This document shows positions 1 through 64,000 of a stretch of DNA of 64,000 nt, piece after piece. Location of the stretch: contig NZ_OY734020.1 in assembly GCF_963455295.1 (NCBI RefSeq), positions 2,418,001-2,482,000 on the forward strand, in the 5' to 3' direction. The position numbers were made by a program, and so were the translations under genes. Below the pieces are notes generated by a model. That model worked only from the letters and a program-made list of their open reading frames with translations, had not been told where the DNA came from and did not search any database. Within the stretch, counting starts at the first letter, position 1. The number at the start of each line of letters is the position of its first letter. This DNA is from Candidatus Thiodiazotropha sp. CDECU1 (GTDB taxonomy: Bacteria; Pseudomonadota; Gammaproteobacteria; Chromatiales; Chromatiaceae).

Positions 1-2
1 TG

Positions 3-830
3 AGCAGTAGTGGCGTGGTCTGGGAGATCCAGGTGTTGAGCGACACACCACAAGGCCTATGGGCCAATATGCCATTCAGTGGCAAGCAGTTCTACACCTT
101 TGGACGTTGGACTCCAGGTTCAGGTCTTCAACAAGTGCCTGTAAATCCACTATTTAATGTCCGCGACATGATCACATCGGCAGAACAACTGATCGCTGCC
201 CTGGCTCCTTTGATCGACGATCTTCCATTCCCTCCGGCAGACATCTATGAGCATTGGTTGCTGGACGAACAGAGTCTCAGACCAGTTGCGCTTTTAAACA
301 CCTGTCGAAATGAGAATGAGATGCAGCGTCGCCACAACCCGAAATGGATTGCCACTGAACGGGGTGATTTCTCTTTCATCTCTCCCTGGCTATTGGAAAG
401 GGATCAACCCAACAACGATGGGTATAATCCCCGGGTGCACGCCTCCATCCTGGAGGCAACGGTACGACACCGTGGCGGTCAACAGCATAGAAGTGCCTGG
501 TTCAAACATCTCCCGGACGGTAGGTACCTTATCTGCAATGAGTATACTCCCTCACTGGCCAGAGGCGATTTTCCGGAGCTACCCATCACTGAGGATTGGG
601 AGGATGAAGAGGATTCCGGCTTGGTGGCCGACTATATCGCCTGGAGAGCACCCCAGTTGTTACAATTGCAGGGACTCACTCCGGCAACGCGAGAACGTCT
701 TGAACCCATTGCCGTGATGCAGGCTGAAATTGTCGAGCGTCTGTGGCGTCTCTATCCGGAAATACACAATAATGACCTGTTGAATAGTGCGCGGGTTGAA
801 GCAAAAATCCGCTCTGCAAACCGGAAATGA
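3..830 (+). CDS. hypothetical protein, 5'-truncated by window edge
   Basis: The frame is open to the left edge of the window, so the true start probably lies outside; the first in-window start codon is a GTG at 15, giving 271 residues. I do not recognise the family. The protein is soluble-looking, rich in Trp and acidic residues, with no signal peptide or membrane segment in the visible part. It ends five bases before the ferrochelatase start, so the two are probably co-transcribed, but that does not reveal its function. Confidence 0.7.
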   Translation, partial: SSSGVVWEIQVLSDTPQGLWANMPFSGKQFYTFGRWTPGSGLQQVPVNPLFNVRDMITSAEQLIAALAPLIDDLPFPPADIYEHWLLDEQSLRPVALLNTCRNENEMQRRHNPKWIATERGDFSFISPWLLERDQPNNDGYNPRVHASILEATVRHRGGQQHRSAWFKHLPDGRYLICNEYTPSLARGDFPELPITEDWEDEEDSGLVADYIAWRAPQLLQLQGLTPATRERLEPIAVMQAEIVERLWRLYPEIHNNDLLNSARVEAKIRSANRK

Positions 831-834
831 GTCT

Positions 835-1872
835 ATGAAGTACATCAATCAATCCGATCAGCTGAACCAGCCTGATGGCGGCCTTGGGATAGTGATCATT
901 AACCTTGGGACACCTGATGCCCCGACAGCGGCAGCTGTGCGTCGATATCTGGCGGAATTCCTCAGTGATCCGCGTGTGGTGGCGATCCCGAAACTGATCT
1001 GGAAGATTATCCTCCACGGCATCGTATTGCGGGTCAGGCCGAAACGTAAGGCTGAGGACTATAAACGTATCTGGACTGAGGATGGTTCACCGCTGTTGGC
1101 CATTTCCAAAAGGCAACAACTGGCCCTGCAAGAGATATTGCAATCACGTCTGCAGGGGAATATCCAGGTGGCATTGGCAATGCGCTACGGCACTCCATCC
1201 ATTGCCAGCGTACTCCAGGAGCTACGTCAGAAGAATGTGCAACGCCTGCTGGTGTTTCCTCTCTATCCGCAATATTCAGCCACCACCACTGCCTCCATTT
1301 TCGATGCGGTGACCGGGGAACTGCAACGCTGGCGCTGGATACCTGAACTCCGTTTCATACAACGCTACCATGACCAGCCGGACTACATCCGGGTCTTGAG
1401 TGAGAGCATACGCACCTACCGTCAACAGGCTGGGGAGGCACAAAAACTGCTGTTCTCTTTTCATGGCATACCCAAGCCCTACTACCAGGCCGGCGACCCC
1501 TATCCCGATGAGTGCCACGCCACGGCGAACCGGGTTGTGGAGAACCTGGGGCTGAACAGGGAGCAGTGGCATCTCAGCTTCCAATCCCGGTTTGGCGCCC
1601 AGGAGTGGGTCAAACCCTATACCATGGAGACCCTGAAACAATGGGGTGCCGAGGGTATAGAGAGCGTCCAGGTGATCTGCCCCGCTTTCTCCGCCGACTG
1701 TCTGGAGACCCTGGAAGAGATCGCCGAAGAGAATCGTGATGCCTTTCTCCAGGCCGGCGGCAAAAGCTATACCTATATACCGGCCCTGAATGACCACCCG
1801 GAACATATGCAGCTGCTTGCTGACCTGGTCTGTAATCATGTCTCGGGCTGGCCCGAAGCGGAACCGACTTAA
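835..1872 (+). CDS. hemH: ferrochelatase
   Basis: Inserts Fe(II) into protoporphyrin IX, the last step of protohaem synthesis, at the inner membrane face. The 345-residue length is normal. The N-terminal INLGTPDAPT motif, the catalytic-histidine motif LFSFHGIP and the C-terminal CPAFSADCLETLEEI segment, with the conserved acidic residues near the metal site, are all present. I chose ATG at 835 over an upstream in-frame start at 787 because family members begin close to the INLGTP motif and because 787 lies inside the preceding gene. The product fits a genome with heavy c-type cytochrome demand. Confidence 0.97.
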   Translation: MKYINQSDQLNQPDGGLGIVIINLGTPDAPTAAAVRRYLAEFLSDPRVVAIPKLIWKIILHGIVLRVRPKRKAEDYKRIWTEDGSPLLAISKRQQLALQEILQSRLQGNIQVALAMRYGTPSIASVLQELRQKNVQRLLVFPLYPQYSATTTASIFDAVTGELQRWRWIPELRFIQRYHDQPDYIRVLSESIRTYRQQAGEAQKLLFSFHGIPKPYYQAGDPYPDECHATANRVVENLGLNREQWHLSFQSRFGAQEWVKPYTMETLKQWGAEGIESVQVICPAFSADCLETLEEIAEENRDAFLQAGGKSYTYIPALNDHPEHMQLLADLVCNHVSGWPEAEPT

Positions 1873-1887
1873 TCAAGAGATACGCCG

Positions 1888-2274
1888 ATGGCAGATTACC
1901 CCCACCCGGTCGATATCAAGGTACACCAGAAGAGTCGCTTTCTGGACATCGCCTTTGATGACGGCAGCCATTTCTCGCTCCCCTGCGAATACCTGCGGGT
2001 ATATTCACCCTCTGCCGAGACCCGGGGCCACAGTCCGGCAAGCGCAAAACTGGAGAGGGGCAAAGAGATGGTCTCGATTACCCGGATAGAACCTGTCGGC
2101 CAATATGCGATCAAGATCCATTTCGATGACGGACACAATTCAGGGCTCTACGACTGGCGCTATCTCTACAATCTGGGCAAACATCATGACGAGCTCTGGC
2201 AAGCCTACCTGGAGAAACTCGAGGCTGTCGGTTATCAGCGCAAGGACCCGGATTTGATCCCCCCCACAAGCTGA
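1888..2274 (+). CDS. DUF971 / gamma-butyrobetaine hydroxylase-like N-terminal domain protein
   Basis: A 128-residue protein made of one small domain seen at the N-terminus of gamma-butyrobetaine hydroxylases and as a stand-alone bacterial protein. Family-typical features are the early LDIAFDDG motif, the PCEYLRVYSPSAE stretch and the later HFDDGHNSGLYDW motif with the start of YLYNLG. Stand-alone members have been proposed to relate to iron-sulfur proteins, but the function is not settled. It begins 15 bases after hemH stops and is probably in the same transcript. Confidence 0.88.
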   Translation: MADYPHPVDIKVHQKSRFLDIAFDDGSHFSLPCEYLRVYSPSAETRGHSPASAKLERGKEMVSITRIEPVGQYAIKIHFDDGHNSGLYDWRYLYNLGKHHDELWQAYLEKLEAVGYQRKDPDLIPPTS

Positions 2275-2401
2275 TATCCGAGAAATTAGCTGCCGCAAGC
2301 TGCATCCAACCTGGGCGCGATACAATTTCAGGATGCGAAGAATTAGATGTTCGATTAATGATCTGGCTCAATCACTACTCGGAATGTTGTCATACACTCC
2401 A

Positions 2402-2416
2402 TAGCTAAATTAGCTA
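2402..2416. promoter_or_regulatory. 15-bp perfect palindrome in the ATPase operon promoter region
   Basis: TAGCTAA-A-TTAGCTA is a perfect inverted repeat about 100 bases before the first ATPase gene. A TTGTCA hexamer that could serve as a -35 element lies just upstream at 2387-2392. The arrangement suggests an operator, but no regulator can be named. Confidence 0.35.
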
Positions 2417-2514
2417 CACTATCTATCTATGTATTGCAGGGTTTCTATGCTTACTCTTGCAATGGATCCTCAGACAACAAACGACCCAACATAATACTGG
2501 GGGGATTAGAGTTA

Positions 2515-2841
2515 ATGGAAGAGTCACTGCAACGCCTGCTCGAGGCTGAAACCAAGGCGCAAACAATCCACAGCAAAGCCGAAGAGATGCGCGAGCGCAT
2601 GATTCAGGAGGCTTTACAGGAGGCCAAGACCAAAGAGGAGCATTTCGAGGCACGCATTCCCGAACTGCACAACAGTTTCATGGAGAAGGCGGAAACCCGC
2701 GCTGAACAAACCATCGCGGAGCTAAAGAAACGCTTCAATGAACGCCATTCCCAATTGCGCGAATATGCCGAAGCGCGCGAGGATGATGCATTGGAAGCGG
2801 CCTTCAGCGCACTGATCGATCCCACGGCTGATGAAGATTGA
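2515..2841 (+). CDS. A/V-type ATPase subunit G/H (peripheral stalk)
   Basis: A 108-residue, highly charged, almost fully helical protein matching the short coiled-coil subunit (G, or H in archaea) that pairs with subunit E in the peripheral stalk of A/V-type ATPases. Assignment rests on composition, length and position as first gene of the ATPase operon rather than on a strong motif. The ATG at 2515 follows a GGGGGGATTAG purine stretch; an upstream in-frame start at 2434 would add a non-helical tail and is less likely. Confidence 0.75.
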   Translation: MEESLQRLLEAETKAQTIHSKAEEMRERMIQEALQEAKTKEEHFEARIPELHNSFMEKAETRAEQTIAELKKRFNERHSQLREYAEAREDDALEAAFSALIDPTADED

Positions 2842-2850
2842 CCTTAGCTG

Positions 2851-3912
2851 ATGAGTTCGAATAGGGATCAAGCCTATCTGAAAACCCGTGTCGGCGTACT
2901 CTCGGCACGCCTGCTGGACAACGCGCAGATCGAACGCCTGAAACAGATGTCACTCCGACAACTGGGGGATAGCTTCGATCTGCAGCCGATCTTTGAGGAA
3001 TCCATAGACAACCGGCAGAAGATCCGCCTGGTTGAGCAGGCCTTGTTGCAGCGGCTGATGCGTGAACTCTCGGTCCTGCTGCGCCCGCTCAGCGGTCGAT
3101 CCCGTGGCTTGATGCTGTATTGGCCGAGGAAGTTCGAACTCTATAACCTGAAAACATTGATCAGGGGTAAATTGAACAGTCTCGGGATGGAGGAGATTCG
3201 CGACAACCTGTTCGAGATGCCCGAGAACATCCGCCTGCCACACGAATCCCTGCTGCAGGCGGAGAATGTCCTGGAGATGCTGCGTCAACTCGACCAGGGA
3301 CCCTATGCCCTGATCGCCAGGCAGGCGCGCAGTGTGTACGAGGAGCAGCACGAGAACTTCTCCCTTGACGCCGCCATCGATCGACTCTACTACACCGGCA
3401 TGCTGCGCCATGCCAACATCACGGACAGCATCGATAAACGCGGCCTGAAAAAGGTGATCGGGGTGATGGTCGATCGGCAGAACATCCTCTGGCTACTGCG
3501 CTACCGGCTGGTCTATCGCTTCGTCCCCAGCGAGGCCTACTACCTGCTGATCCCCTACGGTGGACGCATCCAGCGTGAAAAGCTGATGGAACTGGCCAAT
3601 CTTGATGGTCTGGAGACAATCATCGACCATCTGCCTGCCCCGTTTAAGGCCATCCTTGCGGATGCCAACAATATTACCCAGGTGCGCCAGCGCCTTGACC
3701 ACACCGTCTCCGACGAATTGCGTAAGTTGATGCACTACAGCCCGGATGCGGTGGTCTCCGCCCTGAGCTATTTGATCATTCGCGACATGGACCTGATGAA
3801 ACTCTACGCCATTATCCAGGGAAAACTGCTGCAGATGGATACGGAGATCATAAATGAGGCGGTACCCAGCGATCCCATGCATACCGAGGTAACTGAGGCA
3901 GGTCATGTTTAG
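2851..3912 (+). CDS. A/V-type ATPase subunit C (central stalk, d/AC39 family)
   Basis: The 353-residue product matches the funnel-shaped subunit that joins the membrane ring to the rotor shaft (NtpC in Enterococcus, subunit C in Thermus). The protein is helical, with repeated short helical segments and the family-like LYNLKTLIRGKLN and RDMDLMKLYAIIQGK motifs. It overlaps the next gene by eight bases, a sign of translational coupling. Confidence 0.9.
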   Translation: MSSNRDQAYLKTRVGVLSARLLDNAQIERLKQMSLRQLGDSFDLQPIFEESIDNRQKIRLVEQALLQRLMRELSVLLRPLSGRSRGLMLYWPRKFELYNLKTLIRGKLNSLGMEEIRDNLFEMPENIRLPHESLLQAENVLEMLRQLDQGPYALIARQARSVYEEQHENFSLDAAIDRLYYTGMLRHANITDSIDKRGLKKVIGVMVDRQNILWLLRYRLVYRFVPSEAYYLLIPYGGRIQREKLMELANLDGLETIIDHLPAPFKAILADANNITQVRQRLDHTVSDELRKLMHYSPDAVVSALSYLIIRDMDLMKLYAIIQGKLLQMDTEIINEAVPSDPMHTEVTEAGHV

Positions 3913-5782
3913 CCCCTTGCCGATGAAGCATATCAGCCTGCAGGTCCTCACCGAGGATCTACCCAGCGCCTCGATGATCCTGGCCGGTCTCAACAGTTTC
4001 AGCCCGGACAACCGTCCATATGCCGAACAGGCACTGCCGGATGTTCCCGGCCAACACTTTCGGGAGTGTTATGCGCAGGCGAAGGCGCGCATGGATAAGA
4101 TCGCATCCCAAGTCGAATTCACCCCCACCCTGCATTTCGGTGAAGCCACGCCAATCACCGAACAGGAACTGGAACAGGTAAATCAGTGGCTGGGGAAGGC
4201 GTGGGAGAGCTGCTCCGATTTTGAAGAGACCCGCCGCCGTCAACTGGAGGAGCGACGCAGCATCGATCAGCTGGAGACCACTCTGGCCAATTTTCACAAT
4301 CTGCACATCGACCTGGGTCAGCTGCAAGGGGACAAGCAGTTTCTCGAAACCACCATTGGCATGGTGCCCCGCAACCAAGTAAGCCAACTTAAGGATGCCC
4401 TGGGACTGGACAACTATCTGCTCTTTCCCTTTCATGAAAGCGAGAATGAGAGTCATGTGATCATCGTCGGCATAGGAGGTCGTGAAGGCTCGAAACTGAA
4501 ATCGGTACTCGATACTGCCGGATTCAGGCCCCTGGATATTCCACCGGAGCTGCATGCCCATCCTGAAGCCGCCAAGAGCCGTCTCATGCAACGCTTGGCA
4601 GCGGTGGAAGAGGCGCAGAAAACCCTGGAACAGAGTATCAGCGCCTGGAGCGAATCCTCCGGCCAGGAGCTGCAGAAAGCGGCCCGCATCCTCCACCTGG
4701 CCGCACCCTATGTAGCCCTTGGAGAGGCCGCCCGCCACCGTGGCAACCTTTCCCGTTTACAGGGGTGGGTCCCCGCCGAGGATATAACCCTGGTGGAAAA
4801 CACATTAAGGGAGAAGCTTCCCAATACCTTCGTCCTGGAGAGCCGCGATCCGAAACCGGAGGAACGCGGACTGGTACCATCGGTGATGCGGCATAACCGG
4901 CTGTTCAGACCCTTCTCCTCATTGGTGATGCAATATGGTGTTCCCCGCTATGGCGAGGTCAATCCCACCCAGCTTTTCGCCCTCACCTATACCCTTATGT
5001 TCGGCATGATGTTCGGCGATGTGGGGCATGGTGCAGTGATTATCGCCGTCTCCCTGCTGATGCGGCACAAGCTCGGAAGCTTTACGCCTTTTGGCGTCGT
5101 CGCCGGTCTCTCATCGATCCTGTTCGGCTTTCTCTACGGCAGTATCTTCGGCTACGAGCATATCCTGCATGCACTCTGGATAGCCCCCCTCACCGATCCT
5201 CTCTACATGCTTACCGTGGCACTGTTGTGGGGAGTTGGCTTTATCGTCCTGGTGACCCTGTTGAATATCTTCAACCACGTGATGATAGGTGACCGCATCG
5301 GCGCCCTGTTCGGTGATAACGGCCTGCTCTCACTGCTACTCTATACCGGTCTGTTGGGAACAGGCTACAGCTTCTACAGCAGTGGCAGCGTCTCTGCTTT
5401 TTGGGGCACCCTGGCGATCCTTACCCTGATCGGCATCTTTGCCCACAAACTGGTGGAGCAGGAGGCCTCGATTGGCGAGCGAATCCTGGTGGCCTTCATC
5501 GAGACCTTCGAGACAATTACCGGGTATGCGTCCAACACCCTCTCCTTCCTGCGTGTCGCTGCCTTCAGTCTGAACCATGTGGCCTTGGCGATCGCGGTCT
5601 TCACCCTGGCCAACATGATGGGTGACATGGGCCACTGGATCACGGTAATCCTGGGTAATATATTTATCCTGGTCCTGGAGGGCCTGATCGTTGCCATCCA
5701 GGTACTGCGTCTTGAATTCTATGAAGGCTTTTCACGTTTCTATTCGGGGGATGGGAAGGCGTTTAAACCTTTAACTCTATGA
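3905..5782 (+). CDS. A/V-type ATPase subunit I (membrane stator, a-subunit)
   Basis: A 625-residue stator subunit that forms the ion half-channels against the K ring. The first ~330 residues form the cytosolic domain with long helices. The C-terminal half has about seven or eight membrane helices starting near residue 350 (LFALTYTLMFGMMFGDVGHG). The near-C-terminal motif NTLSFLRVAAFSLNH carries the essential arginine that releases the ion from the rotor glutamate. ATG 3905 overlaps the preceding gene; an internal ATG at 3923 is an alternative start. Confidence 0.95.
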   Translation: MFSPLPMKHISLQVLTEDLPSASMILAGLNSFSPDNRPYAEQALPDVPGQHFRECYAQAKARMDKIASQVEFTPTLHFGEATPITEQELEQVNQWLGKAWESCSDFEETRRRQLEERRSIDQLETTLANFHNLHIDLGQLQGDKQFLETTIGMVPRNQVSQLKDALGLDNYLLFPFHESENESHVIIVGIGGREGSKLKSVLDTAGFRPLDIPPELHAHPEAAKSRLMQRLAAVEEAQKTLEQSISAWSESSGQELQKAARILHLAAPYVALGEAARHRGNLSRLQGWVPAEDITLVENTLREKLPNTFVLESRDPKPEERGLVPSVMRHNRLFRPFSSLVMQYGVPRYGEVNPTQLFALTYTLMFGMMFGDVGHGAVIIAVSLLMRHKLGSFTPFGVVAGLSSILFGFLYGSIFGYEHILHALWIAPLTDPLYMLTVALLWGVGFIVLVTLLNIFNHVMIGDRIGALFGDNGLLSLLLYTGLLGTGYSFYSSGSVSAFWGTLAILTLIGIFAHKLVEQEASIGERILVAFIETFETITGYASNTLSFLRVAAFSLNHVALAIAVFTLANMMGDMGHWITVILGNIFILVLEGLIVAIQVLRLEFYEGFSRFYSGDGKAFKPLTL

Positions 5783-5930
5783 GTTAAAAGTTTTGAGTTA
5801 TGAGTTTTTAGTTTTGAGTTATCAGATTGCAGTAACGCTTCATGTTCAGGGCATCGTGAGTTAATCCAAACTGACGTGAGCGAAGCGAACACATCAACTT
5901 AAAACTAAAAACTCAAAACTTAAAACTCAA
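5781..5930. repeat. imperfect large inverted repeat between ATPase subunits I and K
   Basis: The 167-base gap between subunits I and K is bounded by two arms built from the repeated word GAGTTTTTAGTTTTGAGTT: left arm 5781-5820, right arm 5896-5930 in reverse complement. The arms could fold into a long, imperfect, AT-rich hairpin around a ~75-base loop. It sits inside an otherwise tightly packed operon, just before the proteolipid gene that must be made in excess, so it may protect mRNA ends or reflect a simple-repeat expansion. Confidence 0.6.
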
Positions 5931-5949
5931 CAAAAAAGAGGAGCAAGTT

Positions 5950-6387
5950 ATGTATTGGCTTATCGCAGTAATGACCCTGGGTATCGCCGGCATCATCATC
6001 ACCGGCGTTATCATGGAGATGCAGCCGGCCAAGGTGAGCAAGCCATGGTTCAAGCCGACCATCGGCATCAACCTGTTGGTCTTTGTCGCCGCCCAGGCGG
6101 CACTGATCTTCATGGGGGCCAACGAGGTAATGGCCGCCACAGAGGTAGCCGAAGCGGGCGGTGAGATATCCATAGGCCTCGGCCTCGGCATCATCGGTGT
6201 GGGCATACCGACTGCGCTCAGTACCATCGGCGCGGGTATTGCAGTGGGGCCCATCGGTGCAGCATCGCTGGCCGTATTGGCTGAGAAACCGGAGATCTTC
6301 GGCCGCACCCTGATCTATCTCGGCCTGGCGGAAGGTATCGCCATCTACGGCCTGGTAATGAGTATTCTGTTGCTGGATAAGATCTGA
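5950..6387 (+). CDS. A/V-type ATPase subunit K (proteolipid, rotor ring)
   Basis: A 145-residue protein with four predicted membrane helices (about 1-22, 37-57, 73-104, 116-142), the duplicated-hairpin form of the c-ring subunit. The ion-binding glutamate is Glu128 in GLAEGIAIYG of the last helix; the first hairpin has no equivalent carboxylate, as in Enterococcus-type K subunits. The start follows a clear AAAAGAGGAGCAAG ribosome site. Whether it carries H+ or Na+ cannot be decided from the sequence by eye. Confidence 0.95.
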   Translation: MYWLIAVMTLGIAGIIITGVIMEMQPAKVSKPWFKPTIGINLLVFVAAQAALIFMGANEVMAATEVAEAGGEISIGLGLGIIGVGIPTALSTIGAGIAVGPIGAASLAVLAEKPEIFGRTLIYLGLAEGIAIYGLVMSILLLDKI

Positions 6388-6389
6388 AA

Positions 6390-6713
6390 GTGTCGGATAC
6401 AACAGCACACAGGGTCAGAAAGATCTTCGTCGGCAGTCATGCCCTGACAGACGGCTTCCGTCTGATCGGTTTTGAAACCCTGACCGAGCCGGACAGCGGC
6501 AAAATGGATGAATTACTGTCCCAACTGCTGCAGGAGAGGGAGCGGGCGCTGCTGATAATCGAGCAGTCCATGAATCAGCTCGGCTCCAAACTGCTGGATC
6601 AGATTCGCAGTGAAGGCGGGCGTATCGTCCTGTCCGAGGTCCCATCTTTGCACGATCCCGAAGAGTTCCATTCCGACCTGGACGGTCAACTGAAAAAACT
6701 GACTGGTGGATAA
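6390..6713 (+). CDS. A/V-type ATPase subunit F (central stalk)
   Basis: A 107-residue small rotor-shaft subunit. Family signs are the N-terminal IFVGSHALTDGFRLIG strand and turn, the ALLIIEQ strand and a C-terminal helical tail. Translation starts at GTG 6390, two bases after the K stop, so coupling is likely. Confidence 0.85.
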   Translation: MSDTTAHRVRKIFVGSHALTDGFRLIGFETLTEPDSGKMDELLSQLLQERERALLIIEQSMNQLGSKLLDQIRSEGGRIVLSEVPSLHDPEEFHSDLDGQLKKLTGG

Positions 6714-6728
6714 CACAGGAGAGCGACA

Positions 6729-7361
6729 TTGAATCAGGTTGAAGCGCTTGAAAAAGCGATCCTTGAACGGGCCGAACTGATGGCCAACGAGTGTCATAGC
6801 CGAGCCGAAGCGGGACGCAAGAATATCCTGCGAGAAGCCAGCGAACGTCTTCACCTACGCGAGGAGAAGGAGACCCTGCTGGCCAAATCCCTGGCGGACA
6901 GGGCCTATTTGCGTAAGGTTCAGGCCGATGAGTTGAAACTGCACAGCAAGATGGACCATATGCGCTGGAACCTGGTGCAGGTGGTGGTCGACCGCTTGCA
7001 GCAGAAGATGCAGGCCCTGACCCAGGACGAGGAAAAATATTTTGAGTTGATAACGGCATTTCTACAACAGGCGGCAGCACAGATTGAAGAAAAACAGCTG
7101 CTGGTATCGGTCAACGCCAATGACCTGCGCCGTCTGAAAACAAAATGGGATCAACTCACCTCGAATCTGGTGGCGGGTAAGACCTTCGAGCTGCAGGAAG
7201 AGAGCATCGAAACCATAGGAGGCTGCCTGATCACCACAGCCGACAATCGCGTACAGATCGATCATACCTTCGAGGGCCGACTCGCCCGCCTGGAACGCAA
7301 GGTGCACCAGGCAATGGTGGAAAGGCTGCTACCCCCGATCAGTGATGGACAGGCACTTTGA
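6729..7361 (+). CDS. A/V-type ATPase subunit E (peripheral stalk)
   Basis: A 210-residue subunit with a long N-terminal helix rich in Glu, Arg and Ala, followed by a mixed C-terminal domain containing SIETIGGCLITTADNRVQID, the typical E-subunit motif that binds the top of the catalytic head. The start codon appears to be TTG at 6729, preceded by AGGAGAG; no better ATG exists in frame nearby. Confidence 0.9.
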   Translation: MNQVEALEKAILERAELMANECHSRAEAGRKNILREASERLHLREEKETLLAKSLADRAYLRKVQADELKLHSKMDHMRWNLVQVVVDRLQQKMQALTQDEEKYFELITAFLQQAAAQIEEKQLLVSVNANDLRRLKTKWDQLTSNLVAGKTFELQEESIETIGGCLITTADNRVQIDHTFEGRLARLERKVHQAMVERLLPPISDGQAL

Positions 7362-7363
7362 CA

Positions 7364-9159
<1,796 letters not shown>

Positions 9160-9163
<4 letters not shown>

Positions 9164-10539
9164 GTGCCAAGGAGTATCGAACCGCTTCCTCCGCCCGGGG
9201 CGGCCTGTTGACCGTCGCCGGGGTGCCGAATATCGCCTTTGGCGACCGGGTGCATATCCGCGACCAGCAGGGCAACACCCGCAACGGCCAGGTGATCCGC
9301 AGCTCCAACGAAGAGGTGCTGATCCAGGTCTTCGAGGGGACCGCTGAGATCGACCTGGAGAGCACCTGGGTGCGTTTTCTGGATGAGCCGGTGGAGATCG
9401 CCCTCTCCCCTGAAATCCTCGGTCGCGTCTTCAGCGGCCTGGGAGAGCCGCGGGACTACCGTCCTCCCATCGTCTCCAACCTGAGACGCAGCATCAGTGC
9501 CGCCGCCTTCAACCCGGCGGCCCGCACCTACCCCCGGGAGTTCATCCAGACCGGTGTCTCCACCATCGACGGTCTCAACTCCCTGGTACGGGGCCAGAAG
9601 CTGCCGATCTTCTCCGCCTCCGGCCTGCCCCATAACCGCCTCGCCGCGCAGATCGTACGCCAGGCCAAACTGCCCGATGACGACAGCCGTTTCTCGGTGG
9701 TCTTCGCCGCCATGGGGGTCTCCTATGCGGATGCCCGCTTCTTTCAGGAGGAGTTTGCCTCATCAGGCGTACTGGGCAACGTGGTGATGTTCGTCAACAT
9801 GGCCGACGACCCGCCGGTGGAACGTCTCACCCTGCCCCGCATGGCATTGACGGCGGCGGAGTACCTGGCCTTCGATCTCGATCGCCACGTGCTGGTGGTG
9901 ATGACCGACATGACTCACTATGCCGAGGCGCTGCGTGAGGTCGCCACCGCCAAGGGCGATGTGCCGGCACGCAAGGGCTATCCCGGCTATCTCTACTCCG
10001 ACCTGGCGGAGATCTACGAGCGCTCCGGCCGCATCAAGGATCGCCACGGTTCCATTACCCTGGTGCCGGTGCTGAGCATGCCCAGTGACGACATCACCCA
10101 TCCGATCCCCGACCTCACCGGTTACATCACCGAGGGACAGATCGTGCTCAGCCGTGAGCTACACAACCAGGGTATCTATCCCCCGGTGCACATCTCACCC
10201 TCCCTGTCGCGTCTGATGAAGGACGGCATCGGCAAGGACTTCACCCGTGAGGATCATCCCCACGTCTCCAACCAGCTCTACGCCCTCTATGCCCGGGCCC
10301 TGGAGACCCGCAACCTGGCCTCCATCATCGGCGCCGACGAACTCTCCGCCCGTGACCGCCGCTACCTGGAGTTCGCCGATGCCTTCGAACAACGCTTCGT
10401 GCAACAGGGGGAGGATGAGGACCGCAGTATCGAAGAGACCCTCAACCTGGCCTGGGACCTGCTCTCCAGCTTCCCGCCTCAGGCCCTGACCCGGGTCAAC
10501 GAAACCGAAATCGCCAAATACCATCGGCAGAGCGCATGA
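9160..10539 (+). CDS. atpB: A/V-type ATPase subunit B
   Basis: The 459-residue non-catalytic head subunit, alternating with A in the A3B3 hexamer. The P-loop position reads SASGLPHN instead of GxxGxGKT, as normal for this subunit. The GVSTIDGLN and TDMTHYAEALREV motifs are intact, as is the ARKGYPGYLYSDLAEIYER segment at the A/B interface. It overlaps A and D by four bases on either side. Confidence 0.97.
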
Positions 10540-11159
10540 CCGGCAAACGCATCAAGGCGGCCCCGACCAAGAACACCCTGCTGAACCTGAAACGGCAGCT
10601 GAATTTTCTGGAAGAGGGCCATAGCCTGCTGGAACGCAAGCGGGAGCTGCTCACCCGACTGGTCTATCAGCGCATCGGCGAGTATCGCAAAATCAGGGAT
10701 CAGGCCCATGAAGCGACCAAGCAAGCCTATCACTGGCTCAGCATGCTACAGCTGCGAATGGGCAGCCGCGCCCTCAACCAGGCGGCCATCGGAGTTAAGC
10801 CGGTGCTCGATCTGAAAATCCTGCCGCGCCGCAACCTGGGCGTGGAGTTTCCGTCGGTCACCGGCGAACTGCTCCCCCTCAACCCGGTCGGCCTCCTCGG
10901 CACCGATCCCAGCTTCGATGAAACCCGTCTGCACTTTGCTGAAGCATCACTGCAACTGGCGAAGATGGGTGAGGTCTCCATGAGTCTGAATCGCTTGATC
11001 GCGGAACAGCGCAAGGCGCAGAAAAGGGTGAATGCGTTGCGCTATAACATCATTCCCCAGTATCGCAATACGATTCGGTTTATTGAGAATGCGCTTGAAG
11101 AGGAAGAGAGGAATGCGTTGTTTCAGGTGAAGGTGTTGCGGGATCAGGAGAAGATTTAA
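10536..11159 (+). CDS. A/V-type ATPase subunit D (rotor axle)
   Basis: A 207-residue long-coiled-coil rotor shaft. The N-terminal [14 protein letters not shown] motif and the C-terminal [19 protein letters not shown] motif are diagnostic. It is the last gene of the operon. Its TAA stop overlaps the oppositely directed stop of the integron integrase (shared bases 11156-11159), so the accessory island begins exactly at the end of the ATPase operon. Confidence 0.95.
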
Positions 11160-12157
11160 CCCGCTGCCTTCTCTTCACCTTGCAAGACCTCCCCTAAAGG
11201 ACTGCGAACGGCAGACCCTCCACGATTGAGCACGTGAGTATAGATCTGAGTTGTGCGAACATCCTTATGTCCAAGTTGCTCCTGTACCGTCCGAATATCC
11301 TGACCACGCTCCAGGAGATGCGTTGCAAACGAGTGACGCAATGTGTGACAACTGGCCTTTTTATTTATACCGGCTGCATGCACCGCACATTTCACCGCTT
11401 TTCTTACGCTGCTCTCATCGAGATGGTGGCGACGGGTGACCTCTGAGCGTGGGTCGATGCTGCGCTGGGTGGCGGGAAACACATATTGCCATTTCCATTC
11501 CCGGTCTGCGTTGGGATACTTCTTCGACAGAGCAAAAGGCAGATAAACCGACCCGAACCCTTCCGCCAGGTCACGCTCGTGCAAAGTACGTACAATTTCA
11601 AGATGGCGCTTCAAGGGTACAACAACTTCATCCGCGAGGGTCACCACACGATCCTTACCCCCTTTACCACTCCGCACATAGATCGCACGGTGATCAAAAT
11701 CGAGATCCATGACCCTTAGCCTGACACTCTCAATCAACCTGAGCCCCGAACCGTATTGCAGACAGCCGATCAACCATTGTTGTCCATTCAGGTTATTGAG
11801 AATCCGCGCCACTTCCTGCCTGTTCAGAACAACTGGAAGTCTTTTCGGTCTTTTGGCGCGGACAATACCATCGATTTCATTCAGAGGTCGTTCCAGCACA
11901 TAACGGTACATAAAGACCAATGCATTCAGTGCGACATTTTGCGTACTTGCTGAAACATTACCATTGACTGCCAAATGGGTAAGAAATTGAGAGACTTCTC
12001 GTTCCCTCATATCCTTTGGATGACGCTTTTTGTGATAATAAATAAAACGTTTGATCCAATGAATATAGGTATCTTCAGTTCGCCTGCTGTAGTGACGCAC
12101 ACGTATCTGGTTGATAACTTCTTGAAGAAAAGGTGATTTCTGGCAGGTACCATCCAT
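11156..12157 (-). CDS. intI: integron integrase IntI
   Basis: A tyrosine recombinase that moves gene cassettes between attI and attC sites. The 333-residue protein has the SAM-like N-terminal domain and catalytic residues Arg140 (GSGLRLIE), His271 and Arg274 ([10 protein letters not shown]), His297 ([10 protein letters not shown]) and nucleophile Tyr306 (IYTHVL). Between about residues 205 and 245 it has the extra segment with [17 protein letters not shown] that separates IntI from XerC/XerD. I chose ATG 12157, where the family homology begins; the frame is open to 12250 but the added part looks non-coding. Cassettes lie on the other side of its start, read the opposite way, as expected. Confidence 0.95.
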
Positions 12158-12234
12158 GATTACTTTCTCTTTATGTTCTCCCTTAAAATAATAGTATTTT
12201 AGTTCCCGGAAGAAGTCAATCGAGAAAAGATGCT

Positions 12235-12513
12235 TAGATATAAGGAACATTTCCCGAATTGTACGATGACCACTGCTTACTCGTCTTAGTCATTCAGGTC
12301 AAACGATTGGTAAAATCATGAATTATGGTATAAATAAGGTGTTAACAGGGAGGTTAAGTCACTTCTTGATCACCACCCCTCGTTATTTAGATATAAGGCA
12401 ACTTGCCCGTTTAAACAGGTTCATTTGGCCCGCTATCCAGCATAAATTACGGGATAGTGGGAAGATTGCACTTTGAAGTGGGTGAATTGACGGGATATAA
12501 GGCAATGTGCCTT
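12235..12513. repeat. three copies of a palindrome-bearing GATATAAGG repeat upstream of intI (attI region)
   Basis: Copies begin at 12235, 12388 and 12492. Each reads (T/G)(A/G)GATATAAGG followed by a small dyad: GGAA..TTCC, GGCAA..TTGCC and GGCA..TGCC. They fill the gap between the integrase and the first cassette, where attI, the cassette promoter and integrase-binding direct repeats are expected. Which, if any, is the recombination site is not clear. Confidence 0.5.
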
Positions 12514-12523
12514 TGAATATATG

Positions 12524-12983
12524 TTAGCGAACAAAAATGTCCAAGAGAGGGAGTTTAACAATCGGTTTGGTAGTCATATCAATTCTTATGGCTTTATATG
12601 AGTTCATCGCATATATAATTGAAATATACCCAAACGAATACTTATTAAAAATTAGCTCAACGATTTTTTTGTTTTTACTTGTAATGTGGGTTGTTGAAGA
12701 TGGGAGATCAAAAACAAATATTTATAAACCATATGATTTTGGCTTTCTCATTCTAATGTTTTGGTTACCATATATGCCGTACTACTTTTTGAAAACAAGA
12801 GGACTCATTGGTTTAGTATATTTGGTTGGGCTGTTGTTACTGCTCAATATGGGCTTGCTTTTGCAGTGGGGCTATTATTATGCCACTTAAGATACTGCTA
12901 GGTATCGCTAACAAGCGGGTCATGTTCGTTCGCTGTCGCTCACTGGGACACTTCGCTTCGCTGCGCGCCCCATACCCAGGTCG
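12524..12983 (+). mobile_element. integron gene cassette 1
   Basis: Bounded on the left by G^TTAGCG (G at 12523) and on the right by the attC core G^TTACGT (G at 12983). The first bases TTAGCG of the cassette are the exact complement of the inverse core CGCTAAC at 12906-12912 of its own attC, as required of a cassette that circularised. It carries one gene (12537-12890). Confidence 0.75.
12537..12890 (+). CDS. cassette-encoded small membrane protein
   Basis: A 117-residue protein with about four hydrophobic helices (roughly 6-28, 37-54, 67-84, 91-113). I do not recognise a family. Its ATG is only 13 bases after the cassette boundary and lacks a clear ribosome site, common for integron cassettes. 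The coding strand is AT-rich compared with the surrounding ~50% GC genes, which fits recent acquisition. Confidence 0.7.
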   Translation: MSKRGSLTIGLVVISILMALYEFIAYIIEIYPNEYLLKISSTIFLFLLVMWVVEDGRSKTNIYKPYDFGFLILMFWLPYMPYYFLKTRGLIGLVYLVGLLLLLNMGLLLQWGYYYAT

Positions 12984-12989
12984 TTACGT
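12906..12989 (+). repeat. attC recombination site of integron cassette 1
   Basis: An 84-base imperfect dyad. Inverse core R'' CGCTAAC is at 12906-12912, L'' GGTCATG at 12918-12924, L' CATACCC at 12971-12977 and core R' GTTACGT at 12983-12989. L'' and L' match as complement at five of seven positions, and the central part can form a further stem. This is the layout integrases recognise as a folded single strand. The core departs slightly from the RYYYAAC/GTTRRRY consensus. Confidence 0.8.
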
Positions 12990-13007
12990 GTACAACGAGA
13001 ATCATCG

Positions 13008-13370
13008 ATGAAATACTTACTTGTTCTAGGGTTCGCAATTTTGGGGGCTACCATGTCATTTGCAGAAAATCCACATGACTTCACAAATGTGGACTCAAGG
13101 GAGAAAGCTATAAAGTTAGTTGGGGAAGGGAAGCTCGTACCTCTACTATTATTTCCAGCAGAATTCGGAGGAGAGGAAATACCGCAAAATACTGTTTACG
13201 TTCCACCAGAAACAAAAGACATCCAGGCCCAAATTATTGGAACGTTAATAAAATTTGTTGAAGACGGGCTCATTGACAATCTAAAGGCCGAACCCGCGAT
13301 AAACAAGACACCCAACCTAAAATCTAACAATCCCGCGCGCATCACTGAGCAAGATGGTTGCTCCATCTAG
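13008..13370 (+). CDS. cassette-encoded secreted small protein
   Basis: A 120-residue protein with a clear N-terminal signal peptide (cleavage after about MSFA, residue 19). The mature part has no recognised domain. It starts 24 bases into the second cassette, which opens at 12984 with TTACGT. Its last ~20 codons lie inside the first copy of the 260-bp tandem repeat, so its 3' end may have been rebuilt when that repeat arrived. No convincing attC follows, so the cassette seems to have lost its end. Confidence 0.65.
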   Translation: MKYLLVLGFAILGATMSFAENPHDFTNVDSREKAIKLVGEGKLVPLLLFPAEFGGEEIPQNTVYVPPETKDIQAQIIGTLIKFVEDGLIDNLKAEPAINKTPNLKSNNPARITEQDGCSI

Positions 13371-13802
13371 TCATTGATATTTAAGTCATACAGCTTTTTT
13401 TGCGAGAAACGGCTTGATAATCGTAGATGAATAGTAATTTTAAACTGTGTTTGCACAGTGTCAGACAGGATTGTGCCTCAACTTACGCTGATGCAGTCGG
13501 TTTTAGGTGGGTGAGTATTATTTACGTAAGCAGTAGCCGCAGTAGCCGCAGATAGCAGATAAACAAGACACCCAATCTAAAATCTAACAGCCCGCGCGCA
13601 TCAACTGAACAATAGGGTTACCCCATCTAGTCACTGATATTTAAGTCATACAGTTTTTTTTGCGAGAAACGGCTTGATAATTTGAGATGAATAATAATTT
13701 TTAGACTGTGTTTGCACAGTGTCAGACAGGGTTGTGCCTCAACTTACGCTGATAAAGTCAGTTTTTGCTCGGTGAATATTATTTACGTAAGCAGTAGCCG
13801 CA
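13298..13802. repeat. 260-bp tandem direct repeat overlapping the transposase 3' end
   Basis: Unit 1 is 13298-13557 and unit 2 is 13558-13802; GATAAACAAGACACCCAA recurs exactly 260 bases apart and most of the unit is conserved with scattered changes. Each unit contains an ACTGTG-TTTG-CACAGT hairpin and ends in TTACGTAAGCAGTAGCCGCA, which in unit 2 is the reverse complement of the last transposase codons. So unit 1 carries a stray copy of the transposase 3' tip. This also accounts for the 412-base stretch 13371-13782, which holds no other gene. Confidence 0.85.
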
Positions 13803-14778
13803 CAGCCCCGAGATTGGGCGTTCGTCGATACTTCAATCTTCGGCATGCTGCGGTGAGCCTGTGACTCATGCCGACCAGCCCCTTGAAGCGGCTCTCAAAG
13901 TTTTGGGTCATGTAGAGCCAATGGTTGGTATCGATCTGTAACCGCTCGAGAATGGGCGGTTGGTTATCAGCTATATAGCCGCGTTTGTTGTCCAGGATGG
14001 CACGCCCTGTCCAATCGATCAGTTCAAGATAGTCTGTGAGCCGAAACGGCAGGCCCTTGGGCATGTCCTGGCGAGGGTAGCCGACGAAGGGCACCAGGCC
14101 GTAGAGTGTTTCATTATCGTCGAGAGGTTTCTGAACGCGTTTGAGTTGATCTGTCCGCTCTGCAATGGAGGTGTAGTCGGATTCCTCCGGGGTCTGTGCC
14201 ACCCCTGCCCTGACCGGATTGAGGTCCACATAGGCCATACAGGCCATCAGGGCCTTTTCATCCAGCAGGGCCTGGGATTTGTAGCGGCCCTCCCAGTAGC
14301 GCCCGGTGCAGTCGTCCTCTTGATTGGCCTGACGGGCGATCGGTTCGTTGAGACAGCGCATGAACCAGCTGATGTCGTGCAGCCGTTTGCGCCATTTTGT
14401 CAGCAGTTCCGAAACCGTTTCCTGCTCTGCACGGGTCATGGTGTCCTGAGAGAGATAACGTTGGAGGAGTACAGGCAGCGAGAAGAGACGCTCCCAGCGC
14501 GTGATTACCTCTTGCTCGCTCCACTCGGCGGCACGTTCAGTATCCACATGGAGGATGACGTGGTAGTGGTTTGACATCACGGCATAGGCGCAGATGTCGA
14601 TGGCGAAAACATCCGCCAGCAGTTTCATACGATCGACGATCCATTGGCGCCGATGTTCATAACTTTTGCCGGTATGGGTGTCCACACCGCAGAGGAAGGC
14701 GCGGCGCACACAGCGGGAGACGCAGTGGTAATAGGGGGTTTCTTCCAGTAGAACAAGGGCTTTCCTTGGCTTGGGCAT
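13783..14778 (-). CDS. RAYT/IS200-like REP-associated tyrosine transposase
   Basis: A 331-residue Y1-transposase-family protein with an HUH motif (His71-Tyr-His73 in MSNHYHVIL) and a downstream tyrosine region GRYWEGRYKSQ. These single-domain enzymes nick single-stranded DNA near hairpin (REP) sequences. The N-terminus MPKPRKALVLLEE with the Cys/Arg-rich YHCVSRCVRRAFLCG segment is typical of a large gammaproteobacterial group. It is apparently intact. The stop codon lies inside the tandem repeat at 13783. Confidence 0.92.
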   Translation of the reverse strand: MPKPRKALVLLEETPYYHCVSRCVRRAFLCGVDTHTGKSYEHRRQWIVDRMKLLADVFAIDICAYAVMSNHYHVILHVDTERAAEWSEQEVITRWERLFSLPVLLQRYLSQDTMTRAEQETVSELLTKWRKRLHDISWFMRCLNEPIARQANQEDDCTGRYWEGRYKSQALLDEKALMACMAYVDLNPVRAGVAQTPEESDYTSIAERTDQLKRVQKPLDDNETLYGLVPFVGYPRQDMPKGLPFRLTDYLELIDWTGRAILDNKRGYIADNQPPILERLQIDTNHWLYMTQNFESRFKGLVGMSHRLTAACRRLKYRRTPNLGAVRLLLT

Positions 14779-14946
14779 CGTATCACTCCTTGATAGATGG
14801 GAATTGTTAGAGATTGCCAGAGTTATCTGATTTTGGCAAATTATCGATGGGTGTCCGGTTTAGAGAGTAGAGAGAGTTAGAGATTAACCATGTATAATTG
14901 ATACAAAACACCCGCCAGTTCAATACTCACTGCTTAGGAGACGAGC

Positions 14947-16047
14947 TTGAAGACTGACAAAATCAAGCCCAATGTCACGCTTCTTGCATTGCTTGCCGGT
15001 GTTGCTGCTGTCGTCGGCGCGACGCCCTACCTGTTTTTCATCGATGCCCTGTGGATACTACCACTGGTGGCAATCGGTGCCGCTGGAATGCTGTGGGTGA
15101 AAACCCGCAAACTGCGATCAAATGCCACTTCCGAACCAAGTCCGGGAGAATGGATCACAGCCGCCTGGAGCCTGGTCGCATATGCCGCCATGATCAGCTT
15201 TTCCCTGATTTACTATGCCATTGCTTATTGGGCAACGCGTCTGGTTATCTTCCTGATGGGACTGCTGAATGTGCAGCTGGATCTCTCCTGGGCGGATACT
15301 ATAGGCTTGGCCGTGTCTGGTTTTTTTGCAATAACCCTTTACGCAGTCTCGCTGATAACAGCTTCCGAACTGCCACGCCGACTCTACCCGCGTCTCGCCG
15401 GTATACGCTCGCCCTACTATGCACTGTGGCTCACCAACCGCAATTGGATCTTGCTCGCAGTACTTGCCGGTATATTCGCTCTGCTCCTGATGATCGGTCT
15501 CGACCTCCACCAGTGGTACTGGATTTTCGCCTGCTCTGCGGTACTGTTTTACACTGGATTTCCCATTGCCCAGTCCGGCGAGGAACGTGAGAAACGCAGA
15601 AAACAGGGCCTCAAGGCTACCCGGCTGTTGTTGGACGCATGCGGATGGAGTATGTCACAGCTCGAAGCAAGCGGAGACCCGGAGGTGGATCCGTTTACCG
15701 ACGAAATCGATTTCATCGCACGCCGCAACGGTGATTCACTGCTGATCGAAGTCGTTGCCGCAGAGGTCGACTGGAAGGTGGCTTCCGGACTGCAAACCAC
15801 GGCGCATATCCTTGAAGACAAGCTCGGTACTCAACCGTCCGGGCCGACACACCTACGCCCTCTGCTGATCCTTGTGGGCGATAAGATTGACGACAGTGTT
15901 AGCCGTTTCGCCGATATCGAGGAGTTCGATGTCGCTCATGTGCCGGAAGCACTAATCAAGAAGGTGCTGAATGCGAAAGGTGATACGACAGGTCTGGAGT
16001 CATTAGCGCAGGAACTGATTCCGGCAGTAGGAGCGTCGCATGCATAA
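14947..16047 (+). CDS. membrane protein with degenerate PD-(D/E)XK-like C-terminal domain
   Basis: A 366-residue protein with about six hydrophobic segments (8-31, 33-51, 70-108, 116-140, 165-185, 190-207) followed by a ~150-residue cytosolic domain. That domain has a restriction-nuclease-like core, with Asp255 in EIDFIARR and Glu268 in LLIEVVAAE, but Val270 stands where the catalytic lysine of ExK should be, so activity is doubtful. It starts at TTG 14947 after an AGGAG site. It overlaps the TIR gene by eight bases, so the two form an operon. A membrane effector or sensor of a defence pair is an inference. Confidence 0.7.
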   Translation: MKTDKIKPNVTLLALLAGVAAVVGATPYLFFIDALWILPLVAIGAAGMLWVKTRKLRSNATSEPSPGEWITAAWSLVAYAAMISFSLIYYAIAYWATRLVIFLMGLLNVQLDLSWADTIGLAVSGFFAITLYAVSLITASELPRRLYPRLAGIRSPYYALWLTNRNWILLAVLAGIFALLLMIGLDLHQWYWIFACSAVLFYTGFPIAQSGEEREKRRKQGLKATRLLLDACGWSMSQLEASGDPEVDPFTDEIDFIARRNGDSLLIEVVAAEVDWKVASGLQTTAHILEDKLGTQPSGPTHLRPLLILVGDKIDDSVSRFADIEEFDVAHVPEALIKKVLNAKGDTTGLESLAQELIPAVGASHA

Positions 16048-17023
16048 TAGTCTAGACGTTCTGAGCTTCGGCACGGCGACTCGCGAACCGGTCGCTGTCG
16101 ATCCAGGAGAAGCCCTACGTCATATGCATCTGCACAGCCGGCGCACACTAATGGAAAATCACCTGCAGAATATCGGTGCCAATCTTACTGATGAGCAGGT
16201 TGAAGACCTCTATGATATCCAGCTGAAACGCACCTACTCATGTGCCAGAGGTGACAATTGGGAAATCGTATTCCTGGAAGTTCCACGCTGGATACTCAGC
16301 GATGGTGACAAGGCTCGCGACCTGGATGCGCTACGCCATGGTTTCCGCCGCAAGACCGTTCGCTTCGTTTCGCCACAACTCGATCTTCCCAGTCCCGCTG
16401 CACGCCGTGTCTTCCAAGTATGGAAAAATAAAGACGGTATCGACGCAAAACTCATTCCATGGTCGGACATCAACTACCTGGAAGATGGAGAAGTACGCCT
16501 GCGTGATCTACTGGACGTCGATGCAATTATTCCCGATTCGACGGAAATGACATCATCCCCGGCGGCCACGCCGACATCCGTGTCTCGAGACCGCGTGTTT
16601 ATCAGTTACAGCCATGCCAATCCTGTATGGTTTCGCCACCTCGAGATTCATTTGGTGGGACTGTGGGACAGGCTCGAGGTCTGGAGTGATAAAGACATTC
16701 CAGTCGGAACTGACTGGTTCCCAAGAATTCAATCCGCACTGGATCGTGCGAAAATCGCTATTATGCTGGTGACCCCAGAGTTCGTCGCATCAGACTTTAT
16801 CCGAACCCATGAAGTACCCAAGATTCTAGAGGCAGCTAACCGAGGTGATCTAACGCTTTTCTGGATCCTTGTCAGCGACAGCCACTATGAGCTGATCGGC
16901 CTTGACGCCAAGCAAGCATCCCACGATATCGCCAAACCGCTTGACAGTCTTAACAAGTCAAAACGCAACCAGGCGCTCAAGGCTATCACCCGTAAAGTAC
17001 TCGATACATTCGAGGCAAGCTGA
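16040..17023 (+). CDS. TIR-domain protein
   Basis: A 327-residue protein. The first ~180 residues form a domain I do not recognise. From residue 185 a TIR domain follows: RVFISYSHAN, VWSDKDIPVG, LVTPEFVASDFIRTHEVP. Glu258 in THEVP sits where NAD-cleaving TIRs carry the catalytic glutamate. In bacteria, TIR proteins next to sensor genes commonly kill phage-infected cells by NAD+ depletion or make signal nucleotides. Coupling to the upstream membrane gene and the integron/RAYT setting make a two-gene defence module plausible, not proven. Confidence 0.85.
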   Translation: MHNSLDVLSFGTATREPVAVDPGEALRHMHLHSRRTLMENHLQNIGANLTDEQVEDLYDIQLKRTYSCARGDNWEIVFLEVPRWILSDGDKARDLDALRHGFRRKTVRFVSPQLDLPSPAARRVFQVWKNKDGIDAKLIPWSDINYLEDGEVRLRDLLDVDAIIPDSTEMTSSPAATPTSVSRDRVFISYSHANPVWFRHLEIHLVGLWDRLEVWSDKDIPVGTDWFPRIQSALDRAKIAIMLVTPEFVASDFIRTHEVPKILEAANRGDLTLFWILVSDSHYELIGLDAKQASHDIAKPLDSLNKSKRNQALKAITRKVLDTFEAS

Positions 17024-17169
17024 CAGCTACGAACAAAATCAGTAAAGACATCCAATAACCCGGTCAGAGATCCATTCTTACGAATTAACTGGAAACACCC
17101 ACATAAATCTTGCAATCATCACATGAGTTAGATAGGTTTGACACCACAAAATACGACAGGGAGGTTGTG

Positions 17170-17322
17170 ATGTTACAAGACAGCAAAACCCTAATCAGCC
17201 TGGAAGCTACGCACCCCTACCACAGCATCTCCCGCTACGTCCGTCGCACTTGGCTGGGCGGTGAATTCCCCTGTACCTGCCAAAGTTTGGAAGATTGGCG
17301 TCATTGGATACTTGATAACTAA
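17170..17322 (+). pseudogene. truncated RAYT transposase remnant
   Basis: Fifty codons that align without gaps to the N-terminus of the intact RAYT at 13783-14778: shared features are the L(I/V)xLEAT start, xPYHSISRYVRR against the intact YYHCVSRCVRR, and the closing W..RxWI.D. It stops at TAA 17320-17322, and nothing after it resembles the rest of the enzyme. It has kept a ribosome site (GGGAGG before ATG 17170). It shows that this island has been hit by RAYT elements more than once. Confidence 0.8.
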
Positions 17323-17434
17323 ATAGTGGCCAACCGTATAATTCCTGCCACCGCCACAAGATGAGATTCCAAAATGCAAACATTACCTGGTTTTCAAGGT
17401 GTTCAGTAAAGATAGTGCCCCACATTCTTTGCCT

Positions 17435-17448
17435 GATTAAATTTAATC
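17435..17448. promoter_or_regulatory. 14-bp perfect AT-rich palindrome upstream of the rhodanese gene
   Basis: GATTAAATTTAATC is a perfect palindrome 27 bases before the rhodanese start. It could be an operator or part of the promoter; no factor can be named. Confidence 0.3.
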
Positions 17449-17474
17449 TGGGGTATATTAGGGAGTAGTAAATT

Positions 17475-17954
17475 ATGAAGCACATTATTGCAATCACTGG
17501 ATTCGTATCACTTACACTGAGTTCTTTTGCATGGTCTTACGATACGGACATGGCCAAAGGCTATGCAAAACTGTTCGCCCCGGTTGTTGAGGCAGATGCC
17601 GGTAAGGCCCTCCACTTTGTCAAGCCCGACGCATTTGCCAAGGATATCAGAGAAGGCAAAGAGGTAGTCGCCATTGATGTCAGGACACCTGCCGAAACGG
17701 GGGTTTTCACCCTATCGATGCCCGATAGCCTGATTATTCCTGTGCACGAACTTTTTAATCAGAAAAATCTCGATCGTATACCTACAGACAAGCCAGTAAT
17801 TATCGTATGTAAATCTGGCGCAAGGGCAACTGCCGTAGGCACAGCGCTTCGTCATATTGGCTTTGACAATGTCTATATTTTGAAAGGTGGATTTCAGGCA
17901 TTGAGTACTTATTACGGTACAAAACAGGCCTACCAAAAACTTGAAAAAGGATAG
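17475..17954 (+). CDS. periplasmic rhodanese-like protein
   Basis: A 159-residue protein with a Sec signal peptide (about 1-21) and one rhodanese domain. The active-site loop is CKSGAR (Cys near residue 112), preceded by the IDVRTPAE motif. Such enzymes carry sulfane sulfur on the cysteine. Export to the periplasm and a sulfur-oxidising host suggest a role in sulfur handling, but substrate and partner are unknown. It is monocistronic and is followed by a strong inverted repeat. Confidence 0.9.
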   Translation: MKHIIAITGFVSLTLSSFAWSYDTDMAKGYAKLFAPVVEADAGKALHFVKPDAFAKDIREGKEVVAIDVRTPAETGVFTLSMPDSLIIPVHELFNQKNLDRIPTDKPVIIVCKSGARATAVGTALRHIGFDNVYILKGGFQALSTYYGTKQAYQKLEKG

Positions 17955-17993
17955 ATCTTATAGACAGGCGTAACTCTTGTCTGTGTTGTGTTT

Positions 17994-18053
17994 TCAGTCG
18001 ACGCAAAATACGCTGATTCAACCAAATAATACTCCGCATTTTGTGTCGACTGA
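17994..18053. terminator. 20-bp-arm inverted repeat after the rhodanese gene
   Basis: Arms TCAGTCGACGCAAAATACGC (17994-18013) and its near reverse complement (18034-18053) match at 17 of 20 positions around a 20-base loop. Placed right after a gene end, it may terminate transcription in both directions, though no T-run follows. A small palindromic mobile repeat is the alternative. Confidence 0.45.
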
Positions 18054-18115
18054 TAATTGAAGCTTAATAAAAGAATTATATATTTGCTGTATTGACCTCC
18101 ATAAGGTACCCAATC

Positions 18116-18769
18116 ATGACCAACTTAACCTTGGTAATTGGAAACAAAAATTATTCTTCCTGGTCATTGAGGCCCTGGATATTCCTACGTCACAACAAAC
18201 TGAAATTTGAAGAAAAGAGGATTTCACTATTTGTTGAGACCACTGAGCAGGAGTTGGCCGAATATGACTCAGACCATAAAGTACCTGTGTTGCAAGACAG
18301 TGATTTGATTGTTTGGGATTCGCTCTCGATACTGGAATATGTTTCAGAAGTATATCTCAATGGCAAGGGTTGGCCATATGACCGGATGGCTCGCGCAGTA
18401 GCCAGGTCTGTGAGTGCTGAAATGCACTCCAGCTTTATGCATGTAAGGAATGAATTGCCAATGAACTGTCGCAAGCAGATTACTTCCATATCGCTCTCCC
18501 ATGAGGCTGAAAGAGAAATAGATAGAATTAAATCTCTGTGGGAAAGATGTCGTCGCGAGTTCGGCTTTACCGGCAAATGGCTTTTCGGTGATTACTCGAT
18601 AGCGGATGCAATGTTTGCTCCAATTGCCCTGAGATTCAGTGGTTACAATATTCAATTAATTGGTGTGGCGAAAGAATATGTTGACACTGTCATGCAACAG
18701 CCTGAAATCAATGAGTGGATCGAGGCCGGAAAGCTGGAGACCGAGATCATCGAGGACTGTGAACTTTGA
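18116..18769 (+). CDS. glutathione S-transferase family protein
   Basis: A 217-residue two-domain GST: thioredoxin-like N-terminal half with NKNYSSWSLRPW (catalytic Ser region), KVPVLQD cis-proline motif and WDSLSILEY glutathione contact, then the helical half with FGDYSIADAMFAP. Conjugates or reduces electrophiles with glutathione in the cytosol; substrate unknown. ATG 18116 is chosen over an upstream in-frame start at 18092 because the GST fold begins immediately after it. Confidence 0.92.
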   Translation: MTNLTLVIGNKNYSSWSLRPWIFLRHNKLKFEEKRISLFVETTEQELAEYDSDHKVPVLQDSDLIVWDSLSILEYVSEVYLNGKGWPYDRMARAVARSVSAEMHSSFMHVRNELPMNCRKQITSISLSHEAEREIDRIKSLWERCRREFGFTGKWLFGDYSIADAMFAPIALRFSGYNIQLIGVAKEYVDTVMQQPEINEWIEAGKLETEIIEDCEL

Positions 18770-18926
18770 ATACCACATCTAAAGCAATGGATCCTACAGA
18801 TAAAGGGCGACTACCGGACCTTACAAATTTTTTAACATTTATATAAACTGACACATCAATGACAGAATAGAATATTACAAATCGTTTAACTTATTTTGAC
18901 TTAATCAGTAAGGATATTTTCTATCC

Positions 18927-19649
18927 ATGAAACAGCTCATTCTTATTTGTATAGCACTTCTTCTATTCTCAAGCGTGACAAATGCAGACATAGAAGTGAC
19001 TGATAGTGCGAACGATCCTGGCGGCTCAGAGAAAATTGTCATGATTGGCGCATCCTATTTAAAAGGCTGGCCACTAAGCCAGGTCGCATGTCTCCCGGTG
19101 GTAAATAAAGGCGTATCAGGTGAAACCTCTACCCAGGTTCGCGAACGTTTTGCTGCCGATGCCATCTCCTCCAAACCAACGGCTATCATCATATGGGGCC
19201 ATATAAACGATTTCTCCAATGCCCCTATGGAACAGGAGATGCGAACACGTCAGATAGCCATTGATAACCTGAAACAGATGATTGACCGCACAATAAATGA
19301 GGGAATCATTCCGATAGTCGCGACTGAGGTCACTTTTGGACTTGAGTCGGACATAATTACATCGGTCATGCAATTCATAGGATCAGTATTGGGAAAACGC
19401 AGTTTCCAAGATTATATCAGTTCAAATGTATTGGCGGTCAACGAGTGGATCAGAAGCTATGCGAACGAGCATGGTATTGGGGTGTTGGAGATCCAGAAAC
19501 TGATGACAAATGAAGAGGGAAATCGCAAGCAAGGCTATTACACAGACGATTTATCTCATATAACCGATCAGGCCTATCAGGATTTGCAAACCTTTGCACT
19601 ACCTTTTTTAGAAAAGCAGCTGATCGAAAAACACGGACTCTGTAACTAA
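18927..19649 (+). CDS. secreted SGNH/GDSL-type hydrolase
   Basis: A 240-residue protein with a signal peptide (about 1-20) and the four SGNH blocks in order: MIGASYLKG (nucleophile Ser), GVSGET (Gly), WGHIND (Asn) and DDLSHIT (Asp/His). It probably removes acyl or acetyl groups from lipids or glycans outside the cytoplasm. It is flanked by AT-rich DNA and stands alone. Confidence 0.85.
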   Translation: MKQLILICIALLLFSSVTNADIEVTDSANDPGGSEKIVMIGASYLKGWPLSQVACLPVVNKGVSGETSTQVRERFAADAISSKPTAIIIWGHINDFSNAPMEQEMRTRQIAIDNLKQMIDRTINEGIIPIVATEVTFGLESDIITSVMQFIGSVLGKRSFQDYISSNVLAVNEWIRSYANEHGIGVLEIQKLMTNEEGNRKQGYYTDDLSHITDQAYQDLQTFALPFLEKQLIEKHGLCN

Positions 19650-19662
19650 ACGGGAAACGCCC

Positions 19663-20394
19663 TTAAAACTCGATATCTCCTCCCACCCTGATGGTGCCGG
19701 GCATCCTCTTTATACGCGTACCCGCCAGATAGAGGTCACCCGTCACTTGCAGATCCTTGGGTAGCTTTTTGATATCAAGAGCCCGAAGGTCCAACCACTT
19801 CCCTACCTTTAGCCCTTTGGGAAGGCGTTTTATCGAGGTACCGACCAAATTCAGCCAGCCACCAACATTGAGGCCATTCGGCAGCTCCTTGATCGGTGTC
19901 GCTGACAGATCCAAACCCCCACCCACCTTGAGTCGTGCGGGAAGTTCAGTCAGCTCGGAGTTGCCCAGATAGAGGTCGCCACCCACAATAAGGTTTTTCG
20001 GTAGTCTCTCAATCAGCGTGCCGGAGAGTTCGAGATCACCCGGCACCACCAATCCCGTGGGAAGCTTCATGATTCTGCTTGCCCGCAGATCAAGCCCGGC
20101 ACCAAGTCGTATAGCTTTCGGCAAACTACGGACCCTGGTACTGAATAGGCTGAGGTCACCATCGACCCGCAGCTTCCCAGGCAACTCCTCGATCATCGTT
20201 TCCGACAAGTCAAGATTCCCGGAGACATGTAAGCGCTTGGGCAAACGAATATTATGGCTAGCGGATAGATTGAGATTACCGGCAACAAACAGGGTCTTAG
20301 GTAACTTGATATCTTGTGCCTTTTGCAGATCGAGATCACCCTCGAATTGTTTGCCTATGTGTAAATCGCTCACTGTTTTGCACCCGTCCGCCAT
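19663..20394 (-). CDS. 20-residue tandem-repeat (leucine-rich solenoid) protein
   Basis: A 243-residue protein made almost wholly of about eleven repeats with an exact 20-residue period, consensus LPxxLxVxGDLxLxxTxIxx. Each repeat likely adds one strand to a beta-solenoid of LRR type. There is no signal peptide or catalytic residue; a binding or scaffolding role is the most that can be said. The stop converges on the SGNH gene end with 13 bases between. Confidence 0.8.
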   Translation of the reverse strand: MADGCKTVSDLHIGKQFEGDLDLQKAQDIKLPKTLFVAGNLNLSASHNIRLPKRLHVSGNLDLSETMIEELPGKLRVDGDLSLFSTRVRSLPKAIRLGAGLDLRASRIMKLPTGLVVPGDLELSGTLIERLPKNLIVGGDLYLGNSELTELPARLKVGGGLDLSATPIKELPNGLNVGGWLNLVGTSIKRLPKGLKVGKWLDLRALDIKKLPKDLQVTGDLYLAGTRIKRMPGTIRVGGDIEF

Positions 20395-20555
20395 CCGCTT
20401 ATAAAATAAATTTTTGTTAAATCCACCGGCAATCCTAGCATCAACCCTGATAGAATCTTAAATCAAAGATTCGAGATTCTAGCTGTGTTGCCGTGATTTG
20501 GTATGCAGGACCAGGTTTTCCGGGCTTGCCAGTGGAGTTTAGGGGGGAAAGGAGA

Positions 20556-21239
20556 ATGAAAATCACGATTTTTCTGCTTATTGTCGCTGTCATATTCACT
20601 GCCGCCTGGTATTTCGAAAGTCAACGACGTGACGGACTCGATAGAGCTGCCAAGCGTATCGGCCTAACACTCGAACCGGGTCAACAGCGTCTGCCACAGT
20701 TCATCGATACAGCGGATTACTATCTGTTCAGCCAGGGACAGCCACTTATCCAGAACATGATGCGAGGTGGGCGAAATGGTGATCGTATATTAGTCTTCAA
20801 CTACTCATTCGATGCCACAGAGGGGTTTGAAGGTAGACGTGAAATCCCCAATTATTCCGATGAAGGGGTGATACTGACCCATATGCAGACAGTGGTTGCC
20901 TTCCATGAAATCACCCCCCTGCCCCATTTCGACCTGAGTCCGAATGACAACTCTAAACGCACCCTGAATACAGACTTCAGATCAGTGGCCTTTGATGATG
21001 CTGCCGGCTTTTCTCAAAACTATCGTTTAGCGGCACGGGAAGAGGCAAAGCTCAGATCACTCTTCAATGATGAGTTACTTACGCATCTTGGAAACAAGCC
21101 TGGCTGGGTGGTCGAGAGCAAGGGTGATCAAGTAATCTTCTACCACAAGGATGAGCGCTTGGAACCTGATCGGATTCCGGAGTTCATCAATCAGGCACAT
21201 GCCCTACTGGAAAGGATGCGCCACCACATGAATCCCTGA
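20556..21239 (+). CDS. hypothetical protein with N-terminal membrane anchor
   Basis: A 227-residue protein with one N-terminal hydrophobic helix (residues 3-20), then a soluble domain I do not recognise. ATG 20556 follows a strong GGGGGGAAAGGAG site; an upstream in-frame start at 20493 lacks one. It lies 48 bases before the transporter gene and is probably co-transcribed with it. Confidence 0.75.
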   Translation: MKITIFLLIVAVIFTAAWYFESQRRDGLDRAAKRIGLTLEPGQQRLPQFIDTADYYLFSQGQPLIQNMMRGGRNGDRILVFNYSFDATEGFEGRREIPNYSDEGVILTHMQTVVAFHEITPLPHFDLSPNDNSKRTLNTDFRSVAFDDAAGFSQNYRLAAREEAKLRSLFNDELLTHLGNKPGWVVESKGDQVIFYHKDERLEPDRIPEFINQAHALLERMRHHMNP

Positions 21240-21287
21240 ATGTCGGCAACCATGCACCGAGCATAATTCCTGGAAGGAACTGTCTGC

Positions 21288-22613
21288 ATGAATCAACCCT
21301 TCACCATCCATAACCTGACTCAGCGCATGGTCAATATCAATCAGGGCGAAGGTCGTGCAGTGGTCTGGTCCTTTGTCTACTTTTTCTCTTTGCTGAGCAG
21401 TTACTACATACTGCGACCGATCCGTGATGAGATGGGAGTTATCGCCGGCGTCGAGAAATTACATTGGCTCTTTACCGCCACTTTTTTTGCCATGTTGCTA
21501 GTGGTGCCACTGTTCGGTTATGTAACTTCGCGGCTACGGCGCAAACAGTTTCTACCCTATGTCTACTATTTTTTTATCAGTAATATTCTTATTTTCTATC
21601 TCCTTTTCGAATCCGGTTTTTCACAAGTCTATACCGCCCGTATCTTTTTTGTCTGGCTGAGCGTCTTCAATCTTTTCGTGGTCTCGGTTTTCTGGAGTTT
21701 CATGACCGATCTTTACAAAGATGAACAAGCCAAGCGGTTATTCGCCATCATCGCCGCAGGAGGAACAATCGGTGCGATTACAGGCCCTCTCTTGACCGCC
21801 CTCCTGGTTCAATCCTTGGGTAAGGCACCAATGCTGTTGATATCGGCAGGATTGCTTGGTCTATCGGTGATCAGTATTTATCGCCTGGTTGCCTGGCAAC
21901 AGACTCAGAATGGAGTCGAACAGACCCGGCAACTCCTTGAAGAGCCAATGGGAGGGGCAATCCTCGACGGTATACGCCTTGCCCTCTCCTCCCCCTACCT
22001 GTTGGGAGTATGCCTAATGATGCTGTTGTTTACGCTGCTCTCCACTTTCCTCTATTTTCAGCAGGCACAGATCGTAAAAGAGGCATTTTCAAACTCTGAA
22101 ACCCGCACTGCTATCTTTGCAACCATTGATCTCAGCGTTAATGTGCTCACCTTGTTACTGCAGATTTTTATTACCTCGCACCTGGTCAAGGGAGTGGGAC
22201 TGGGTATTACATTGGCATTGATCCCACTGCTGCTTGCCTTGGGTTTTATCATGCTTGGACTCTTTCCCACATTAGCGACACTGATCACTGTTCAAATACT
22301 GAGACGCGCGGGTAATTATGCCATCATGCGGCCAGCCCGTGAGATGCTATATGTTGTCCTTAGCCGGGAAGAGAAATACAAGGCAAAGAATTTCATCGAC
22401 ACCGTAGTCTATCGTGGTGGTGATGCTGTCAGCTCCTGGGTCTATGCTGGATTTAAAGCGGCCGGCCTCTCTCTCTCCAGCATCGCCTGGATCGCCGTTC
22501 CTCTCTCCCTGGCATGGGCATGGATTGCATACAGACTGGGTCGGCGGCAAACTATTCTGGCAAATGGATCACATTCTCACTCCGGAGGAGGACGCTATGA
22601 ACAGATCGGATAG
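21288..22613 (+). CDS. MFS-fold transporter of the NTP/NDP exchange type
   Basis: A 441-residue protein with about 12 membrane helices. The early SYYILRPIRDEMG motif and RLFAIIAAGGTIGAI segment are hallmarks of the family of bacterial proteins related to nucleotide (ATP/ADP) translocases. Free-living members probably do not exchange ATP and their substrates are unknown. Its 3' end overlaps the next gene by 17 bases. Confidence 0.85.
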   Translation: MNQPFTIHNLTQRMVNINQGEGRAVVWSFVYFFSLLSSYYILRPIRDEMGVIAGVEKLHWLFTATFFAMLLVVPLFGYVTSRLRRKQFLPYVYYFFISNILIFYLLFESGFSQVYTARIFFVWLSVFNLFVVSVFWSFMTDLYKDEQAKRLFAIIAAGGTIGAITGPLLTALLVQSLGKAPMLLISAGLLGLSVISIYRLVAWQQTQNGVEQTRQLLEEPMGGAILDGIRLALSSPYLLGVCLMMLLFTLLSTFLYFQQAQIVKEAFSNSETRTAIFATIDLSVNVLTLLLQIFITSHLVKGVGLGITLALIPLLLALGFIMLGLFPTLATLITVQILRRAGNYAIMRPAREMLYVVLSREEKYKAKNFIDTVVYRGGDAVSSWVYAGFKAAGLSLSSIAWIAVPLSLAWAWIAYRLGRRQTILANGSHSHSGGGRYEQIG

Positions 22614-23538
22614 TCGAATCGGGCGCCGGGAGCTACTCAAACTGATAGCCGGTTTGGCCGGCAGTTATTGGATCTCACCCGGCTTGATTCAAGCCGCCGA
22701 ACGAACACCGATTAAAAAACCGATACCTGTCAGTAATGAGGAAATACCGGTAATCGGCATGGGCACCTCTCGCACCTTCGACTCGGCGGGAAACAGGGAA
22801 AAGATAGCCAACCTGGGCAAGGTGTTGGAACAGTTTTTTAAAATGGGAGGATCGCTGATTGATTCATCCCCCATGTACGGCTCCGCTGAACACGTACTGG
22901 GTATGCTGCTAAAGGATATCCGAGCAGAATCCCTGTTTGCTGCCACCAAGGTCTGGACCGACGGCAAGGAACATGGCGTTACCCAGATGGCGATGTCAAA
23001 GAAGTTATGGGGTATTGAGCGTTTCGATCTCATGCAGATTCATAACCTAAGAGACTGGCAGACCCACCTTGAGACACTGAATGCGATGAAAGCGGAGGGT
23101 AAGATCCGCTACATCGGCATTACCACATCCCATGGCCGTGATCACGATGAGTTGTATCAGGCTCTATCCACCCACCCTTTCGACTTCGTGCAAATGAGTT
23201 ACAACATCAGAGACCGGGCGGTAGAAGAGAAGCTGTTGCCCCTGGCCAGGGACAGGGGTATCGCTGTGATTGTCAACCGTCCCTTCGCACGCGGCAACCT
23301 GTTCAGGCTGGTCAAGGAAAAACCGCTACCGGATTGGGTAGATGAGTTCGAATGCAATAGCTGGGGTCAGTTCTTCCTTAAATATATCGTCTCCCATCCA
23401 GCCGTCACCTGCACCATACCCGCAACCTCAAAGACCCATCATATGCTTGATAACATGAGTGCAGGCTTTGGGAAATTGCCCAATAAAGAAACGCGCAAAG
23501 AGATGGAAAAGACCTTCGAGCAACTTTCGCGAGGGTGA
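22597..23538 (+). CDS. Tat-exported aldo/keto reductase
   Basis: A 313-residue protein with a twin-arginine signal (GRRELLKLIAG, residues 9-19) followed by an aldo/keto-reductase barrel: MGTSRTF, DSSPMYGSAE (catalytic Asp and Tyr) and YIGITTSHGR. Periplasmic AKRs exported folded with their cofactor are a small group of unknown substrate. ATG 22597 has a GGAGGAGG site and lies inside the end of the transporter gene, so the pair is translationally coupled. Confidence 0.88.
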   Translation: MNRSDSRIGRRELLKLIAGLAGSYWISPGLIQAAERTPIKKPIPVSNEEIPVIGMGTSRTFDSAGNREKIANLGKVLEQFFKMGGSLIDSSPMYGSAEHVLGMLLKDIRAESLFAATKVWTDGKEHGVTQMAMSKKLWGIERFDLMQIHNLRDWQTHLETLNAMKAEGKIRYIGITTSHGRDHDELYQALSTHPFDFVQMSYNIRDRAVEEKLLPLARDRGIAVIVNRPFARGNLFRLVKEKPLPDWVDEFECNSWGQFFLKYIVSHPAVTCTIPATSKTHHMLDNMSAGFGKLPNKETRKEMEKTFEQLSRG

Positions 23539-23590
23539 ACAACTGTTTGGTTAGCAGTGAATACCAGTGACATTGAGCAACGACATATCC

Positions 23591-24649
23591 TTAATCGGCC
23601 AGCGTCACCCGATTTCTGCCTAGTGATTTTGAGCGATAGAGCGCCTGATCACAGCGGTTAAGGAAGTCTTCAATGGTTTCACCCATACGGAATGCTGCTA
23701 CGCCGATCGACACTGAAATGCCACCCACTACAGCACCGGTATTCGGCCGTTTGAGGACAATCTTCTCGATAGTGGAGCGCAGATACTCAGCCAGATTCTT
23801 TGCATTATTGGAACCGATATCCGGAAGCAGGATAGCAAACTCGTCACCACCGAAGCGCGCACAGGCATCCTTACCTTTGGTATGACGGGTCAACAATTCG
23901 GCTACTGCACGAAGCACTTTATCTCCCAGAAGATGGCCATGATTATCGTTGACCTCTTTGAAACGATCTATATCGATGAGCACCAGACAAAAATTGGCGG
24001 CATGCTGCTGGTCTAGCACCTCGCTGATCACCGTTGCGAGTGTCTGATCGAATCCACGTCTATTCATCACACCTGTCAGCGGATCCAACATCGCTTCCTG
24101 TCTGGCATAACTCAACTCCTCCTTGAGTTTTTCAACCTCGTCAGTGGAATTGAGCAGTTGAGTTTCGAACTGATTAGTCTCGGTAACCAATGACCGAGTC
24201 TCGGCAATGATCGAGGAGACCGCCTGCATTACATTTTCTATCTTCTCGCTCTCCGCCAATGTGTCGATATGCCTTTTTATCTTTTCATTGGTTAACGAGG
24301 TTTTGCCGGTTAGATCGATCATGGTGCCCAATGTATGGGCGACTATGTCCATCAGCTCCTCTCTCAGGTCCCTGAGAACCGCCTCATCACAAGAGCAGAC
24401 ATAGTGCCTGAAGAGTTTACCGACGCTTTCATCCTGCCAGCCTCCTTCGTTCTCCAACAGTTCATCCATACGTTTGTTGAAGGCGGTATTCACACCAGTG
24501 ACATAGTGGTATGCAAGGCTGAAGTTGATTGGATTTAGAATTAGATCATGCTTTGCCAGATATGCGGTTGTCAGACGGAATATCTCACCGGCCTTTTCCT
24601 TCGAGTCTGGGTACATCTTCATTAGTTGTTTATCTGGCGTTTGTTCCAT
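23591..24649 (-). CDS. diguanylate cyclase (GGDEF domain)
   Basis: A 352-residue cytosolic protein. Residues ~1-170 form a helical sensor or dimerisation region with no named domain; the C-terminal GGDEF domain is complete (DPLTGVMNRRGF, DIDRFKEVND, ARFGGDEFA). It should make c-di-GMP from GTP. The position of the inhibitory RxxD site reads KGKD, so product feedback may be absent. A GEMM riboswitch elsewhere in this window (63.1 kb) is a possible downstream reader. Confidence 0.93.
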   Translation of the reverse strand: MEQTPDKQLMKMYPDSKEKAGEIFRLTTAYLAKHDLILNPINFSLAYHYVTGVNTAFNKRMDELLENEGGWQDESVGKLFRHYVCSCDEAVLRDLREELMDIVAHTLGTMIDLTGKTSLTNEKIKRHIDTLAESEKIENVMQAVSSIIAETRSLVTETNQFETQLLNSTDEVEKLKEELSYARQEAMLDPLTGVMNRRGFDQTLATVISEVLDQQHAANFCLVLIDIDRFKEVNDNHGHLLGDKVLRAVAELLTRHTKGKDACARFGGDEFAILLPDIGSNNAKNLAEYLRSTIEKIVLKRPNTGAVVGGISVSIGVAAFRMGETIEDFLNRCDQALYRSKSLGRNRVTLAD

Positions 24650-24869
24650 ATCTACTTCTAATATTATTGTGTATACCTAACTACACTAAATATAATCCCC
24701 TTATAATTTCCATAATAAAATTAAGTTTATATTTCAGGTCGTAGGATACATTGATCAGCTTGTGTATTGGCAATTATCTGAATATTATTCGTAAGTTCAT
24801 GTAACATTATATACATAGGATGTTGTTTTATCCTGCAATTATTCGTCTGCAATCGTTGCCAAAGCGTAA

Positions 24870-27809
24870 TCAATCTCCAGTGGTAAGATTACTGGGCGCA
24901 AAACCTCTCCGCAACGTGTTCTCAGTTACATTTCTGGCTTGCAGGAATTGCAGCAGATAGTCTGGCCCACCCGCCTTGAATCCCATACCACTTAATCTGA
25001 ATCCGCCAAACGGTTGTCGATACACCATCGCACGAGTAATTTTTCGGTTGATGTAGAGATTGCCAACCGCAAACTCCCGCTTCGCCTGCTCCAAGTGGGA
25101 AGGTAGTCGGGAATAGAGCCCGCCGGTGAGGGCGTAGGCGGTACTGTTGGCGATACGCAGGGCATCCGTGAAATCCTTTGCCCGCATCACCGCCAGTACC
25201 GGCCCGAATATCTCCTCTTGCGACAACGCTGACTCCTCCTCCACATCGGTGAAGATGACAGGTGCAATATAGTGGGCCTGATTCGGCTCCCAACCACCGA
25301 TGAAGTGTGGTTTAGCCGTGATTTTGGCCTCTTCGATATGCTGCATTATGCGCTGTTTTGCCTCTTCACTGATCACCGGGCCAATCCTGCTACCGGGTTC
25401 CTTTGGATCCCCCATGCACAGACTTCGGGTCGCCTCTGTCAGGCGTGATACGAATCTGTCGTGAATCGAATCCACACAGATCACCCTGGAACAGGCGCTG
25501 CATTTCTGCCCCTGATAACCAAACGCGGAATCGATGACACCGGTGACCGCATCATCCAGATCGGCATCCGCATCGATAATAATCGCATTCTTGCCTCCCA
25601 TCTCGGCGATCAGACGCTTGATATGGCGCTGCCCGTCAGTGATCTCCGACATCAGTTTATGGAGATGCAGACCCACCTCCTTGGAGCCGGTGAATGCGAC
25701 AAAATGGGTGCGTGGATCCCGCACCAGGGCTTCACCGATCTCTGCCCCGCTGCCGGGTAGACAGGTCACCACGCCCTCAGGAAGTCCTATTTCCTGCAAC
25801 AGCTGACAAAAGTGCCAGGCAACCACAGGTGTCTGTGATGCTGGTTTAAGAATCACACAATTGCCGCAGACAATGGCGGCCGAGAGCATCCCCACCGGGA
25901 TCGCCAGGGGAAAATTCCAAGGTGGAAGTATCACGCCGATGCCCAGAGGCTGGTAGTTTAGGTGGTTTTCCTCTCCTGGCAGGGATGGGCTGTAGCCACC
26001 ATCCAACTTTCGCGCGCGATGTGCATAGTATTGAAGAAAATCGATCGCCTCCGCCACATCCGCATCCGCCTCGGCCCAACCCTTACCCGCTTCTTTAACC
26101 TCCCATGCGGCAAACCAGTCACGCTGATCCGCCAATGCCCCGGCAATACGATCCAGGTAGTCTGCCCGCTGGTTGAAACTCAGTTCACGCCAGTCGCGAG
26201 TGGCCGACAGGGTCAGGCGGAGCGCCATTTCTGCATCATCGGCACCGCCACTGACGACCCTGCCAATCAATTGTGTCGGATCAGCGGGATTGGTGGAGTC
26301 GATGGCCTGCTCCTGCAAAGCAATGTGGCCCGATAACATCAGCGGGTAGGTTTTACCCAGTTCTTTCTCCACGGACGCTATCGTGGCGGCGAATTTCTCA
26401 CGCTCTTCATGTTGCGTGAAGCGATGCAGGGGCTGATTGACGAATCCAGTCACAACCGGGGTTTCATCAACATCCCTTGGCTGGGGAGGTTGTAATATCT
26501 GAGCGATATCCAGGCTCGGCATCAAGGGTAGAATCGATTGATCCGAAGAATTCTCCAACAGGCGCCTCACCAGGTAGGCGATACCCTGCAACAGCTCACC
26601 AAAAGGCAGATAGAGACGCAATGTCAAATCACGCTCGGTTAACAGTGGTTCCAAGGCATCTGACATGCCATACAGCATCTGAAACTCGTAGTCGTCCGGA
26701 CCTCTTCCCGTCGACTGGGACAGGGCCATGGCACAGGCGATACTGCGCAGGTTATGGGTAGCCACCGCTGGCCGAATTAACGCTGACTCGAACAGTCGAA
26801 CCAGACAGCGTTCATAGCAGGCATCGGTATCGTCTTTATTGGTCCATACCGGAATCGGCCAACCCTGTTGCTGGGCTATCACGGTCTCCATATCCCAATA
26901 GGCGCCCCGCACCAAGCGCACCATGATGGGCGTTCCCCGCATTTCAACCCACCCTATGAGATCGGCAAGATCACTATCCGCGTCGCATAAATAGGCCTGA
27001 ATGACTATCCCCAAGCCATCCCATTGGCGGAATGGCTCCTCCATGGCAAGCTGTTTGAAGAGCTGCAGGATGATCGCTTTATAGTCGTACTGCTCCATAT
27101 CGAGGGTAACACTGAATCCCGCTGCCATGGCGGCATTGCAGATCGGCCGAAGGCGCTCAGCCAACTGACGAATACTGCCTTCGGTATCCACGGCCGAGAT
27201 CTGTGAATAGAGGGAGGAGACCTTGACAGAAAGGTTCAAGTCACTCTCCAAAACAGCCGATTTGCCGCTTTCGGACACCCTGGCAATCAGATCGAGATAG
27301 GCCTGCTGATAACCTTGGGCCTCCGCCTCACTCACCGTCGCCTCACCCAACATATCCAGGCTTGTACGAACCCCTCTGCCTTGCAGTTTGACGACGGAGC
27401 CGAGTATGCCGTCAGCATCCTCCCCGGCGATGAAGCGGTGGGCGACCTGGCGTACCGCAGTGCGGATCACCGGTGCCATCACTGCCGGCAGTGCGAGTTT
27501 CGTGCTTCGTCTGATCCCCCACGCAAGAAGCGGCGGTAATCGATGATCATCGATTGCGGAGAAATATTCCCTGAAATGGTTCACCAGCTGCGTATCGTCG
27601 GTGAGCAGGGGTACAGTATCGACGAAGCGCAGCCCCTGCAGGCGTAAGTGATCGTCAGTGAGTAATTGTGCAAGCAATCGATCGATCCATCCTCGAGGAC
27701 CTGTATCGGATCTCGACTGCATCTCAGCCCACAACTGGTGGCCAATGGTTTGAATACTTTCTTCCAGCTCCCTATTCACCCGAGCCTCCCATCGATAGCA
27801 ACTATTCAA
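24870..27809 (-). CDS. putA: bifunctional proline dehydrogenase / P5C dehydrogenase PutA
   Basis: Oxidises proline to glutamate in two steps, feeding electrons to quinone and NAD. The 979-residue length fits the short PutA class without the N-terminal DNA-binding ribbon-helix-helix. The N-terminal half is the FAD barrel ([19 protein letters not shown]); the C-terminal half is the aldehyde dehydrogenase with [10 protein letters not shown] (catalytic Glu region) and the nucleophilic Cys in [15 protein letters not shown] some 30 bases inside is an alternative start. Confidence 0.97.
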
Positions 27810-27990
27810 CTGCTCCTTGTAAAAACAATAGAAGAAATATCCGGCGGGAGTAAGAGTTATGGTTTACCTGGATAACCTCTTTCATCAACCAGTGCAGCAG
27901 TATGACCCAGGCAACTCAAAACTATTCAGCGGTTTCCACGATTCTCATGAAACCCCACCCATGGTTGTGCTTGATAGGTTATAGATCGTT

Positions 27991-28413
27991 TCACATTGAA
28001 GGTATTGAGGCTCGGGTCAATTTGGAGAATCTCACCCCTCGCATACCACCTATCTTGGTGACCAGCTGTTCGATTTCATCGGGTTTGCCCCGCACGATGA
28101 TGGTTTCCAGGCAATGGTGGTGATCGAGGTGCACATGGGTGGTACAGAGGACATTGATATAACTATGGTGCTGGATATGGTTGATCTTCTCGGTCAATCC
28201 CCGTTGATGGTGGTCATAGCTGATGGTCAAAACACCGAATACCTCCTCCTGCTCATCGGCCCAGCGCTCCTCCACCAGTTTTTCCCTGATCATATCCCGT
28301 ACCAGTTCAGAACGGGAAGCGTAGCCCTGATCGATAAATCGTTTGTCCAGTTCATGCAGTAATCCTTCGGGCAGGGAAACGGTGACACGGGCAAGCTCAT
28401 TGTTTTCCGGCAT
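27991..28413 (-). CDS. nikR: nickel-responsive regulator NikR
   Basis: A 140-residue ribbon-helix-helix repressor with the C-terminal ACT-like nickel-binding domain. The DNA-binding [15 protein letters not shown] and [12 protein letters not shown] helices are clear, as are the nickel ligands in [22 protein letters not shown]. It is the last gene of the nickel ECF operon, so it probably regulates its own uptake system. ATG 28413 is preferred to an upstream TTG at 28431. Confidence 0.95.
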
Positions 28414-28421
28414 GGTTATTT

Positions 28422-29198
28422 CTACTCCCAATCGTGGACATGCGGGTGGGAATGGCTGATCGCACCGTGCCGATGCTGGTGCCGATGCACCAGGTTGGCT
28501 CGCTGCAATAGATCCATATCAGCCAATGCCTGCTTGACCTGGCCGTCGAAACAGAGCCTGCCCTGCTCATCCATGATAATACAGCGCTCTCCCAATTCAG
28601 CGGCCATGCTCAGGTTATGGGTGGTGATAATCACCGTCGCCTCCGTAGTAAGCAGATAATCGACCACCCAACCACTGCTGCGTGGATCCAGGTTGGCGAT
28701 CGGTTCATCAAGCAGTAGACAATTTGGTTCAAGGGCGAGTATTGCAGCCAGGGCCACTTTCTTCTTCTCTCCGCCGGATAAACTGTAGGGTGCTTTGTCC
28801 AGCAGTGATTGAAGACCCAAACGTTGCGCCCATTCATGAATCAGTTTTTCACTTTCCGGCAGACCCAGTTGGCGTGGGCCATAGCCAATCTCATCGGCGA
28901 CCGTGGGATTGAACAGCATAGCTTCCGGGTGCTGGAAAAGCAGCACCATTTCACGTCGAAACCGATTCGCCCATGGGCCGCTGCGGACAAGTTGCCTGGA
29001 TACCGCATCTCCCCTGTAGCGATAGTTTCCCGATGTGGCAAACAGGAGACCGTTCAATAGCTTGAGCAGGGTTGTCTTGCCACAGCCATTGGCACCCAGC
29101 ACCACCAGTTTCTCACCGGGCTCAACCCGCAGGGTCAGATCTCTGATGACAGGGGGACCTTCAGGCCAACTGAATCCGATACCCTCCAACTCAATCAT
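28422..29198 (-). CDS. cbiO: nickel/cobalt ECF transporter ATPase (CbiO/NikO)
   Basis: A 258-residue ABC ATPase: Walker [10 protein letters not shown], signature [12 protein letters not shown], Walker [13 protein letters not shown] and the H-loop histidine in ITTHN. It drives the ECF module of the nickel transporter. The C-terminus is strikingly His-rich ([18 protein letters not shown]), which suggests metal binding or sensing at the ATPase itself. ATG 29198 overlaps CbiQ by eight bases; the longer frame to 29303 is not supported by homology. Confidence 0.95.
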
Positions 29199-29742
29199 TG
29201 AACACACCCCTGGAACGCATCGCCTGGCTGATCTCGGTTGCGGCATGATGGGACTGCTCCACCACCGCTTCGGTCTGAGCCACGGCAAGCCGGGTGCGTT
29301 CACGCCAATTCGGTCTTTTCAGGCATCGGCTTTCGAAAGCCGTCCGATAATCGTTGATAACCCGACTCATCAGGCGAATCTGCCCCGCCGCCAAGGTGGT
29401 CAAAAATGCAAGCGTGGGTGAGAATCTCAAGGCATTGGCGAAATTGATCCTGGCACTCAACCAGAATCCCAGCATTACCAGCAACAATACGCGGCTGTTG
29501 ATCAACAACAGATAATCCATACGCAACTCATCCCGGATCAGGGCAATCGCCAGATAGCCCAGGGAGACGGTTAGATTGAACAGTAGCATGGAGAAGAAGG
29601 CCTTACGCAACAGACGCCAACGAAGCGATCCTGATAACAGCACCACGGCTATCAGGCCGATGCATAGATAGAGGGGTTGATGTATCAGCGTTACCACCAC
29701 CACGGCAAGCAGATAGAGCAGCACCCAGCGCAGATCACTCAT
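29191..29742 (-). CDS. cbiQ: nickel/cobalt ECF transporter T component (CbiQ/NikQ)
   Basis: A 183-residue membrane protein with about five helices and the coupling-helix motif AFESRCLKRPN that touches the ATPase. It links CbiO to the substrate-binding CbiM. The start ATG 29742 overlaps the CbiM stop in an ATGA arrangement. Confidence 0.88.
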   Translation of the reverse strand: MSDLRWVLLYLLAVVVVTLIHQPLYLCIGLIAVVLLSGSLRWRLLRKAFFSMLLFNLTVSLGYLAIALIRDELRMDYLLLINSRVLLLVMLGFWLSARINFANALRFSPTLAFLTTLAAGQIRLMSRVINDYRTAFESRCLKRPNWRERTRLAVAQTEAVVEQSHHAATEISQAMRSRGVFND

Positions 29743-30380
29743 GCCAGCCATCCCCTTGTCTTGGCATAGCGCCACACGGCCAGGGTAAGCAGCGCCTCTA
29801 ACCCGCCGATCACCAGGTGCGGCAAAAGGATGGCAGGAATCACCACCTCGGGACCGAAAGGGAAGAACAGCGGCGTTCCATCATCTCGTTGCGCGATGGC
29901 AGGTTGAATCCCTAATACCAATGCGATCAGCAATGCGGGTATCACCACTGCCAGAAATGCACCAGCAACAAGGAAGGGCAACTGATATCGCTCACTTCGC
30001 CAACCCATGAAAAGGGTCATCGTGATGGCGCCGACCAGGCCGACGGCGAGCGCATTCACCGGCAGTGCGGTAATGCCCCCGGCACCAAACAGAAGCGCCT
30101 GCAACAACAACACCAGACTGTAGGCCAGAAAGGCGAGCCTGACACCAAACAGCATCGCCAGCATGCCTATACCCACCAGGTGCCCGGTACTGCCCCCCGG
30201 CAGCGGCAACATGACCATACCAATGACATAGGCGAGGGCCGTGATCACAGCCAAACGGGGTATGGTCTCCTCATCCAGTCTCTGTTTAAGCCCGCGTACC
30301 GCCCATACCCAGAATCCCCCTGTGACTGCATAGGCCGGCAGATAAAACTGTGGTGCGATAAAGCCGTCGGGAATATGCAT
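29739..30380 (-). CDS. cbiM: nickel/cobalt ECF transporter S component (CbiM/NikM)
   Basis: A 213-residue membrane protein of about six or seven helices that binds the metal. The family's essential N-terminus MHIPDGFI is present; Met1-His2 coordinate the ion, which fixes the start at 30380 instead of the in-frame ATG at 30386. The LPLPGGSTGHLVG loop with the second metal-site histidine is intact. Confidence 0.93.
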   Translation of the reverse strand: MHIPDGFIAPQFYLPAYAVTGGFWVWAVRGLKQRLDEETIPRLAVITALAYVIGMVMLPLPGGSTGHLVGIGMLAMLFGVRLAFLAYSLVLLLQALLFGAGGITALPVNALAVGLVGAITMTLFMGWRSERYQLPFLVAGAFLAVVIPALLIALVLGIQPAIAQRDDGTPLFFPFGPEVVIPAILLPHLVIGGLEALLTLAVWRYAKTRGWLA

Positions 30381-30408
30381 AATCAACAGTTGGGATGCAT
30401 AGACCGCA

Positions 30409-30852
30409 TCAATGTTTACTCCTTTTCACAAACAGCATCACGACGCCGAAAACGCTGAGCAGAATACCGATACCCAAAATCAGTTTCGTGATATGGGAAT
30501 ATCCGTGATCATCATGCGAGTGTATTGCCCCAGCGGCAGTCAATTCGAAGGTCTTATCCACACCATGCCCATCCTCACTGAAGACCCGTAATCGCCACCG
30601 CAGGAGATCCCCGGGAATAAACACCACTCTGCCCAATGCATCGGTCTGCCCGGTCTGATAGGGCGTGTTCGCACCGACCACGGAGAGTTCATAATCCGCA
30701 TCGGCCAGGGGGGTGTCATCGGCATGCTGGAGCCAGATGACCTGTGCCTCCTGACGGGCCATCGCCAATCCCACCCCATGGGACAGGGCAAGGGGCGCAT
30801 AGCTCAGCAGGAGAAGCAGGAAAAGGGATTGAATCTTATTGCTTGTCGCCAT
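30409..30852 (-). CDS. nickel transporter accessory protein (NikL-like)
   Basis: A 147-residue protein with a signal peptide ending in ALSHG, a periplasmic beta-rich domain, a His/Asp patch (HSHDDHGYSH) and one C-terminal membrane helix (about 122-142). This matches the extra small component of nickel ECF systems (NikL). It is the first gene of the operon. No clear ribosome site precedes the ATG. Confidence 0.75.
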   Translation of the reverse strand: MATSNKIQSLFLLLLLSYAPLALSHGVGLAMARQEAQVIWLQHADDTPLADADYELSVVGANTPYQTGQTDALGRVVFIPGDLLRWRLRVFSEDGHGVDKTFELTAAGAIHSHDDHGYSHITKLILGIGILLSVFGVVMLFVKRSKH

Positions 30853-30853
30853 G

Positions 30854-30889
30854 GTATGAAGAAAATAATATTTTTCATAACAAGTATGA
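30854..30889. promoter_or_regulatory. candidate NikR operator before the nickel operon
   Basis: GTATGA at 30854, TCATAA at 30875 and TATGA at 30885 form an array close to the known NikR dyad GTATGA-N16-TCATAC (here the spacing is 15), plus a nested TCATA-N5-TATGA dyad. It abuts the nikL start, where bound NikR would block transcription. The operon encodes NikR itself. Confidence 0.5.
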
Positions 30890-30927
30890 CATATTCACTC
30901 AAACAGTACAGCTATGAAATATGCCCA

Positions 30928-31632
30928 TCAGACCCGGCCCTGCAGATAGGCTTTACGCTGTTTTTCAGGAAATTTCTCAATGGCATAACGGAGCATGGTG
31001 CGGGGCATTTTTTGGTAGTGCCGGGCGAGGAATGTCTGCTCGGCATTGAGATCTCGATTACCGACCTCCCGCAGCATCCAGCCAACAGCCTTGTGTATCA
31101 AGTCATGGGGGTCGCTCAAAAGCTCAAGCGATATCTTTAATGTATCTTCATATTGTTGTTTTTTAATGAAATATAGAGTTGATATAATAGCCATACGACG
31201 TTCCCATATGCTATCTGACCGAGCCAGTCTGTAGAGCGGGTGTCTATCCCCATATTCGAGATGTGGGCCTAGGATGTGGTAGGCACTGCTGTCTACCAGA
31301 TCCCAGTTATTGATATATTGCGTGTTACTCAAGTAGTGCTGAAAGATCGCTTCTCTCTCCACATCGCTACCGCGCTGATATTTCAATACCATTATCAATA
31401 CCGCGCAGAGCCGCTCTTCATGATAGACGGAGCGCAACGAACGAAGCAGCTGCTTGATGGGCATATGCAGGTACTCTCCGGCCTGCTGCCTGAGGACGGG
31501 AACCCGAATACCCAAGAAGCGGTCCCCTTCAGCATATTCACCCTTGGCAGTTTTGAAGAAGCGTTGAGAATGCTCCGCTATAGCGGGATCCCCTAACCCA
31601 CGTAACCGTTGATGCAACTGTTTTGCATCCAT
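30928..31632 (-). CDS. DNA alkylation repair protein, AlkD-like
   Basis: A 234-residue all-helical HEAT-like-repeat protein. Family signs are GIRVPVLRQQA near the start, the NNWDLVDSSAYHILG motif with the Trp/Asp pair of the lesion site, and the WERRMAIISTLYFIK motif. AlkD removes bulky alkylated bases. It stands alone between the nickel operon and a small membrane-protein gene. Confidence 0.9.
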   Translation of the reverse strand: MDAKQLHQRLRGLGDPAIAEHSQRFFKTAKGEYAEGDRFLGIRVPVLRQQAGEYLHMPIKQLLRSLRSVYHEERLCAVLIMVLKYQRGSDVEREAIFQHYLSNTQYINNWDLVDSSAYHILGPHLEYGDRHPLYRLARSDSIWERRMAIISTLYFIKKQQYEDTLKISLELLSDPHDLIHKAVGWMLREVGNRDLNAEQTFLARHYQKMPRTMLRYAIEKFPEKQRKAYLQGRV

Positions 31633-31816
31633 AGCTCGACCTTGGTTTGGTTGTATGCCTTCATCGACTGCCGTACAGCCTATCTCTCACCACTCTGCAA
31701 TTGGCCATAGTCTCAGTTGGCTGTGAAAACATTTGTGAATCGGTTGCACAACAATAATAAAACCCCAGGTAAAATATGGTAGAGTTTTCTTGCACTCGCA
31801 ACCAGGAGCAAGAGAT

Positions 31817-32032
31817 ATGGATTTACTGAAAAAGAATGTCGGTAAAACTGACCGTATCGTGCGCATCATCGTTGGCATTCTGCTGGTCGGCAATATCTTC
31901 TATGGCATACAGAGCCCGATCGGTTGGATAGGGGTCATTCTGTTGCTGACCGGTCTATTCGCCATCTGCCCACTCTATTCGGTGCTTAGCCTCGATACCC
32001 GCTCCAGCGGCGAAAAGGTCGGCTTGAAATAG
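31817..32032 (+). CDS. DUF2892 (YgaP-like) membrane protein
   Basis: A 71-residue protein with two hydrophobic helices (about 18-35 and 37-57) and the family's NVGKTDRIVRIIVGI start and the CPLYSVL end. Relatives occur alone or joined to rhodanese domains. ATG 31817 has an AGGAGCAAGAG site. Confidence 0.88.
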   Translation: MDLLKKNVGKTDRIVRIIVGILLVGNIFYGIQSPIGWIGVILLLTGLFAICPLYSVLSLDTRSSGEKVGLK

Positions 32033-32069
32033 TCTTGAATTGCTGAATCCAGCATACAGTGATACCGGA

Positions 32070-32522
32070 TCAGCGGGCCAGCAATCGATCGAGTTGATTG
32101 GCGAATGCCTGCCTATCGGACTGGTTGAGGGCTGCTGGGCCGCCGGTTTGTATGCCACTGCCACGTAATGTATCCATGAAATCACGCATGTTCAGGCGTT
32201 GGCGGATATTCTCCTCAGTGAAGAGATCGCCCCGCGGACTCAACGCCAGGCACCCTTTCGGTATCACCTCGGCAGCCAAAGGGATGTCTGACGTAATCAC
32301 CAGATCTCCCGGCTCAATCTGCTGCACGATGTAGTTATCGGCGATATCAAAACCGGCCCCCACCTGAACCGTGCGAATATAACGGGAACCCGGCACCTGC
32401 AATGGTTGGTTTGCGACCAGGATCAGGGCAATCTCAACCCGCTCCGCGGCACGATAGAGAATCTCCTTGATCACCTTCGGACAGGCGTCCGCATCCACCC
32501 AAATCTGCTTAACCTTCATCAT
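32070..32522 (-). CDS. YaiI/YqxD (DUF188) family protein
   Basis: A 150-residue member of a PIN-like family of unknown function. Conserved acidic motifs WVDADACP near the start and VITSDIPLA in the middle, plus [12 protein letters not shown], are all present and could form a metal-binding nuclease-like site. Confidence 0.9.
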
Positions 32523-32640
32523 TTACGCTATTTAATCCTGCAAACTGTAATAAGCTATTGTAATCACAAGGCGAAACATTATACTGCTCCGCCCGGCTTT
32601 GCCTATGGCCGCCCATCTTCGCCCTCACCAGGAATCCCCG

Positions 32641-34353
32641 ATGTCCGACACCAAACCCCTCCCCACCAGCTTTAGCGACTTTAACCTGCCTAAATCCCTG
32701 TTGAAGGCACTAGAAGCGGTCGGCTACGAAACCCCCTCGCCGATTCAGGCCCAGACCATACCCCATATGTTGCAAGGCCGGGATCTGCTGGGGCATGCAC
32801 CTACAGGCACGGGCAAGACCGCGGCTTTCGCCCTGCCCCTGCTATCCAGGCTCGATACCAAACGGCAGCATGTTCAGGTCCTGGTCCTTACGCCGACCCG
32901 GGAGCTGGCTATCCAGGTGGCCGAGGCCTTCCAACGCTATGCGTCCCACATCAAGGGATTTCATGTCCTGCCGGTGTACGGCGGTCAGGACTATTCCGGC
33001 CAGATTCGCCAGTTGAAGCGAGGAGTGCATGTGGTTGTGGGCACCCCGGGGCGGGTCATGGATCACATGCGCAAGGGGACGCTCAGGCTTGACTCGATTC
33101 AGGCCCTGGTCCTGGATGAGGCGGATGAGATGCTGCGTATGGGCTTTATCGATGATGTGCAGTGGATCCTGGAACAGATCCCGGAAAAGCATCAGACCGC
33201 CCTGTTCTCGGCAACCATGCCCAAAGAGATCCAGCGGATTGCCCGGCGCCACCTGGATAATCCTTGTGAGATAGCGATCAAGACACGCACTGCGACGGCG
33301 GATACCATTCGTCAACGCTATTGGCCGGTCAGCGGACTGCACAAGCTGGATGCCTTGACCCGCATCCTGGAGGTGGAGAGCTTCGATGCCATTATCGTGT
33401 TTGTACGCACCAAGACCGCAACCACTGAACTGGCCGAGCGCTTGGAGGCCAGGGGATATGCCGCTGCCGCCTTGAATGGGGATATGGTGCAGAAACAGCG
33501 TGAGCAGATGGTGGAACGCCTGAAACGTGGTTCGCTGGATATCCTGGTGGCTACCGACGTGGCCGCCCGTGGCCTCGATGTGGAACGCATCAGCCATGTC
33601 ATCAATTACGATATCCCCTATGACACCGAGGCCTATATCCACCGTATCGGCCGCACCGGTCGTGCCGGACGCACGGGTGATGCAATCCTGTTTGTGGCCC
33701 CCCGTGAGCGTCGCATGCTGAATGCCATCGAGAAGGCGACCAGACAGAAAATAACACCCCTTGAGCTGCCCACCAATGAGATGGTGAACAATAAACGTAT
33801 CGCCAATTTCAAACAGCGCATCAGCGATACCATTGCGGTCGGGGAGCTGGATTTCATGCAGAGTCTGCTCGAACAGTTTCAGCAGGAGCACGATGTACCG
33901 GCACTGGAGATAGCCGCCGCCCTGGCAAAGATATCCATGGGTGATCGCCCGCTGCTGCTGGATCCGGAACGGGAAAAACCCGCCTCGCATGACAGGAGCG
34001 CAAGAAAAAACAAGGATGGCAGAGAGAGGCAACAGCGTCCCCCTAAGACACGCCCGGCGCAAGGTATGGAACGATTTCGCATCGAAGTGGGCCATCAACA
34101 CCAGGTCAAACCTGGCAACATTGTCGGTGCCATTGCCAACGAAGCCGGTCTTGATGCCCAGCATATCGGGCATATCGATATCCATGATGATTTCACTCTT
34201 GTGGATCTGCCGGCCGGGATGCCGCAGGATATTTTCCAGGACCTGAAGCGGGCGTGGGTATGCGGTCAACAGATGCAAATCGCTAGAGTGCAACAAGCGG
34301 ATAAACGAAAAAAAGCCCCGCGTAAAGGCAAGAAGCGAAGTAAATCTGCCTGA
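32641..34353 (+). CDS. deaD: DEAD-box RNA helicase, DeaD/CsdA type
   Basis: A 570-residue ATP-dependent RNA helicase. Motifs: APTGTGKT (I), TPTRELA (Ia), LDEADEM (II), SAT (III), RGLDVERI and [10 protein letters not shown] (V, VI). After the helicase core, a basic linker (about 450-475) leads to a C-terminal RNA-binding domain of the DbpA/CsdA kind (FRIEVGHQHQVKPGNIVGAI). It aids ribosome assembly and RNA turnover, often in the cold. ATG 32641 is chosen over an upstream start at 32599. Confidence 0.95.
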   Translation: MSDTKPLPTSFSDFNLPKSLLKALEAVGYETPSPIQAQTIPHMLQGRDLLGHAPTGTGKTAAFALPLLSRLDTKRQHVQVLVLTPTRELAIQVAEAFQRYASHIKGFHVLPVYGGQDYSGQIRQLKRGVHVVVGTPGRVMDHMRKGTLRLDSIQALVLDEADEMLRMGFIDDVQWILEQIPEKHQTALFSATMPKEIQRIARRHLDNPCEIAIKTRTATADTIRQRYWPVSGLHKLDALTRILEVESFDAIIVFVRTKTATTELAERLEARGYAAAALNGDMVQKQREQMVERLKRGSLDILVATDVAARGLDVERISHVINYDIPYDTEAYIHRIGRTGRAGRTGDAILFVAPRERRMLNAIEKATRQKITPLELPTNEMVNNKRIANFKQRISDTIAVGELDFMQSLLEQFQQEHDVPALEIAAALAKISMGDRPLLLDPEREKPASHDRSARKNKDGRERQQRPPKTRPAQGMERFRIEVGHQHQVKPGNIVGAIANEAGLDAQHIGHIDIHDDFTLVDLPAGMPQDIFQDLKRAWVCGQQMQIARVQQADKRKKAPRKGKKRSKSA

Positions 34354-34568
34354 TGGCGAAAATTCTGCTATGATGCCGCTCTGCTGGGGTGCCTAGTCGG
34401 TTTGCGCCCAATACGATCTTCGGGTCGTCAGAATACCTTGAGCCGTTCGCTTCTCCCGCTTCTGGGACAATGCTTCCCGCTTAAAGACAGACTATTTTCA
34501 GCCTGAACCGGCTCCTGCGACAGTGATGCTGCCGCAATGAGGGCAAGACTGGTTACGGAGCCAAATCC

Positions 34569-35993
34569 ATGTCATTTGATAATCTCGGCCTGTCGGCCGA
34601 ACTCCTGCGCGCCATTCGCGAGCAGGGTTATACCCAACCCACACCCATTCAACGCAAGGCGATACCTGCCATTCTCGCCGGCAAAGACATTATGGCCGCG
34701 GCCCAGACCGGTACCGGAAAGACCGCCGGTTTCACCCTGCCGTTACTGCAACAGCTGGATAGCAGACCCCTGTCTGGCGGTAGGCGCCCAGTGCGTGCGC
34801 TGGTACTGACTCCTACCCGGGAACTGGCCGCACAGGTCGGTGATAGCGTGGAAACCTATGGGCGTCACACGGGGTTAAATTCAGCCGTGATCTTCGGTGG
34901 CGTCAAGATCAATCCACAGATAGCAAAACTCCGCGCAGGTGTCGATATCCTGGTGGCCACACCCGGCAGACTGTTGGACCATGTGGGTCAGAAGACAGTG
35001 GACCTTTCACAGATAGAGATTTTGGTGCTCGATGAGGCTGACCGCATGCTGGACATGGGGTTCATCCACGACATTCGCAAAATACTGGCACTGCTACCGG
35101 TCAACACCGCCCGCCAGAATCTGCTCTTTTCCGCCACCTTCTCCAACGATATCAAGAAACTGGCTGGACGCCTGCTGGATCATCCCGAACTGATAGAAGT
35201 CGCGCGCAGAAATACCACCGCGGAACGCATTAAGCAGGTGATACATCCGGTGGACAAGGGTCGTAAGCGTGAAATGCTGAGTCACATGATCGGCTCGCAA
35301 AACTGGCGTCAAGTGCTGGTCTTCACCCGCACCAAGCATGGCGCAAATCGCCTGGCGCAACAGTTGGAGCGCGACGGCCTGAGCACCTCGGCCATTCATG
35401 GTAACAAGAGCCAGGGTGCCCGCACGCGCGCACTTGCCGGCTTTAAGAACGGTGATATCCGTGTTTTGGTAGCCACCGATATCGCCGCTCGCGGTCTGGA
35501 TATCGACCAACTTCCCCATGTTGTGAATTATGAACTGCCGAATGTCCCTGAGGATTACGTTCACCGTATCGGGCGCACCGGCAGGGCCGGCAATGAAGGG
35601 GAAGCCATCTCTCTCGTCTGCGTGGATGAAGTCAAACTATTGAGGGATATTGAGCGGCTGACAAAAACCAAGATTCCTGAAGTGGTGATCGACGGTTACG
35701 CACCGGATCCGACTATCAAGCCCGAACCCATTCAGAAAAGACGAAACGACAATCGTCGTGGGCAGCACGACAGAACAATGAGTGGTACAAAAAACCGGGG
35801 CAAGACAAGTAAAAAAAGACCCTCGAACGACACCACGCAGTCGGCTAATTCCAAGAATAGTGCGAAGCAGTCGGACACAAAGGCATCGCACAAACATAAG
35901 CAGCGTCAGCATAGTGAGGGTGAATCCCGCTCGACACACCGGCGTTCACGGAAAAATCGGGGCAAGGAGGTAGCTGTACTGCTTGGGGGCTGA
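34569..35993 (+). CDS. rhlE: DEAD-box RNA helicase RhlE
   Basis: A 474-residue helicase with [23 protein letters not shown] and [10 protein letters not shown]. The start [16 protein letters not shown] and the core match RhlE; a ~100-residue C-terminal tail rich in Lys, Arg, Asn and Ser is disordered and probably binds RNA. The 215-base leader after deaD is long and may have its own promoter. Confidence 0.95.
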
Positions 35994-36356
35994 CTTCCGC
36001 ATGCAGCTGTTTGACCAGGTTGGCAGTCCCCTTCACTGACCCGGTGCGGTTCTGGTCTTGATAAATAATTTTCTTATTTATTAACGAGTTATAGTTGAAA
36101 GCAGGGTTACTTTGAAAACCCCGAAGCTGACTTGCCAGTTGTACCAGTAGTAGAGGGATATGATAGCGTTTGCATTTCGCTAGCGGGGGAAGTATTGTGG
36201 GCACACTCCGCGATCTATGCCCTGCCTATAGCGCCTCATATTCGCTGCCTCCTTACAGATGTCACCGAATCGAGCAGCATAGCGTCTGCTAAGATTCGTG
36301 GATAAGGTCTATCCTATGAGATGGACGTAAGTGAAATTTATTGAGGTATTTGACAG
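35994..36356. other. non-coding stretch before the cold-shock gene
   Basis: No credible gene is seen. It contains a perfect ATAAATAA-TTTTC-TTATTTAT hairpin at 36061-36081. The last ~150 bases are probably the long structured 5' leader common for cspA-family mRNAs. I could not identify a known cold-box motif with certainty. Confidence 0.5.
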
Positions 36357-36566
36357 ATGTCAGAAAGACAGACAGGAACCGTAAAATGGTTCGACAGCGG
36401 TAAGGGTTATGGTTTTATCGAGCGTGAGAACGGCAAGGATCTTTTCGTCCATTTTCGCGCCATCGCAGGTGAAGGACACCGTTCTTTAGAAGACGGTCAA
36501 AAGGTGGAGTTTACTGAGGTTGAGGGTAAGAAAGGTCCGCAGGCTGACAACGTAGTCCCCCTGTAA
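36357..36566 (+). CDS. CspA-family cold-shock protein
   Basis: A 69-residue single OB-fold RNA chaperone. Both RNA-binding motifs are intact: KGYGFIER (RNP1) and LFVHF (RNP2). It sits with two RNA helicases and an RRM protein, so this neighbourhood seems devoted to RNA remodelling, probably during cold stress. Confidence 0.96.
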
Positions 36567-36684
36567 ACCTTTTTTCACCCGTTGCCATTCACTTTGGCAT
36601 CCTGTCATTTCCGCGAACCAACGGGCAATATCCGTACAGGGATGCACGGATAGATCTTTCATCACTCTTATCAGGAACAGGTCA

Positions 36685-36951
36685 ATGATTACCCTATCGG
36701 TTCGTGGTCTTCCACGATCAACTACAGAAGAGAGCCTGACAGCGCTGTTTACAGAATACGGCGTTGTGCGTTCCCTTAAAATGGCCAAGGATCTCTTTAG
36801 TGGTGACTGCAAAGGTTTCGCTACAATCGATATGGAGGGTCACGAAGCCCGAGCCGCTATTGCCGCACTCGATGGCAGGGACCTTAGCGGCAGCATAATT
36901 CGTGTAGGTCCTGACAGGCCGAGAAAGGGAAAGACCAGAAAACGTCGCTGA
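36685..36951 (+). CDS. RRM-domain RNA-binding protein
   Basis: An 88-residue RNA-recognition-motif protein with LSVRGLPRST (RNP2-like) and CKGFATIDM (RNP1-like), ending in a basic Lys/Arg tail. Such small bacterial RRM proteins are often cold-induced, which fits the adjacent cold-shock gene. Confidence 0.92.
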   Translation: MITLSVRGLPRSTTEESLTALFTEYGVVRSLKMAKDLFSGDCKGFATIDMEGHEARAAIAALDGRDLSGSIIRVGPDRPRKGKTRKRR

Positions 36952-36963
36952 ATGGGTCCATAT

Positions 36964-38118
36964 TTAAAAATAGCCATCGGTTAAGGTCAGCATGAAATTG
37001 ACAAGATCGGCTCGATCCTGATCTGACAAACCTAAACCAATAAATGTGCCCGCGTTCATTTCAGCCGCGATATTGTCGTCATTCACTTCGGGAGTGATGA
37101 ACAGGTTCGCAACCTGAATATCATAGTGCAACACCGTCTCTTCCAGGGTTGCATAGACCCCATTGTGCATATAGGGCGCAGTCAGCTCCACGTTACGCAG
37201 GGTTGGCACCTTAAACTTACCCCGTTCGCTTGTTCTATCTGACTCGGCTATCGCACTGCTGGCGCCAAGACCATCATCGACAAACGAATTGTCTGCCAGA
37301 TAAGCAGGATTATTCACGTTTACCGGTGTACCTATATTGTAATAACGAAAGTTGCTGAAAAGAGAGGTTTCTGGTGTATCCCCCACCGTGTGGCAGTTTG
37401 CACATTTAGTCACCTCCGCATCCATGAACAGATCAAAACCTCGCTGTTCCGAGGCGTTCAATGTGTAGTTGCCCAGCAGATAGGCATCAAACTTCGAACT
37501 AAAACTGTTGACCTCAGAGGTTGCTTCAAATACTGCAATTGCGGTTGCGATATTGTGATAGGCGGTGGTTGTGTCACTAAAAGCATCTGCACCGAATATG
37601 GCAATGAAATCCGCTGCGTACTCAGCATTCTGCACCTTTGCGACAACCTCGGCTTCGGAAGCGTTATTCATTTCAACCGGATTGATAAAGGGGCCCTTGG
37701 CCTGCTCAATCAGATCAACGGCACGTCCATCCAGAAACTGTCCACCCTGGTACTTTGAGTCTGTCTCCGGTGTCTGATCCTGATCCGCGACCTCACCGAA
37801 GGCAGGTGCAAACGCGGCATAGGCAGCAGTTGGCGCATTTCGATCACCGAAGGCACCACCAACCGATCCCTCTGAAACCGGAGCAGTTACACTGACACGA
37901 GGATCGGCGAAACCATTTGAGGGATCGTGACAAGAGCTGCACGCCTGGTTGCTGCCACTGGAGAGATTGGTATCGAAAAACAGTTTCTTTCCCAACTCAG
38001 CCATAGATGCAGTAGATGTATTGGTATTATCACTGTCATCGCTGCTGCCACCACCTCCTCCACACGAAACAGTCAAGCACCCTATCAATGCAGCAACACC
38101 AACCTTATGTAATCCCAT
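36964..38118 (-). CDS. di-haem cytochrome c peroxidase-family lipoprotein
   Basis: A 384-residue protein with a lipobox (LTVSC) and two haem sites, CSSCH in the N-terminal domain and CANCH in the C-terminal domain, as in bacterial di-haem peroxidases and MauG relatives. The segment LRNVELTAPYMHNGVYATLEE gives the distal methionine ligand region. It reduces H2O2 or oxidises an unknown partner at the periplasmic face. The Gly/Ser/Asp/Asn/Thr-rich stretch after the lipid Cys is a tether. It converges on the RRM gene. Confidence 0.9.
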   Translation of the reverse strand: MGLHKVGVAALIGCLTVSCGGGGGSSDDSDNTNTSTASMAELGKKLFFDTNLSSGSNQACSSCHDPSNGFADPRVSVTAPVSEGSVGGAFGDRNAPTAAYAAFAPAFGEVADQDQTPETDSKYQGGQFLDGRAVDLIEQAKGPFINPVEMNNASEAEVVAKVQNAEYAADFIAIFGADAFSDTTTAYHNIATAIAVFEATSEVNSFSSKFDAYLLGNYTLNASEQRGFDLFMDAEVTKCANCHTVGDTPETSLFSNFRYYNIGTPVNVNNPAYLADNSFVDDGLGASSAIAESDRTSERGKFKVPTLRNVELTAPYMHNGVYATLEETVLHYDIQVANLFITPEVNDDNIAAEMNAGTFIGLGLSDQDRADLVNFMLTLTDGYF

Positions 38119-38327
38119 GACTCAGCCACTCCATAGATCGCGTATAAATCGAATACCCAATAAGAATTGAGCATAGATGGATAGAGGAGACTTGATTTTG
38201 ATCAAGAATTGGTAAATGTGGCGTAGATGGGCGATCAAAATGGGGAGTCTGTCACATCGGGCGACAGATTTTAGGAAATTAAGGATTGCTCATCCATTCA
38301 TGAATTGGATGCTGTGAAAAGAGCGCG

Positions 38328-39083
38328 CTACTGCAAAAACTCCACCCGAAGATTGACACGGCGGTTTTCAGCACGCCCGGTCGGGTCCGAGTTATCAGCC
38401 ACCGGATGAGCATCCGCGTAGCTTACGGAACGCAGATGTTTTGCTGCAAAACCCTGACTCAGGAGAAAACGCGTCACTGCATTGGCGCGAGCAGCGGCCA
38501 GTTCCCAATTCGATTCAAACCTGCCACCCAGTATGGGGCGGTCATCGGTATGACCTTCTACGGCGATGTCCGCCTCACCAATCTCCTGCAAAGTCATTGC
38601 GAGCTTCTGCAGTATGGGAAAAGCCTCGTCAAGCAGCTCCGCCTTACCTGAATCGAAAAGAATGACATCGGCGATTTCCAATGAGATGCCTTTATCCTTT
38701 TGCACCACTGTCACCTCGTCCTGAAAGCGATCCTCTATCGCTGCTACCAGGCGGGCTTCGGCATCACTAATCTGATTCGGCTCCTCATCCACTTGAACCG
38801 GTGCTTGTGGCTGTTGCACTTCAAGCGTCGGCTCGTCACTGGGAACAGCCTCATAGGTGGCCGCCATCCTGCTATCCTCATCCGTTGTCTGCAGATGCTG
38901 CACTGCCATCTGCCCCAGCAGCACAACCAGCATGGCCAGTATCACGCTCAACACATCCACATAGGTCAACAGCCAACCACCATCATTCTCTTCAACTTCC
39001 CAGGCATACCAGGCACTGCTATCGAGCTCCCCTCCCGTAGCTGGTTTTTGGTGCATCTCTCTCTTCCCGCTCGTGGTTGTCAT
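38328..39083 (-). CDS. motB: MotB-like stator protein (OmpA domain)
   Basis: A 251-residue protein with a short cytosolic start, one membrane helix carrying the proton-binding Asp in LLTYVDVLSVILAML, a linker and a C-terminal OmpA-like peptidoglycan-binding domain (VEGHTDDRPI, NWELAAARANAV). With the MotA gene just upstream it forms a proton-driven stator. No other flagellar gene is in view, so a gliding or envelope role is possible. Confidence 0.88.
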   Translation of the reverse strand: MTTTSGKREMHQKPATGGELDSSAWYAWEVEENDGGWLLTYVDVLSVILAMLVVLLGQMAVQHLQTTDEDSRMAATYEAVPSDEPTLEVQQPQAPVQVDEEPNQISDAEARLVAAIEDRFQDEVTVVQKDKGISLEIADVILFDSGKAELLDEAFPILQKLAMTLQEIGEADIAVEGHTDDRPILGGRFESNWELAAARANAVTRFLLSQGFAAKHLRSVSYADAHPVADNSDPTGRAENRRVNLRVEFLQ

Positions 39084-39097
39084 GGGCTGTCACCTAT

Positions 39098-40015
39098 TCA
39101 GGCGGCATTCTGGTCAGGGCTGGTAATAAGTTGTAATTCATGGGCTGCCTGGCGCATGTCCTGTCTGGCGTTGACCTCATTCATCATCTCCCTGATCAAC
39201 TCCGCATGTTGCCTGTCGCATAACATCATGACTGCCTGCAGATGTGCGACCCGGCGTGTGATCAGTTGTCTGCCGCGCTGCTCCAACTTACTGGCAAGGG
39301 GTTTGAACACCAGGTTGGCCAATACCAGGCCATACACAGTGGTCAGCATGGCAAAACCCATGGCGGCGCCGATTGAAGCCAGGTTTCCGGAACCCAGGCC
39401 AAACAACATCTGCACCAGGCCGAGTAGTGTCCCAAGCATGCCGAACGCAGGGGCATAACCACTCATGGCACGCAGCATCTCGGCGGGTCGGCGTAAATGA
39501 TCCCTGTCCTCTGCAATCTGGCGCTGCAGGGTAAGTGTCACCTGGTCACGGGGAAAACCGTCCAACACCAGTTGGGTGCCTCTGCGCAGCAGCGGTTCTG
39601 AAATCTGCTGTATTACCGCTTCTGCCGGCCGAATCTCGCCGCGGCGGAAGTAATTTGCCGCCTGTAGAAAGCGTGAAAAGCCCTCCTCATCGTCATCCAT
39701 GTTGGCGGGCGGGTGACGAAAATCGGCGACCAACTGCCAAAGCATCAACACGGAGTTGAGGGAATGACTCATGATCGCTGTCAGCAGGGTACCGCCTACC
39801 ACCAGTAAAAGACCTGAAATGATCGCGATCAGCCCGGAACCCGGGGCTAACAGCTGTATACTCACAGATACCAGTACGGAGAGTGATAGCAATCCAATCC
39901 AAAGCTGTGTGACCAATGCTGTTCTCCTATTGAATATGCCTTTACCTATCAACAGCAAATAGCAGGCCAAGTATGGCTGTGAAGCTTTGTTACCCTGTGC
40001 GTCAGATCGCGTCAT
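39098..40015 (-). CDS. motA: MotA/TolQ/ExbB-type proton channel protein
   Basis: A 305-residue membrane protein with about four helices and a large cytosolic loop between the second and third. The PAFGMLGTLLGLVQML segment is the conserved core of this superfamily. It lies 14 bases before the MotB-like gene. The N-terminal ~30 residues before the first helix are longer than usual, so the real start may be internal. Confidence 0.85.
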   Translation of the reverse strand: MTRSDAQGNKASQPYLACYLLLIGKGIFNRRTALVTQLWIGLLSLSVLVSVSIQLLAPGSGLIAIISGLLLVVGGTLLTAIMSHSLNSVLMLWQLVADFRHPPANMDDDEEGFSRFLQAANYFRRGEIRPAEAVIQQISEPLLRRGTQLVLDGFPRDQVTLTLQRQIAEDRDHLRRPAEMLRAMSGYAPAFGMLGTLLGLVQMLFGLGSGNLASIGAAMGFAMLTTVYGLVLANLVFKPLASKLEQRGRQLITRRVAHLQAVMMLCDRQHAELIREMMNEVNARQDMRQAAHELQLITSPDQNAA

Positions 40016-40074
40016 CGCCTCCCCAAAACAGGTAGATTGATTGCCGCTGACTAATCTTCATGGACCGGTGCCTG

Positions 40075-40491
40075 ATGAAAAACAGAACAATCCCTGCCTC
40101 GCTGTCGCTTTTCGCGCTACTCTCGTACGATGTCTATGCCTCGGAGATCAATATGAATCCGGGATTGTGGCACTGGACCGCAGTGCTGAATACGCCTGGC
40201 ATGCCGATGCAGCTATTACCACCCACCTCCTATACCACTTGCATCACCAGGGCTGACTTTGTACCCAAAGACAGTCAATTGGGACAGGCCTGCGAAACCA
40301 TCGATCTCATTACGGAAGGGGATAAGGTTTCCTGGAACATAAGCTGCACACGCTCGGTTGGCGTAACCACAAGCCAGGGAAGCATCACCTACTACGGCGA
40401 TACTGCAGAGGGGGTCATTAACATCGATCTAGGGGGTGTTCTGATGAACTCGAAGACGACAGGTAAACGTTTAGGGCCTTGTAAACAGTAA
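40075..40491 (+). CDS. DUF3617 family secreted protein
   Basis: A 138-residue protein with a signal peptide (about 1-21, ending VYAS) and the DUF3617 pattern: N-terminal NPGLWHW, paired cysteines in TTCITRADF and ACETIDL, and SWNISC later. Function unknown; periplasmic. ATG 40075 is preferred over 40060 because it gives a proper signal peptide. Confidence 0.85.
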   Translation: MKNRTIPASLSLFALLSYDVYASEINMNPGLWHWTAVLNTPGMPMQLLPPTSYTTCITRADFVPKDSQLGQACETIDLITEGDKVSWNISCTRSVGVTTSQGSITYYGDTAEGVINIDLGGVLMNSKTTGKRLGPCKQ

Positions 40492-40621
40492 CATTAGGGT
40501 GAAAAAACCATACTATGTGTGGTAAATTCCTCCCACTCAAGGGCGGGCTGCCACTAGCAGGATTCAATGACACCGGTCTTAACCATACCATGCCAATGCA
40601 ATTTAGAGTGCTCAGAGCACA

Positions 40622-41467
40622 TTGAACAGCACAGACTCTATTTCACCTAAACAGGATCATCAGGCAGCTGGATATCGCCGATTTCTCTACCCCTTCATTC
40701 TCTTGTTGGGGTTGCTGCCCATGGAGCGCGTGGCTGCTGACACCCCCATCGCTATAGATGAGTTACTCAAGCGGAGTTATCTGGACGATTACCACAGCAA
40801 TGTGGTGTTCGGCTACCGCATCGTCACTGAAACCGAACGCTTTGGTGCCCGCTATTCAGGCAATCGGCTGCGCTGCAGCAACTGCCACCTCAATGCAGGA
40901 CGCAAACCCGATGCCATTCCGCTCAATGTGGCGGGTATGTACCCGAAGTGGCGCAGTAAGAACGGCCGTCGCAATGGCATTGGATTGCGCATCCGGGAGT
41001 GCTTCGTGTACAGCCTCGACGGCATCATGCCGCCCGAGGACTCACCGGAGGTATTGGCTGTGGCGGCCTATATCTCCTATATCTCTCATGGCGAAGTGAT
41101 TGGCGAGGCACCAGCCGGTAGAGGAGTGCCGACCTTGCCCGACACGGGCTATGACCCAAATCCTGCCAGCGGCAAGGCGATCTATGAAACGAAATGCGCC
41201 CAATGCCATGCAAACGACGGTCACGGCATACCGGGTATTCCCCCGCTTTGGGGTATGGACGCCTACAACAAAGGCGCCGGCATAGCGAATATCAAAAAGG
41301 CCGCGGGCTTCATTTGGGCGAACATGCCCCTTGGCCAGGAACGCACCCTCACCCATCAGGCTGCACTGGATGTGGCGGCATATATCAATATGCAGATCAG
41401 GCCGGGAGACCCCCGGCGCAGCAAACTGCTGAAACTCTTCGAATCTATCTCCGGATTAGTGGATTAG
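40622..41467 (+). CDS. TsdA-like di-haem thiosulfate dehydrogenase
   Basis: A 281-residue periplasmic protein with two haem motifs, CSNCH (85-89) and CAQCH (192-196). The segment GLRIRECFVYSLDG (Cys127) corresponds to the TsdA motif whose cysteine ligates the active-site haem, and the MPPEDSPEV region follows. TsdA oxidises thiosulfate to tetrathionate or runs in reverse. The start is a TTG at 40622 and is uncertain; a membrane-spanning signal lies at about 20-40. This is the best direct evidence for sulfur metabolism here. Confidence 0.8.
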   Translation: MNSTDSISPKQDHQAAGYRRFLYPFILLLGLLPMERVAADTPIAIDELLKRSYLDDYHSNVVFGYRIVTETERFGARYSGNRLRCSNCHLNAGRKPDAIPLNVAGMYPKWRSKNGRRNGIGLRIRECFVYSLDGIMPPEDSPEVLAVAAYISYISHGEVIGEAPAGRGVPTLPDTGYDPNPASGKAIYETKCAQCHANDGHGIPGIPPLWGMDAYNKGAGIANIKKAAGFIWANMPLGQERTLTHQAALDVAAYINMQIRPGDPRRSKLLKLFESISGLVD

Positions 41468-41538
41468 ATCAAGCGACTTGAAAAGAGACAGGGTTAGACC
41501 ATGGAAACAAGGTAGATCGATTCCAATGATAGAGTGAT

Positions 41539-43125
41539 ATGAAATATATACGACTGTTGTCGGAGATTATTCCATGGAGGCCAGACCGAGCAGGAAAGCT
41601 GAATCTACCTACAGAGGCATTTGCCGCTGTTGTCGCTGCCATATTGGTTATACCTCAGGGCATCACCTTCGCCTATCTGGCCGGACTACCGCCTGAGTAC
41701 GGCATCTATACATCGATTTTCGTTACCCTCTTTGCCAGCCTCTTTGGTTCAAGTTCAATGTTGGGCGGACCAAACACGGCAGTCGCCATATTGATCGGTA
41801 TCGCGGTAGTCCCTTTCGCAGGCCGGGGCAGCCCACTCTATATCGACTATGTGATCCTGCTCAGCCTTATGGTTGGACTGATTCAAATGTTCATCTGGAT
41901 GCTCAGGGGTGGAAAATATTTTCAATATCTAAGCCCGGCTGCGATAACCGGGATCACCGTTGGTGTGGGAATCATTCTTATCCTCTCATCCCTTGACGGT
42001 ATATTGGGACTCACCCCTTCGGGTACCCTATTCTTCTTCGAAAAACTCTTTGTCCTGGCTGATGATTGGCGGACATTGATAAATCCCTACAGCTTTTGCA
42101 TCGGTATAACAACCGTCATCGCGGGCATCATCGCCAAAATCAGGTTTCCCCGTTTTGCAATTTTGATCGCCATGGCTGTCGGCTATGTCACGGGCATGGT
42201 CGTGATGGGCCTCTTTACTCAGGTCGATACGGAAATAGAGTTGCTTGGACATATTCCTTTTCAAGCCCTGCCCCTCTCCAGCCCGAAAATCGATCTCGAG
42301 TATCTGCTGGTGGGTTTCGCCATGCTGCCCAATGCCATAACCATTGCACTTATTGGCATGGCCCAATCCATGGTCATCGTCAAGCGCCTACGCAGTGATA
42401 CCGATCAATCAATCAATGTGGACAAGGAGGTATTCGCCCAGGCGATTGCCAATACGCTTGCTCCATTCTTTTCAAGCTTTGCCGGTTCAGGCAGTTTTAA
42501 CCGCACTGCATTGAATCTTTCATTAGGTGCAGCAACACCCCTGGCCGGCATTCTCTCCGCATTCGTGGTGTTTATCCTGATCGAGATGTTTGGCGCTCTG
42601 CTCACCTATATGCCGATGCCGGTCATCGCCGGTACCCTGATGCTGGTGGGAATCGGCATGATCAAACCGGCCGAGATCAGCCGTCTGTTTTCCTGGACCG
42701 GGGAGCTATCGGTATTTGTGACAACCTTGTTCGGGATAGTCTTCCTTGGCCTGCAGACGGGTCTGATCATTGCATTTATTTTATCGGTAATCCTGTTCGT
42801 ACTATCCGCTTCAAAACTCGATATAAGCATTGAGAAGGGTGATGAGTCGGTTCAGATCCGGGTTGAAGGCCATCTGTTTTACGCCTCAATCGATCAATTG
42901 AGCAGCCTGTTAAAACGTCATCGTGATGACAACGTACTTCTCGATTTGAGTGTTGTCTCCTATATGGATCTTTCCGCCACGGAGGCCTTGGCCAAGGATC
43001 TGCAATACCGGGATACCAGGGAGACAAGCTTTGTTATCGTACTCACGTCACGCAAGCTGCTTGACCATTTTGAGCAGCGATTGGATGGCATGCCAGTGGA
43101 GTTTGTTTACCAGCCGACAAACTAG
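41539..43125 (+). CDS. SulP-family anion transporter with STAS domain
   Basis: A 528-residue inner-membrane protein: about 12-14 helices, the early IPQGITFAYLAGLPPEYGIY motif, the core FFSSFAGSGSFNRTALN, and a C-terminal STAS domain (from about 430; LLDLSVVSYMDLSATEAL). SulP members carry sulfate, bicarbonate or organic acids. Following the TsdA-like gene by 71 bases, sulfate is a reasonable but unproven substrate. Confidence 0.93.
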   Translation: MKYIRLLSEIIPWRPDRAGKLNLPTEAFAAVVAAILVIPQGITFAYLAGLPPEYGIYTSIFVTLFASLFGSSSMLGGPNTAVAILIGIAVVPFAGRGSPLYIDYVILLSLMVGLIQMFIWMLRGGKYFQYLSPAAITGITVGVGIILILSSLDGILGLTPSGTLFFFEKLFVLADDWRTLINPYSFCIGITTVIAGIIAKIRFPRFAILIAMAVGYVTGMVVMGLFTQVDTEIELLGHIPFQALPLSSPKIDLEYLLVGFAMLPNAITIALIGMAQSMVIVKRLRSDTDQSINVDKEVFAQAIANTLAPFFSSFAGSGSFNRTALNLSLGAATPLAGILSAFVVFILIEMFGALLTYMPMPVIAGTLMLVGIGMIKPAEISRLFSWTGELSVFVTTLFGIVFLGLQTGLIIAFILSVILFVLSASKLDISIEKGDESVQIRVEGHLFYASIDQLSSLLKRHRDDNVLLDLSVVSYMDLSATEALAKDLQYRDTRETSFVIVLTSRKLLDHFEQRLDGMPVEFVYQPTN

Positions 43126-43169
43126 TCTATATCCATCAACTACAGGCTTTACTCTCGACATCAGGCCAG

Positions 43170-43904
43170 TCACTCGCCAGTGACAGGTATCAACCAGACA
43201 TATCCCAACTGATCCATCTGCTGTTCTATCCATCCGGCCCGCTCAATGATGTAGGGTGTCGGGGGCTCTGCACGATAATGCCAGGGATTGGGTAGAAGCG
43301 CCGCCAATCTGGCCATCTGGTTCACCGTCAACCGATCCAACGGCAGCTGGTACCAATACTCGCTGGCAGCAGCCACCCCATAAACGCCCGGACCGAATTC
43401 AACTATATTCAAGTAGACTTCGAGAATCCTCTCCTTATTCCACATCAGCTCAAGCAGAAACGCGAGCCCCCCTTCCAACAGCTTGCGGCTCCAATCCCTT
43501 CGTTGCCAAAGGAAGAGATTTTTTACCGTCTGCTGAGTCAGGGTGCTGGCACCACGTAACGTCCGTCCCCTTTCCGCATCTCTCAGTACCTGTTGAACAG
43601 CATTGAAATCTATACCCTTGTGATTGGGAAAATTCTGGTCTTCTGAGGCGATCACCGCGAGTTGCATGGCGGCTGGTATATACGCCAGATCCCACCAAAC
43701 ATGCAGCGATTCTATTGAGTGGTCGAGCGGTGGATTGAATTCACGCTGAAGTTTCCACGACCATGTTGGTGGATCGACGAAACGGAGCGTCAGCAGCAAT
43801 GCCGATAGCAGGGTAAAGAATGCGATGAATAGAAGAAAGATCCATCTTGACAATCTCTTATAAAGGCGGGAGAGACGAGCTTTTTTGCGAGGTTTTCGGG
43901 CCAT
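43170..43904 (-). CDS. mtgA: monofunctional peptidoglycan glycosyltransferase
   Basis: A 244-residue membrane-anchored GT51 enzyme that polymerises lipid II. The N-terminus is basic with one helix (about 17-38). The catalytic region ASEDQNFPNHKGIDF carries the first glutamate; RGASTLTQQTVKNLFLW and LEVYLNIVEFGPGVYG follow in order. Confidence 0.96.
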   Translation of the reverse strand: MARKPRKKARLSRLYKRLSRWIFLLFIAFFTLLSALLLTLRFVDPPTWSWKLQREFNPPLDHSIESLHVWWDLAYIPAAMQLAVIASEDQNFPNHKGIDFNAVQQVLRDAERGRTLRGASTLTQQTVKNLFLWQRRDWSRKLLEGGLAFLLELMWNKERILEVYLNIVEFGPGVYGVAAASEYWYQLPLDRLTVNQMARLAALLPNPWHYRAEPPTPYIIERAGWIEQQMDQLGYVWLIPVTGE

Positions 43905-43936
43905 GCCGCATCTGTTCTGGTTTCAAGGCAGAAAGG

Positions 43937-44296
43937 CTAGAGTAGATGTTTGCCATCAAACAGATCGTACTCCATTGAGATTGGATCGACCCCCTCAATG
44001 CAGCCCAGATTAACCCGGAAGTGTCCTGGAAACCTGGCGGTTTCATGAAAGGTGTAGATACCGCAGCGAGTACAAAAGTAGTGCTTGGCCGTCTTGGCGC
44101 CAAACTGATAGAGGCCCAATGCACCCTCTTCCGCCTGAATATCGAGTTGGTCCCGGGGAATCACCTGGGTTGTCATCATTGCACCCTTGCGGGTACAAAT
44201 TGAACAGTTGCAACGCAATCCCTTTTCAATCTTGTCGCCATTGAAGGAGAAGCGGACAGCTCCACAATGGCAATTGCCTTGGTAGTGTTCACTCAT
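43937..44296 (-). CDS. GFA (glutathione-dependent formaldehyde-activating-like) family protein
   Basis: A 119-residue zinc protein with the family cysteine motifs GNCHCGAVRF, CNCSICTRKG and FCTRCGIYTFH. Likely binds glutathione adducts; the exact reaction of most members is unknown. ATG 44296 is preferred over 44317. Confidence 0.9.
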   Translation of the reverse strand: MSEHYQGNCHCGAVRFSFNGDKIEKGLRCNCSICTRKGAMMTTQVIPRDQLDIQAEEGALGLYQFGAKTAKHYFCTRCGIYTFHETARFPGHFRVNLGCIEGVDPISMEYDLFDGKHLL

Positions 44297-44741
44297 ATTG
44301 ATTTCCGGCCATGTCAAAACATCTCATAATGTCACATGTCACTGCTGGAGGCTTAACTCCCTGTCCCTGAATTTTTTATCCTTTTATATAGCATTTGATA
44401 TCACTTTTTCGTGCCAATGGGAACAGCCCCTTTATCTGTATGGAACCTATGTTACAAATCAGTGTAAAAAGATAACAGAAGTGAACCCTCAGGGACCTCT
44501 GTCAAAGCCCCGCATTCCCATCTGGAATTAAAAAAACATAAATCGAGTAGAAATGGGAAATACCACAACAATTCTGCAGATTAATAACAAACTTGCGGCC
44601 GTAACCCTATATAGATTCATGGATTGCACTGCATATCCATCTGAACAGGCACATTTCCTTACATCCACTCTGTTAAATGCGAAACCCTGCCCTGCTATAA
44701 ATCAGGCAAATGCAAAGCGGTAGAGACAGAGTGAAAGCGTG
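44297..44741. other. gene-poor stretch with one weak small reading frame
   Basis: About 445 AT-rich bases. A 56-residue open frame (44553-44723, plus strand) ends 18 bases before the next gene, but it has only a weak ribosome site and no recognisable similarity, so I do not call it a gene. The 5' leader and promoter of the next gene probably lie here. Confidence 0.5.
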
Positions 44742-46385
44742 ATGATCCCATTACCCAGTGGAAAAGTGGCCGGAATAAGCAACATACGTGCGCGTTACCA
44801 CGCAATACGACTCAATCGTGAGGTCAGAACCGATACAACTCATCGTGATTTGTATGGTTTTGTGGATATCGTGGTCAAGCCCGAGCGTGTGAAGAGCATA
44901 CCCTATCAGCCCTCTTTTCTCTTCTCCGGTCATACCCTTGCAGACCTGCCCCAGACCCTCTGGTCAGCATCTGATCGCAAGGCCTTCGATGCATGGATAC
45001 AACAGGAACAGCAGATCAGGGAAATCGAGCAGGTACGAAAACGCGTTATCGGTGATGAATTCAGATTGACAGAGAGGGAGTACGACTACCCAAAACGACT
45101 CTACAGTTGTTTGCAGCAAAAGCTAGAGCAAGTATCGATGAATCGTGCTTCGCCGGAACAGTGGCGGCGAACAGTGTTGAACATGACCCGATCCGGTATC
45201 CGCGAGGAAGAGATAACCTGGTCCGGCCTGATACCATTTCTGGAGAGTATGGAAAAGGAGACCACTACCCTTACCAGGGAACAGCTCTTGGCACAGTTGG
45301 ATTTCTCGATCATCCGCCTGAGTCTGACCAACGAACTGGTCGCTGATCATGTCAACAGACTTGAATTTAGTGAAACTCCCACATCGAAACTGATCAACCA
45401 CTCAATCACACCCAGAACAATAAAAGAACCCAGTGAGTGTTGTGTACTTCGCTATGTGGACCCTGTCCACTACTACAAGATCGGCTATCTGAAAAAACAG
45501 AAAAGCTGGGATACCCCCACCTCATCACAAAAGTGGTTTGCGCTCGATTCAATGGGTAATCCAATTGGTGATGAAAATACCAATCAACACCACTATTCAA
45601 CCAAGGAGCAGGCCTTCTCCGCTGCCAGTCGCCATGCACTGCAACATTTAGGCATACCCGTTGACTACACCCACTATGGCCGTTATGAGCATAAAAGCCT
45701 ATATGGCGGTAGCGACTACCGGGAGTGGTTGTTGACCTTACCCGATTATCCCCTTACCCATTTCATCAGCCACTACTATGCCCGCAACCTGCTTGTACAC
45801 TTTCGTACCAAACAGCGTATAGACACCCATGGCAGACGTCTGCTGTTCATCGAGGAGATACAGAGCGATTGGCACCAGGCCGGCGCCATGTACGGCTACC
45901 TAAACCGTTGGCCCGGCAGGATAACACCTGCCCCTTTTCGCAAGGAGTGGCTTGGTTTGGCGCTGAAACTCCTCCTGATACATGCCGCTGAACATGACTT
46001 AGAGGGCATCGCATGGACACGGGGAGAGATCCAGGAGTCTCACTATTTCAAAAAACTGTCCACCGTGAAACGACTCTATGACAATGAGATACCCAGAGTG
46101 TTTGGACGGCTCTGCAAGGGACTGGATCTATCAATCGATAGCACCAGGATCTCCACCAAAGAGCCGCACCTGCATATTGCCCGGCACTGGGACAAGTGGT
46201 TCCTGACCAACGAAACAGGCAGCATCTGTACCCGTCCCCGTTATACCCAACAGGAAGCCATGCAGGTGTTGTCAAGGCACTGCAAGCAGATCGACCTGGA
46301 TGTGCCCGTAATGCTCCTCACCGAGGCGGCTAAAGCGCGGATAAGGAAAAGCGGATTTCCCCTGTTTGGCGAAAAAGCCCCCTAG
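44742..46385 (+). CDS. unknown protein related to segments of phage polyvalent proteins
   Basis: A 547-residue soluble protein. Its middle to C-terminal part (about 365-430) has LLFIEEIQSDWHQAGAMYGY, a PFRKEW motif, AAEHDLEGIAWTRGEIQ and then LSTVKRLYD. I know this order (EIQSDWHQ, PFK.W, AAE..D.IAWT.G..Q, LS..V..I.Y) from giant polyvalent proteins of phages and conjugative elements. Here it forms a free-standing chromosomal protein with a helical N-terminal half that I do not recognise. No catalytic function can be assigned. Its stop codon coincides with the edge of the MITE. Confidence 0.65.
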   Translation: MIPLPSGKVAGISNIRARYHAIRLNREVRTDTTHRDLYGFVDIVVKPERVKSIPYQPSFLFSGHTLADLPQTLWSASDRKAFDAWIQQEQQIREIEQVRKRVIGDEFRLTEREYDYPKRLYSCLQQKLEQVSMNRASPEQWRRTVLNMTRSGIREEEITWSGLIPFLESMEKETTTLTREQLLAQLDFSIIRLSLTNELVADHVNRLEFSETPTSKLINHSITPRTIKEPSECCVLRYVDPVHYYKIGYLKKQKSWDTPTSSQKWFALDSMGNPIGDENTNQHHYSTKEQAFSAASRHALQHLGIPVDYTHYGRYEHKSLYGGSDYREWLLTLPDYPLTHFISHYYARNLLVHFRTKQRIDTHGRRLLFIEEIQSDWHQAGAMYGYLNRWPGRITPAPFRKEWLGLALKLLLIHAAEHDLEGIAWTRGEIQESHYFKKLSTVKRLYDNEIPRVFGRLCKGLDLSIDSTRISTKEPHLHIARHWDKWFLTNETGSICTRPRYTQQEAMQVLSRHCKQIDLDVPVMLLTEAAKARIRKSGFPLFGEKAP

Positions 46386-46677
46386 GGCCTGTTAACACTA
46401 ATCCAATGCACTCTGTTGTGCCTGAAAAAACGCCAATCAAGGCGCACCCCAAGGGCACTTCCTTCGGGGCGCGAGGAGAGAAGTTTGGTCACCCCAAATG
46501 AACGACGAGCAACGCTGAGTGGCGCTTTTTCAGGCACAACCCGAAGGGCTGGGGCTGTTTTTGCGCCCAGCGGCGTTATCATTCGCTCATGTAGCCGGGC
46601 TACACCACGCTCATTCTGCCTTGCTGGGCGCAAAAAACAGTCCCAGCAGAGTGCATTGGATTAGTGTTAACAGGCCC
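46385..46677. mobile_element. MITE-like element with 34-bp inverted ends and two internal hairpins
   Basis: Ends GGGCCTG...CAGGCCC are flanked by TA on each side (46383-46384 and 46678-46679), the duplication expected of IS630/Tc1-mariner transposition. Counting the flanks, 34 bases (46382-46415 and 46647-46680) are perfect inverted repeats. Inside are two further hairpins: arms 46415-46434/46521-46540 and 46555-46571/46623-46640. No transposase is encoded, so it would need one supplied in trans. It forms the non-coding gap between two genes. Confidence 0.85.
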
Positions 46678-46684
46678 TAGTATC

Positions 46685-49468
46685 CTAAAGCCGATTGATG
46701 GTCCCCTTTTGCGGCATTTTACGTATCCATGGCTGTTGTAATTTCAGTCCTTCGGGCAGGTTGTCCAGTGCTTTTGCGGCATCTGTATAGGCGTCATACA
46801 TACCATACAGTAGGATATGCCATGCCTTGCCTTCACGCTCGGCGGTGATATAGGCCAGCTCATTCTGCAAACCATGCTTGCTGGCAAATGCAGCGATTGC
46901 CGGTTCGCTGGAAACACCAATCAACTGAATGGTGTAACCGCCGCGACTTCTTAACGCCCGCCAAGCATCAGTCGCTGATTGTTGCTGTGCCAAGGCTTGA
47001 TTATCACTCTTCTGCACCGGTTGGGAAGAGGCTGCCTGGTCGATTGTTGCAGATGTTTCTTCCTGGCTGTCGGGTTGCACAGGCGTCTGTTCGTCAAGTT
47101 GTTCTAACTCAACCAGTCGCTGTTCCAACTCCTCCTGCTTGTTTATCAACTCCTCGACTGCCAGTAAATCATAGTCTTTGTCCCTCTCGGCAATAGAGGC
47201 GTTCATCAGCTCCTCGATCTCGTTCCGGGTCAAATAGTTTTCACTGACTTGCATCAACTCCAGGGAGACATCACGCTCGACGCCGCCGAGCTTGTTGGAA
47301 AAGTACTGGTACCCTAATATTGCGGATAGCAGAAGCAGTCCCAGCAGCCCGCCGATTGCCATACTGTGATAGGTTCTGCTCGAGCGGGCTTCCTCTACCT
47401 GAGTACCAAGCAGGCCAAGCCGTTGAGTCATCTGTTCCGACTCCTGCTGGCGTTTACCATACTCAGAGGTCATCGCCTCGAGGAAGGTCTTCTGCTTGTC
47501 ATTCTGTTCCAGTAATCCCAGGTGATCTGTCCTGAGCTCCGTAACCACCTCGGAGAGGGTATGATTGCTTTGCTCCTGGAGTGCCAGCCGTTCCTGGTTC
47601 TCGGATTCCGTCTCCAGCAACCTGTTGTGCTTGGACTCAATATTGCCGAACTGCTCTTGCAGGGAGACTTCCAGGTCATCAAGTCGCTGGGTCAGCCCGT
47701 CATTCAACCCGGATTGTTCCGCCAGCTGAGCCAATGCTGTTTTCACCCGTTCCTGTAGAGAGTCCAGTCCCAAGTCGCTTAGCTCGCGAATCTCCTTTTG
47801 TTCTTGCTCGACTGTCGACAACTGCTGTGTGAGCTCTGTCTGCCTCTGTTCTTCTTGTTGCAGCGCCTGCTGCAACCTATCGAGTCGCTCACTAAGATTG
47901 ATATTGCTCTCTTGCAGACTACTGGTATCCTCTTGCAGGGTAGCAGTGGTCAACTTCAGATCCACACCATGCCTACCCTGCTCCACCACCTCTTCGGCCA
48001 GATTGGTCAACTTTTGCAACTGATCCTGTACAGCCTCATCCTGTTCTTTTAACTGGCGCTCTGTGATTATCAAACGCGCCTTGATTTCATCGAGTCTGAG
48101 GTTGATATCACTGTTAGTGGTGGCGAGAGCCTGCTGTAGTTGTTCCCGATTCTCGGCTTGTTGATCCAGGTTGGTGGCAATTGAGCCCAACCAATCTGCT
48201 GCTTCTTGCTCATCCGTATCGATCGCCTGCAGCTTGGTTTGCAGTTCGCCGATCTCCTGTTTCAACTGCTTAACCGTCTCCTCAACCTTCTCTTTCTGCT
48301 CCTCTATGACGGGTGCGATTGAAGCCAATGGATCCGGTAGGTCCGCTTGCTGATCGATGTAACTGGAAAGTCGAAGATCGATGGACGCAAGCCGCTCTTC
48401 CAAACCATGGCGATTACCCGACATATCGTCGTTTAGAAGCTCGACCTGTTTATACAGAGACTCACTCTTGGCCGCATGTTCGCTCAATGCGCCATCAAAG
48501 GAATCGAGGCGGCTTGCCAACTCACTGCTCTTTTCAGTCAACAGGGATTGCATATCCCGTTCAACCTTATCGAGCTTCTGCTCCAAGCTCTCCAGATGGG
48601 AGTGATCGGCATTGGATACCGGTTCGAGATCCTTCACCAGGGTCTCTAACTTGGATAGGCGATTCTCCAAGACCTCACTCTTGCGCGCCTTGTCTTGCTG
48701 TTGACTCTCTAATCTGGCACCAGTCTCACCAATACGATTGGAGAGTTCCAATAAGCGGCGTTCCAACTCTTTATGCTGGCCGCCCTTCTCGGTGACCTGG
48801 TGCCTGAGATGCTCAATTTCGTGGCGCAGGGGTTGAGCGCTCTCCTGTAGCAGTTGCGTGACATCCTGTTGCGGGCCTCCCCGCTCAATTAAATCCTGTG
48901 CCAGTTTCTGGCTGAGTTCAGCGATATCGTTTTGTAAGCCCTGGATCTGCGCCTCATGCTTCGAATCACTCACCAGCAGCTCACTGCCACTCTCTTCGAG
49001 ACGTCGGATATGGGACAGCATTTCAGCCACATCTCGGCGCAGATCATCAGTATTATTCGCGACCATGTCGGCCGATTGACTGTCACTCTCCAACGCCTGC
49101 CTGAACACCTGATGCTGCTCATGGAGTGATGCCAACTCTTCATTCAAATGGTCGATGTGGCGTTGAATCTGTTGTTGTTCTGCGCTGGCTTCTTCGGCGG
49201 AAACACCCTCTGACGTTTGCAGCTGTAGGGACTCTAGCAGGTTGCTGAGGTCCTCTTCCTGATTGATCAGTTGTTGGATCTGTGTCTGCATCTCTTGCAG
49301 ACGTTGTTGCAAGGCCGAATCAGCCTTACTCAACTGATCCAGTTGCAAGCCTTGATTGAGTTTGTCATGGGAAACTCGATTGAGCCGGTTGTTCAGATCG
49401 GCGAATTGGTCGACCAATCGCTTTATTCTGACCGCGAGTTCTTTTTTCTTGAGCTTTTTCTTTTTCAC
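46685..49468 (-). CDS. large coiled-coil membrane protein with C-terminal SPOR domain
   Basis: A 927-residue protein. Residues ~1-690 are almost continuous Gln/Glu/Leu-rich coiled coil with no signal peptide, so they face the cytoplasm. One membrane helix lies at about 698-718 (MAIGGLLGLLLLSAILGYQYF minus its last residue), followed by a short periplasmic linker, a Gln/Ser-rich tether and a SPOR domain (about 845-915; YTIQLIGVSSEPAIAAFA, WHILLYGMY). SPOR binds denuded septal peptidoglycan. A cytosolic coiled-coil arm joined to a SPOR anchor suggests a scaffold linking the division site to the cell interior. Confidence 0.85.
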   Translation of the reverse strand: MKKKKLKKKELAVRIKRLVDQFADLNNRLNRVSHDKLNQGLQLDQLSKADSALQQRLQEMQTQIQQLINQEEDLSNLLESLQLQTSEGVSAEEASAEQQQIQRHIDHLNEELASLHEQHQVFRQALESDSQSADMVANNTDDLRRDVAEMLSHIRRLEESGSELLVSDSKHEAQIQGLQNDIAELSQKLAQDLIERGGPQQDVTQLLQESAQPLRHEIEHLRHQVTEKGGQHKELERRLLELSNRIGETGARLESQQQDKARKSEVLENRLSKLETLVKDLEPVSNADHSHLESLEQKLDKVERDMQSLLTEKSSELASRLDSFDGALSEHAAKSESLYKQVELLNDDMSGNRHGLEERLASIDLRLSSYIDQQADLPDPLASIAPVIEEQKEKVEETVKQLKQEIGELQTKLQAIDTDEQEAADWLGSIATNLDQQAENREQLQQALATTNSDINLRLDEIKARLIITERQLKEQDEAVQDQLQKLTNLAEEVVEQGRHGVDLKLTTATLQEDTSSLQESNINLSERLDRLQQALQQEEQRQTELTQQLSTVEQEQKEIRELSDLGLDSLQERVKTALAQLAEQSGLNDGLTQRLDDLEVSLQEQFGNIESKHNRLLETESENQERLALQEQSNHTLSEVVTELRTDHLGLLEQNDKQKTFLEAMTSEYGKRQQESEQMTQRLGLLGTQVEEARSSRTYHSMAIGGLLGLLLLSAILGYQYFSNKLGGVERDVSLELMQVSENYLTRNEIEELMNASIAERDKDYDLLAVEELINKQEELEQRLVELEQLDEQTPVQPDSQEETSATIDQAASSQPVQKSDNQALAQQQSATDAWRALRSRGGYTIQLIGVSSEPAIAAFASKHGLQNELAYITAEREGKAWHILLYGMYDAYTDAAKALDNLPEGLKLQQPWIRKMPQKGTINRL

Positions 49469-49739
49469 CGGCTTTGCTGAGAGATAATCTTAAACAATGT
49501 TTCTATCTCAATAAAAAATCAGGAAATATCCTTATATTTTTAGCATAGATTTGCTCAGGTTGATACCTCATGCATCGATTTTTTCAAATAAAAACCGGTC
49601 CTGGTGAGAGGTTACGAATAGATAATAGGAGCGAATAATTAAACTGTGAAAACGAGGGTGCGATAAACCTCTGCTTGTAAACCCTATCGCCAGGATTTAG
49701 AATCCTATTAAAATAATATTCAACAAAGGGAGCTTGTTC

Positions 49740-50246
49740 ATGAATAAACTTAAATGTTTGTTTATACTGGGAATTACAGGATTTTTTGGAACAGCAAACG
49801 CGCTACCTATATTCAGTCACAGTGTGGATAGCTTGGGTCTGTACACCATAAGCGCCGATGGGACCACTGAGCCAACCGGTCTTGCCGGACTGAATGTGGA
49901 TAGTATCAGCGGGACGGCTGTCGGCAGCGACTACGGGATCAATTATTCCGATTATTTTTCAATTATTGACACCAATTCTGACAACCTGCTCTCTTTCACT
50001 TTTTCCAATAGCAGTGATCTAACAGAATTAACCGGATCTGCCTTTTATGGTGATGAATCGAGCGAGGCATTTACCTATCCCCTCGTCGTTGATGTAGTGA
50101 ATCCTCCCTCACCTGAACCTGAATCCCCTCCCACACCGGCGCTGACTCCGACACCGGATGTACCGGAACCTTCGACCTTCCTTCTCTTAGGCGTGGGTCT
50201 AATAGGACTTGGATTAATCCACTATCGTAAGATCAAGTCTTTGTAA
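49740..50246 (+). CDS. PEP-CTERM sorting-domain protein
   Basis: A 168-residue exported protein: signal peptide (about 1-21), a Ser/Asp-rich middle, a Pro-rich linker and the C-terminal sorting signal VPEPSTFLLLGVGLIGLGL ending in a basic tail (HYRKIKSL). Such proteins are processed by exosortase and usually go to the exopolysaccharide matrix. No exosortase lies in this window, so it must act from elsewhere. ATG 49740 follows AAAGGGAG. Confidence 0.93.
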   Translation: MNKLKCLFILGITGFFGTANALPIFSHSVDSLGLYTISADGTTEPTGLAGLNVDSISGTAVGSDYGINYSDYFSIIDTNSDNLLSFTFSNSSDLTELTGSAFYGDESSEAFTYPLVVDVVNPPSPEPESPPTPALTPTPDVPEPSTFLLLGVGLIGLGLIHYRKIKSL

Positions 50247-50377
50247 TTATTCCCAGCGAATCGAATCATAGGGAGACCCCACCCCGGTCTCCCGTTTTTC
50301 ATCATCATCAATGATGAATTCCTATCTTCCAGCCATGGCATCCGCTTGGCTTCGAGAACAGACACAGGATCCTGGAC

Positions 50378-50587
50378 TCAGGACTCACATCTATCTTCGA
50401 TCGCTATTCCTTTTTTATATTCTGCGATATGCAGAATCTCCGCTATCTGCTTGTGGTACGCCGTATCCGAGGGCCAGTAGAATACATCGCCAGTCTCTTT
50501 CTCCTCAATCCACCTGGCGGCGCCTTCGCTAGATCGGGTAATCAGCTCTTTGATCTTAGCGTTAGAGGGGTTTCGATAAACAATCAT
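50378..50587 (-). CDS. small hypothetical protein
   Basis: A 69-residue soluble protein without a recognised family. Support is the strong ribosome site AAGGAGCAGGAAT before ATG 50587 and a plausible protein composition (MIVYRNPSNAKIKELI start, a WIEEKETGDVFYWPSD centre). Confidence 0.6.
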   Translation of the reverse strand: MIVYRNPSNAKIKELITRSSEGAARWIEEKETGDVFYWPSDTAYHKQIAEILHIAEYKKGIAIEDRCES

Positions 50588-51349
50588 ATTCCTGCTCCTT
50601 CCGCTGTGTGTTTTTCTTGATCACTATTATCTCAACCACAAAAAGCGCGAAATAGTGAATAATACCTATCGCAATTGTTAGTTAGTGCACTCTCGAGTCA
50701 CTTTGCTGGCAGGAGACTATGCGATATTGGGGGCACACCACTGCCCGGTAAATTTCACGTTTTGGATATCAACTTTGTAAAGTGAGGGATATTGCCGTCA
50801 TATGTATTGATTAAGCCGCCGCGGTATGGCTCTTCGGTTCCACAAAATGTAGGACATTCAATATTAGTAGATTTTGATAGGGTCCTTTGTATCTGATATA
50901 CATCTTCCTGTCTTCTTCTGATATACCCTAAAAAAAATAATATTTTGTAGGAATCATCCTACATTATTTCAATAGCACTATCCGTATAATTAGCCTTAAA
51001 ATTATGAGTTCCGGGCAAAGCACCATGGATCGAAAGGACCTGCTAATAGTTTCTGACAGAGAACGTTGTAAGTATTTTGCGAGAAGATTTCTGAACACAC
51101 CCCACCAACGACTGAGCGTGATTTCAGGATGATTTACCTATACAAACGTTTTTGAAATAGAATAACTGTAGTTGCAGTAGTCGTTAATCTCACTGATGCC
51201 CGGTCTCTTTTGTGATACTTGACAACTTTTGTTGACATATTTTTCCTTGAGGCTACAACATGATGCATGCAACAGTACTGCAATCTCTAGTAACCCATAA
51301 TTACCCTATTCAGCCTGATCTGTAGCACAGTAATCAGAAGGTGTTTCCC
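50588..51349. other. 760-base gene-poor region
   Basis: AT-rich DNA with no convincing gene. A 42-residue frame (51004-51132, plus) begins like a response-regulator receiver but stops early and lacks a ribosome site; it may be a relic. Two TTGACA-like hexamers near 51229-51239 could serve the next gene. The palindrome at 50946 is listed separately. Confidence 0.5.
50946..50963. promoter_or_regulatory. perfect 7-bp-arm palindrome TGTAGGA-ATCA-TCCTACA
   Basis: A perfect dyad within the gene-poor region, with another TGTAGGA half-site at 50849 in direct orientation 97 bases away. It may be an operator for a dimeric regulator or a small hairpin. Which gene it would serve is unclear. Confidence 0.35.
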
Positions 51350-51667
51350 ATGGAAAACAGACGCATTGGCGAAGGCCCTATTCCCCCCATTCCAGAACTC
51401 TATATCAATAAACATCAGGTTCATGGTTTAACCATATTAAGAAAATTTGGTTGGAAACTGGTATGCATCAGAAGATCGGATGATATCAATCCCTCTGTAA
51501 TCCTTAAAAACAAAGCGGAAGATGCTTTGGGCATACTCGAGACAGATGGCACGCTACGCATAAACATAGACCTGGAAATTAGAAAGGCGAGTATATTTGA
51601 GCCCAGCTCAGTTGATTCCAATACAGATTATCTTCTATCTAGATATACAGAATCGAATGTTAAATAA
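51350..51667 (+). CDS. hypothetical protein
   Basis: A 105-residue soluble protein with no recognised domain. Features are the MENRRIGEGPIPPIPELY start, FGWKLVCIRR and a short GILETDGTLR strand. ATG 51350 has an AGAAGGTG site; a GTG at 51341 is the other candidate start. Confidence 0.6.
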   Translation: MENRRIGEGPIPPIPELYINKHQVHGLTILRKFGWKLVCIRRSDDINPSVILKNKAEDALGILETDGTLRINIDLEIRKASIFEPSSVDSNTDYLLSRYTESNVK

Positions 51668-51740
51668 TTCAGTGGTTATATAAAAACACAAATAATCCAT
51701 TAATATCTTTGGTCATCTCTCACTTCACTTCCGGCAACAA

Positions 51741-52040
51741 TCACCTTACTAACGAAAGCAGCAGTCCACCAACTATCATAACAAGTAAAATTGGTGCTAT
51801 ACCCAATACACGTGGCCACTGGCCCAAACGCTTCAGATTTATTAGGGTAAATCCTAGCAGATAGAACGCCAGGCTGAGCGACAGGATATAGAAAGCCGCG
51901 AAACTGAGCGTAGCGGCAGCAGCTCCTGCCAAATCGTTTGACCAACCGATTAAACGCGGCAAGACTAGCGACAGCACGAGCGAAACAACACTTCCGACGA
52001 ACAGGGATGTGATAGTGGATTTTTCGCTGTGATTGTTCAT
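51741..52040 (-). CDS. small membrane protein
   Basis: A 99-residue protein with three hydrophobic helices (about 10-30, 40-66, 77-97) and no recognised family. The frame is preferred over a longer overlapping frame (51700-52104) on the same strand because it alone shows a membrane-protein pattern. Confidence 0.65.
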   Translation of the reverse strand: MNNHSEKSTITSLFVGSVVSLVLSLVLPRLIGWSNDLAGAAAATLSFAAFYILSLSLAFYLLGFTLINLKRLGQWPRVLGIAPILLVMIVGGLLLSLVR

Positions 52041-52127
52041 GACGTGTAAGGCAGTAGGCTTTATTAGAGTGTCCGTTGATATAAGGGAAGTTCAGAACAC
52101 CCATTAACTGTTATGTTTGTCGAACGA

Positions 52128-52877
52128 TCACTTAGACATATCGCCGCTCTCGGGTTGCAAGGGGATTTTATCTCTTTGCGTGAAGTTGGCTTGCTCGAGT
52201 AAAACCTTGTACTTGTAGCCAGAACCGATATCTATATTATTCCGAATTGTGCCGCTTACAGTGACGAGCTCACCTGGTGATACAATCTCCTCAGATGTGA
52301 CGATCAGCCTGTTGTTAGGTTTTATACCTGTACCATCCTGCAATGTGATCCAATTCTTTCCCATGATATTAAGGCTGACTTTTACAACCATTGCCCTAAG
52401 TGCTACGTTCTGGTCGTTTAACCGGGATGCGTTAGCGATAATCTCTGCTATTGTCATACCTCCTGACAAAGGTGATATCTCACCAGACAAGGGAGCCTGT
52501 ATGGAAGCAGGGTGAGTCGATCTTGTGCCAATTGACTCGTCTTCCCCCATCATCGAACTATGATAACTTTCCACGGAACCCTCACCCACCCGATTTGCCC
52601 GTTGTACAAAGATGATAGAGTCGAACGTTCTATCCAATGCTTTGCTGTAAAAATTCTTCATCAACATACCACCCTTGTACTCGACCTCATCCCCGGCAGC
52701 GATTATCAATCGAGTGGTTGCAATCCACCTATTCTGATCTTTAAGCCGAATGTAGGTATAACTCCCCACATCGATAATCTCTGCAACCGAGCCTGATCCA
52801 GTACCCACCTCATCAGCAGATGCTGACAATCCAGTAAGCAGGCAAATTGCCAACACTAACGGTCTAAAGTAATACAT
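52128..52877 (-). CDS. NrfJ-like OB-fold periplasmic protein
   Basis: A 249-residue exported protein (signal peptide about 1-21, ending SASA). The first domain has SVAEIIDVGSYTYIRLKD and MLMKNFYSKALDRTFDSI, a pattern I know from NrfJ-related proteins; the second has KVSLNIMGKNWITLQDGTG and a closing GSGYKYKVLLE, an OB-fold. NrfJ-like proteins are found beside multihaem cytochromes in Geobacter-type bacteria, and the cytochrome cluster starts 280 bases to the right, divergently. ATG 52877 gives the signal peptide; the longer frame from 52937 does not. Confidence 0.75.
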   Translation of the reverse strand: MYYFRPLVLAICLLTGLSASADEVGTGSGSVAEIIDVGSYTYIRLKDQNRWIATTRLIIAAGDEVEYKGGMLMKNFYSKALDRTFDSIIFVQRANRVGEGSVESYHSSMMGEDESIGTRSTHPASIQAPLSGEISPLSGGMTIAEIIANASRLNDQNVALRAMVVKVSLNIMGKNWITLQDGTGIKPNNRLIVTSEEIVSPGELVTVSGTIRNNIDIGSGYKYKVLLEQANFTQRDKIPLQPESGDMSK

Positions 52878-53160
52878 TCTTGTCTCTTGATATAATTGAG
52901 TAAGGTTAGTTTCGACAGGCAACCTAGTTAGTCTCATGCTTTTGATTCAGGCAGAATATGAAACTGATGAGCATCGAAAAAGCTGTGTTTACGGATGCGA
53001 AGTTATTTCTCTTCTTCTCTATTATCAGAAAAGTCAGCAGACTGGAAATCGATTTCAGACAGGCTTCCTGAGACACAGGAGTTAAGCTACCATACATTCA
53101 AGCGTACTCGATCAGCACCTCTAATACAAAAAAACAGCTAACACTCTACCCATCGGGAGT

Positions 53161-54258
53161 ATGAACGTGAGCCTTCAATCAATAAGTAATTTCCCCAATA
53201 ACCGTTATCAATCAATATTCATGATGGTACAGGTAGTTGCACTATTAGCAATAATTGCTCTGATGTCAGGCTGCGCCTCTCGTACCCCCTCATCCGCATC
53301 TGAAAATGATCAAGCAGACAACTTCGTTTGGCCTGCACCACCGGCAAAACCCCGAATCCGCTATCTTGGCAGTCTCAAATCCTCAGAATCACTGAACGAG
53401 GGGGGTAAACTGAACTTACGTGACTGGTTTCTTGGAAAAAACGAAGAAGAATCAATTGCTCTAATAAAACCTTATGGTGTACACAGCGACTCACTAGGCA
53501 GAGTATATGTGGCTGATACCGGTATTGCTGGGCTCGTGGTATTTGATCTCAACAAACAAAGCTTGGCCTATTGGGGCACTTCCGGACCAGGTGCTCTTAA
53601 GAAACCTACAGGTGTAACAACCGATTCTCAAGGAAATGTATACGTTAGCGATGTGATTGATCATCGGGTAGTTATTTTTGATAACGAGGGACGGTTTTTA
53701 AATGCATATGGTGGCAAGGATGTTCTTACTTCACCAGTTGGCCTGGCATTCAATGATAGTACCCAACAACTATATGTTGTCGACTCTAAACAACACCAAG
53801 TGATTGTTTTTAACCAAGATGGTGGCGTGGATTTCACCATAGGAAGCCGTGGTGATGAGAATGGGAATTTTAATTTCCCCACCAATATTGCCTTGGATCA
53901 GAGTGGACTGCTCTATATAGCTGACACGATGAATTTTCGTGTCCAGATATTCGACCAGACGGGTAAACACCTCAAAAGCTTCGGCAAACTTGGTGACGGA
54001 CGCGGCCATTTTAGCCGTCTAAAAGGGATAGGAATCGATAGTGAAGGTTACATCTATACCGTGGATGCAGCATTCAACAATGTGCAGATTTTCAATCAGG
54101 ATGGCCAACTTATGTTGGCGCTGGGTCAATCCGGTACAGGGCCTGGAGGATTTTATCTTCCTGCTGGCGCTCACGTCGATCGAAACAATCGAATCTTTAT
54201 TGCCGACCAATTGAATCAGCGAATACAGATGTTTGAGTATCTAGGCGATACTAAATAA
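53161..54258 (+). CDS. NHL-repeat beta-propeller lipoprotein 1
   Basis: A 365-residue lipoprotein with lipobox MSGC (Cys near residue 39) and six NHL repeats from about residue 105 on (for example FNFPTNIALDQSGLLYIADT, then RVQIFDQTGKHLKSFG), enough for a six-bladed propeller. It is a paralogue of the gene at 58468. NHL propellers often neighbour nanowire cytochromes; an assembly or docking role is an inference. An internal ATG at 53221 just before the hydrophobic segment is an alternative start. Confidence 0.9.
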   Translation: MNVSLQSISNFPNNRYQSIFMMVQVVALLAIIALMSGCASRTPSSASENDQADNFVWPAPPAKPRIRYLGSLKSSESLNEGGKLNLRDWFLGKNEEESIALIKPYGVHSDSLGRVYVADTGIAGLVVFDLNKQSLAYWGTSGPGALKKPTGVTTDSQGNVYVSDVIDHRVVIFDNEGRFLNAYGGKDVLTSPVGLAFNDSTQQLYVVDSKQHQVIVFNQDGGVDFTIGSRGDENGNFNFPTNIALDQSGLLYIADTMNFRVQIFDQTGKHLKSFGKLGDGRGHFSRLKGIGIDSEGYIYTVDAAFNNVQIFNQDGQLMLALGQSGTGPGGFYLPAGAHVDRNNRIFIADQLNQRIQMFEYLGDTK

Positions 54259-54302
54259 CTTATCCTTTAACAGTAACTTTTTACATATAACAATTTAATT
54301 AT

Positions 54303-54587
54303 TTCTTAACTATTCTTAATTTTTTCTTAATACTTCTATTGACGAAGGATATCTACACATAATGATTTCACATGAATGTTTATCTCAACAGATCTCATAG
54401 AATAACCCAACTAGAAGTTCGTTATATTTCAGACCTTCCTCTCTGATCATAAATAATTTTTTTAAATGACTTAAACAAGCATTAAGTTCCTTAAAACCAT
54501 TGACGGACTACGTATATTGGCATAGGATATAAACTCAAATGTGGGATATATTTCCCATTTCTTAAGCAAACCTTAAGAAATCTTAAG
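54303..54587 (+). promoter_or_regulatory. three clusters of helically phased CTTAA half-sites
   Basis: Cluster A: CTTAA at 54305, 54315, 54326. Cluster B: CTTAA at 54470, a degenerate CATTAA at 54480, CTTAA at 54490. Cluster C: CTTAAG at 54561, 54572, 54582. Within each cluster the spacing is 10-11 bases, so all sites face one side of the helix. This resembles tandem sites of OmpR/PhoB-type response regulators, such as the PmrA box CTTAAG-N5-CTTAAG. The 453-base gap 54259-54711 has no other visible content and precedes the cytochrome operon. Confidence 0.6.
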
Positions 54588-54711
54588 AACTGCTGATGTA
54601 CAAAAGCAGTCAAGGCATTGATGCAGTAGAAGCACCCCAAGCAGTAAAATAATATATATTCTGCACTAAACGGAGCTGGTGCATCATCCTTTGCCTTACT
54701 GGAGGATTGGA

Positions 54712-55338
54712 ATGAGAAAAACAGCGATCCTGTCACTTCTAGTTGCCCTTTTCACCCTTTTTACCACATCATCATTTGCAGATATTACTGGTACATCTCA
54801 CGACCTTACCAGTCAGACAACATTGTTAACCAATGCTGGAAATACTCAAATTTGCGCTTACTGTCACACCCCTCATAATGCCAGCACTACCAACAGCACA
54901 ACTCCGTTGTGGAATCATGAGGACACCACAGCAACATACACCATGTACAGCAGTCCATCGCTTGACATGACCATTGCTGGCGCACCGTCAGGTGTCTCTC
55001 TTGCATGCCTGAGTTGTCATGATGGATCTGTAGCTGCTGACCAATTAATTAATTTTCCCAGCGGTGTTACCCCTGCTCCAGGCGTATTCACCTTAGGTGA
55101 CAGTCTTGGTACTGACCTTAGTAATGACCACCCGATCTCCCTGACCTATAACTCGACACAAGATACGGATTTTGTTGCACCAGTAGGTTCTCAAGTCAAC
55201 GGTTTGCAACTGTTCGGTGCGGGTGGGGATCAAGTCGAGTGCGGCACCTGCCACTCTGTTCATGACAATACGAATGAGCCTTTTCTACGAGTGAGTAATG
55301 CCGGCAGTGCGCTTTGCCTGGCTTGTCACATTAAATAG
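54712..55338 (+). CDS. tetrahaem c-type cytochrome, OmcE-like (possible extracellular filament subunit)
   Basis: A 208-residue exported protein (signal peptide about 1-23) with four haem sites: CAYCH (followed by TPHNAS), CLSCH (DGS), CGTCH (SVHD) and CLACH three residues from the end. Layout, length and motifs (TSHDL start, TPLWN, SNDHPIS, FLRVSNAGSALC) match the family that includes the Geobacter filament-forming cytochrome OmcE, also a tetrahaem protein. Polymerisation is inferred from family only. ATG 54712 has an ACTGGAGGATT site. First gene of the operon 54712-62501. Confidence 0.85.
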   Translation: MRKTAILSLLVALFTLFTTSSFADITGTSHDLTSQTTLLTNAGNTQICAYCHTPHNASTTNSTTPLWNHEDTTATYTMYSSPSLDMTIAGAPSGVSLACLSCHDGSVAADQLINFPSGVTPAPGVFTLGDSLGTDLSNDHPISLTYNSTQDTDFVAPVGSQVNGLQLFGAGGDQVECGTCHSVHDNTNEPFLRVSNAGSALCLACHIK

Positions 55339-55385
55339 TCTCAAAGCGATTTCATCGCGTGATCCGCATGGCGGACAGGCCGAGC

Positions 55386-56054
55386 ATGGTAATCAGGGTA
55401 ATATCCATTACCCTGGTTATCTCGTGCTCGATTTTGATTGCTGCATGTAGCACTGAAACGAAAAAGTTGTTCTTTGATATTCAGCCCCCCACAGCCAAGG
55501 AACTGGCTGAACAAGAATTGAATAGGCAGACAGCCTTGATTAAATCTCAAGCAATGGATCTTAGTGAGAATCAATCAGGAAATATGAGTAGCGCATTTTT
55601 CTATCCCCCTGATGACAATGCTCCAAGACCAGATATTGAGTCAATCAAGGAGTGGGATAAGGTAAAGAAAATTTTGCCGAAAGACGATGAGAAGAATATT
55701 GACTGGTCATATGCGCTAGAGCAAGGAATGATTCGGCCTCGCCCAGGTAAGGATCTCATGACATTGTGGGCCACCGCCTTTCAATGGGATTTCATAATCA
55801 AAGCCGAGGAGCGTGAGGACGATGCATTCTTTCCCCACTCCGCCCATACTGTCTGGCTTGGTTGCAAGAATTGTCACAATCCCTCTCTCTATCCCTATAA
55901 AAGAAACCCTGCAACCATGAAAGAGATGAAACGCGGTGCATCTTGTGGAGCCTGTCATGGCAGAAAAAAAGTCTCTTTCTCCCTCAAAGCATGCGACCGC
56001 TGTCATATAAACAGCGATGATGAAGAAGAGGAGGAGGAAGAGGACGAAGAATGA
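55386..56054 (+). CDS. tri-haem c7-type cytochrome lipoprotein
   Basis: A 222-residue protein with a lipobox (LIAAC) and, after a ~130-residue spacer, a tri-haem c7-type domain: FFPHSAHTVWLGCKNCH, CGACH and CDRCH. The spacing matches the short tri-haem domain often seen in extracellular electron-transfer loci. It ends in an uninterrupted acidic Asp/Glu tail, unusual for a cytochrome and possibly a docking or metal-binding strip. Starts at 55359 (GTG) and 55368 are alternatives. Probably anchored in the outer or inner membrane, facing the periplasm. Confidence 0.85.
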   Translation: MVIRVISITLVISCSILIAACSTETKKLFFDIQPPTAKELAEQELNRQTALIKSQAMDLSENQSGNMSSAFFYPPDDNAPRPDIESIKEWDKVKKILPKDDEKNIDWSYALEQGMIRPRPGKDLMTLWATAFQWDFIIKAEEREDDAFFPHSAHTVWLGCKNCHNPSLYPYKRNPATMKEMKRGASCGACHGRKKVSFSLKACDRCHINSDDEEEEEEEDEE

Positions 56055-56106
56055 TTAACAACAACAGATTGTCATTTGTGTTTCAGGGGTAAAAAGTGGT
56101 GGAGTT

Positions 56107-56451
56107 ATGTGTAAGTACAGTTGTCTTTTGCTGTCGACGTTAATAGTTTATTTGACGTTTTGCTCACCGCTTTCCGCGGCTCCCGGAGATATTCAATATA
56201 CTCGTGAAGGTGGAGATCCTGAAAAACTGAAATCATTTCCTCCATCTATTTTTCCCCACTGGATACATCGTATTAATTACCGCTGTGATGCCTGCCACAA
56301 CACAATATTTGAAATGAAGACAGGCTCTACATCAATAAATAAGGATCTAATGAAGGAAGGCAAAGTCTGTTCCACTTGCCACAATGGCACTGAGGCTTTT
56401 GACGATGGATTTGCGAATTGTAATCGCTGTCATCTGATCAAAGAGAAATAA
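56107..56451 (+). CDS. periplasmic tri-haem c7-type cytochrome
   Basis: A 114-residue protein: signal peptide (about 1-24), then a single tri-haem domain with FPHWIHRINYRCDACH, CSTCH and CNRCH. This is the minimal c7-type shuttle fold (the 'nanowire_3heme' type). It probably carries electrons across the periplasm between inner-membrane donors and the outer-membrane complex. It is 52 bases after the tri-haem lipoprotein gene, with which it shares the haem domain. Confidence 0.9.
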   Translation: MCKYSCLLLSTLIVYLTFCSPLSAAPGDIQYTREGGDPEKLKSFPPSIFPHWIHRINYRCDACHNTIFEMKTGSTSINKDLMKEGKVCSTCHNGTEAFDDGFANCNRCHLIKEK

Positions 56452-56473
56452 GAGTATGCTTCCGGGGGAGATC

Positions 56474-58471
56474 ATGCCAAAAAACATGATATCTCCTATC
56501 TATAGGGGTTTACTTATTGCATTCATCTATTTATGGAGTGACAGCCTGTATGCCGAACTCGGGGGTAGTCTTGGCCTTTATCCCACAGAGTTAGATTTAA
56601 TCGTGAAATATGATGGCACCAAAAGGCGCAATGGCAGCGACTCCCGTGAAACCGAGTGGGAAGCGGGCCTGAGGATCGGACAAATGGGGTATCTGCTCGA
56701 TCCGAAAATCGTCTGGTTTCTTATTGATATCGAACCTGTCTACACATGGACAGAATTCGACTCCAGTGAGAGTCGCCAGGAAAACGACGGGGAGTTCTTG
56801 AACTATTTATTCCAGACCAATCTGTTACAGGGTACTCCTGGCCCCTTTGGTCTGGATCTGTCCGCTCAAAAAAGTTCTAATCTCAACACCGGTTCCCTGG
56901 GCAGTCGTTTCGATACGGTCATCGATACATATAACACCACTGTACACTGGAAAAATCCTGCTTTTCCCACAAGTATCTCGTATGAAGAGAGAGCGCTTGA
57001 TGAGGAGTTTCGCACAAGCCTGAACAGTTCTGTCATCGAGCGAGATGAAATTTTGAAGAGCTGGGTGTTAAAAGGGCGTAGCAGCAAATTGAGCATGTAT
57101 CTGGAGCGCAGTGATCTTGATGATAGAATCACCACCCGCAACCAGGATTACGAACTGGACAAAGGCAACTTATCCCACAATTTATTTTGGGGTAGTAATA
57201 GTCACCTGCATTCAGTTGTAACCTATTATGATCGCACAGGATTTAATGCCAACGAACGCATAAGCATCGATGAGACTGCTAGAATTCAACACCTGGATAA
57301 TCTCTATAGCCGGACATCATATCACTATCAGTCCATAACCCAGACCATTGATAATACAGAACATGGTGGTGATTTTGAGCTGCACCATAGACTTCATAAG
57401 AATTTGGATACGATTGCCCATGTCAATATCAACACTCGCGAATCAGATGATCTGGATGAAGACAGGTGGCGGTTTGGCTTAGAGACGCAATACTCGAAAA
57501 ATAAACTGTTCGGTGCAAATATCAGAGGCGGACTCCGTGCCTCCTACCAGGAAACCGACCGCATCTCCAACCTGAGCACAATTGATATCATCGATGAGAG
57601 TCAGACAGTACCACTGACAGGCGCGATTTTACTTGATCAGCGTTTTATCATCCTCAATACGATTATCGTTACTGATAGCAACGGGGTAGTTGTATATGAC
57701 GAAAATACGGATTATACAATCCTGCAGCTGTCTGGCGATCTAACACAGCTGCAAACTGTTCCTGGCGGAAGAATCAACAGCGGGGATAACATACTGGTAA
57801 CTTACCAGGCACAGCAATTACCGTCACAGGAGTTTTCCACGACATTTACCAATTATCATTTTTCAATTGACTTCGATTGGATACGATTCACTCATTCCGA
57901 CAGTAAGTCAGATGACAAACTGATATCAGGCGCCAGTGAAAGCTTTCTGCAAAACACCCGTAACACCTTTACCGATATTGAGTTCCATTTCAAACCCTTA
58001 GGTGTAGATACTGTACTGGGCGCAGAACGTCGTTTTACCCTCTCTGGCGGGTTCGAATCAACCACGCATACATACAGTCAGCGTTTTAATTGGACATCAT
58101 CATGGAGCAAGAGAAAAAGGGCTATTGCCTGGAATATAAATGCCACCCAGTCATTCATAGAGCAGGACACACTCGACACAGATCTCTATCGCATCGATCT
58201 TACTGCCAACTGGCATGCCAGTCGAAATTTAACTATCCGCCCAACGATAAGTGGATGGAAAAGAAAGGATAGAGGGAGTGCAATTACAGGCGGATTCAGA
58301 GACGACCGATTCACCACTGCTGGCATTTGGGCTCAATGGCGATATCGAAAGCTTGAGCTTGACTTCAACTATCATCATGACCGTCGTGAAGTTACCAGTA
58401 TACAAAATAATGAAACGACCCAAACGACCGATAAAAGGTTGATGTTCACCCTGAGACGGAGAATCCTGTGA
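56474..58471 (+). CDS. outer-membrane beta-barrel protein of the cytochrome cluster
   Basis: A 665-residue protein with a signal peptide and long runs of alternating polar/aromatic strands typical of a large barrel, ending in a strand with terminal hydrophobic residues (RLMFTLRRRIL). A periplasmic insert near 410-445 (VYDENTDYTILQLSGDLTQ) resembles the small domain of other large bacterial barrels. In the cluster it is the natural candidate for the porin sheath of a porin-cytochrome conduit (role like MtrB or OmbB, without clear sequence identity). ATG 56474 follows CCGGGGGAG. Confidence 0.75.
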   Translation: MPKNMISPIYRGLLIAFIYLWSDSLYAELGGSLGLYPTELDLIVKYDGTKRRNGSDSRETEWEAGLRIGQMGYLLDPKIVWFLIDIEPVYTWTEFDSSESRQENDGEFLNYLFQTNLLQGTPGPFGLDLSAQKSSNLNTGSLGSRFDTVIDTYNTTVHWKNPAFPTSISYEERALDEEFRTSLNSSVIERDEILKSWVLKGRSSKLSMYLERSDLDDRITTRNQDYELDKGNLSHNLFWGSNSHLHSVVTYYDRTGFNANERISIDETARIQHLDNLYSRTSYHYQSITQTIDNTEHGGDFELHHRLHKNLDTIAHVNINTRESDDLDEDRWRFGLETQYSKNKLFGANIRGGLRASYQETDRISNLSTIDIIDESQTVPLTGAILLDQRFIILNTIIVTDSNGVVVYDENTDYTILQLSGDLTQLQTVPGGRINSGDNILVTYQAQQLPSQEFSTTFTNYHFSIDFDWIRFTHSDSKSDDKLISGASESFLQNTRNTFTDIEFHFKPLGVDTVLGAERRFTLSGGFESTTHTYSQRFNWTSSWSKRKRAIAWNINATQSFIEQDTLDTDLYRIDLTANWHASRNLTIRPTISGWKRKDRGSAITGGFRDDRFTTAGIWAQWRYRKLELDFNYHHDRREVTSIQNNETTQTTDKRLMFTLRRRIL

Positions 58472-59475
58472 TCAGGTATTTTATGTTATCTCTTTTACTG
58501 ATGTTATCTGCCTGTTCCTCAACCGGTCCAGTGGCTATAAAAAAACCTGACCATTCTCCCCGCCTGGTTTGGCCGGCTGCTCCTGAGAGATCGCGTATAG
58601 AGTTCGTCACTGAATTTCGTGACGCTGCCGACCTGGGCATCGAGAAATCATTTTTTCGAAAATTGATAGAGCTGTTCACAGGTGGTGTTGAACATAGTCT
58701 GTCACGTCCCTACGCTGTCGCTGTTCATAAGAACAGAATAGCTATTGCCGACCCCGATGCAGCAATGGTGCATGTTTATGAATTAGATCAACCCTCATAT
58801 AGCAGCATAGATTCTGCCGGTGACTACCACTTTGAATCACCAATTGGCGTTGCTATTGACGGTGACAGACTCTTCATAGCTGATTCTAAATTGAATAAAG
58901 TATTCGTTTTAAATAAATCTTATGATGTACTGCAGGTCCTGGAAATTTTTTCTCGGCCAACCAGCCTGGCCTTTGATCCAATTCTGCAACACCTATATAT
59001 CTCTGACACTTTAGCTCATGAAGTACATGTCTATGATTATGCAGGAAACTATTTATATAAAATAGGCAAGCGCGGGGATAAGAAAGCACAATTCAATTAC
59101 CCGAGCCATTTAGCATTCTCGAATAACCGGCTGCTTGTCAATGACACCATGAATTTTAGAATTCAGGCCTTTGATAGCAATGGTCGTCATTTACAGACCT
59201 TTGGAAAGCAAGGCGATGCTTCCGGTTACTTCACCCAAACAAAAGGACTTACGGTTGACTCTGACGGACATATATACGCTGCAGACGCTTTGGCTAATCG
59301 CGTTCAGATATTCAATCAGAGAGGCGAGTTTTTGCTTGAGTTCGGTAAATCCGGCGATCAACCTGGCGAATTTCACATGCCCTCTGGATTAACAGTTTGG
59401 GACGACAAAATCTTTGTTGCCGACTCTTATAATCAACGCATCCAGGTTTTTAAGTACCTGAAGGTGGATGAGTGA
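58468..59475 (+). CDS. NHL-repeat beta-propeller lipoprotein 2
   Basis: A 335-residue lipoprotein (lipobox LSAC) with six NHL repeats from about residue 80, paralogous to the protein at 53161 (shared NDTMNFRIQAFD/ADTMNFRVQIFD and closing QRIQVF/QRIQMF strands). Its GTG start overlaps the barrel stop in a GTGA arrangement, so the two proteins are made together and likely work together at the outer membrane. Confidence 0.9.
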   Translation: MIRYFMLSLLLMLSACSSTGPVAIKKPDHSPRLVWPAAPERSRIEFVTEFRDAADLGIEKSFFRKLIELFTGGVEHSLSRPYAVAVHKNRIAIADPDAAMVHVYELDQPSYSSIDSAGDYHFESPIGVAIDGDRLFIADSKLNKVFVLNKSYDVLQVLEIFSRPTSLAFDPILQHLYISDTLAHEVHVYDYAGNYLYKIGKRGDKKAQFNYPSHLAFSNNRLLVNDTMNFRIQAFDSNGRHLQTFGKQGDASGYFTQTKGLTVDSDGHIYAADALANRVQIFNQRGEFLLEFGKSGDQPGEFHMPSGLTVWDDKIFVADSYNQRIQVFKYLKVDE

Positions 59476-59476
59476 C

Positions 59477-61270
59477 ATGCCTAAGGTCTTTCTTCTCTTT
59501 ATATTACTGGTAACGGCTTCCAATACAGTTCATGGTGGAGTGGCTGATACACTGCATAACCTGTCAACATCAGGGCCAGGATTAGTGAAAAGTCAAACGG
59601 AAGATCGAATCTGTATTTTTTGTCATACACCCCATGCATCTGCTCCGGACTCCCCTCTATGGAACAGATCCTCAAGCGGTGTATATATAGACTACCAAAG
59701 CAGTACCAAGGATGCAGAGGCTGGTGTAATGAGTTCGTCCTCGGTGTTGTGTCTCTCTTGCCATGACGGGACCATTGCCTTGGGCAATATGATCAATCCT
59801 GGCGTGACCAACGACCTTGGCAACACATTTATCACTGGCCGTTCACTGGTCGGTACCGACTTGTCCGATGATCATCCGGTATCTATTTTTTATAACCCGG
59901 GTCTTTTAACGACGGATCCAGACCTGGCTCATCCCAATAACGTTGATCTGCCACTCAGAAACAATGAACTTCACTGCTCATCCTGTCATGACGCACATGA
60001 AAATATTCACCCACCCTTTCTTCACAAATCCACATTAAATGGTGAATTGTGCACCACCTGTCATCTACCCTCAGGCACTGGCTGGAACTGGACTAGCAGT
60101 TCACATGCCACTTCAAACGCGACACCTCAAGGGACGAATCCCTGGCCTGAGCGCAAACCTGAGTGGACAGGTCTGACAGTACAGGAGAACGCGTGTATGA
60201 ATTGTCACGCGCCTCACAATGCAACAACACCTGAACGACTTATCAAAGACAGCGAAGAAGATACCTGTTACCTCTGCCATAATGGAACTGTTAGTCAGGC
60301 TGATATATTGGCTGAGCAGCAGAAATTCTATCACCACCCTGTAGAGCAGACGCCTAATATAGATCATGACTCCGCACGTATAGAAAACCCTTTGACAATG
60401 TCACTGCATGTGGAGTGTGAAGATTGCCATAACCCACATGCCAGTTTCAGCTCTCCACCCATGATCTCATTCAATCCCAACAATCCGCTTGGGGGTAATC
60501 ATTCAACAGCACCTTTTATCAACGGCAGTATGGCCGGTGTTACAGGCATTGACATTAACGGCGGTTTTAAACCAGAGGCGGACTATGAATATGAAGTCTG
60601 TTTCAAGTGCCATGGCATACCTGGTAAAAGCGCTTGCGACACACAGCGCTGCTCCACGGCAAACAGTTACAATATGGTACGGGCAGACGGCATTTATAAC
60701 ATTCGTGATAAAGTGAATTCAGGCAATCCATCTCTCGTTTCCTATCATCCAATCGAGATCAACAATCCGCTAAACAATAGTGAGGTACCCAGCCTCCGCA
60801 ATGACATTCCCCTGACCACCATCAGCGGTCAGATCTATTGCAACGACTGTCACAGTAGCAATTCATCTCCTGCTGCTGGCGGGGTGGATCCTACTGGTCC
60901 ACATGGTTCAACCTATGAGGGCATCCTGGCACAAGCATATGACTTTGATCCGGTGAATGCCACAACGCTCTCAAACGATCTATGCTTTAAATGCCATGAC
61001 TCCGGTAATTTGTACACCGATCAATCCTTCCCTCACAATGAACATGTGATAAATAACAATCTTGGCTGTATCAATTGCCATGACCCACATGGTTCTGCAT
61101 CCAGTCCACACCTCATCAACTTCCTTACATCGTCCAACATCGCGGGTCAGGTCAGGGTAATCACTGGCGCTGGAGACTATGTCGAGCCTACCTGGATAGA
61201 TGCGGGAGTACACAACGGTAGCTGTTGGCTCACTTGTCATGGAGAAGTACATAATGGTTTTGATTATTAA
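59477..61270 (+). CDS. large multihaem c-type cytochrome (11 CXXCH + 1 CX3CH)
   Basis: A 597-residue exported protein (signal peptide about 1-20). Haem sites in order: CIFCH, CLSCH, CSSCH, CTTCH, CMNCH, CYLCH, CEDCH, CFKCH, CNDCH, CFKCH, CINCH and a last CWLTCH with one extra residue. The first 180 residues resemble the tetrahaem OmcE-like protein (RICIFCHTPH, LSCHDGT, SDDHPVS); the rest follows the doubled-CXXCH pattern. Such proteins usually sit outside the outer membrane as a terminal electron exchanger. ATG 59477 lies nine bases after AAGGTGG; 59468 is too close to it. Confidence 0.92.
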   Translation: MPKVFLLFILLVTASNTVHGGVADTLHNLSTSGPGLVKSQTEDRICIFCHTPHASAPDSPLWNRSSSGVYIDYQSSTKDAEAGVMSSSSVLCLSCHDGTIALGNMINPGVTNDLGNTFITGRSLVGTDLSDDHPVSIFYNPGLLTTDPDLAHPNNVDLPLRNNELHCSSCHDAHENIHPPFLHKSTLNGELCTTCHLPSGTGWNWTSSSHATSNATPQGTNPWPERKPEWTGLTVQENACMNCHAPHNATTPERLIKDSEEDTCYLCHNGTVSQADILAEQQKFYHHPVEQTPNIDHDSARIENPLTMSLHVECEDCHNPHASFSSPPMISFNPNNPLGGNHSTAPFINGSMAGVTGIDINGGFKPEADYEYEVCFKCHGIPGKSACDTQRCSTANSYNMVRADGIYNIRDKVNSGNPSLVSYHPIEINNPLNNSEVPSLRNDIPLTTISGQIYCNDCHSSNSSPAAGGVDPTGPHGSTYEGILAQAYDFDPVNATTLSNDLCFKCHDSGNLYTDQSFPHNEHVINNNLGCINCHDPHGSASSPHLINFLTSSNIAGQVRVITGAGDYVEPTWIDAGVHNGSCWLTCHGEVHNGFDY

Positions 61271-61343
61271 TGATCTAATCTCACACCATGTTTGTAAAAA
61301 TTACGTGACTATATCCTCACATAATTTTACTTGGGGTTAACCT

Positions 61344-62501
61344 ATGAAACTTGTCACTCAGGCACTGGTTTTATTCACACTTCTCATATCTGTTAATTTT
61401 AGCAGTATGGCCAACCCTTCCCCTGCTTTTGAAGGCAGAAAACTCTATATCTCTCACTGCTTGATCTGTCATGGTTTGGATGGAAAAGGCAACGGACCTT
61501 TAGCAAGGAAATTAAAGATCGAGCCGGAAGATCTCATTAGCTATGTACCATCTAAAAGCGACTACGCCCTGCAAAAAATAATTACCGGTAACAAGACAGC
61601 CCCTAAGTCTTTACGTTCAGGTCACGGTAAAATCAGTGAAGACATGCCAAAGTGGAAGGATGTTCTTAAACAGAGCCAAATCACCGCTTTGATCGCTTAT
61701 CTACGTTTTCTCAGCACTACCAAACACACACTGCCCGGGGACCCTGATCTCGGTTATGAGGTTTTTCAGCGTTATTGCTCCGTATGCCATGGTCGTGATG
61801 GTGACGGTAATGGAGCTTTAACCAAACTCATCGGTATTAAACCTATCGACCTTAGCAATCCGCATAAGACAGATAGTATAAGCAATAGATCTCTCGCCAA
61901 AGAGATTCTGGAAGGAAAGGGAGATTATATGCCGGCGTGGGAAGGCATACTCACCGCAAAGGAGGTCGAAGGCGTAGTAAGTTATATCAGACTGCTTTAC
62001 CAAGTATGGGCACACTTGGAAGATGGTGGACTGGTTGTCATTCTGAAATCGCCAACCGTTGATAACGATAAAAACACAGCGCACCCTTTACTGCGTGACT
62101 CATCCTGTTCAGGCAAAGTCAACTTGTCTGAAAAAGGCAAATCCGAGGCAGTTAAACTAGGAAAGCTATTCAAATCCAGGGGTATCGCAATAGACAAAGT
62201 CTTAGCCAGTCCCCACTGCCTTGCACATGAGACCGCACGATCCGCATTCGGGGGTGTTGAAACATTTGATTATCTGGCATCTCACGATAAGCTCTCTGAC
62301 GAACAGACAGACTCCTATGCTACACAACTGGAACATCGCATCGGCAGCTATAAAGGAAAAGGCAATTTAGTTATCTTTACCCATGAATCTAATATCAAAG
62401 ACCTGTCCTTTCAACAGCTAAAGGATGGATATTTTCTTGTATTAAAACCCATGGGTGATAACGAATTTGAAGAGTTTGGGATCTATAAGCTGAACAAGTA
62501 A
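61344..62501 (+). CDS. di-haem cytochrome c fused to a degenerate histidine-phosphatase domain
   Basis: A 385-residue exported protein. Two class I cytochrome c domains come first: C39-LI-CH (GLDGKGNG follows) and C145-SV-CH (GRDGDGNG follows), each with a distal MPxW methionine. From about 229 a phosphoglycerate-mutase/histidine-phosphatase-like domain follows (NLSEKGKSEAVKLGKLFKSR, VLASPHC, VIFTHESN). The catalytic Arg-His pair is replaced (VILKSP, Lys235-Ser236) and the second Arg is lost, so it is probably not an enzyme. Last gene of the operon. Confidence 0.85.
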   Translation: MKLVTQALVLFTLLISVNFSSMANPSPAFEGRKLYISHCLICHGLDGKGNGPLARKLKIEPEDLISYVPSKSDYALQKIITGNKTAPKSLRSGHGKISEDMPKWKDVLKQSQITALIAYLRFLSTTKHTLPGDPDLGYEVFQRYCSVCHGRDGDGNGALTKLIGIKPIDLSNPHKTDSISNRSLAKEILEGKGDYMPAWEGILTAKEVEGVVSYIRLLYQVWAHLEDGGLVVILKSPTVDNDKNTAHPLLRDSSCSGKVNLSEKGKSEAVKLGKLFKSRGIAIDKVLASPHCLAHETARSAFGGVETFDYLASHDKLSDEQTDSYATQLEHRIGSYKGKGNLVIFTHESNIKDLSFQQLKDGYFLVLKPMGDNEFEEFGIYKLNK

Positions 62502-62552
62502 CTGACCATCCCACTTACGACGCCAAGTGGGATTCAGTTTGTCAATCCCTTA

Positions 62553-62939
62553 TTAGCGTTGAACAATTCGCCTGGCATCAGACAGGGACTTCATCTGAAC
62601 ACTGCATTCAGTCTTCTGATCACAGATTACCGCTTTGACAAGTGCCACTGCGCCTTCATTACTACTGGGCCTGCGCCAGATAGGAATTAATTTTGTGGAA
62701 TTTTCCTCATAATCCCCTTCCATGATCAGAGGGTCATTATAAAGGCTTGCCAGATCTTCACAGCGTAGATACAACACATTGTCATGTGCTCTAGCGTAAT
62801 CGCATACCCATTGCTTCTGGTTCTCACCGGTACTCACTGCAGTAAGATACTGATCACTCGCCATTGCATTGAATGCCATAGTGAAAAGCAACACTGCCAA
62901 ACCGTGGAGGATTAATTGCGCTTTGAACGGCCTGTGCAT
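62553..62939 (-). CDS. small secreted protein downstream of a GEMM riboswitch
   Basis: A 128-residue protein: signal peptide (about 1-27, ending AMAS) and a small domain with three cysteines (WVCDYAR, LRCEDL, VICDQKTEC gives two). No family recognised. ATG 62939 follows GTAGGAGATG. The mRNA leader carries a c-di-GMP-type riboswitch, so its expression should follow c-di-GMP. It converges on the cytochrome operon. Confidence 0.8.
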   Translation of the reverse strand: MHRPFKAQLILHGLAVLLFTMAFNAMASDQYLTAVSTGENQKQWVCDYARAHDNVLYLRCEDLASLYNDPLIMEGDYEENSTKLIPIWRRPSSNEGAVALVKAVICDQKTECSVQMKSLSDARRIVQR

Positions 62940-63015
62940 CTTACATCTCCTACCTTGCCATAGGAGTTCGAAACGACAAGACACACAACACTTGGTATAT
63001 CGGCCTGAATATGTC

Positions 63016-63037
63016 ACCAATTCCTTTTAATTGGTGC
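63016..63037 (-). promoter_or_regulatory. hairpin downstream of the riboswitch (possible expression platform)
   Basis: A perfect 8-bp stem CACCAATT/AATTGGTG with a 6-base loop, read on the minus strand between aptamer and gene. No U-run follows. The loop contains AAAAGG, so it might instead hide a ribosome site. Confidence 0.4.
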
Positions 63038-63039
63038 AT

Positions 63040-63138
63040 ATTACGGTTTCGGTAATCCATCGGTCATAGGCGGTAGAGCTGCCCTTAGACTGTGATTTTG
63101 CGTCCCTGCCTTTCAGCAGGTTTGCCTTTTCGAACACG
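63040..63138 (-). ncRNA. GEMM-I (c-di-GMP-I) riboswitch
   Basis: On the minus strand the sequence reads AGGCAAACC, a CTGC-GAAA tetraloop hairpin, GGGACGCAAAA, then CTAAGG and a second arm ending in TACCGCCTATGACCGATGG. These are the conserved blocks of GEMM-I aptamers in correct order and spacing, including the GAAA loop and its receptor side. By alignment to the Vibrio Vc2 aptamer the base at position 20 is G, favouring c-di-GMP over cGAMP, though that alignment was done by eye. The regulated gene is the small secreted protein at 62553-62939. Confidence 0.85.
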
Positions 63139-63168
63139 TATAGAAACAAGTCATCACTTGCTTCTATA
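63139..63168 (-). other. 13-bp-arm hairpin just upstream of the riboswitch
   Basis: TATAGAAGCAAGT and its partner (one G:U-type mismatch) enclose a 4-base loop, directly before the aptamer on the minus strand. It might be a transcript 5' hairpin or the end of an upstream transcript; no T-run is visible. Confidence 0.4.
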
Positions 63169-63215
63169 GCCTGTAGCGACCCACTTCTGTGTAAACTTTA
63201 GCGATTGTTGAAGAT

Positions 63216-63261
63216 GGTGGATTGTTCAGGAATCAAACCTTCGCCTACCTGATTAAATGTC
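63216..63261 (-). pseudogene. diverged copy of the tRNA-Lys 3' end
   Basis: These 46 bases align without gaps to the tRNA-Lys 3' fragment at 63542-63587 with nine differences, including the acceptor end and the region next to the anticodon. It is most simply read as an old, decayed att site. Confidence 0.55.
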
Positions 63262-64000
63262 GTATATGGTGAAATAATCTTTAATCTACTTATTTGGAAT
63301 GGCGGCAGCATCTTACAGTACCGCCAAAACCGCTGATGCCTTCAGAGGGGTCGAATAATGTCTCTCGGATAAAGTACGCCTCAGCGATGGGGATGGCTGT
63401 CAGTAACCACTACACCGAAGAGGAGAGATCCTCGATGAATGGAGAACTTTCTTAGTACGAATTCCGAGAATTTTATTCGGAAAGGTTTTCAGAAAGCTGA
63501 AATGAAGGGGTGGAAAAACAACGTAACCCTTTGATTTGATTGGTGGGTCGTGCAGGGATCGAACCTGCGACCACCTGATTAAAAGTCTCCATTACTTCCA
63601 TTCATAATCTATTGGTTACAAAGATATGTTGACGGTAGTTGGTTGTTTCAAACCTTTATAAAACAACATCTTATAACCATGTTGACGGTAAGTTTTCTAA
63701 TAACTTTTGCACAAAAAACAACTCAACCTGATTAAATCGTAGCCAGTAAGAAAGCCTGTGTGAACTCCATAATTATGAGGGATAGCTATATTTTTCAACA
63801 ATTTAGGCAAATATCTGTAATAATTCCCTCATAAGCAACTATCTACCCATATCCACTGCTCCACATTTAATCCGCACCAATTATCTTTTACCCTTATGAA
63901 TCTTTCTATCAAGAAGCAACTTCATATTTCTCATGCAATACTTCAAAGTCATTGATTCTGACAATAATAGGCCATTTGATGCGTCTCGGTTTCTTTCATT
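63262..64000. other. gene-poor window end apart from tRNA fragments
   Basis: No convincing gene was found. A short repeat GTTGACGGTA occurs at about 63628 and 63681. On the minus strand near 63915-63995 a 27-codon frame looks protein-like but opens after a stop codon and could only be a relic. Confidence 0.4.
63541..63587 (-). pseudogene. 3' half of a tRNA-Lys(UUU), likely an integration att site
   Basis: On the minus strand it reads GACTTTTAATC, the anticodon loop with UUU, then the variable loop, an intact T-arm (GGTTCGATCCC) and the acceptor end CACGACCCACCA. The 5' half of the tRNA is absent from the bases beyond. Site-specific integrases leave exactly this kind of 3' tRNA fragment at one element end. 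Confidence 0.75.

Follow-up and report, generated by a model that had tools for sequence, protein, structure and literature searches.

The window analysed here, a stretch of 64,000 nucleotides from Candidatus Thiodiazotropha sp. CDECU1, contains a run of same-strand genes for multihaem cytochromes, NHL-repeat propellers and an outer-membrane barrel. All eight open reading frames that the initial annotation had listed between 53161 and 62501 on the forward strand were found (Table 1), and a motif count gave the 4, 3, 3, 12 and 2 haems that it had assigned to the cytochromes, with no haem motif in NHL1, NHL2 or the barrel. In the 12-haem protein, eleven of the motifs are CXXCH and the C-terminal one is CX3CH. 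Profile searches, proposed beforehand as a check, confirmed NHL, Cytochrome_C7, Paired_CXXCH_1 and Cytochrome_CBB3 domains, and both c7 genes exceeded the cut-off of the NCBIfam family TIGR04257. NHL1 and NHL2 are indeed paralogues (35% identity), and both carry a lipobox, as does the first c7 protein. According to the coordinates, a gap of 420 bases separates NHL1 from the tetrahaem gene and the later gaps are, in order, 20, 52, 4, -4, -8 and 73 bases, the NHL2 gene overlapping the barrel gene by 4 bases and the 12-haem gene by 8. A fixed DNA pattern for a doubled CXXCH had no match in the genome, and promoter-like sites were no commoner than in shuffled sequence (20 found against 20.6 expected).

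Table 1. Genes and features of the cytochrome locus, in positions of the window.
Feature	Position	Strand	Evidence
NHL1, NHL-repeat propeller lipoprotein, 365 aa	53161..54258	+	PF01436 E 1.4e-27; lipobox
OmcE-like tetrahaem cytochrome (UetA-like), candidate filament subunit, 219 aa	54679..55338	+	7tfs E 6.4e-37
Trihaem c7 lipoprotein, 231 aa, acidic C-terminal tail	55359..56054	+	TIGR04257 E 3.7e-17, above cut-off; lipobox
Trihaem c7 cytochrome, 114 aa, predicted periplasmic	56107..56451	+	TIGR04257 E 3.7e-18, above cut-off; no lipobox
Outer-membrane beta-barrel, 671 aa, 26 predicted membrane strands	56456..58471	+	AlphaFold2 model; Foldseek
NHL2, NHL-repeat propeller lipoprotein, 335 aa	58468..59475	+	PF01436 E 5.7e-26; lipobox
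12-haem cytochrome, 600 aa	59468..61270	+	12 motifs; 7tfs E 2.1e-26 for residues 10-199
Dihaem cytochrome c, weak histidine-phosphatase-like C-terminus, 385 aa	61344..62501	+	PF13442 E 8.7e-22; PF00300 E 0.02
Divergent flanking gene, 269 aa	52128..52937	-	DNA matches within genus
c-di-GMP-I riboswitch	63048..63136	-	Rfam RF01051, 70.7 bits
155-aa protein gene, behind c-di-GMP-I riboswitch	62553-63020	-	

The tetrahaem protein had been described as OmcE-like, and the PDB search supports this, since its residues 20-219 are homologous to Geobacter OmcE (7tfs, E 6.4e-37, an entry titled OmcE nanowires). Only one other PDB entry matched, 9yuq (E 7.2e-31), which holds 16 chains in a single entry. 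Four CXXCH motifs and four distal histidines aligned with those of OmcE, and each of the four candidate distal histidines was kept in 53-57 of 57 aligned tetrahaem proteins; judging from the alignment, these residues are probably haem ligands. In OmcE and OmcS filaments, histidine is reported to be supplied by the neighbouring subunit (PMC9473688), and one paper contests that cytochrome filaments are the carriers of extracellular electrons in Geobacter (PMC11077965). What the initial annotation had overlooked is that the 12-haem protein opens with a second OmcE-type module, recognised in residues 1-200 both by sequence (7tfs, E 2.1e-26) and by fold and followed by 8 further haem motifs. Its AlphaFold2 model (pTM 0.81) had 7tfs as the sole significant Foldseek match, and all four candidate distal histidines of the N-terminal module were retained in 74-75 of 75 12-haem proteins. 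Because the loci were collected with haem-motif scan patterns (LCLSCHDG and CxDCHNPH) and at least 11 haem motifs were required, the conservation of CXXCH is partly built in; the distal histidines were unselected. Of the 80 loci, 74 were retained in the 12-haem alignment, and the structure prediction used 59 of them. Residues 376-544 matched PF22113 (MtrC/MtrF domain II/IV) with 39.6 bits against a cut-off of 30, which favours a position of this C-terminal part at the surface over one inside the barrel.

A survey of gene order, also proposed beforehand, showed that many phyla share the gene set and, to a large extent, its order, and the cluster is therefore not due to chance. Loci with 12-haem relatives, taken as the best 80 of at least 384 confirmed loci, span at least 12 phyla as assigned from record titles, mostly of MAGs. 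Exactly 12 haem motifs were present in the 12-haem relative of 70 of these best 80 loci, barrel homologues were detected by iterated HMM in 62, and in 68 the end of an NHL gene lay no more than a few hundred bases from the start of the 12-haem gene, several of the remaining 12 having scant upstream DNA (72 bases in L056, 3 in L070). When only the 50 loci having at least 7 kb upstream were considered, all markers tested were present in 37 and at least two NHL genes in 45; the OmcE-like gene was not found within reach in seven, nor a homologous barrel in seven. The widespread cassette consists of six of the eight genes, encoding the OmcE-like tetrahaem protein, an NHL protein, a haem lipoprotein, the barrel, an NHL protein and the 12-haem protein. 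The dihaem gene, originally counted as part of the system, had a near-full-strength homologue in just three of the 80 loci, the nearest ones (L054-L056), with weaker matches in others, and is a local, lineage-specific addition outside the conserved cassette. In a class sample, 47 of 51 positive genomes contained at least two matches to the 12-haem query, those of one genome (G308) being halves of one gene. The 12-haem gene was also present in a tubeworm symbiont, whose contig begins there.

The large outer-membrane barrel was borne out by structure prediction. The AlphaFold2 model (pLDDT 85.5, pTM 0.73), like the others a single chain without haem, displayed 26 long strands by our own count and an inserted beta domain at about residues 375-453, and LptD barrels and MtrB (6r2q_B, TM 0.42) were among its Foldseek matches. 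A profile search of the PDB with the barrel found no MtrB. An NCBIfam match to a phage tail tube (23.6 bits, cut-off 60) was discarded as spurious in view of the 26-strand model, and PHROGs gave no match. The barrel set comprised 55 homologues with E < 1e-80 and a span above 520 aa. Of the two results named beforehand as speaking against a dedicated conduit, a barrel not predicted to span the outer membrane and a gene order confined to this genome, neither was obtained: the barrel is predicted to be of the spanning type and the gene set is conserved beyond the genome. Of 61 barrel genes examined, 42 have a haem gene as their immediate 5' neighbour. In other phyla, the haem lipoprotein encoded there carries a motif, FFFDGVP, which the LFFDIQPPT following the lipobox of the c7 lipoprotein resembles; among the window's relatives, L055, L057 and L058 matched a pattern of this type. 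Such a post-lipobox motif was present in 28 of the 42 haem genes, five two-trihaem loci being scored as without it because the free c7 gene is there the nearest to the barrel. The three haem motifs of the c7 lipoprotein sit at its C-terminus, and its partnership with a free c7 protein was seen in only five of the best 80 loci (L054, L055, L057, L058 and L067).

Ca. Thiodiazotropha are symbionts of lucinid clams. The earlier description of the organism as a sulfur-oxidising gammaproteobacterium fits with dsrA, the one sulfur gene tested, which scored above cut-off, and with Ca. Thiodiazotropha as the nearest named kin. The cassette was absent from one genome of the same species and is thus dispensable. 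DNA matches to the divergent flanking gene were found on the cassette contig in 9 of 11 other cassette-bearing members of the genus, with one further match in a genome without the barrel (G126), and this gene travels with the cassette inside the genus. The c-di-GMP-I riboswitch adjoins the cassette also in L138, L139, L140 and L055. Among open-licence PMC articles, we found no literature on such machinery in lucinid symbionts.

We believe, with a probability of about 0.6, that the cluster is a trans-outer-membrane electron conduit ending in an OmcE-type cytochrome filament, both the filament and the function being what we infer from the genes. The c7 proteins, probably fed by quinol cytochromes of the NapC type (this genome has four near-full-length NapC/NirT matches), would pass electrons to and from the c7 lipoprotein on the periplasmic side of the outer membrane. 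The 12-haem protein, proposed as the crossing route since no other cytochrome of the locus has the necessary length, would then carry them across with its 8-haem part in or on the barrel. Its OmcE-type module could be the first protomer, or the socket, for polymerisation of the tetrahaem protein into a wire, and the NHL propellers might be scaffolds or assembly factors. In a sulfur oxidiser, electrons could be disposed of when oxygen is short or could be taken up, both directions being possible.

A conduit without a filament would require the tetrahaem protein to be a soluble or surface-bound carrier of OmcE fold; such a conduit would serve nearby minerals or partner cells. Its tie to OmcE is one of homology, which would suit such a carrier, but the four distal-histidine positions are kept across the aligned tetrahaem proteins and the matching PDB entries are one of OmcE nanowires and one that holds 16 chains, so that we consider this unlikely. 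There is also the possibility, which we regard as real albeit doubtful, that the haem lipoprotein (c7 here, 5- to 19-haem elsewhere) threads the barrel and that the 12-haem protein stays entirely outside the cell or in the periplasm. The frequent position of a haem gene directly 5' of the barrel, a post-lipobox motif that could dock the barrel and the above-cut-off match to the MtrC/MtrF surface domain all agree with this route; against it, the three haems of the window's lipoprotein are judged too few to span the membrane alone, and the 12-haem gene keeps its full number of motifs in most of the best 80 loci.

It seems to us very improbable that the genes form a common periplasmic respiratory cluster, serving for instance nitrite or some other anaerobic respiration, that lies beside an unrelated outer-membrane porin. 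Although NCBIfam gave NrfB/NrfH-like and DmsE-like matches for the 12-haem protein, all were under the curated cut-offs, and the PDB match of this protein to an octahaem nitrite reductase was weak (E 0.029). Domain and family profile searches recognised no respiratory enzyme among the eight products, the genes for the barrel, NHL2 and the 12-haem protein overlap in the window and occur together in loci of many phyla, and both the tetrahaem and the 12-haem proteins are homologous to OmcE.

In Geobacter, it is reported to be poorly understood how electrons travel from the interior of the cell to extracellular cytochrome filaments or back (PMC10553843). A conserved cassette in which a homologue of a wire subunit is encoded together with a barrel and with a large cytochrome that itself opens with a domain of the wire-subunit type would represent a concrete and testable junction. 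The conduit ending in a filament would also place nanowire-type machinery in a genus of lucinid-clam symbionts, where it could connect the symbionts with the tissue of the host, with minerals of the sediment or with cells nearby, and the absence of the cassette at strain level provides a natural comparison.

With the OmcE filament of Geobacter sulfurreducens (7tfs), the tetrahaem protein and the 12-haem N-domain share homology and four haems; in the window, the tetrahaem gene is clustered with a barrel gene and with another copy of the module, which is fused into the 12-haem protein. MtrCAB and MtoAB likewise pair a barrel, of 26 strands in MtrB (PMC12133095) and also in our count on the model, with a multihaem protein, and the 12-haem protein contains a stretch that scores above cut-off with the MtrC/MtrF domain II/IV family. 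Unlike them, the window encodes no decahaem protein of the MtrA/MtoA family above cut-off: the 12-haem protein reached 66.5 bits with TIGR03508 (DmsE family; cut-off 192.2) and had a weak match to the Mtr entry 6r2q (chain A, E 0.02). As to an MtrC-type surface cytochrome, only domain II/IV matched, and there was no match to the MtrC fold. The OetABI conduit of ANME-partner sulfate reducers, with its OmcX/OmcS-like cytochromes, is alike by description only, combining a porin, periplasmic and lipoprotein cytochromes and putative filament cytochromes in one cassette (PMC10553843). OmcX-related cytochromes are reported to carry 11 or 12 haems (PMC5539420) and, set together by description, could be relatives of the 12-haem protein. 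The locus Ga0056053_02426-02431 of Geoalkalibacter ferrihydriticus is described as having an OmcE homologue and two NHL proteins but, unlike the window, it additionally holds MtoA homologues (PMC12016550).

The closest comparison is with the Uet (undecaheme electron transfer) complex of Tenderiales and Gallionella (PMC10734462). The initial annotation had matched the pairing of two NHL propellers with the barrel to no Mtr, Pio or Mto system. That the set fits no known kind is not supported, since such a set is part of published Uet, which is described as comprising the tetrahaem UetA, the barrel UetC, the trihaems UetDEG, the NHL proteins UetHI and the large undecahaem cytochrome UetJ, in a cluster that covers 11 and 12 haems (PMC10734462). 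Three of our loci (L143-L145) fit this parts list and pair a free OmcE-like tetrahaem protein with an 11-haem protein; in L143, the sole one tested, both match OmcE. The window has counterparts of the secreted UetA (54679-55338, OmcE-like as is the tetrahaem protein of L143) and of UetHI (53161-54258 and 58468-59475); as a possible counterpart of UetC it encodes a barrel, and the HMM of this barrel matched just one of three presumed Uet-type barrels (L145, E 1e-6). However, no peptidyl-prolyl isomerase (UetB, present in L143) is found among its eight products, there is no extra gene in the place of UetF, trihaem proteins are two instead of three, and the large cytochrome has 12 haems in 600 aa instead of the 11 haems in 881-912 aa of L143-L145. 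Because the cluster resembles Uet but lacks the isomerase, the third trihaem and a 900-aa 11-haem protein, we rejected the view that it is simply Uet; we call it a sister variant of the Uet conduit, and its kind is already known. In a tree of OmcE-type modules, the 11-haem and 12-haem N-domains formed one side of a branch with an SH-aLRT of 92.8, a value under the significance mark and obtained after leaving out five long-branch rows, and the alternative topology joining the 11-haem modules to the Uet tetrahaems was not rejected (p-AU 0.469). The module in the 12-haem protein may be just the shared ancestry of a four-haem unit. Tentatively, and with less than even confidence, we propose that the 12-haem protein is the junction between conduit and nanowire, its fused OmcE-type protomer nucleating or anchoring the tetrahaem wire as the 11-haem UetJ would do in Uet, and that one wire-and-socket cassette with exchangeable haem lipoproteins extends over at least 12 phyla, animal symbionts included.

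The eight open reading frames placed by the initial annotation on the plus strand at 53161-62501 (in order, NHL protein, tetrahaem cytochrome, trihaem cytochrome c7 lipoprotein, free c7, barrel, second NHL protein, 12-haem and dihaem cytochromes) were confirmed in position and strand, the barrel and second NHL genes overlapping by 4 bases and the latter and the 12-haem gene by 8. Its count of haem motifs in the cytochromes (4, 3, 3, 12 and 2) agreed with ours. Pfam and NCBIfam disclosed NHL (two), Cytochrome_C7 (two) and Paired_CXXCH domains, and showed the dihaem product to be a cytochrome c whose tail weakly resembles histidine phosphatase. The window occupies G000:C1:2418001-2482000 of its genome (4.46 Mb, one contig), which carries dsrA above cut-off, which is compatible with sulfur oxidation, the presence of the gene not proving the direction. 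Among the best 80 of 384 loci found in a scan of named genomes, the closest named relatives of the 12-haem protein were those of Ca. Thiodiazotropha (ex Monitilora ramsayi) (80%), to whose genus the window belongs, and of the symbionts of Stewartia floridana (78%) and Escarpia spicata (68%).

Two PDB sequences matched the tetrahaem protein at E of 0.1 or below, the Geobacter filament cytochrome OmcE (7tfs, 6.4e-37) and 9yuq (7.2e-31). At the same limit these entries were two of the four matches of the 12-haem protein, through residues 4-199 (2.1e-26 and 9.7e-23), while the remaining two were weak (6r2q_A, an Mtr complex entry, 0.02; octahaem nitrite reductase, 0.029). With the 12-haem model (pLDDT 79.9, pTM 0.81), 7tfs was the only significant one of eight Foldseek matches listed (E 7.8e-10, target-length TM 0.69). 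When the C-terminal 395 residues were compared separately, nothing significant came up in PDB (best E 0.033). Two generic multihaem families of Pfam matched the 12-haem protein above cut-off. The tetrahaem protein and the 12-haem N-domain were 37.6% identical over 213 columns, and a search of the genome at E 0.001 revealed no OmcE-like gene beyond these two. Judging from the alignment with OmcE, four histidines outside CXXCH would be haem ligands: His 41, 66, 151 and 195 in the tetrahaem protein (conserved in 57/57, 53/57, 57/57 and 57/57) and His 30, 56, 136 and 177 in the 12-haem protein (75/75, 74/75, 75/75 and 75/75). Nine further such histidines of the latter were conserved in at least 74/75 and three others in 69/75, 69/75 and 67/71, so that 13 to 16 candidate distal ligands face 12 haems and at least one is spare.

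The barrel was modelled with AlphaFold2 from 56 sequences (pLDDT 85.5, pTM 0.73). By our own count on the model, it is predicted to have 26 strands, 15 long ones (86-371) and 11 more (458-668), and an inserted beta domain (375-453) contains five of the eight invariant or near-invariant columns. Foldseek retrieved large outer-membrane barrels, LptD and MtrB (6r2q_B), the latter with the top query-normalised TM (0.42) among the 50 matches listed; with such modest scores the result supports a large barrel but gives no case for a relationship to MtrB. A profile of the window barrel retrieved no related sequence from PDB (best E 0.88), and nothing matched in Pfam or PHROGs. An NCBIfam phage match below cut-off was taken as spurious.

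The best 80 of the 384 loci spanned 12 phyla (Planctomycetota 24, Pseudomonadota 15, Acidobacteriota 9, Verrucomicrobiota 7, Thermodesulfobacteriota 6, Bacteroidota 5, Myxococcota 4, Nitrospirota 4, four others one each) plus two symbiont records without rank. Iterated HMMs built from the window proteins found the barrel in 62 and NHL in 76 of these 80, an NHL gene adjoining the 12-haem start in 68. Where at least 7 kb upstream was available (50 of the 80), the barrel and an OmcE-like tetrahaem were each present in 43, at least two NHL genes in 45, and the full set including the adjoining NHL in 37. The most frequent order was tetrahaem, NHL, haem lipoprotein, barrel, NHL, 12-haem; other orders occurred in some loci, and in the window and the related locus L055 the first NHL gene lies 5' of the tetrahaem. 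A separate search across the taxonomic order matched the barrel in 20 of 210 genomes (three weakly, E 1e-5 to 2e-12), 12 of them among the 22 genomes of the genus, the present one counted. In the gammaproteobacterial loci L146, L147 and L148, octahaem protein genes come after the same cassette. In L146 and L147 the cassette adjoins a trihaem gene followed by an NHL gene, which in turn immediately precedes a large haem gene (24-haem in L146, at least 15-haem in L147, where the locus ends within the gene); this arrangement resembles a second electron-transfer cluster.

Of 61 barrel genes, 42 were immediately preceded by a haem gene. The products of these genes have between 3 and 19 haems, and in 28 of the 42 the lipobox is followed by a motif with the consensus FFFDGVP, a pattern present in 10 of 1480 haem-free ORFs. 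In the window's c7 lipoprotein, LFFDIQPPT follows the lipobox, and the pattern is matched by the relatives of this protein in L055, L057 and L058; the c7 lipoprotein therefore probably represents, at this locus, a haem lipoprotein that can be exchanged for others. Here the free c7 sits between it and the barrel; c7 genes like these were labelled in 5 of the best 80 of 384 loci. About 112 kb past the window end (G000:C1:2594270-2597569, in the same genome), an open frame of 1703 codons that contains many cytochrome c7 units is possibly another large electron carrier.

A same-species draft genome about 99% complete, G129, aligned to window positions 46684-52058 at 97.6% and, after roughly another 1.4 kb, at 94-96% to a region some 16 kb on that begins at tRNA-Lys. 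The 16-kb stretch with the whole cassette, from 52059 to about 68130 (same chromosome, past the window end), is absent from G129; its far border is tRNA-Lys(ttt), near which the cassette likewise lies in the Stewartia symbiont. The cassette distribution is most simply explained by shared ancestry and loss, with recent gain as a possible alternative. The G129 junction holds a transposase pair (rve and HTH_Tnp_1 domains) and a 115-base piece resembling window 63167-63307 (71%), perhaps a remnant. Window 63523-63587 resembles the G129 tRNA-Lys end (86%), and ARAGORN found no tRNA there. The flanking features are collected in the table. The 269-aa protein had no match in Pfam, NCBIfam or PHROGs at E 0.01, and it looks internally repeated and may be NrfJ-like. 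The riboswitch adjoins the cassette in four relatives too (L138, L139, L140 and L055).

Features flanking the cassette (window positions)
Feature	Position	Strand	Remark
269-aa protein	52128-52937	-	beside the cassette in 9/11 other cassette-bearing genomes of the genus
155-aa protein gene	62553-63020	-	no family assigned
c-di-GMP-I riboswitch	63048-63136	-	5' of the 155-aa protein gene

With the parts, their homology, a predicted barrel and a conserved gene set in hand, we propose that electrons would pass between NapC-type quinol cytochromes, c7, the c7 lipoprotein, the barrel with the 12-haem protein, and an OmcE-type filament, a path that they could take in either direction. Since each of the other non-filament cytochromes of the set has three haems here, the membrane is most likely to be bridged by the 12-haem protein, whose OmcE-type module is likewise the best candidate for the base of the wire. 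Its MtrC/MtrF-like part (Pfam PF22113, domain II/IV family, above cut-off, 39.6 bits, residues 376-544) may instead lie on the cell surface.

A second family among the matches to the 12-haem query led to three loci (L143-L145) with the order tetrahaem, isomerase, presumed barrel, c7, c7, a protein of about 500 aa, c7, NHL, NHL, 11-haem, ResB-like protein. The isomerase was confirmed in L143; at the same place L144 has an ORF of unassigned family and L145 none separately listed. The ResB-like protein was confirmed in L143, where its gene (16220-17248) follows the 11-haem gene, and the operon of the undecahaem electron transfer complex (Uet) may thus include a cytochrome-assembly factor. As far as the available portions of the papers go, the order fits the published Uet list (PMC10734462) and the Tenderia gene tags, namely three trihaems, a TPR gene and an undecahaem (PMC5371394); the 506-aa protein of L143 was not recognised as TPR. 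In the available parts of PMC10734462, PMC12954529, PMC9769857, PMC11976967, PMC5371394, PMC13386937, PMC13264449, PMC12016550, PMC10376724, PMC10553843, PMC5539420, PMC9473688, PMC12133095, PMC12977616 and PMC11077965, we found neither a link of UetA (tetrahaem) or UetJ (large cytochrome) to OmcE nor a description of the cassette in symbionts of lucinids or tubeworms. In L143, OmcE was matched by the tetrahaem as well as by the N-domain of the 11-haem protein. In the module tree a branch separated the 11- and 12-haem N-domains from the free tetrahaems (SH-aLRT 92.8), a grouping that is only suggestive. Uet and the window cassette have in common the tetrahaem, the NHL pair and the c7 pair. Their large cytochromes differ, and the isomerase, the extra gene and a third c7 are missing from the window cassette, which is a sister variant of Uet.
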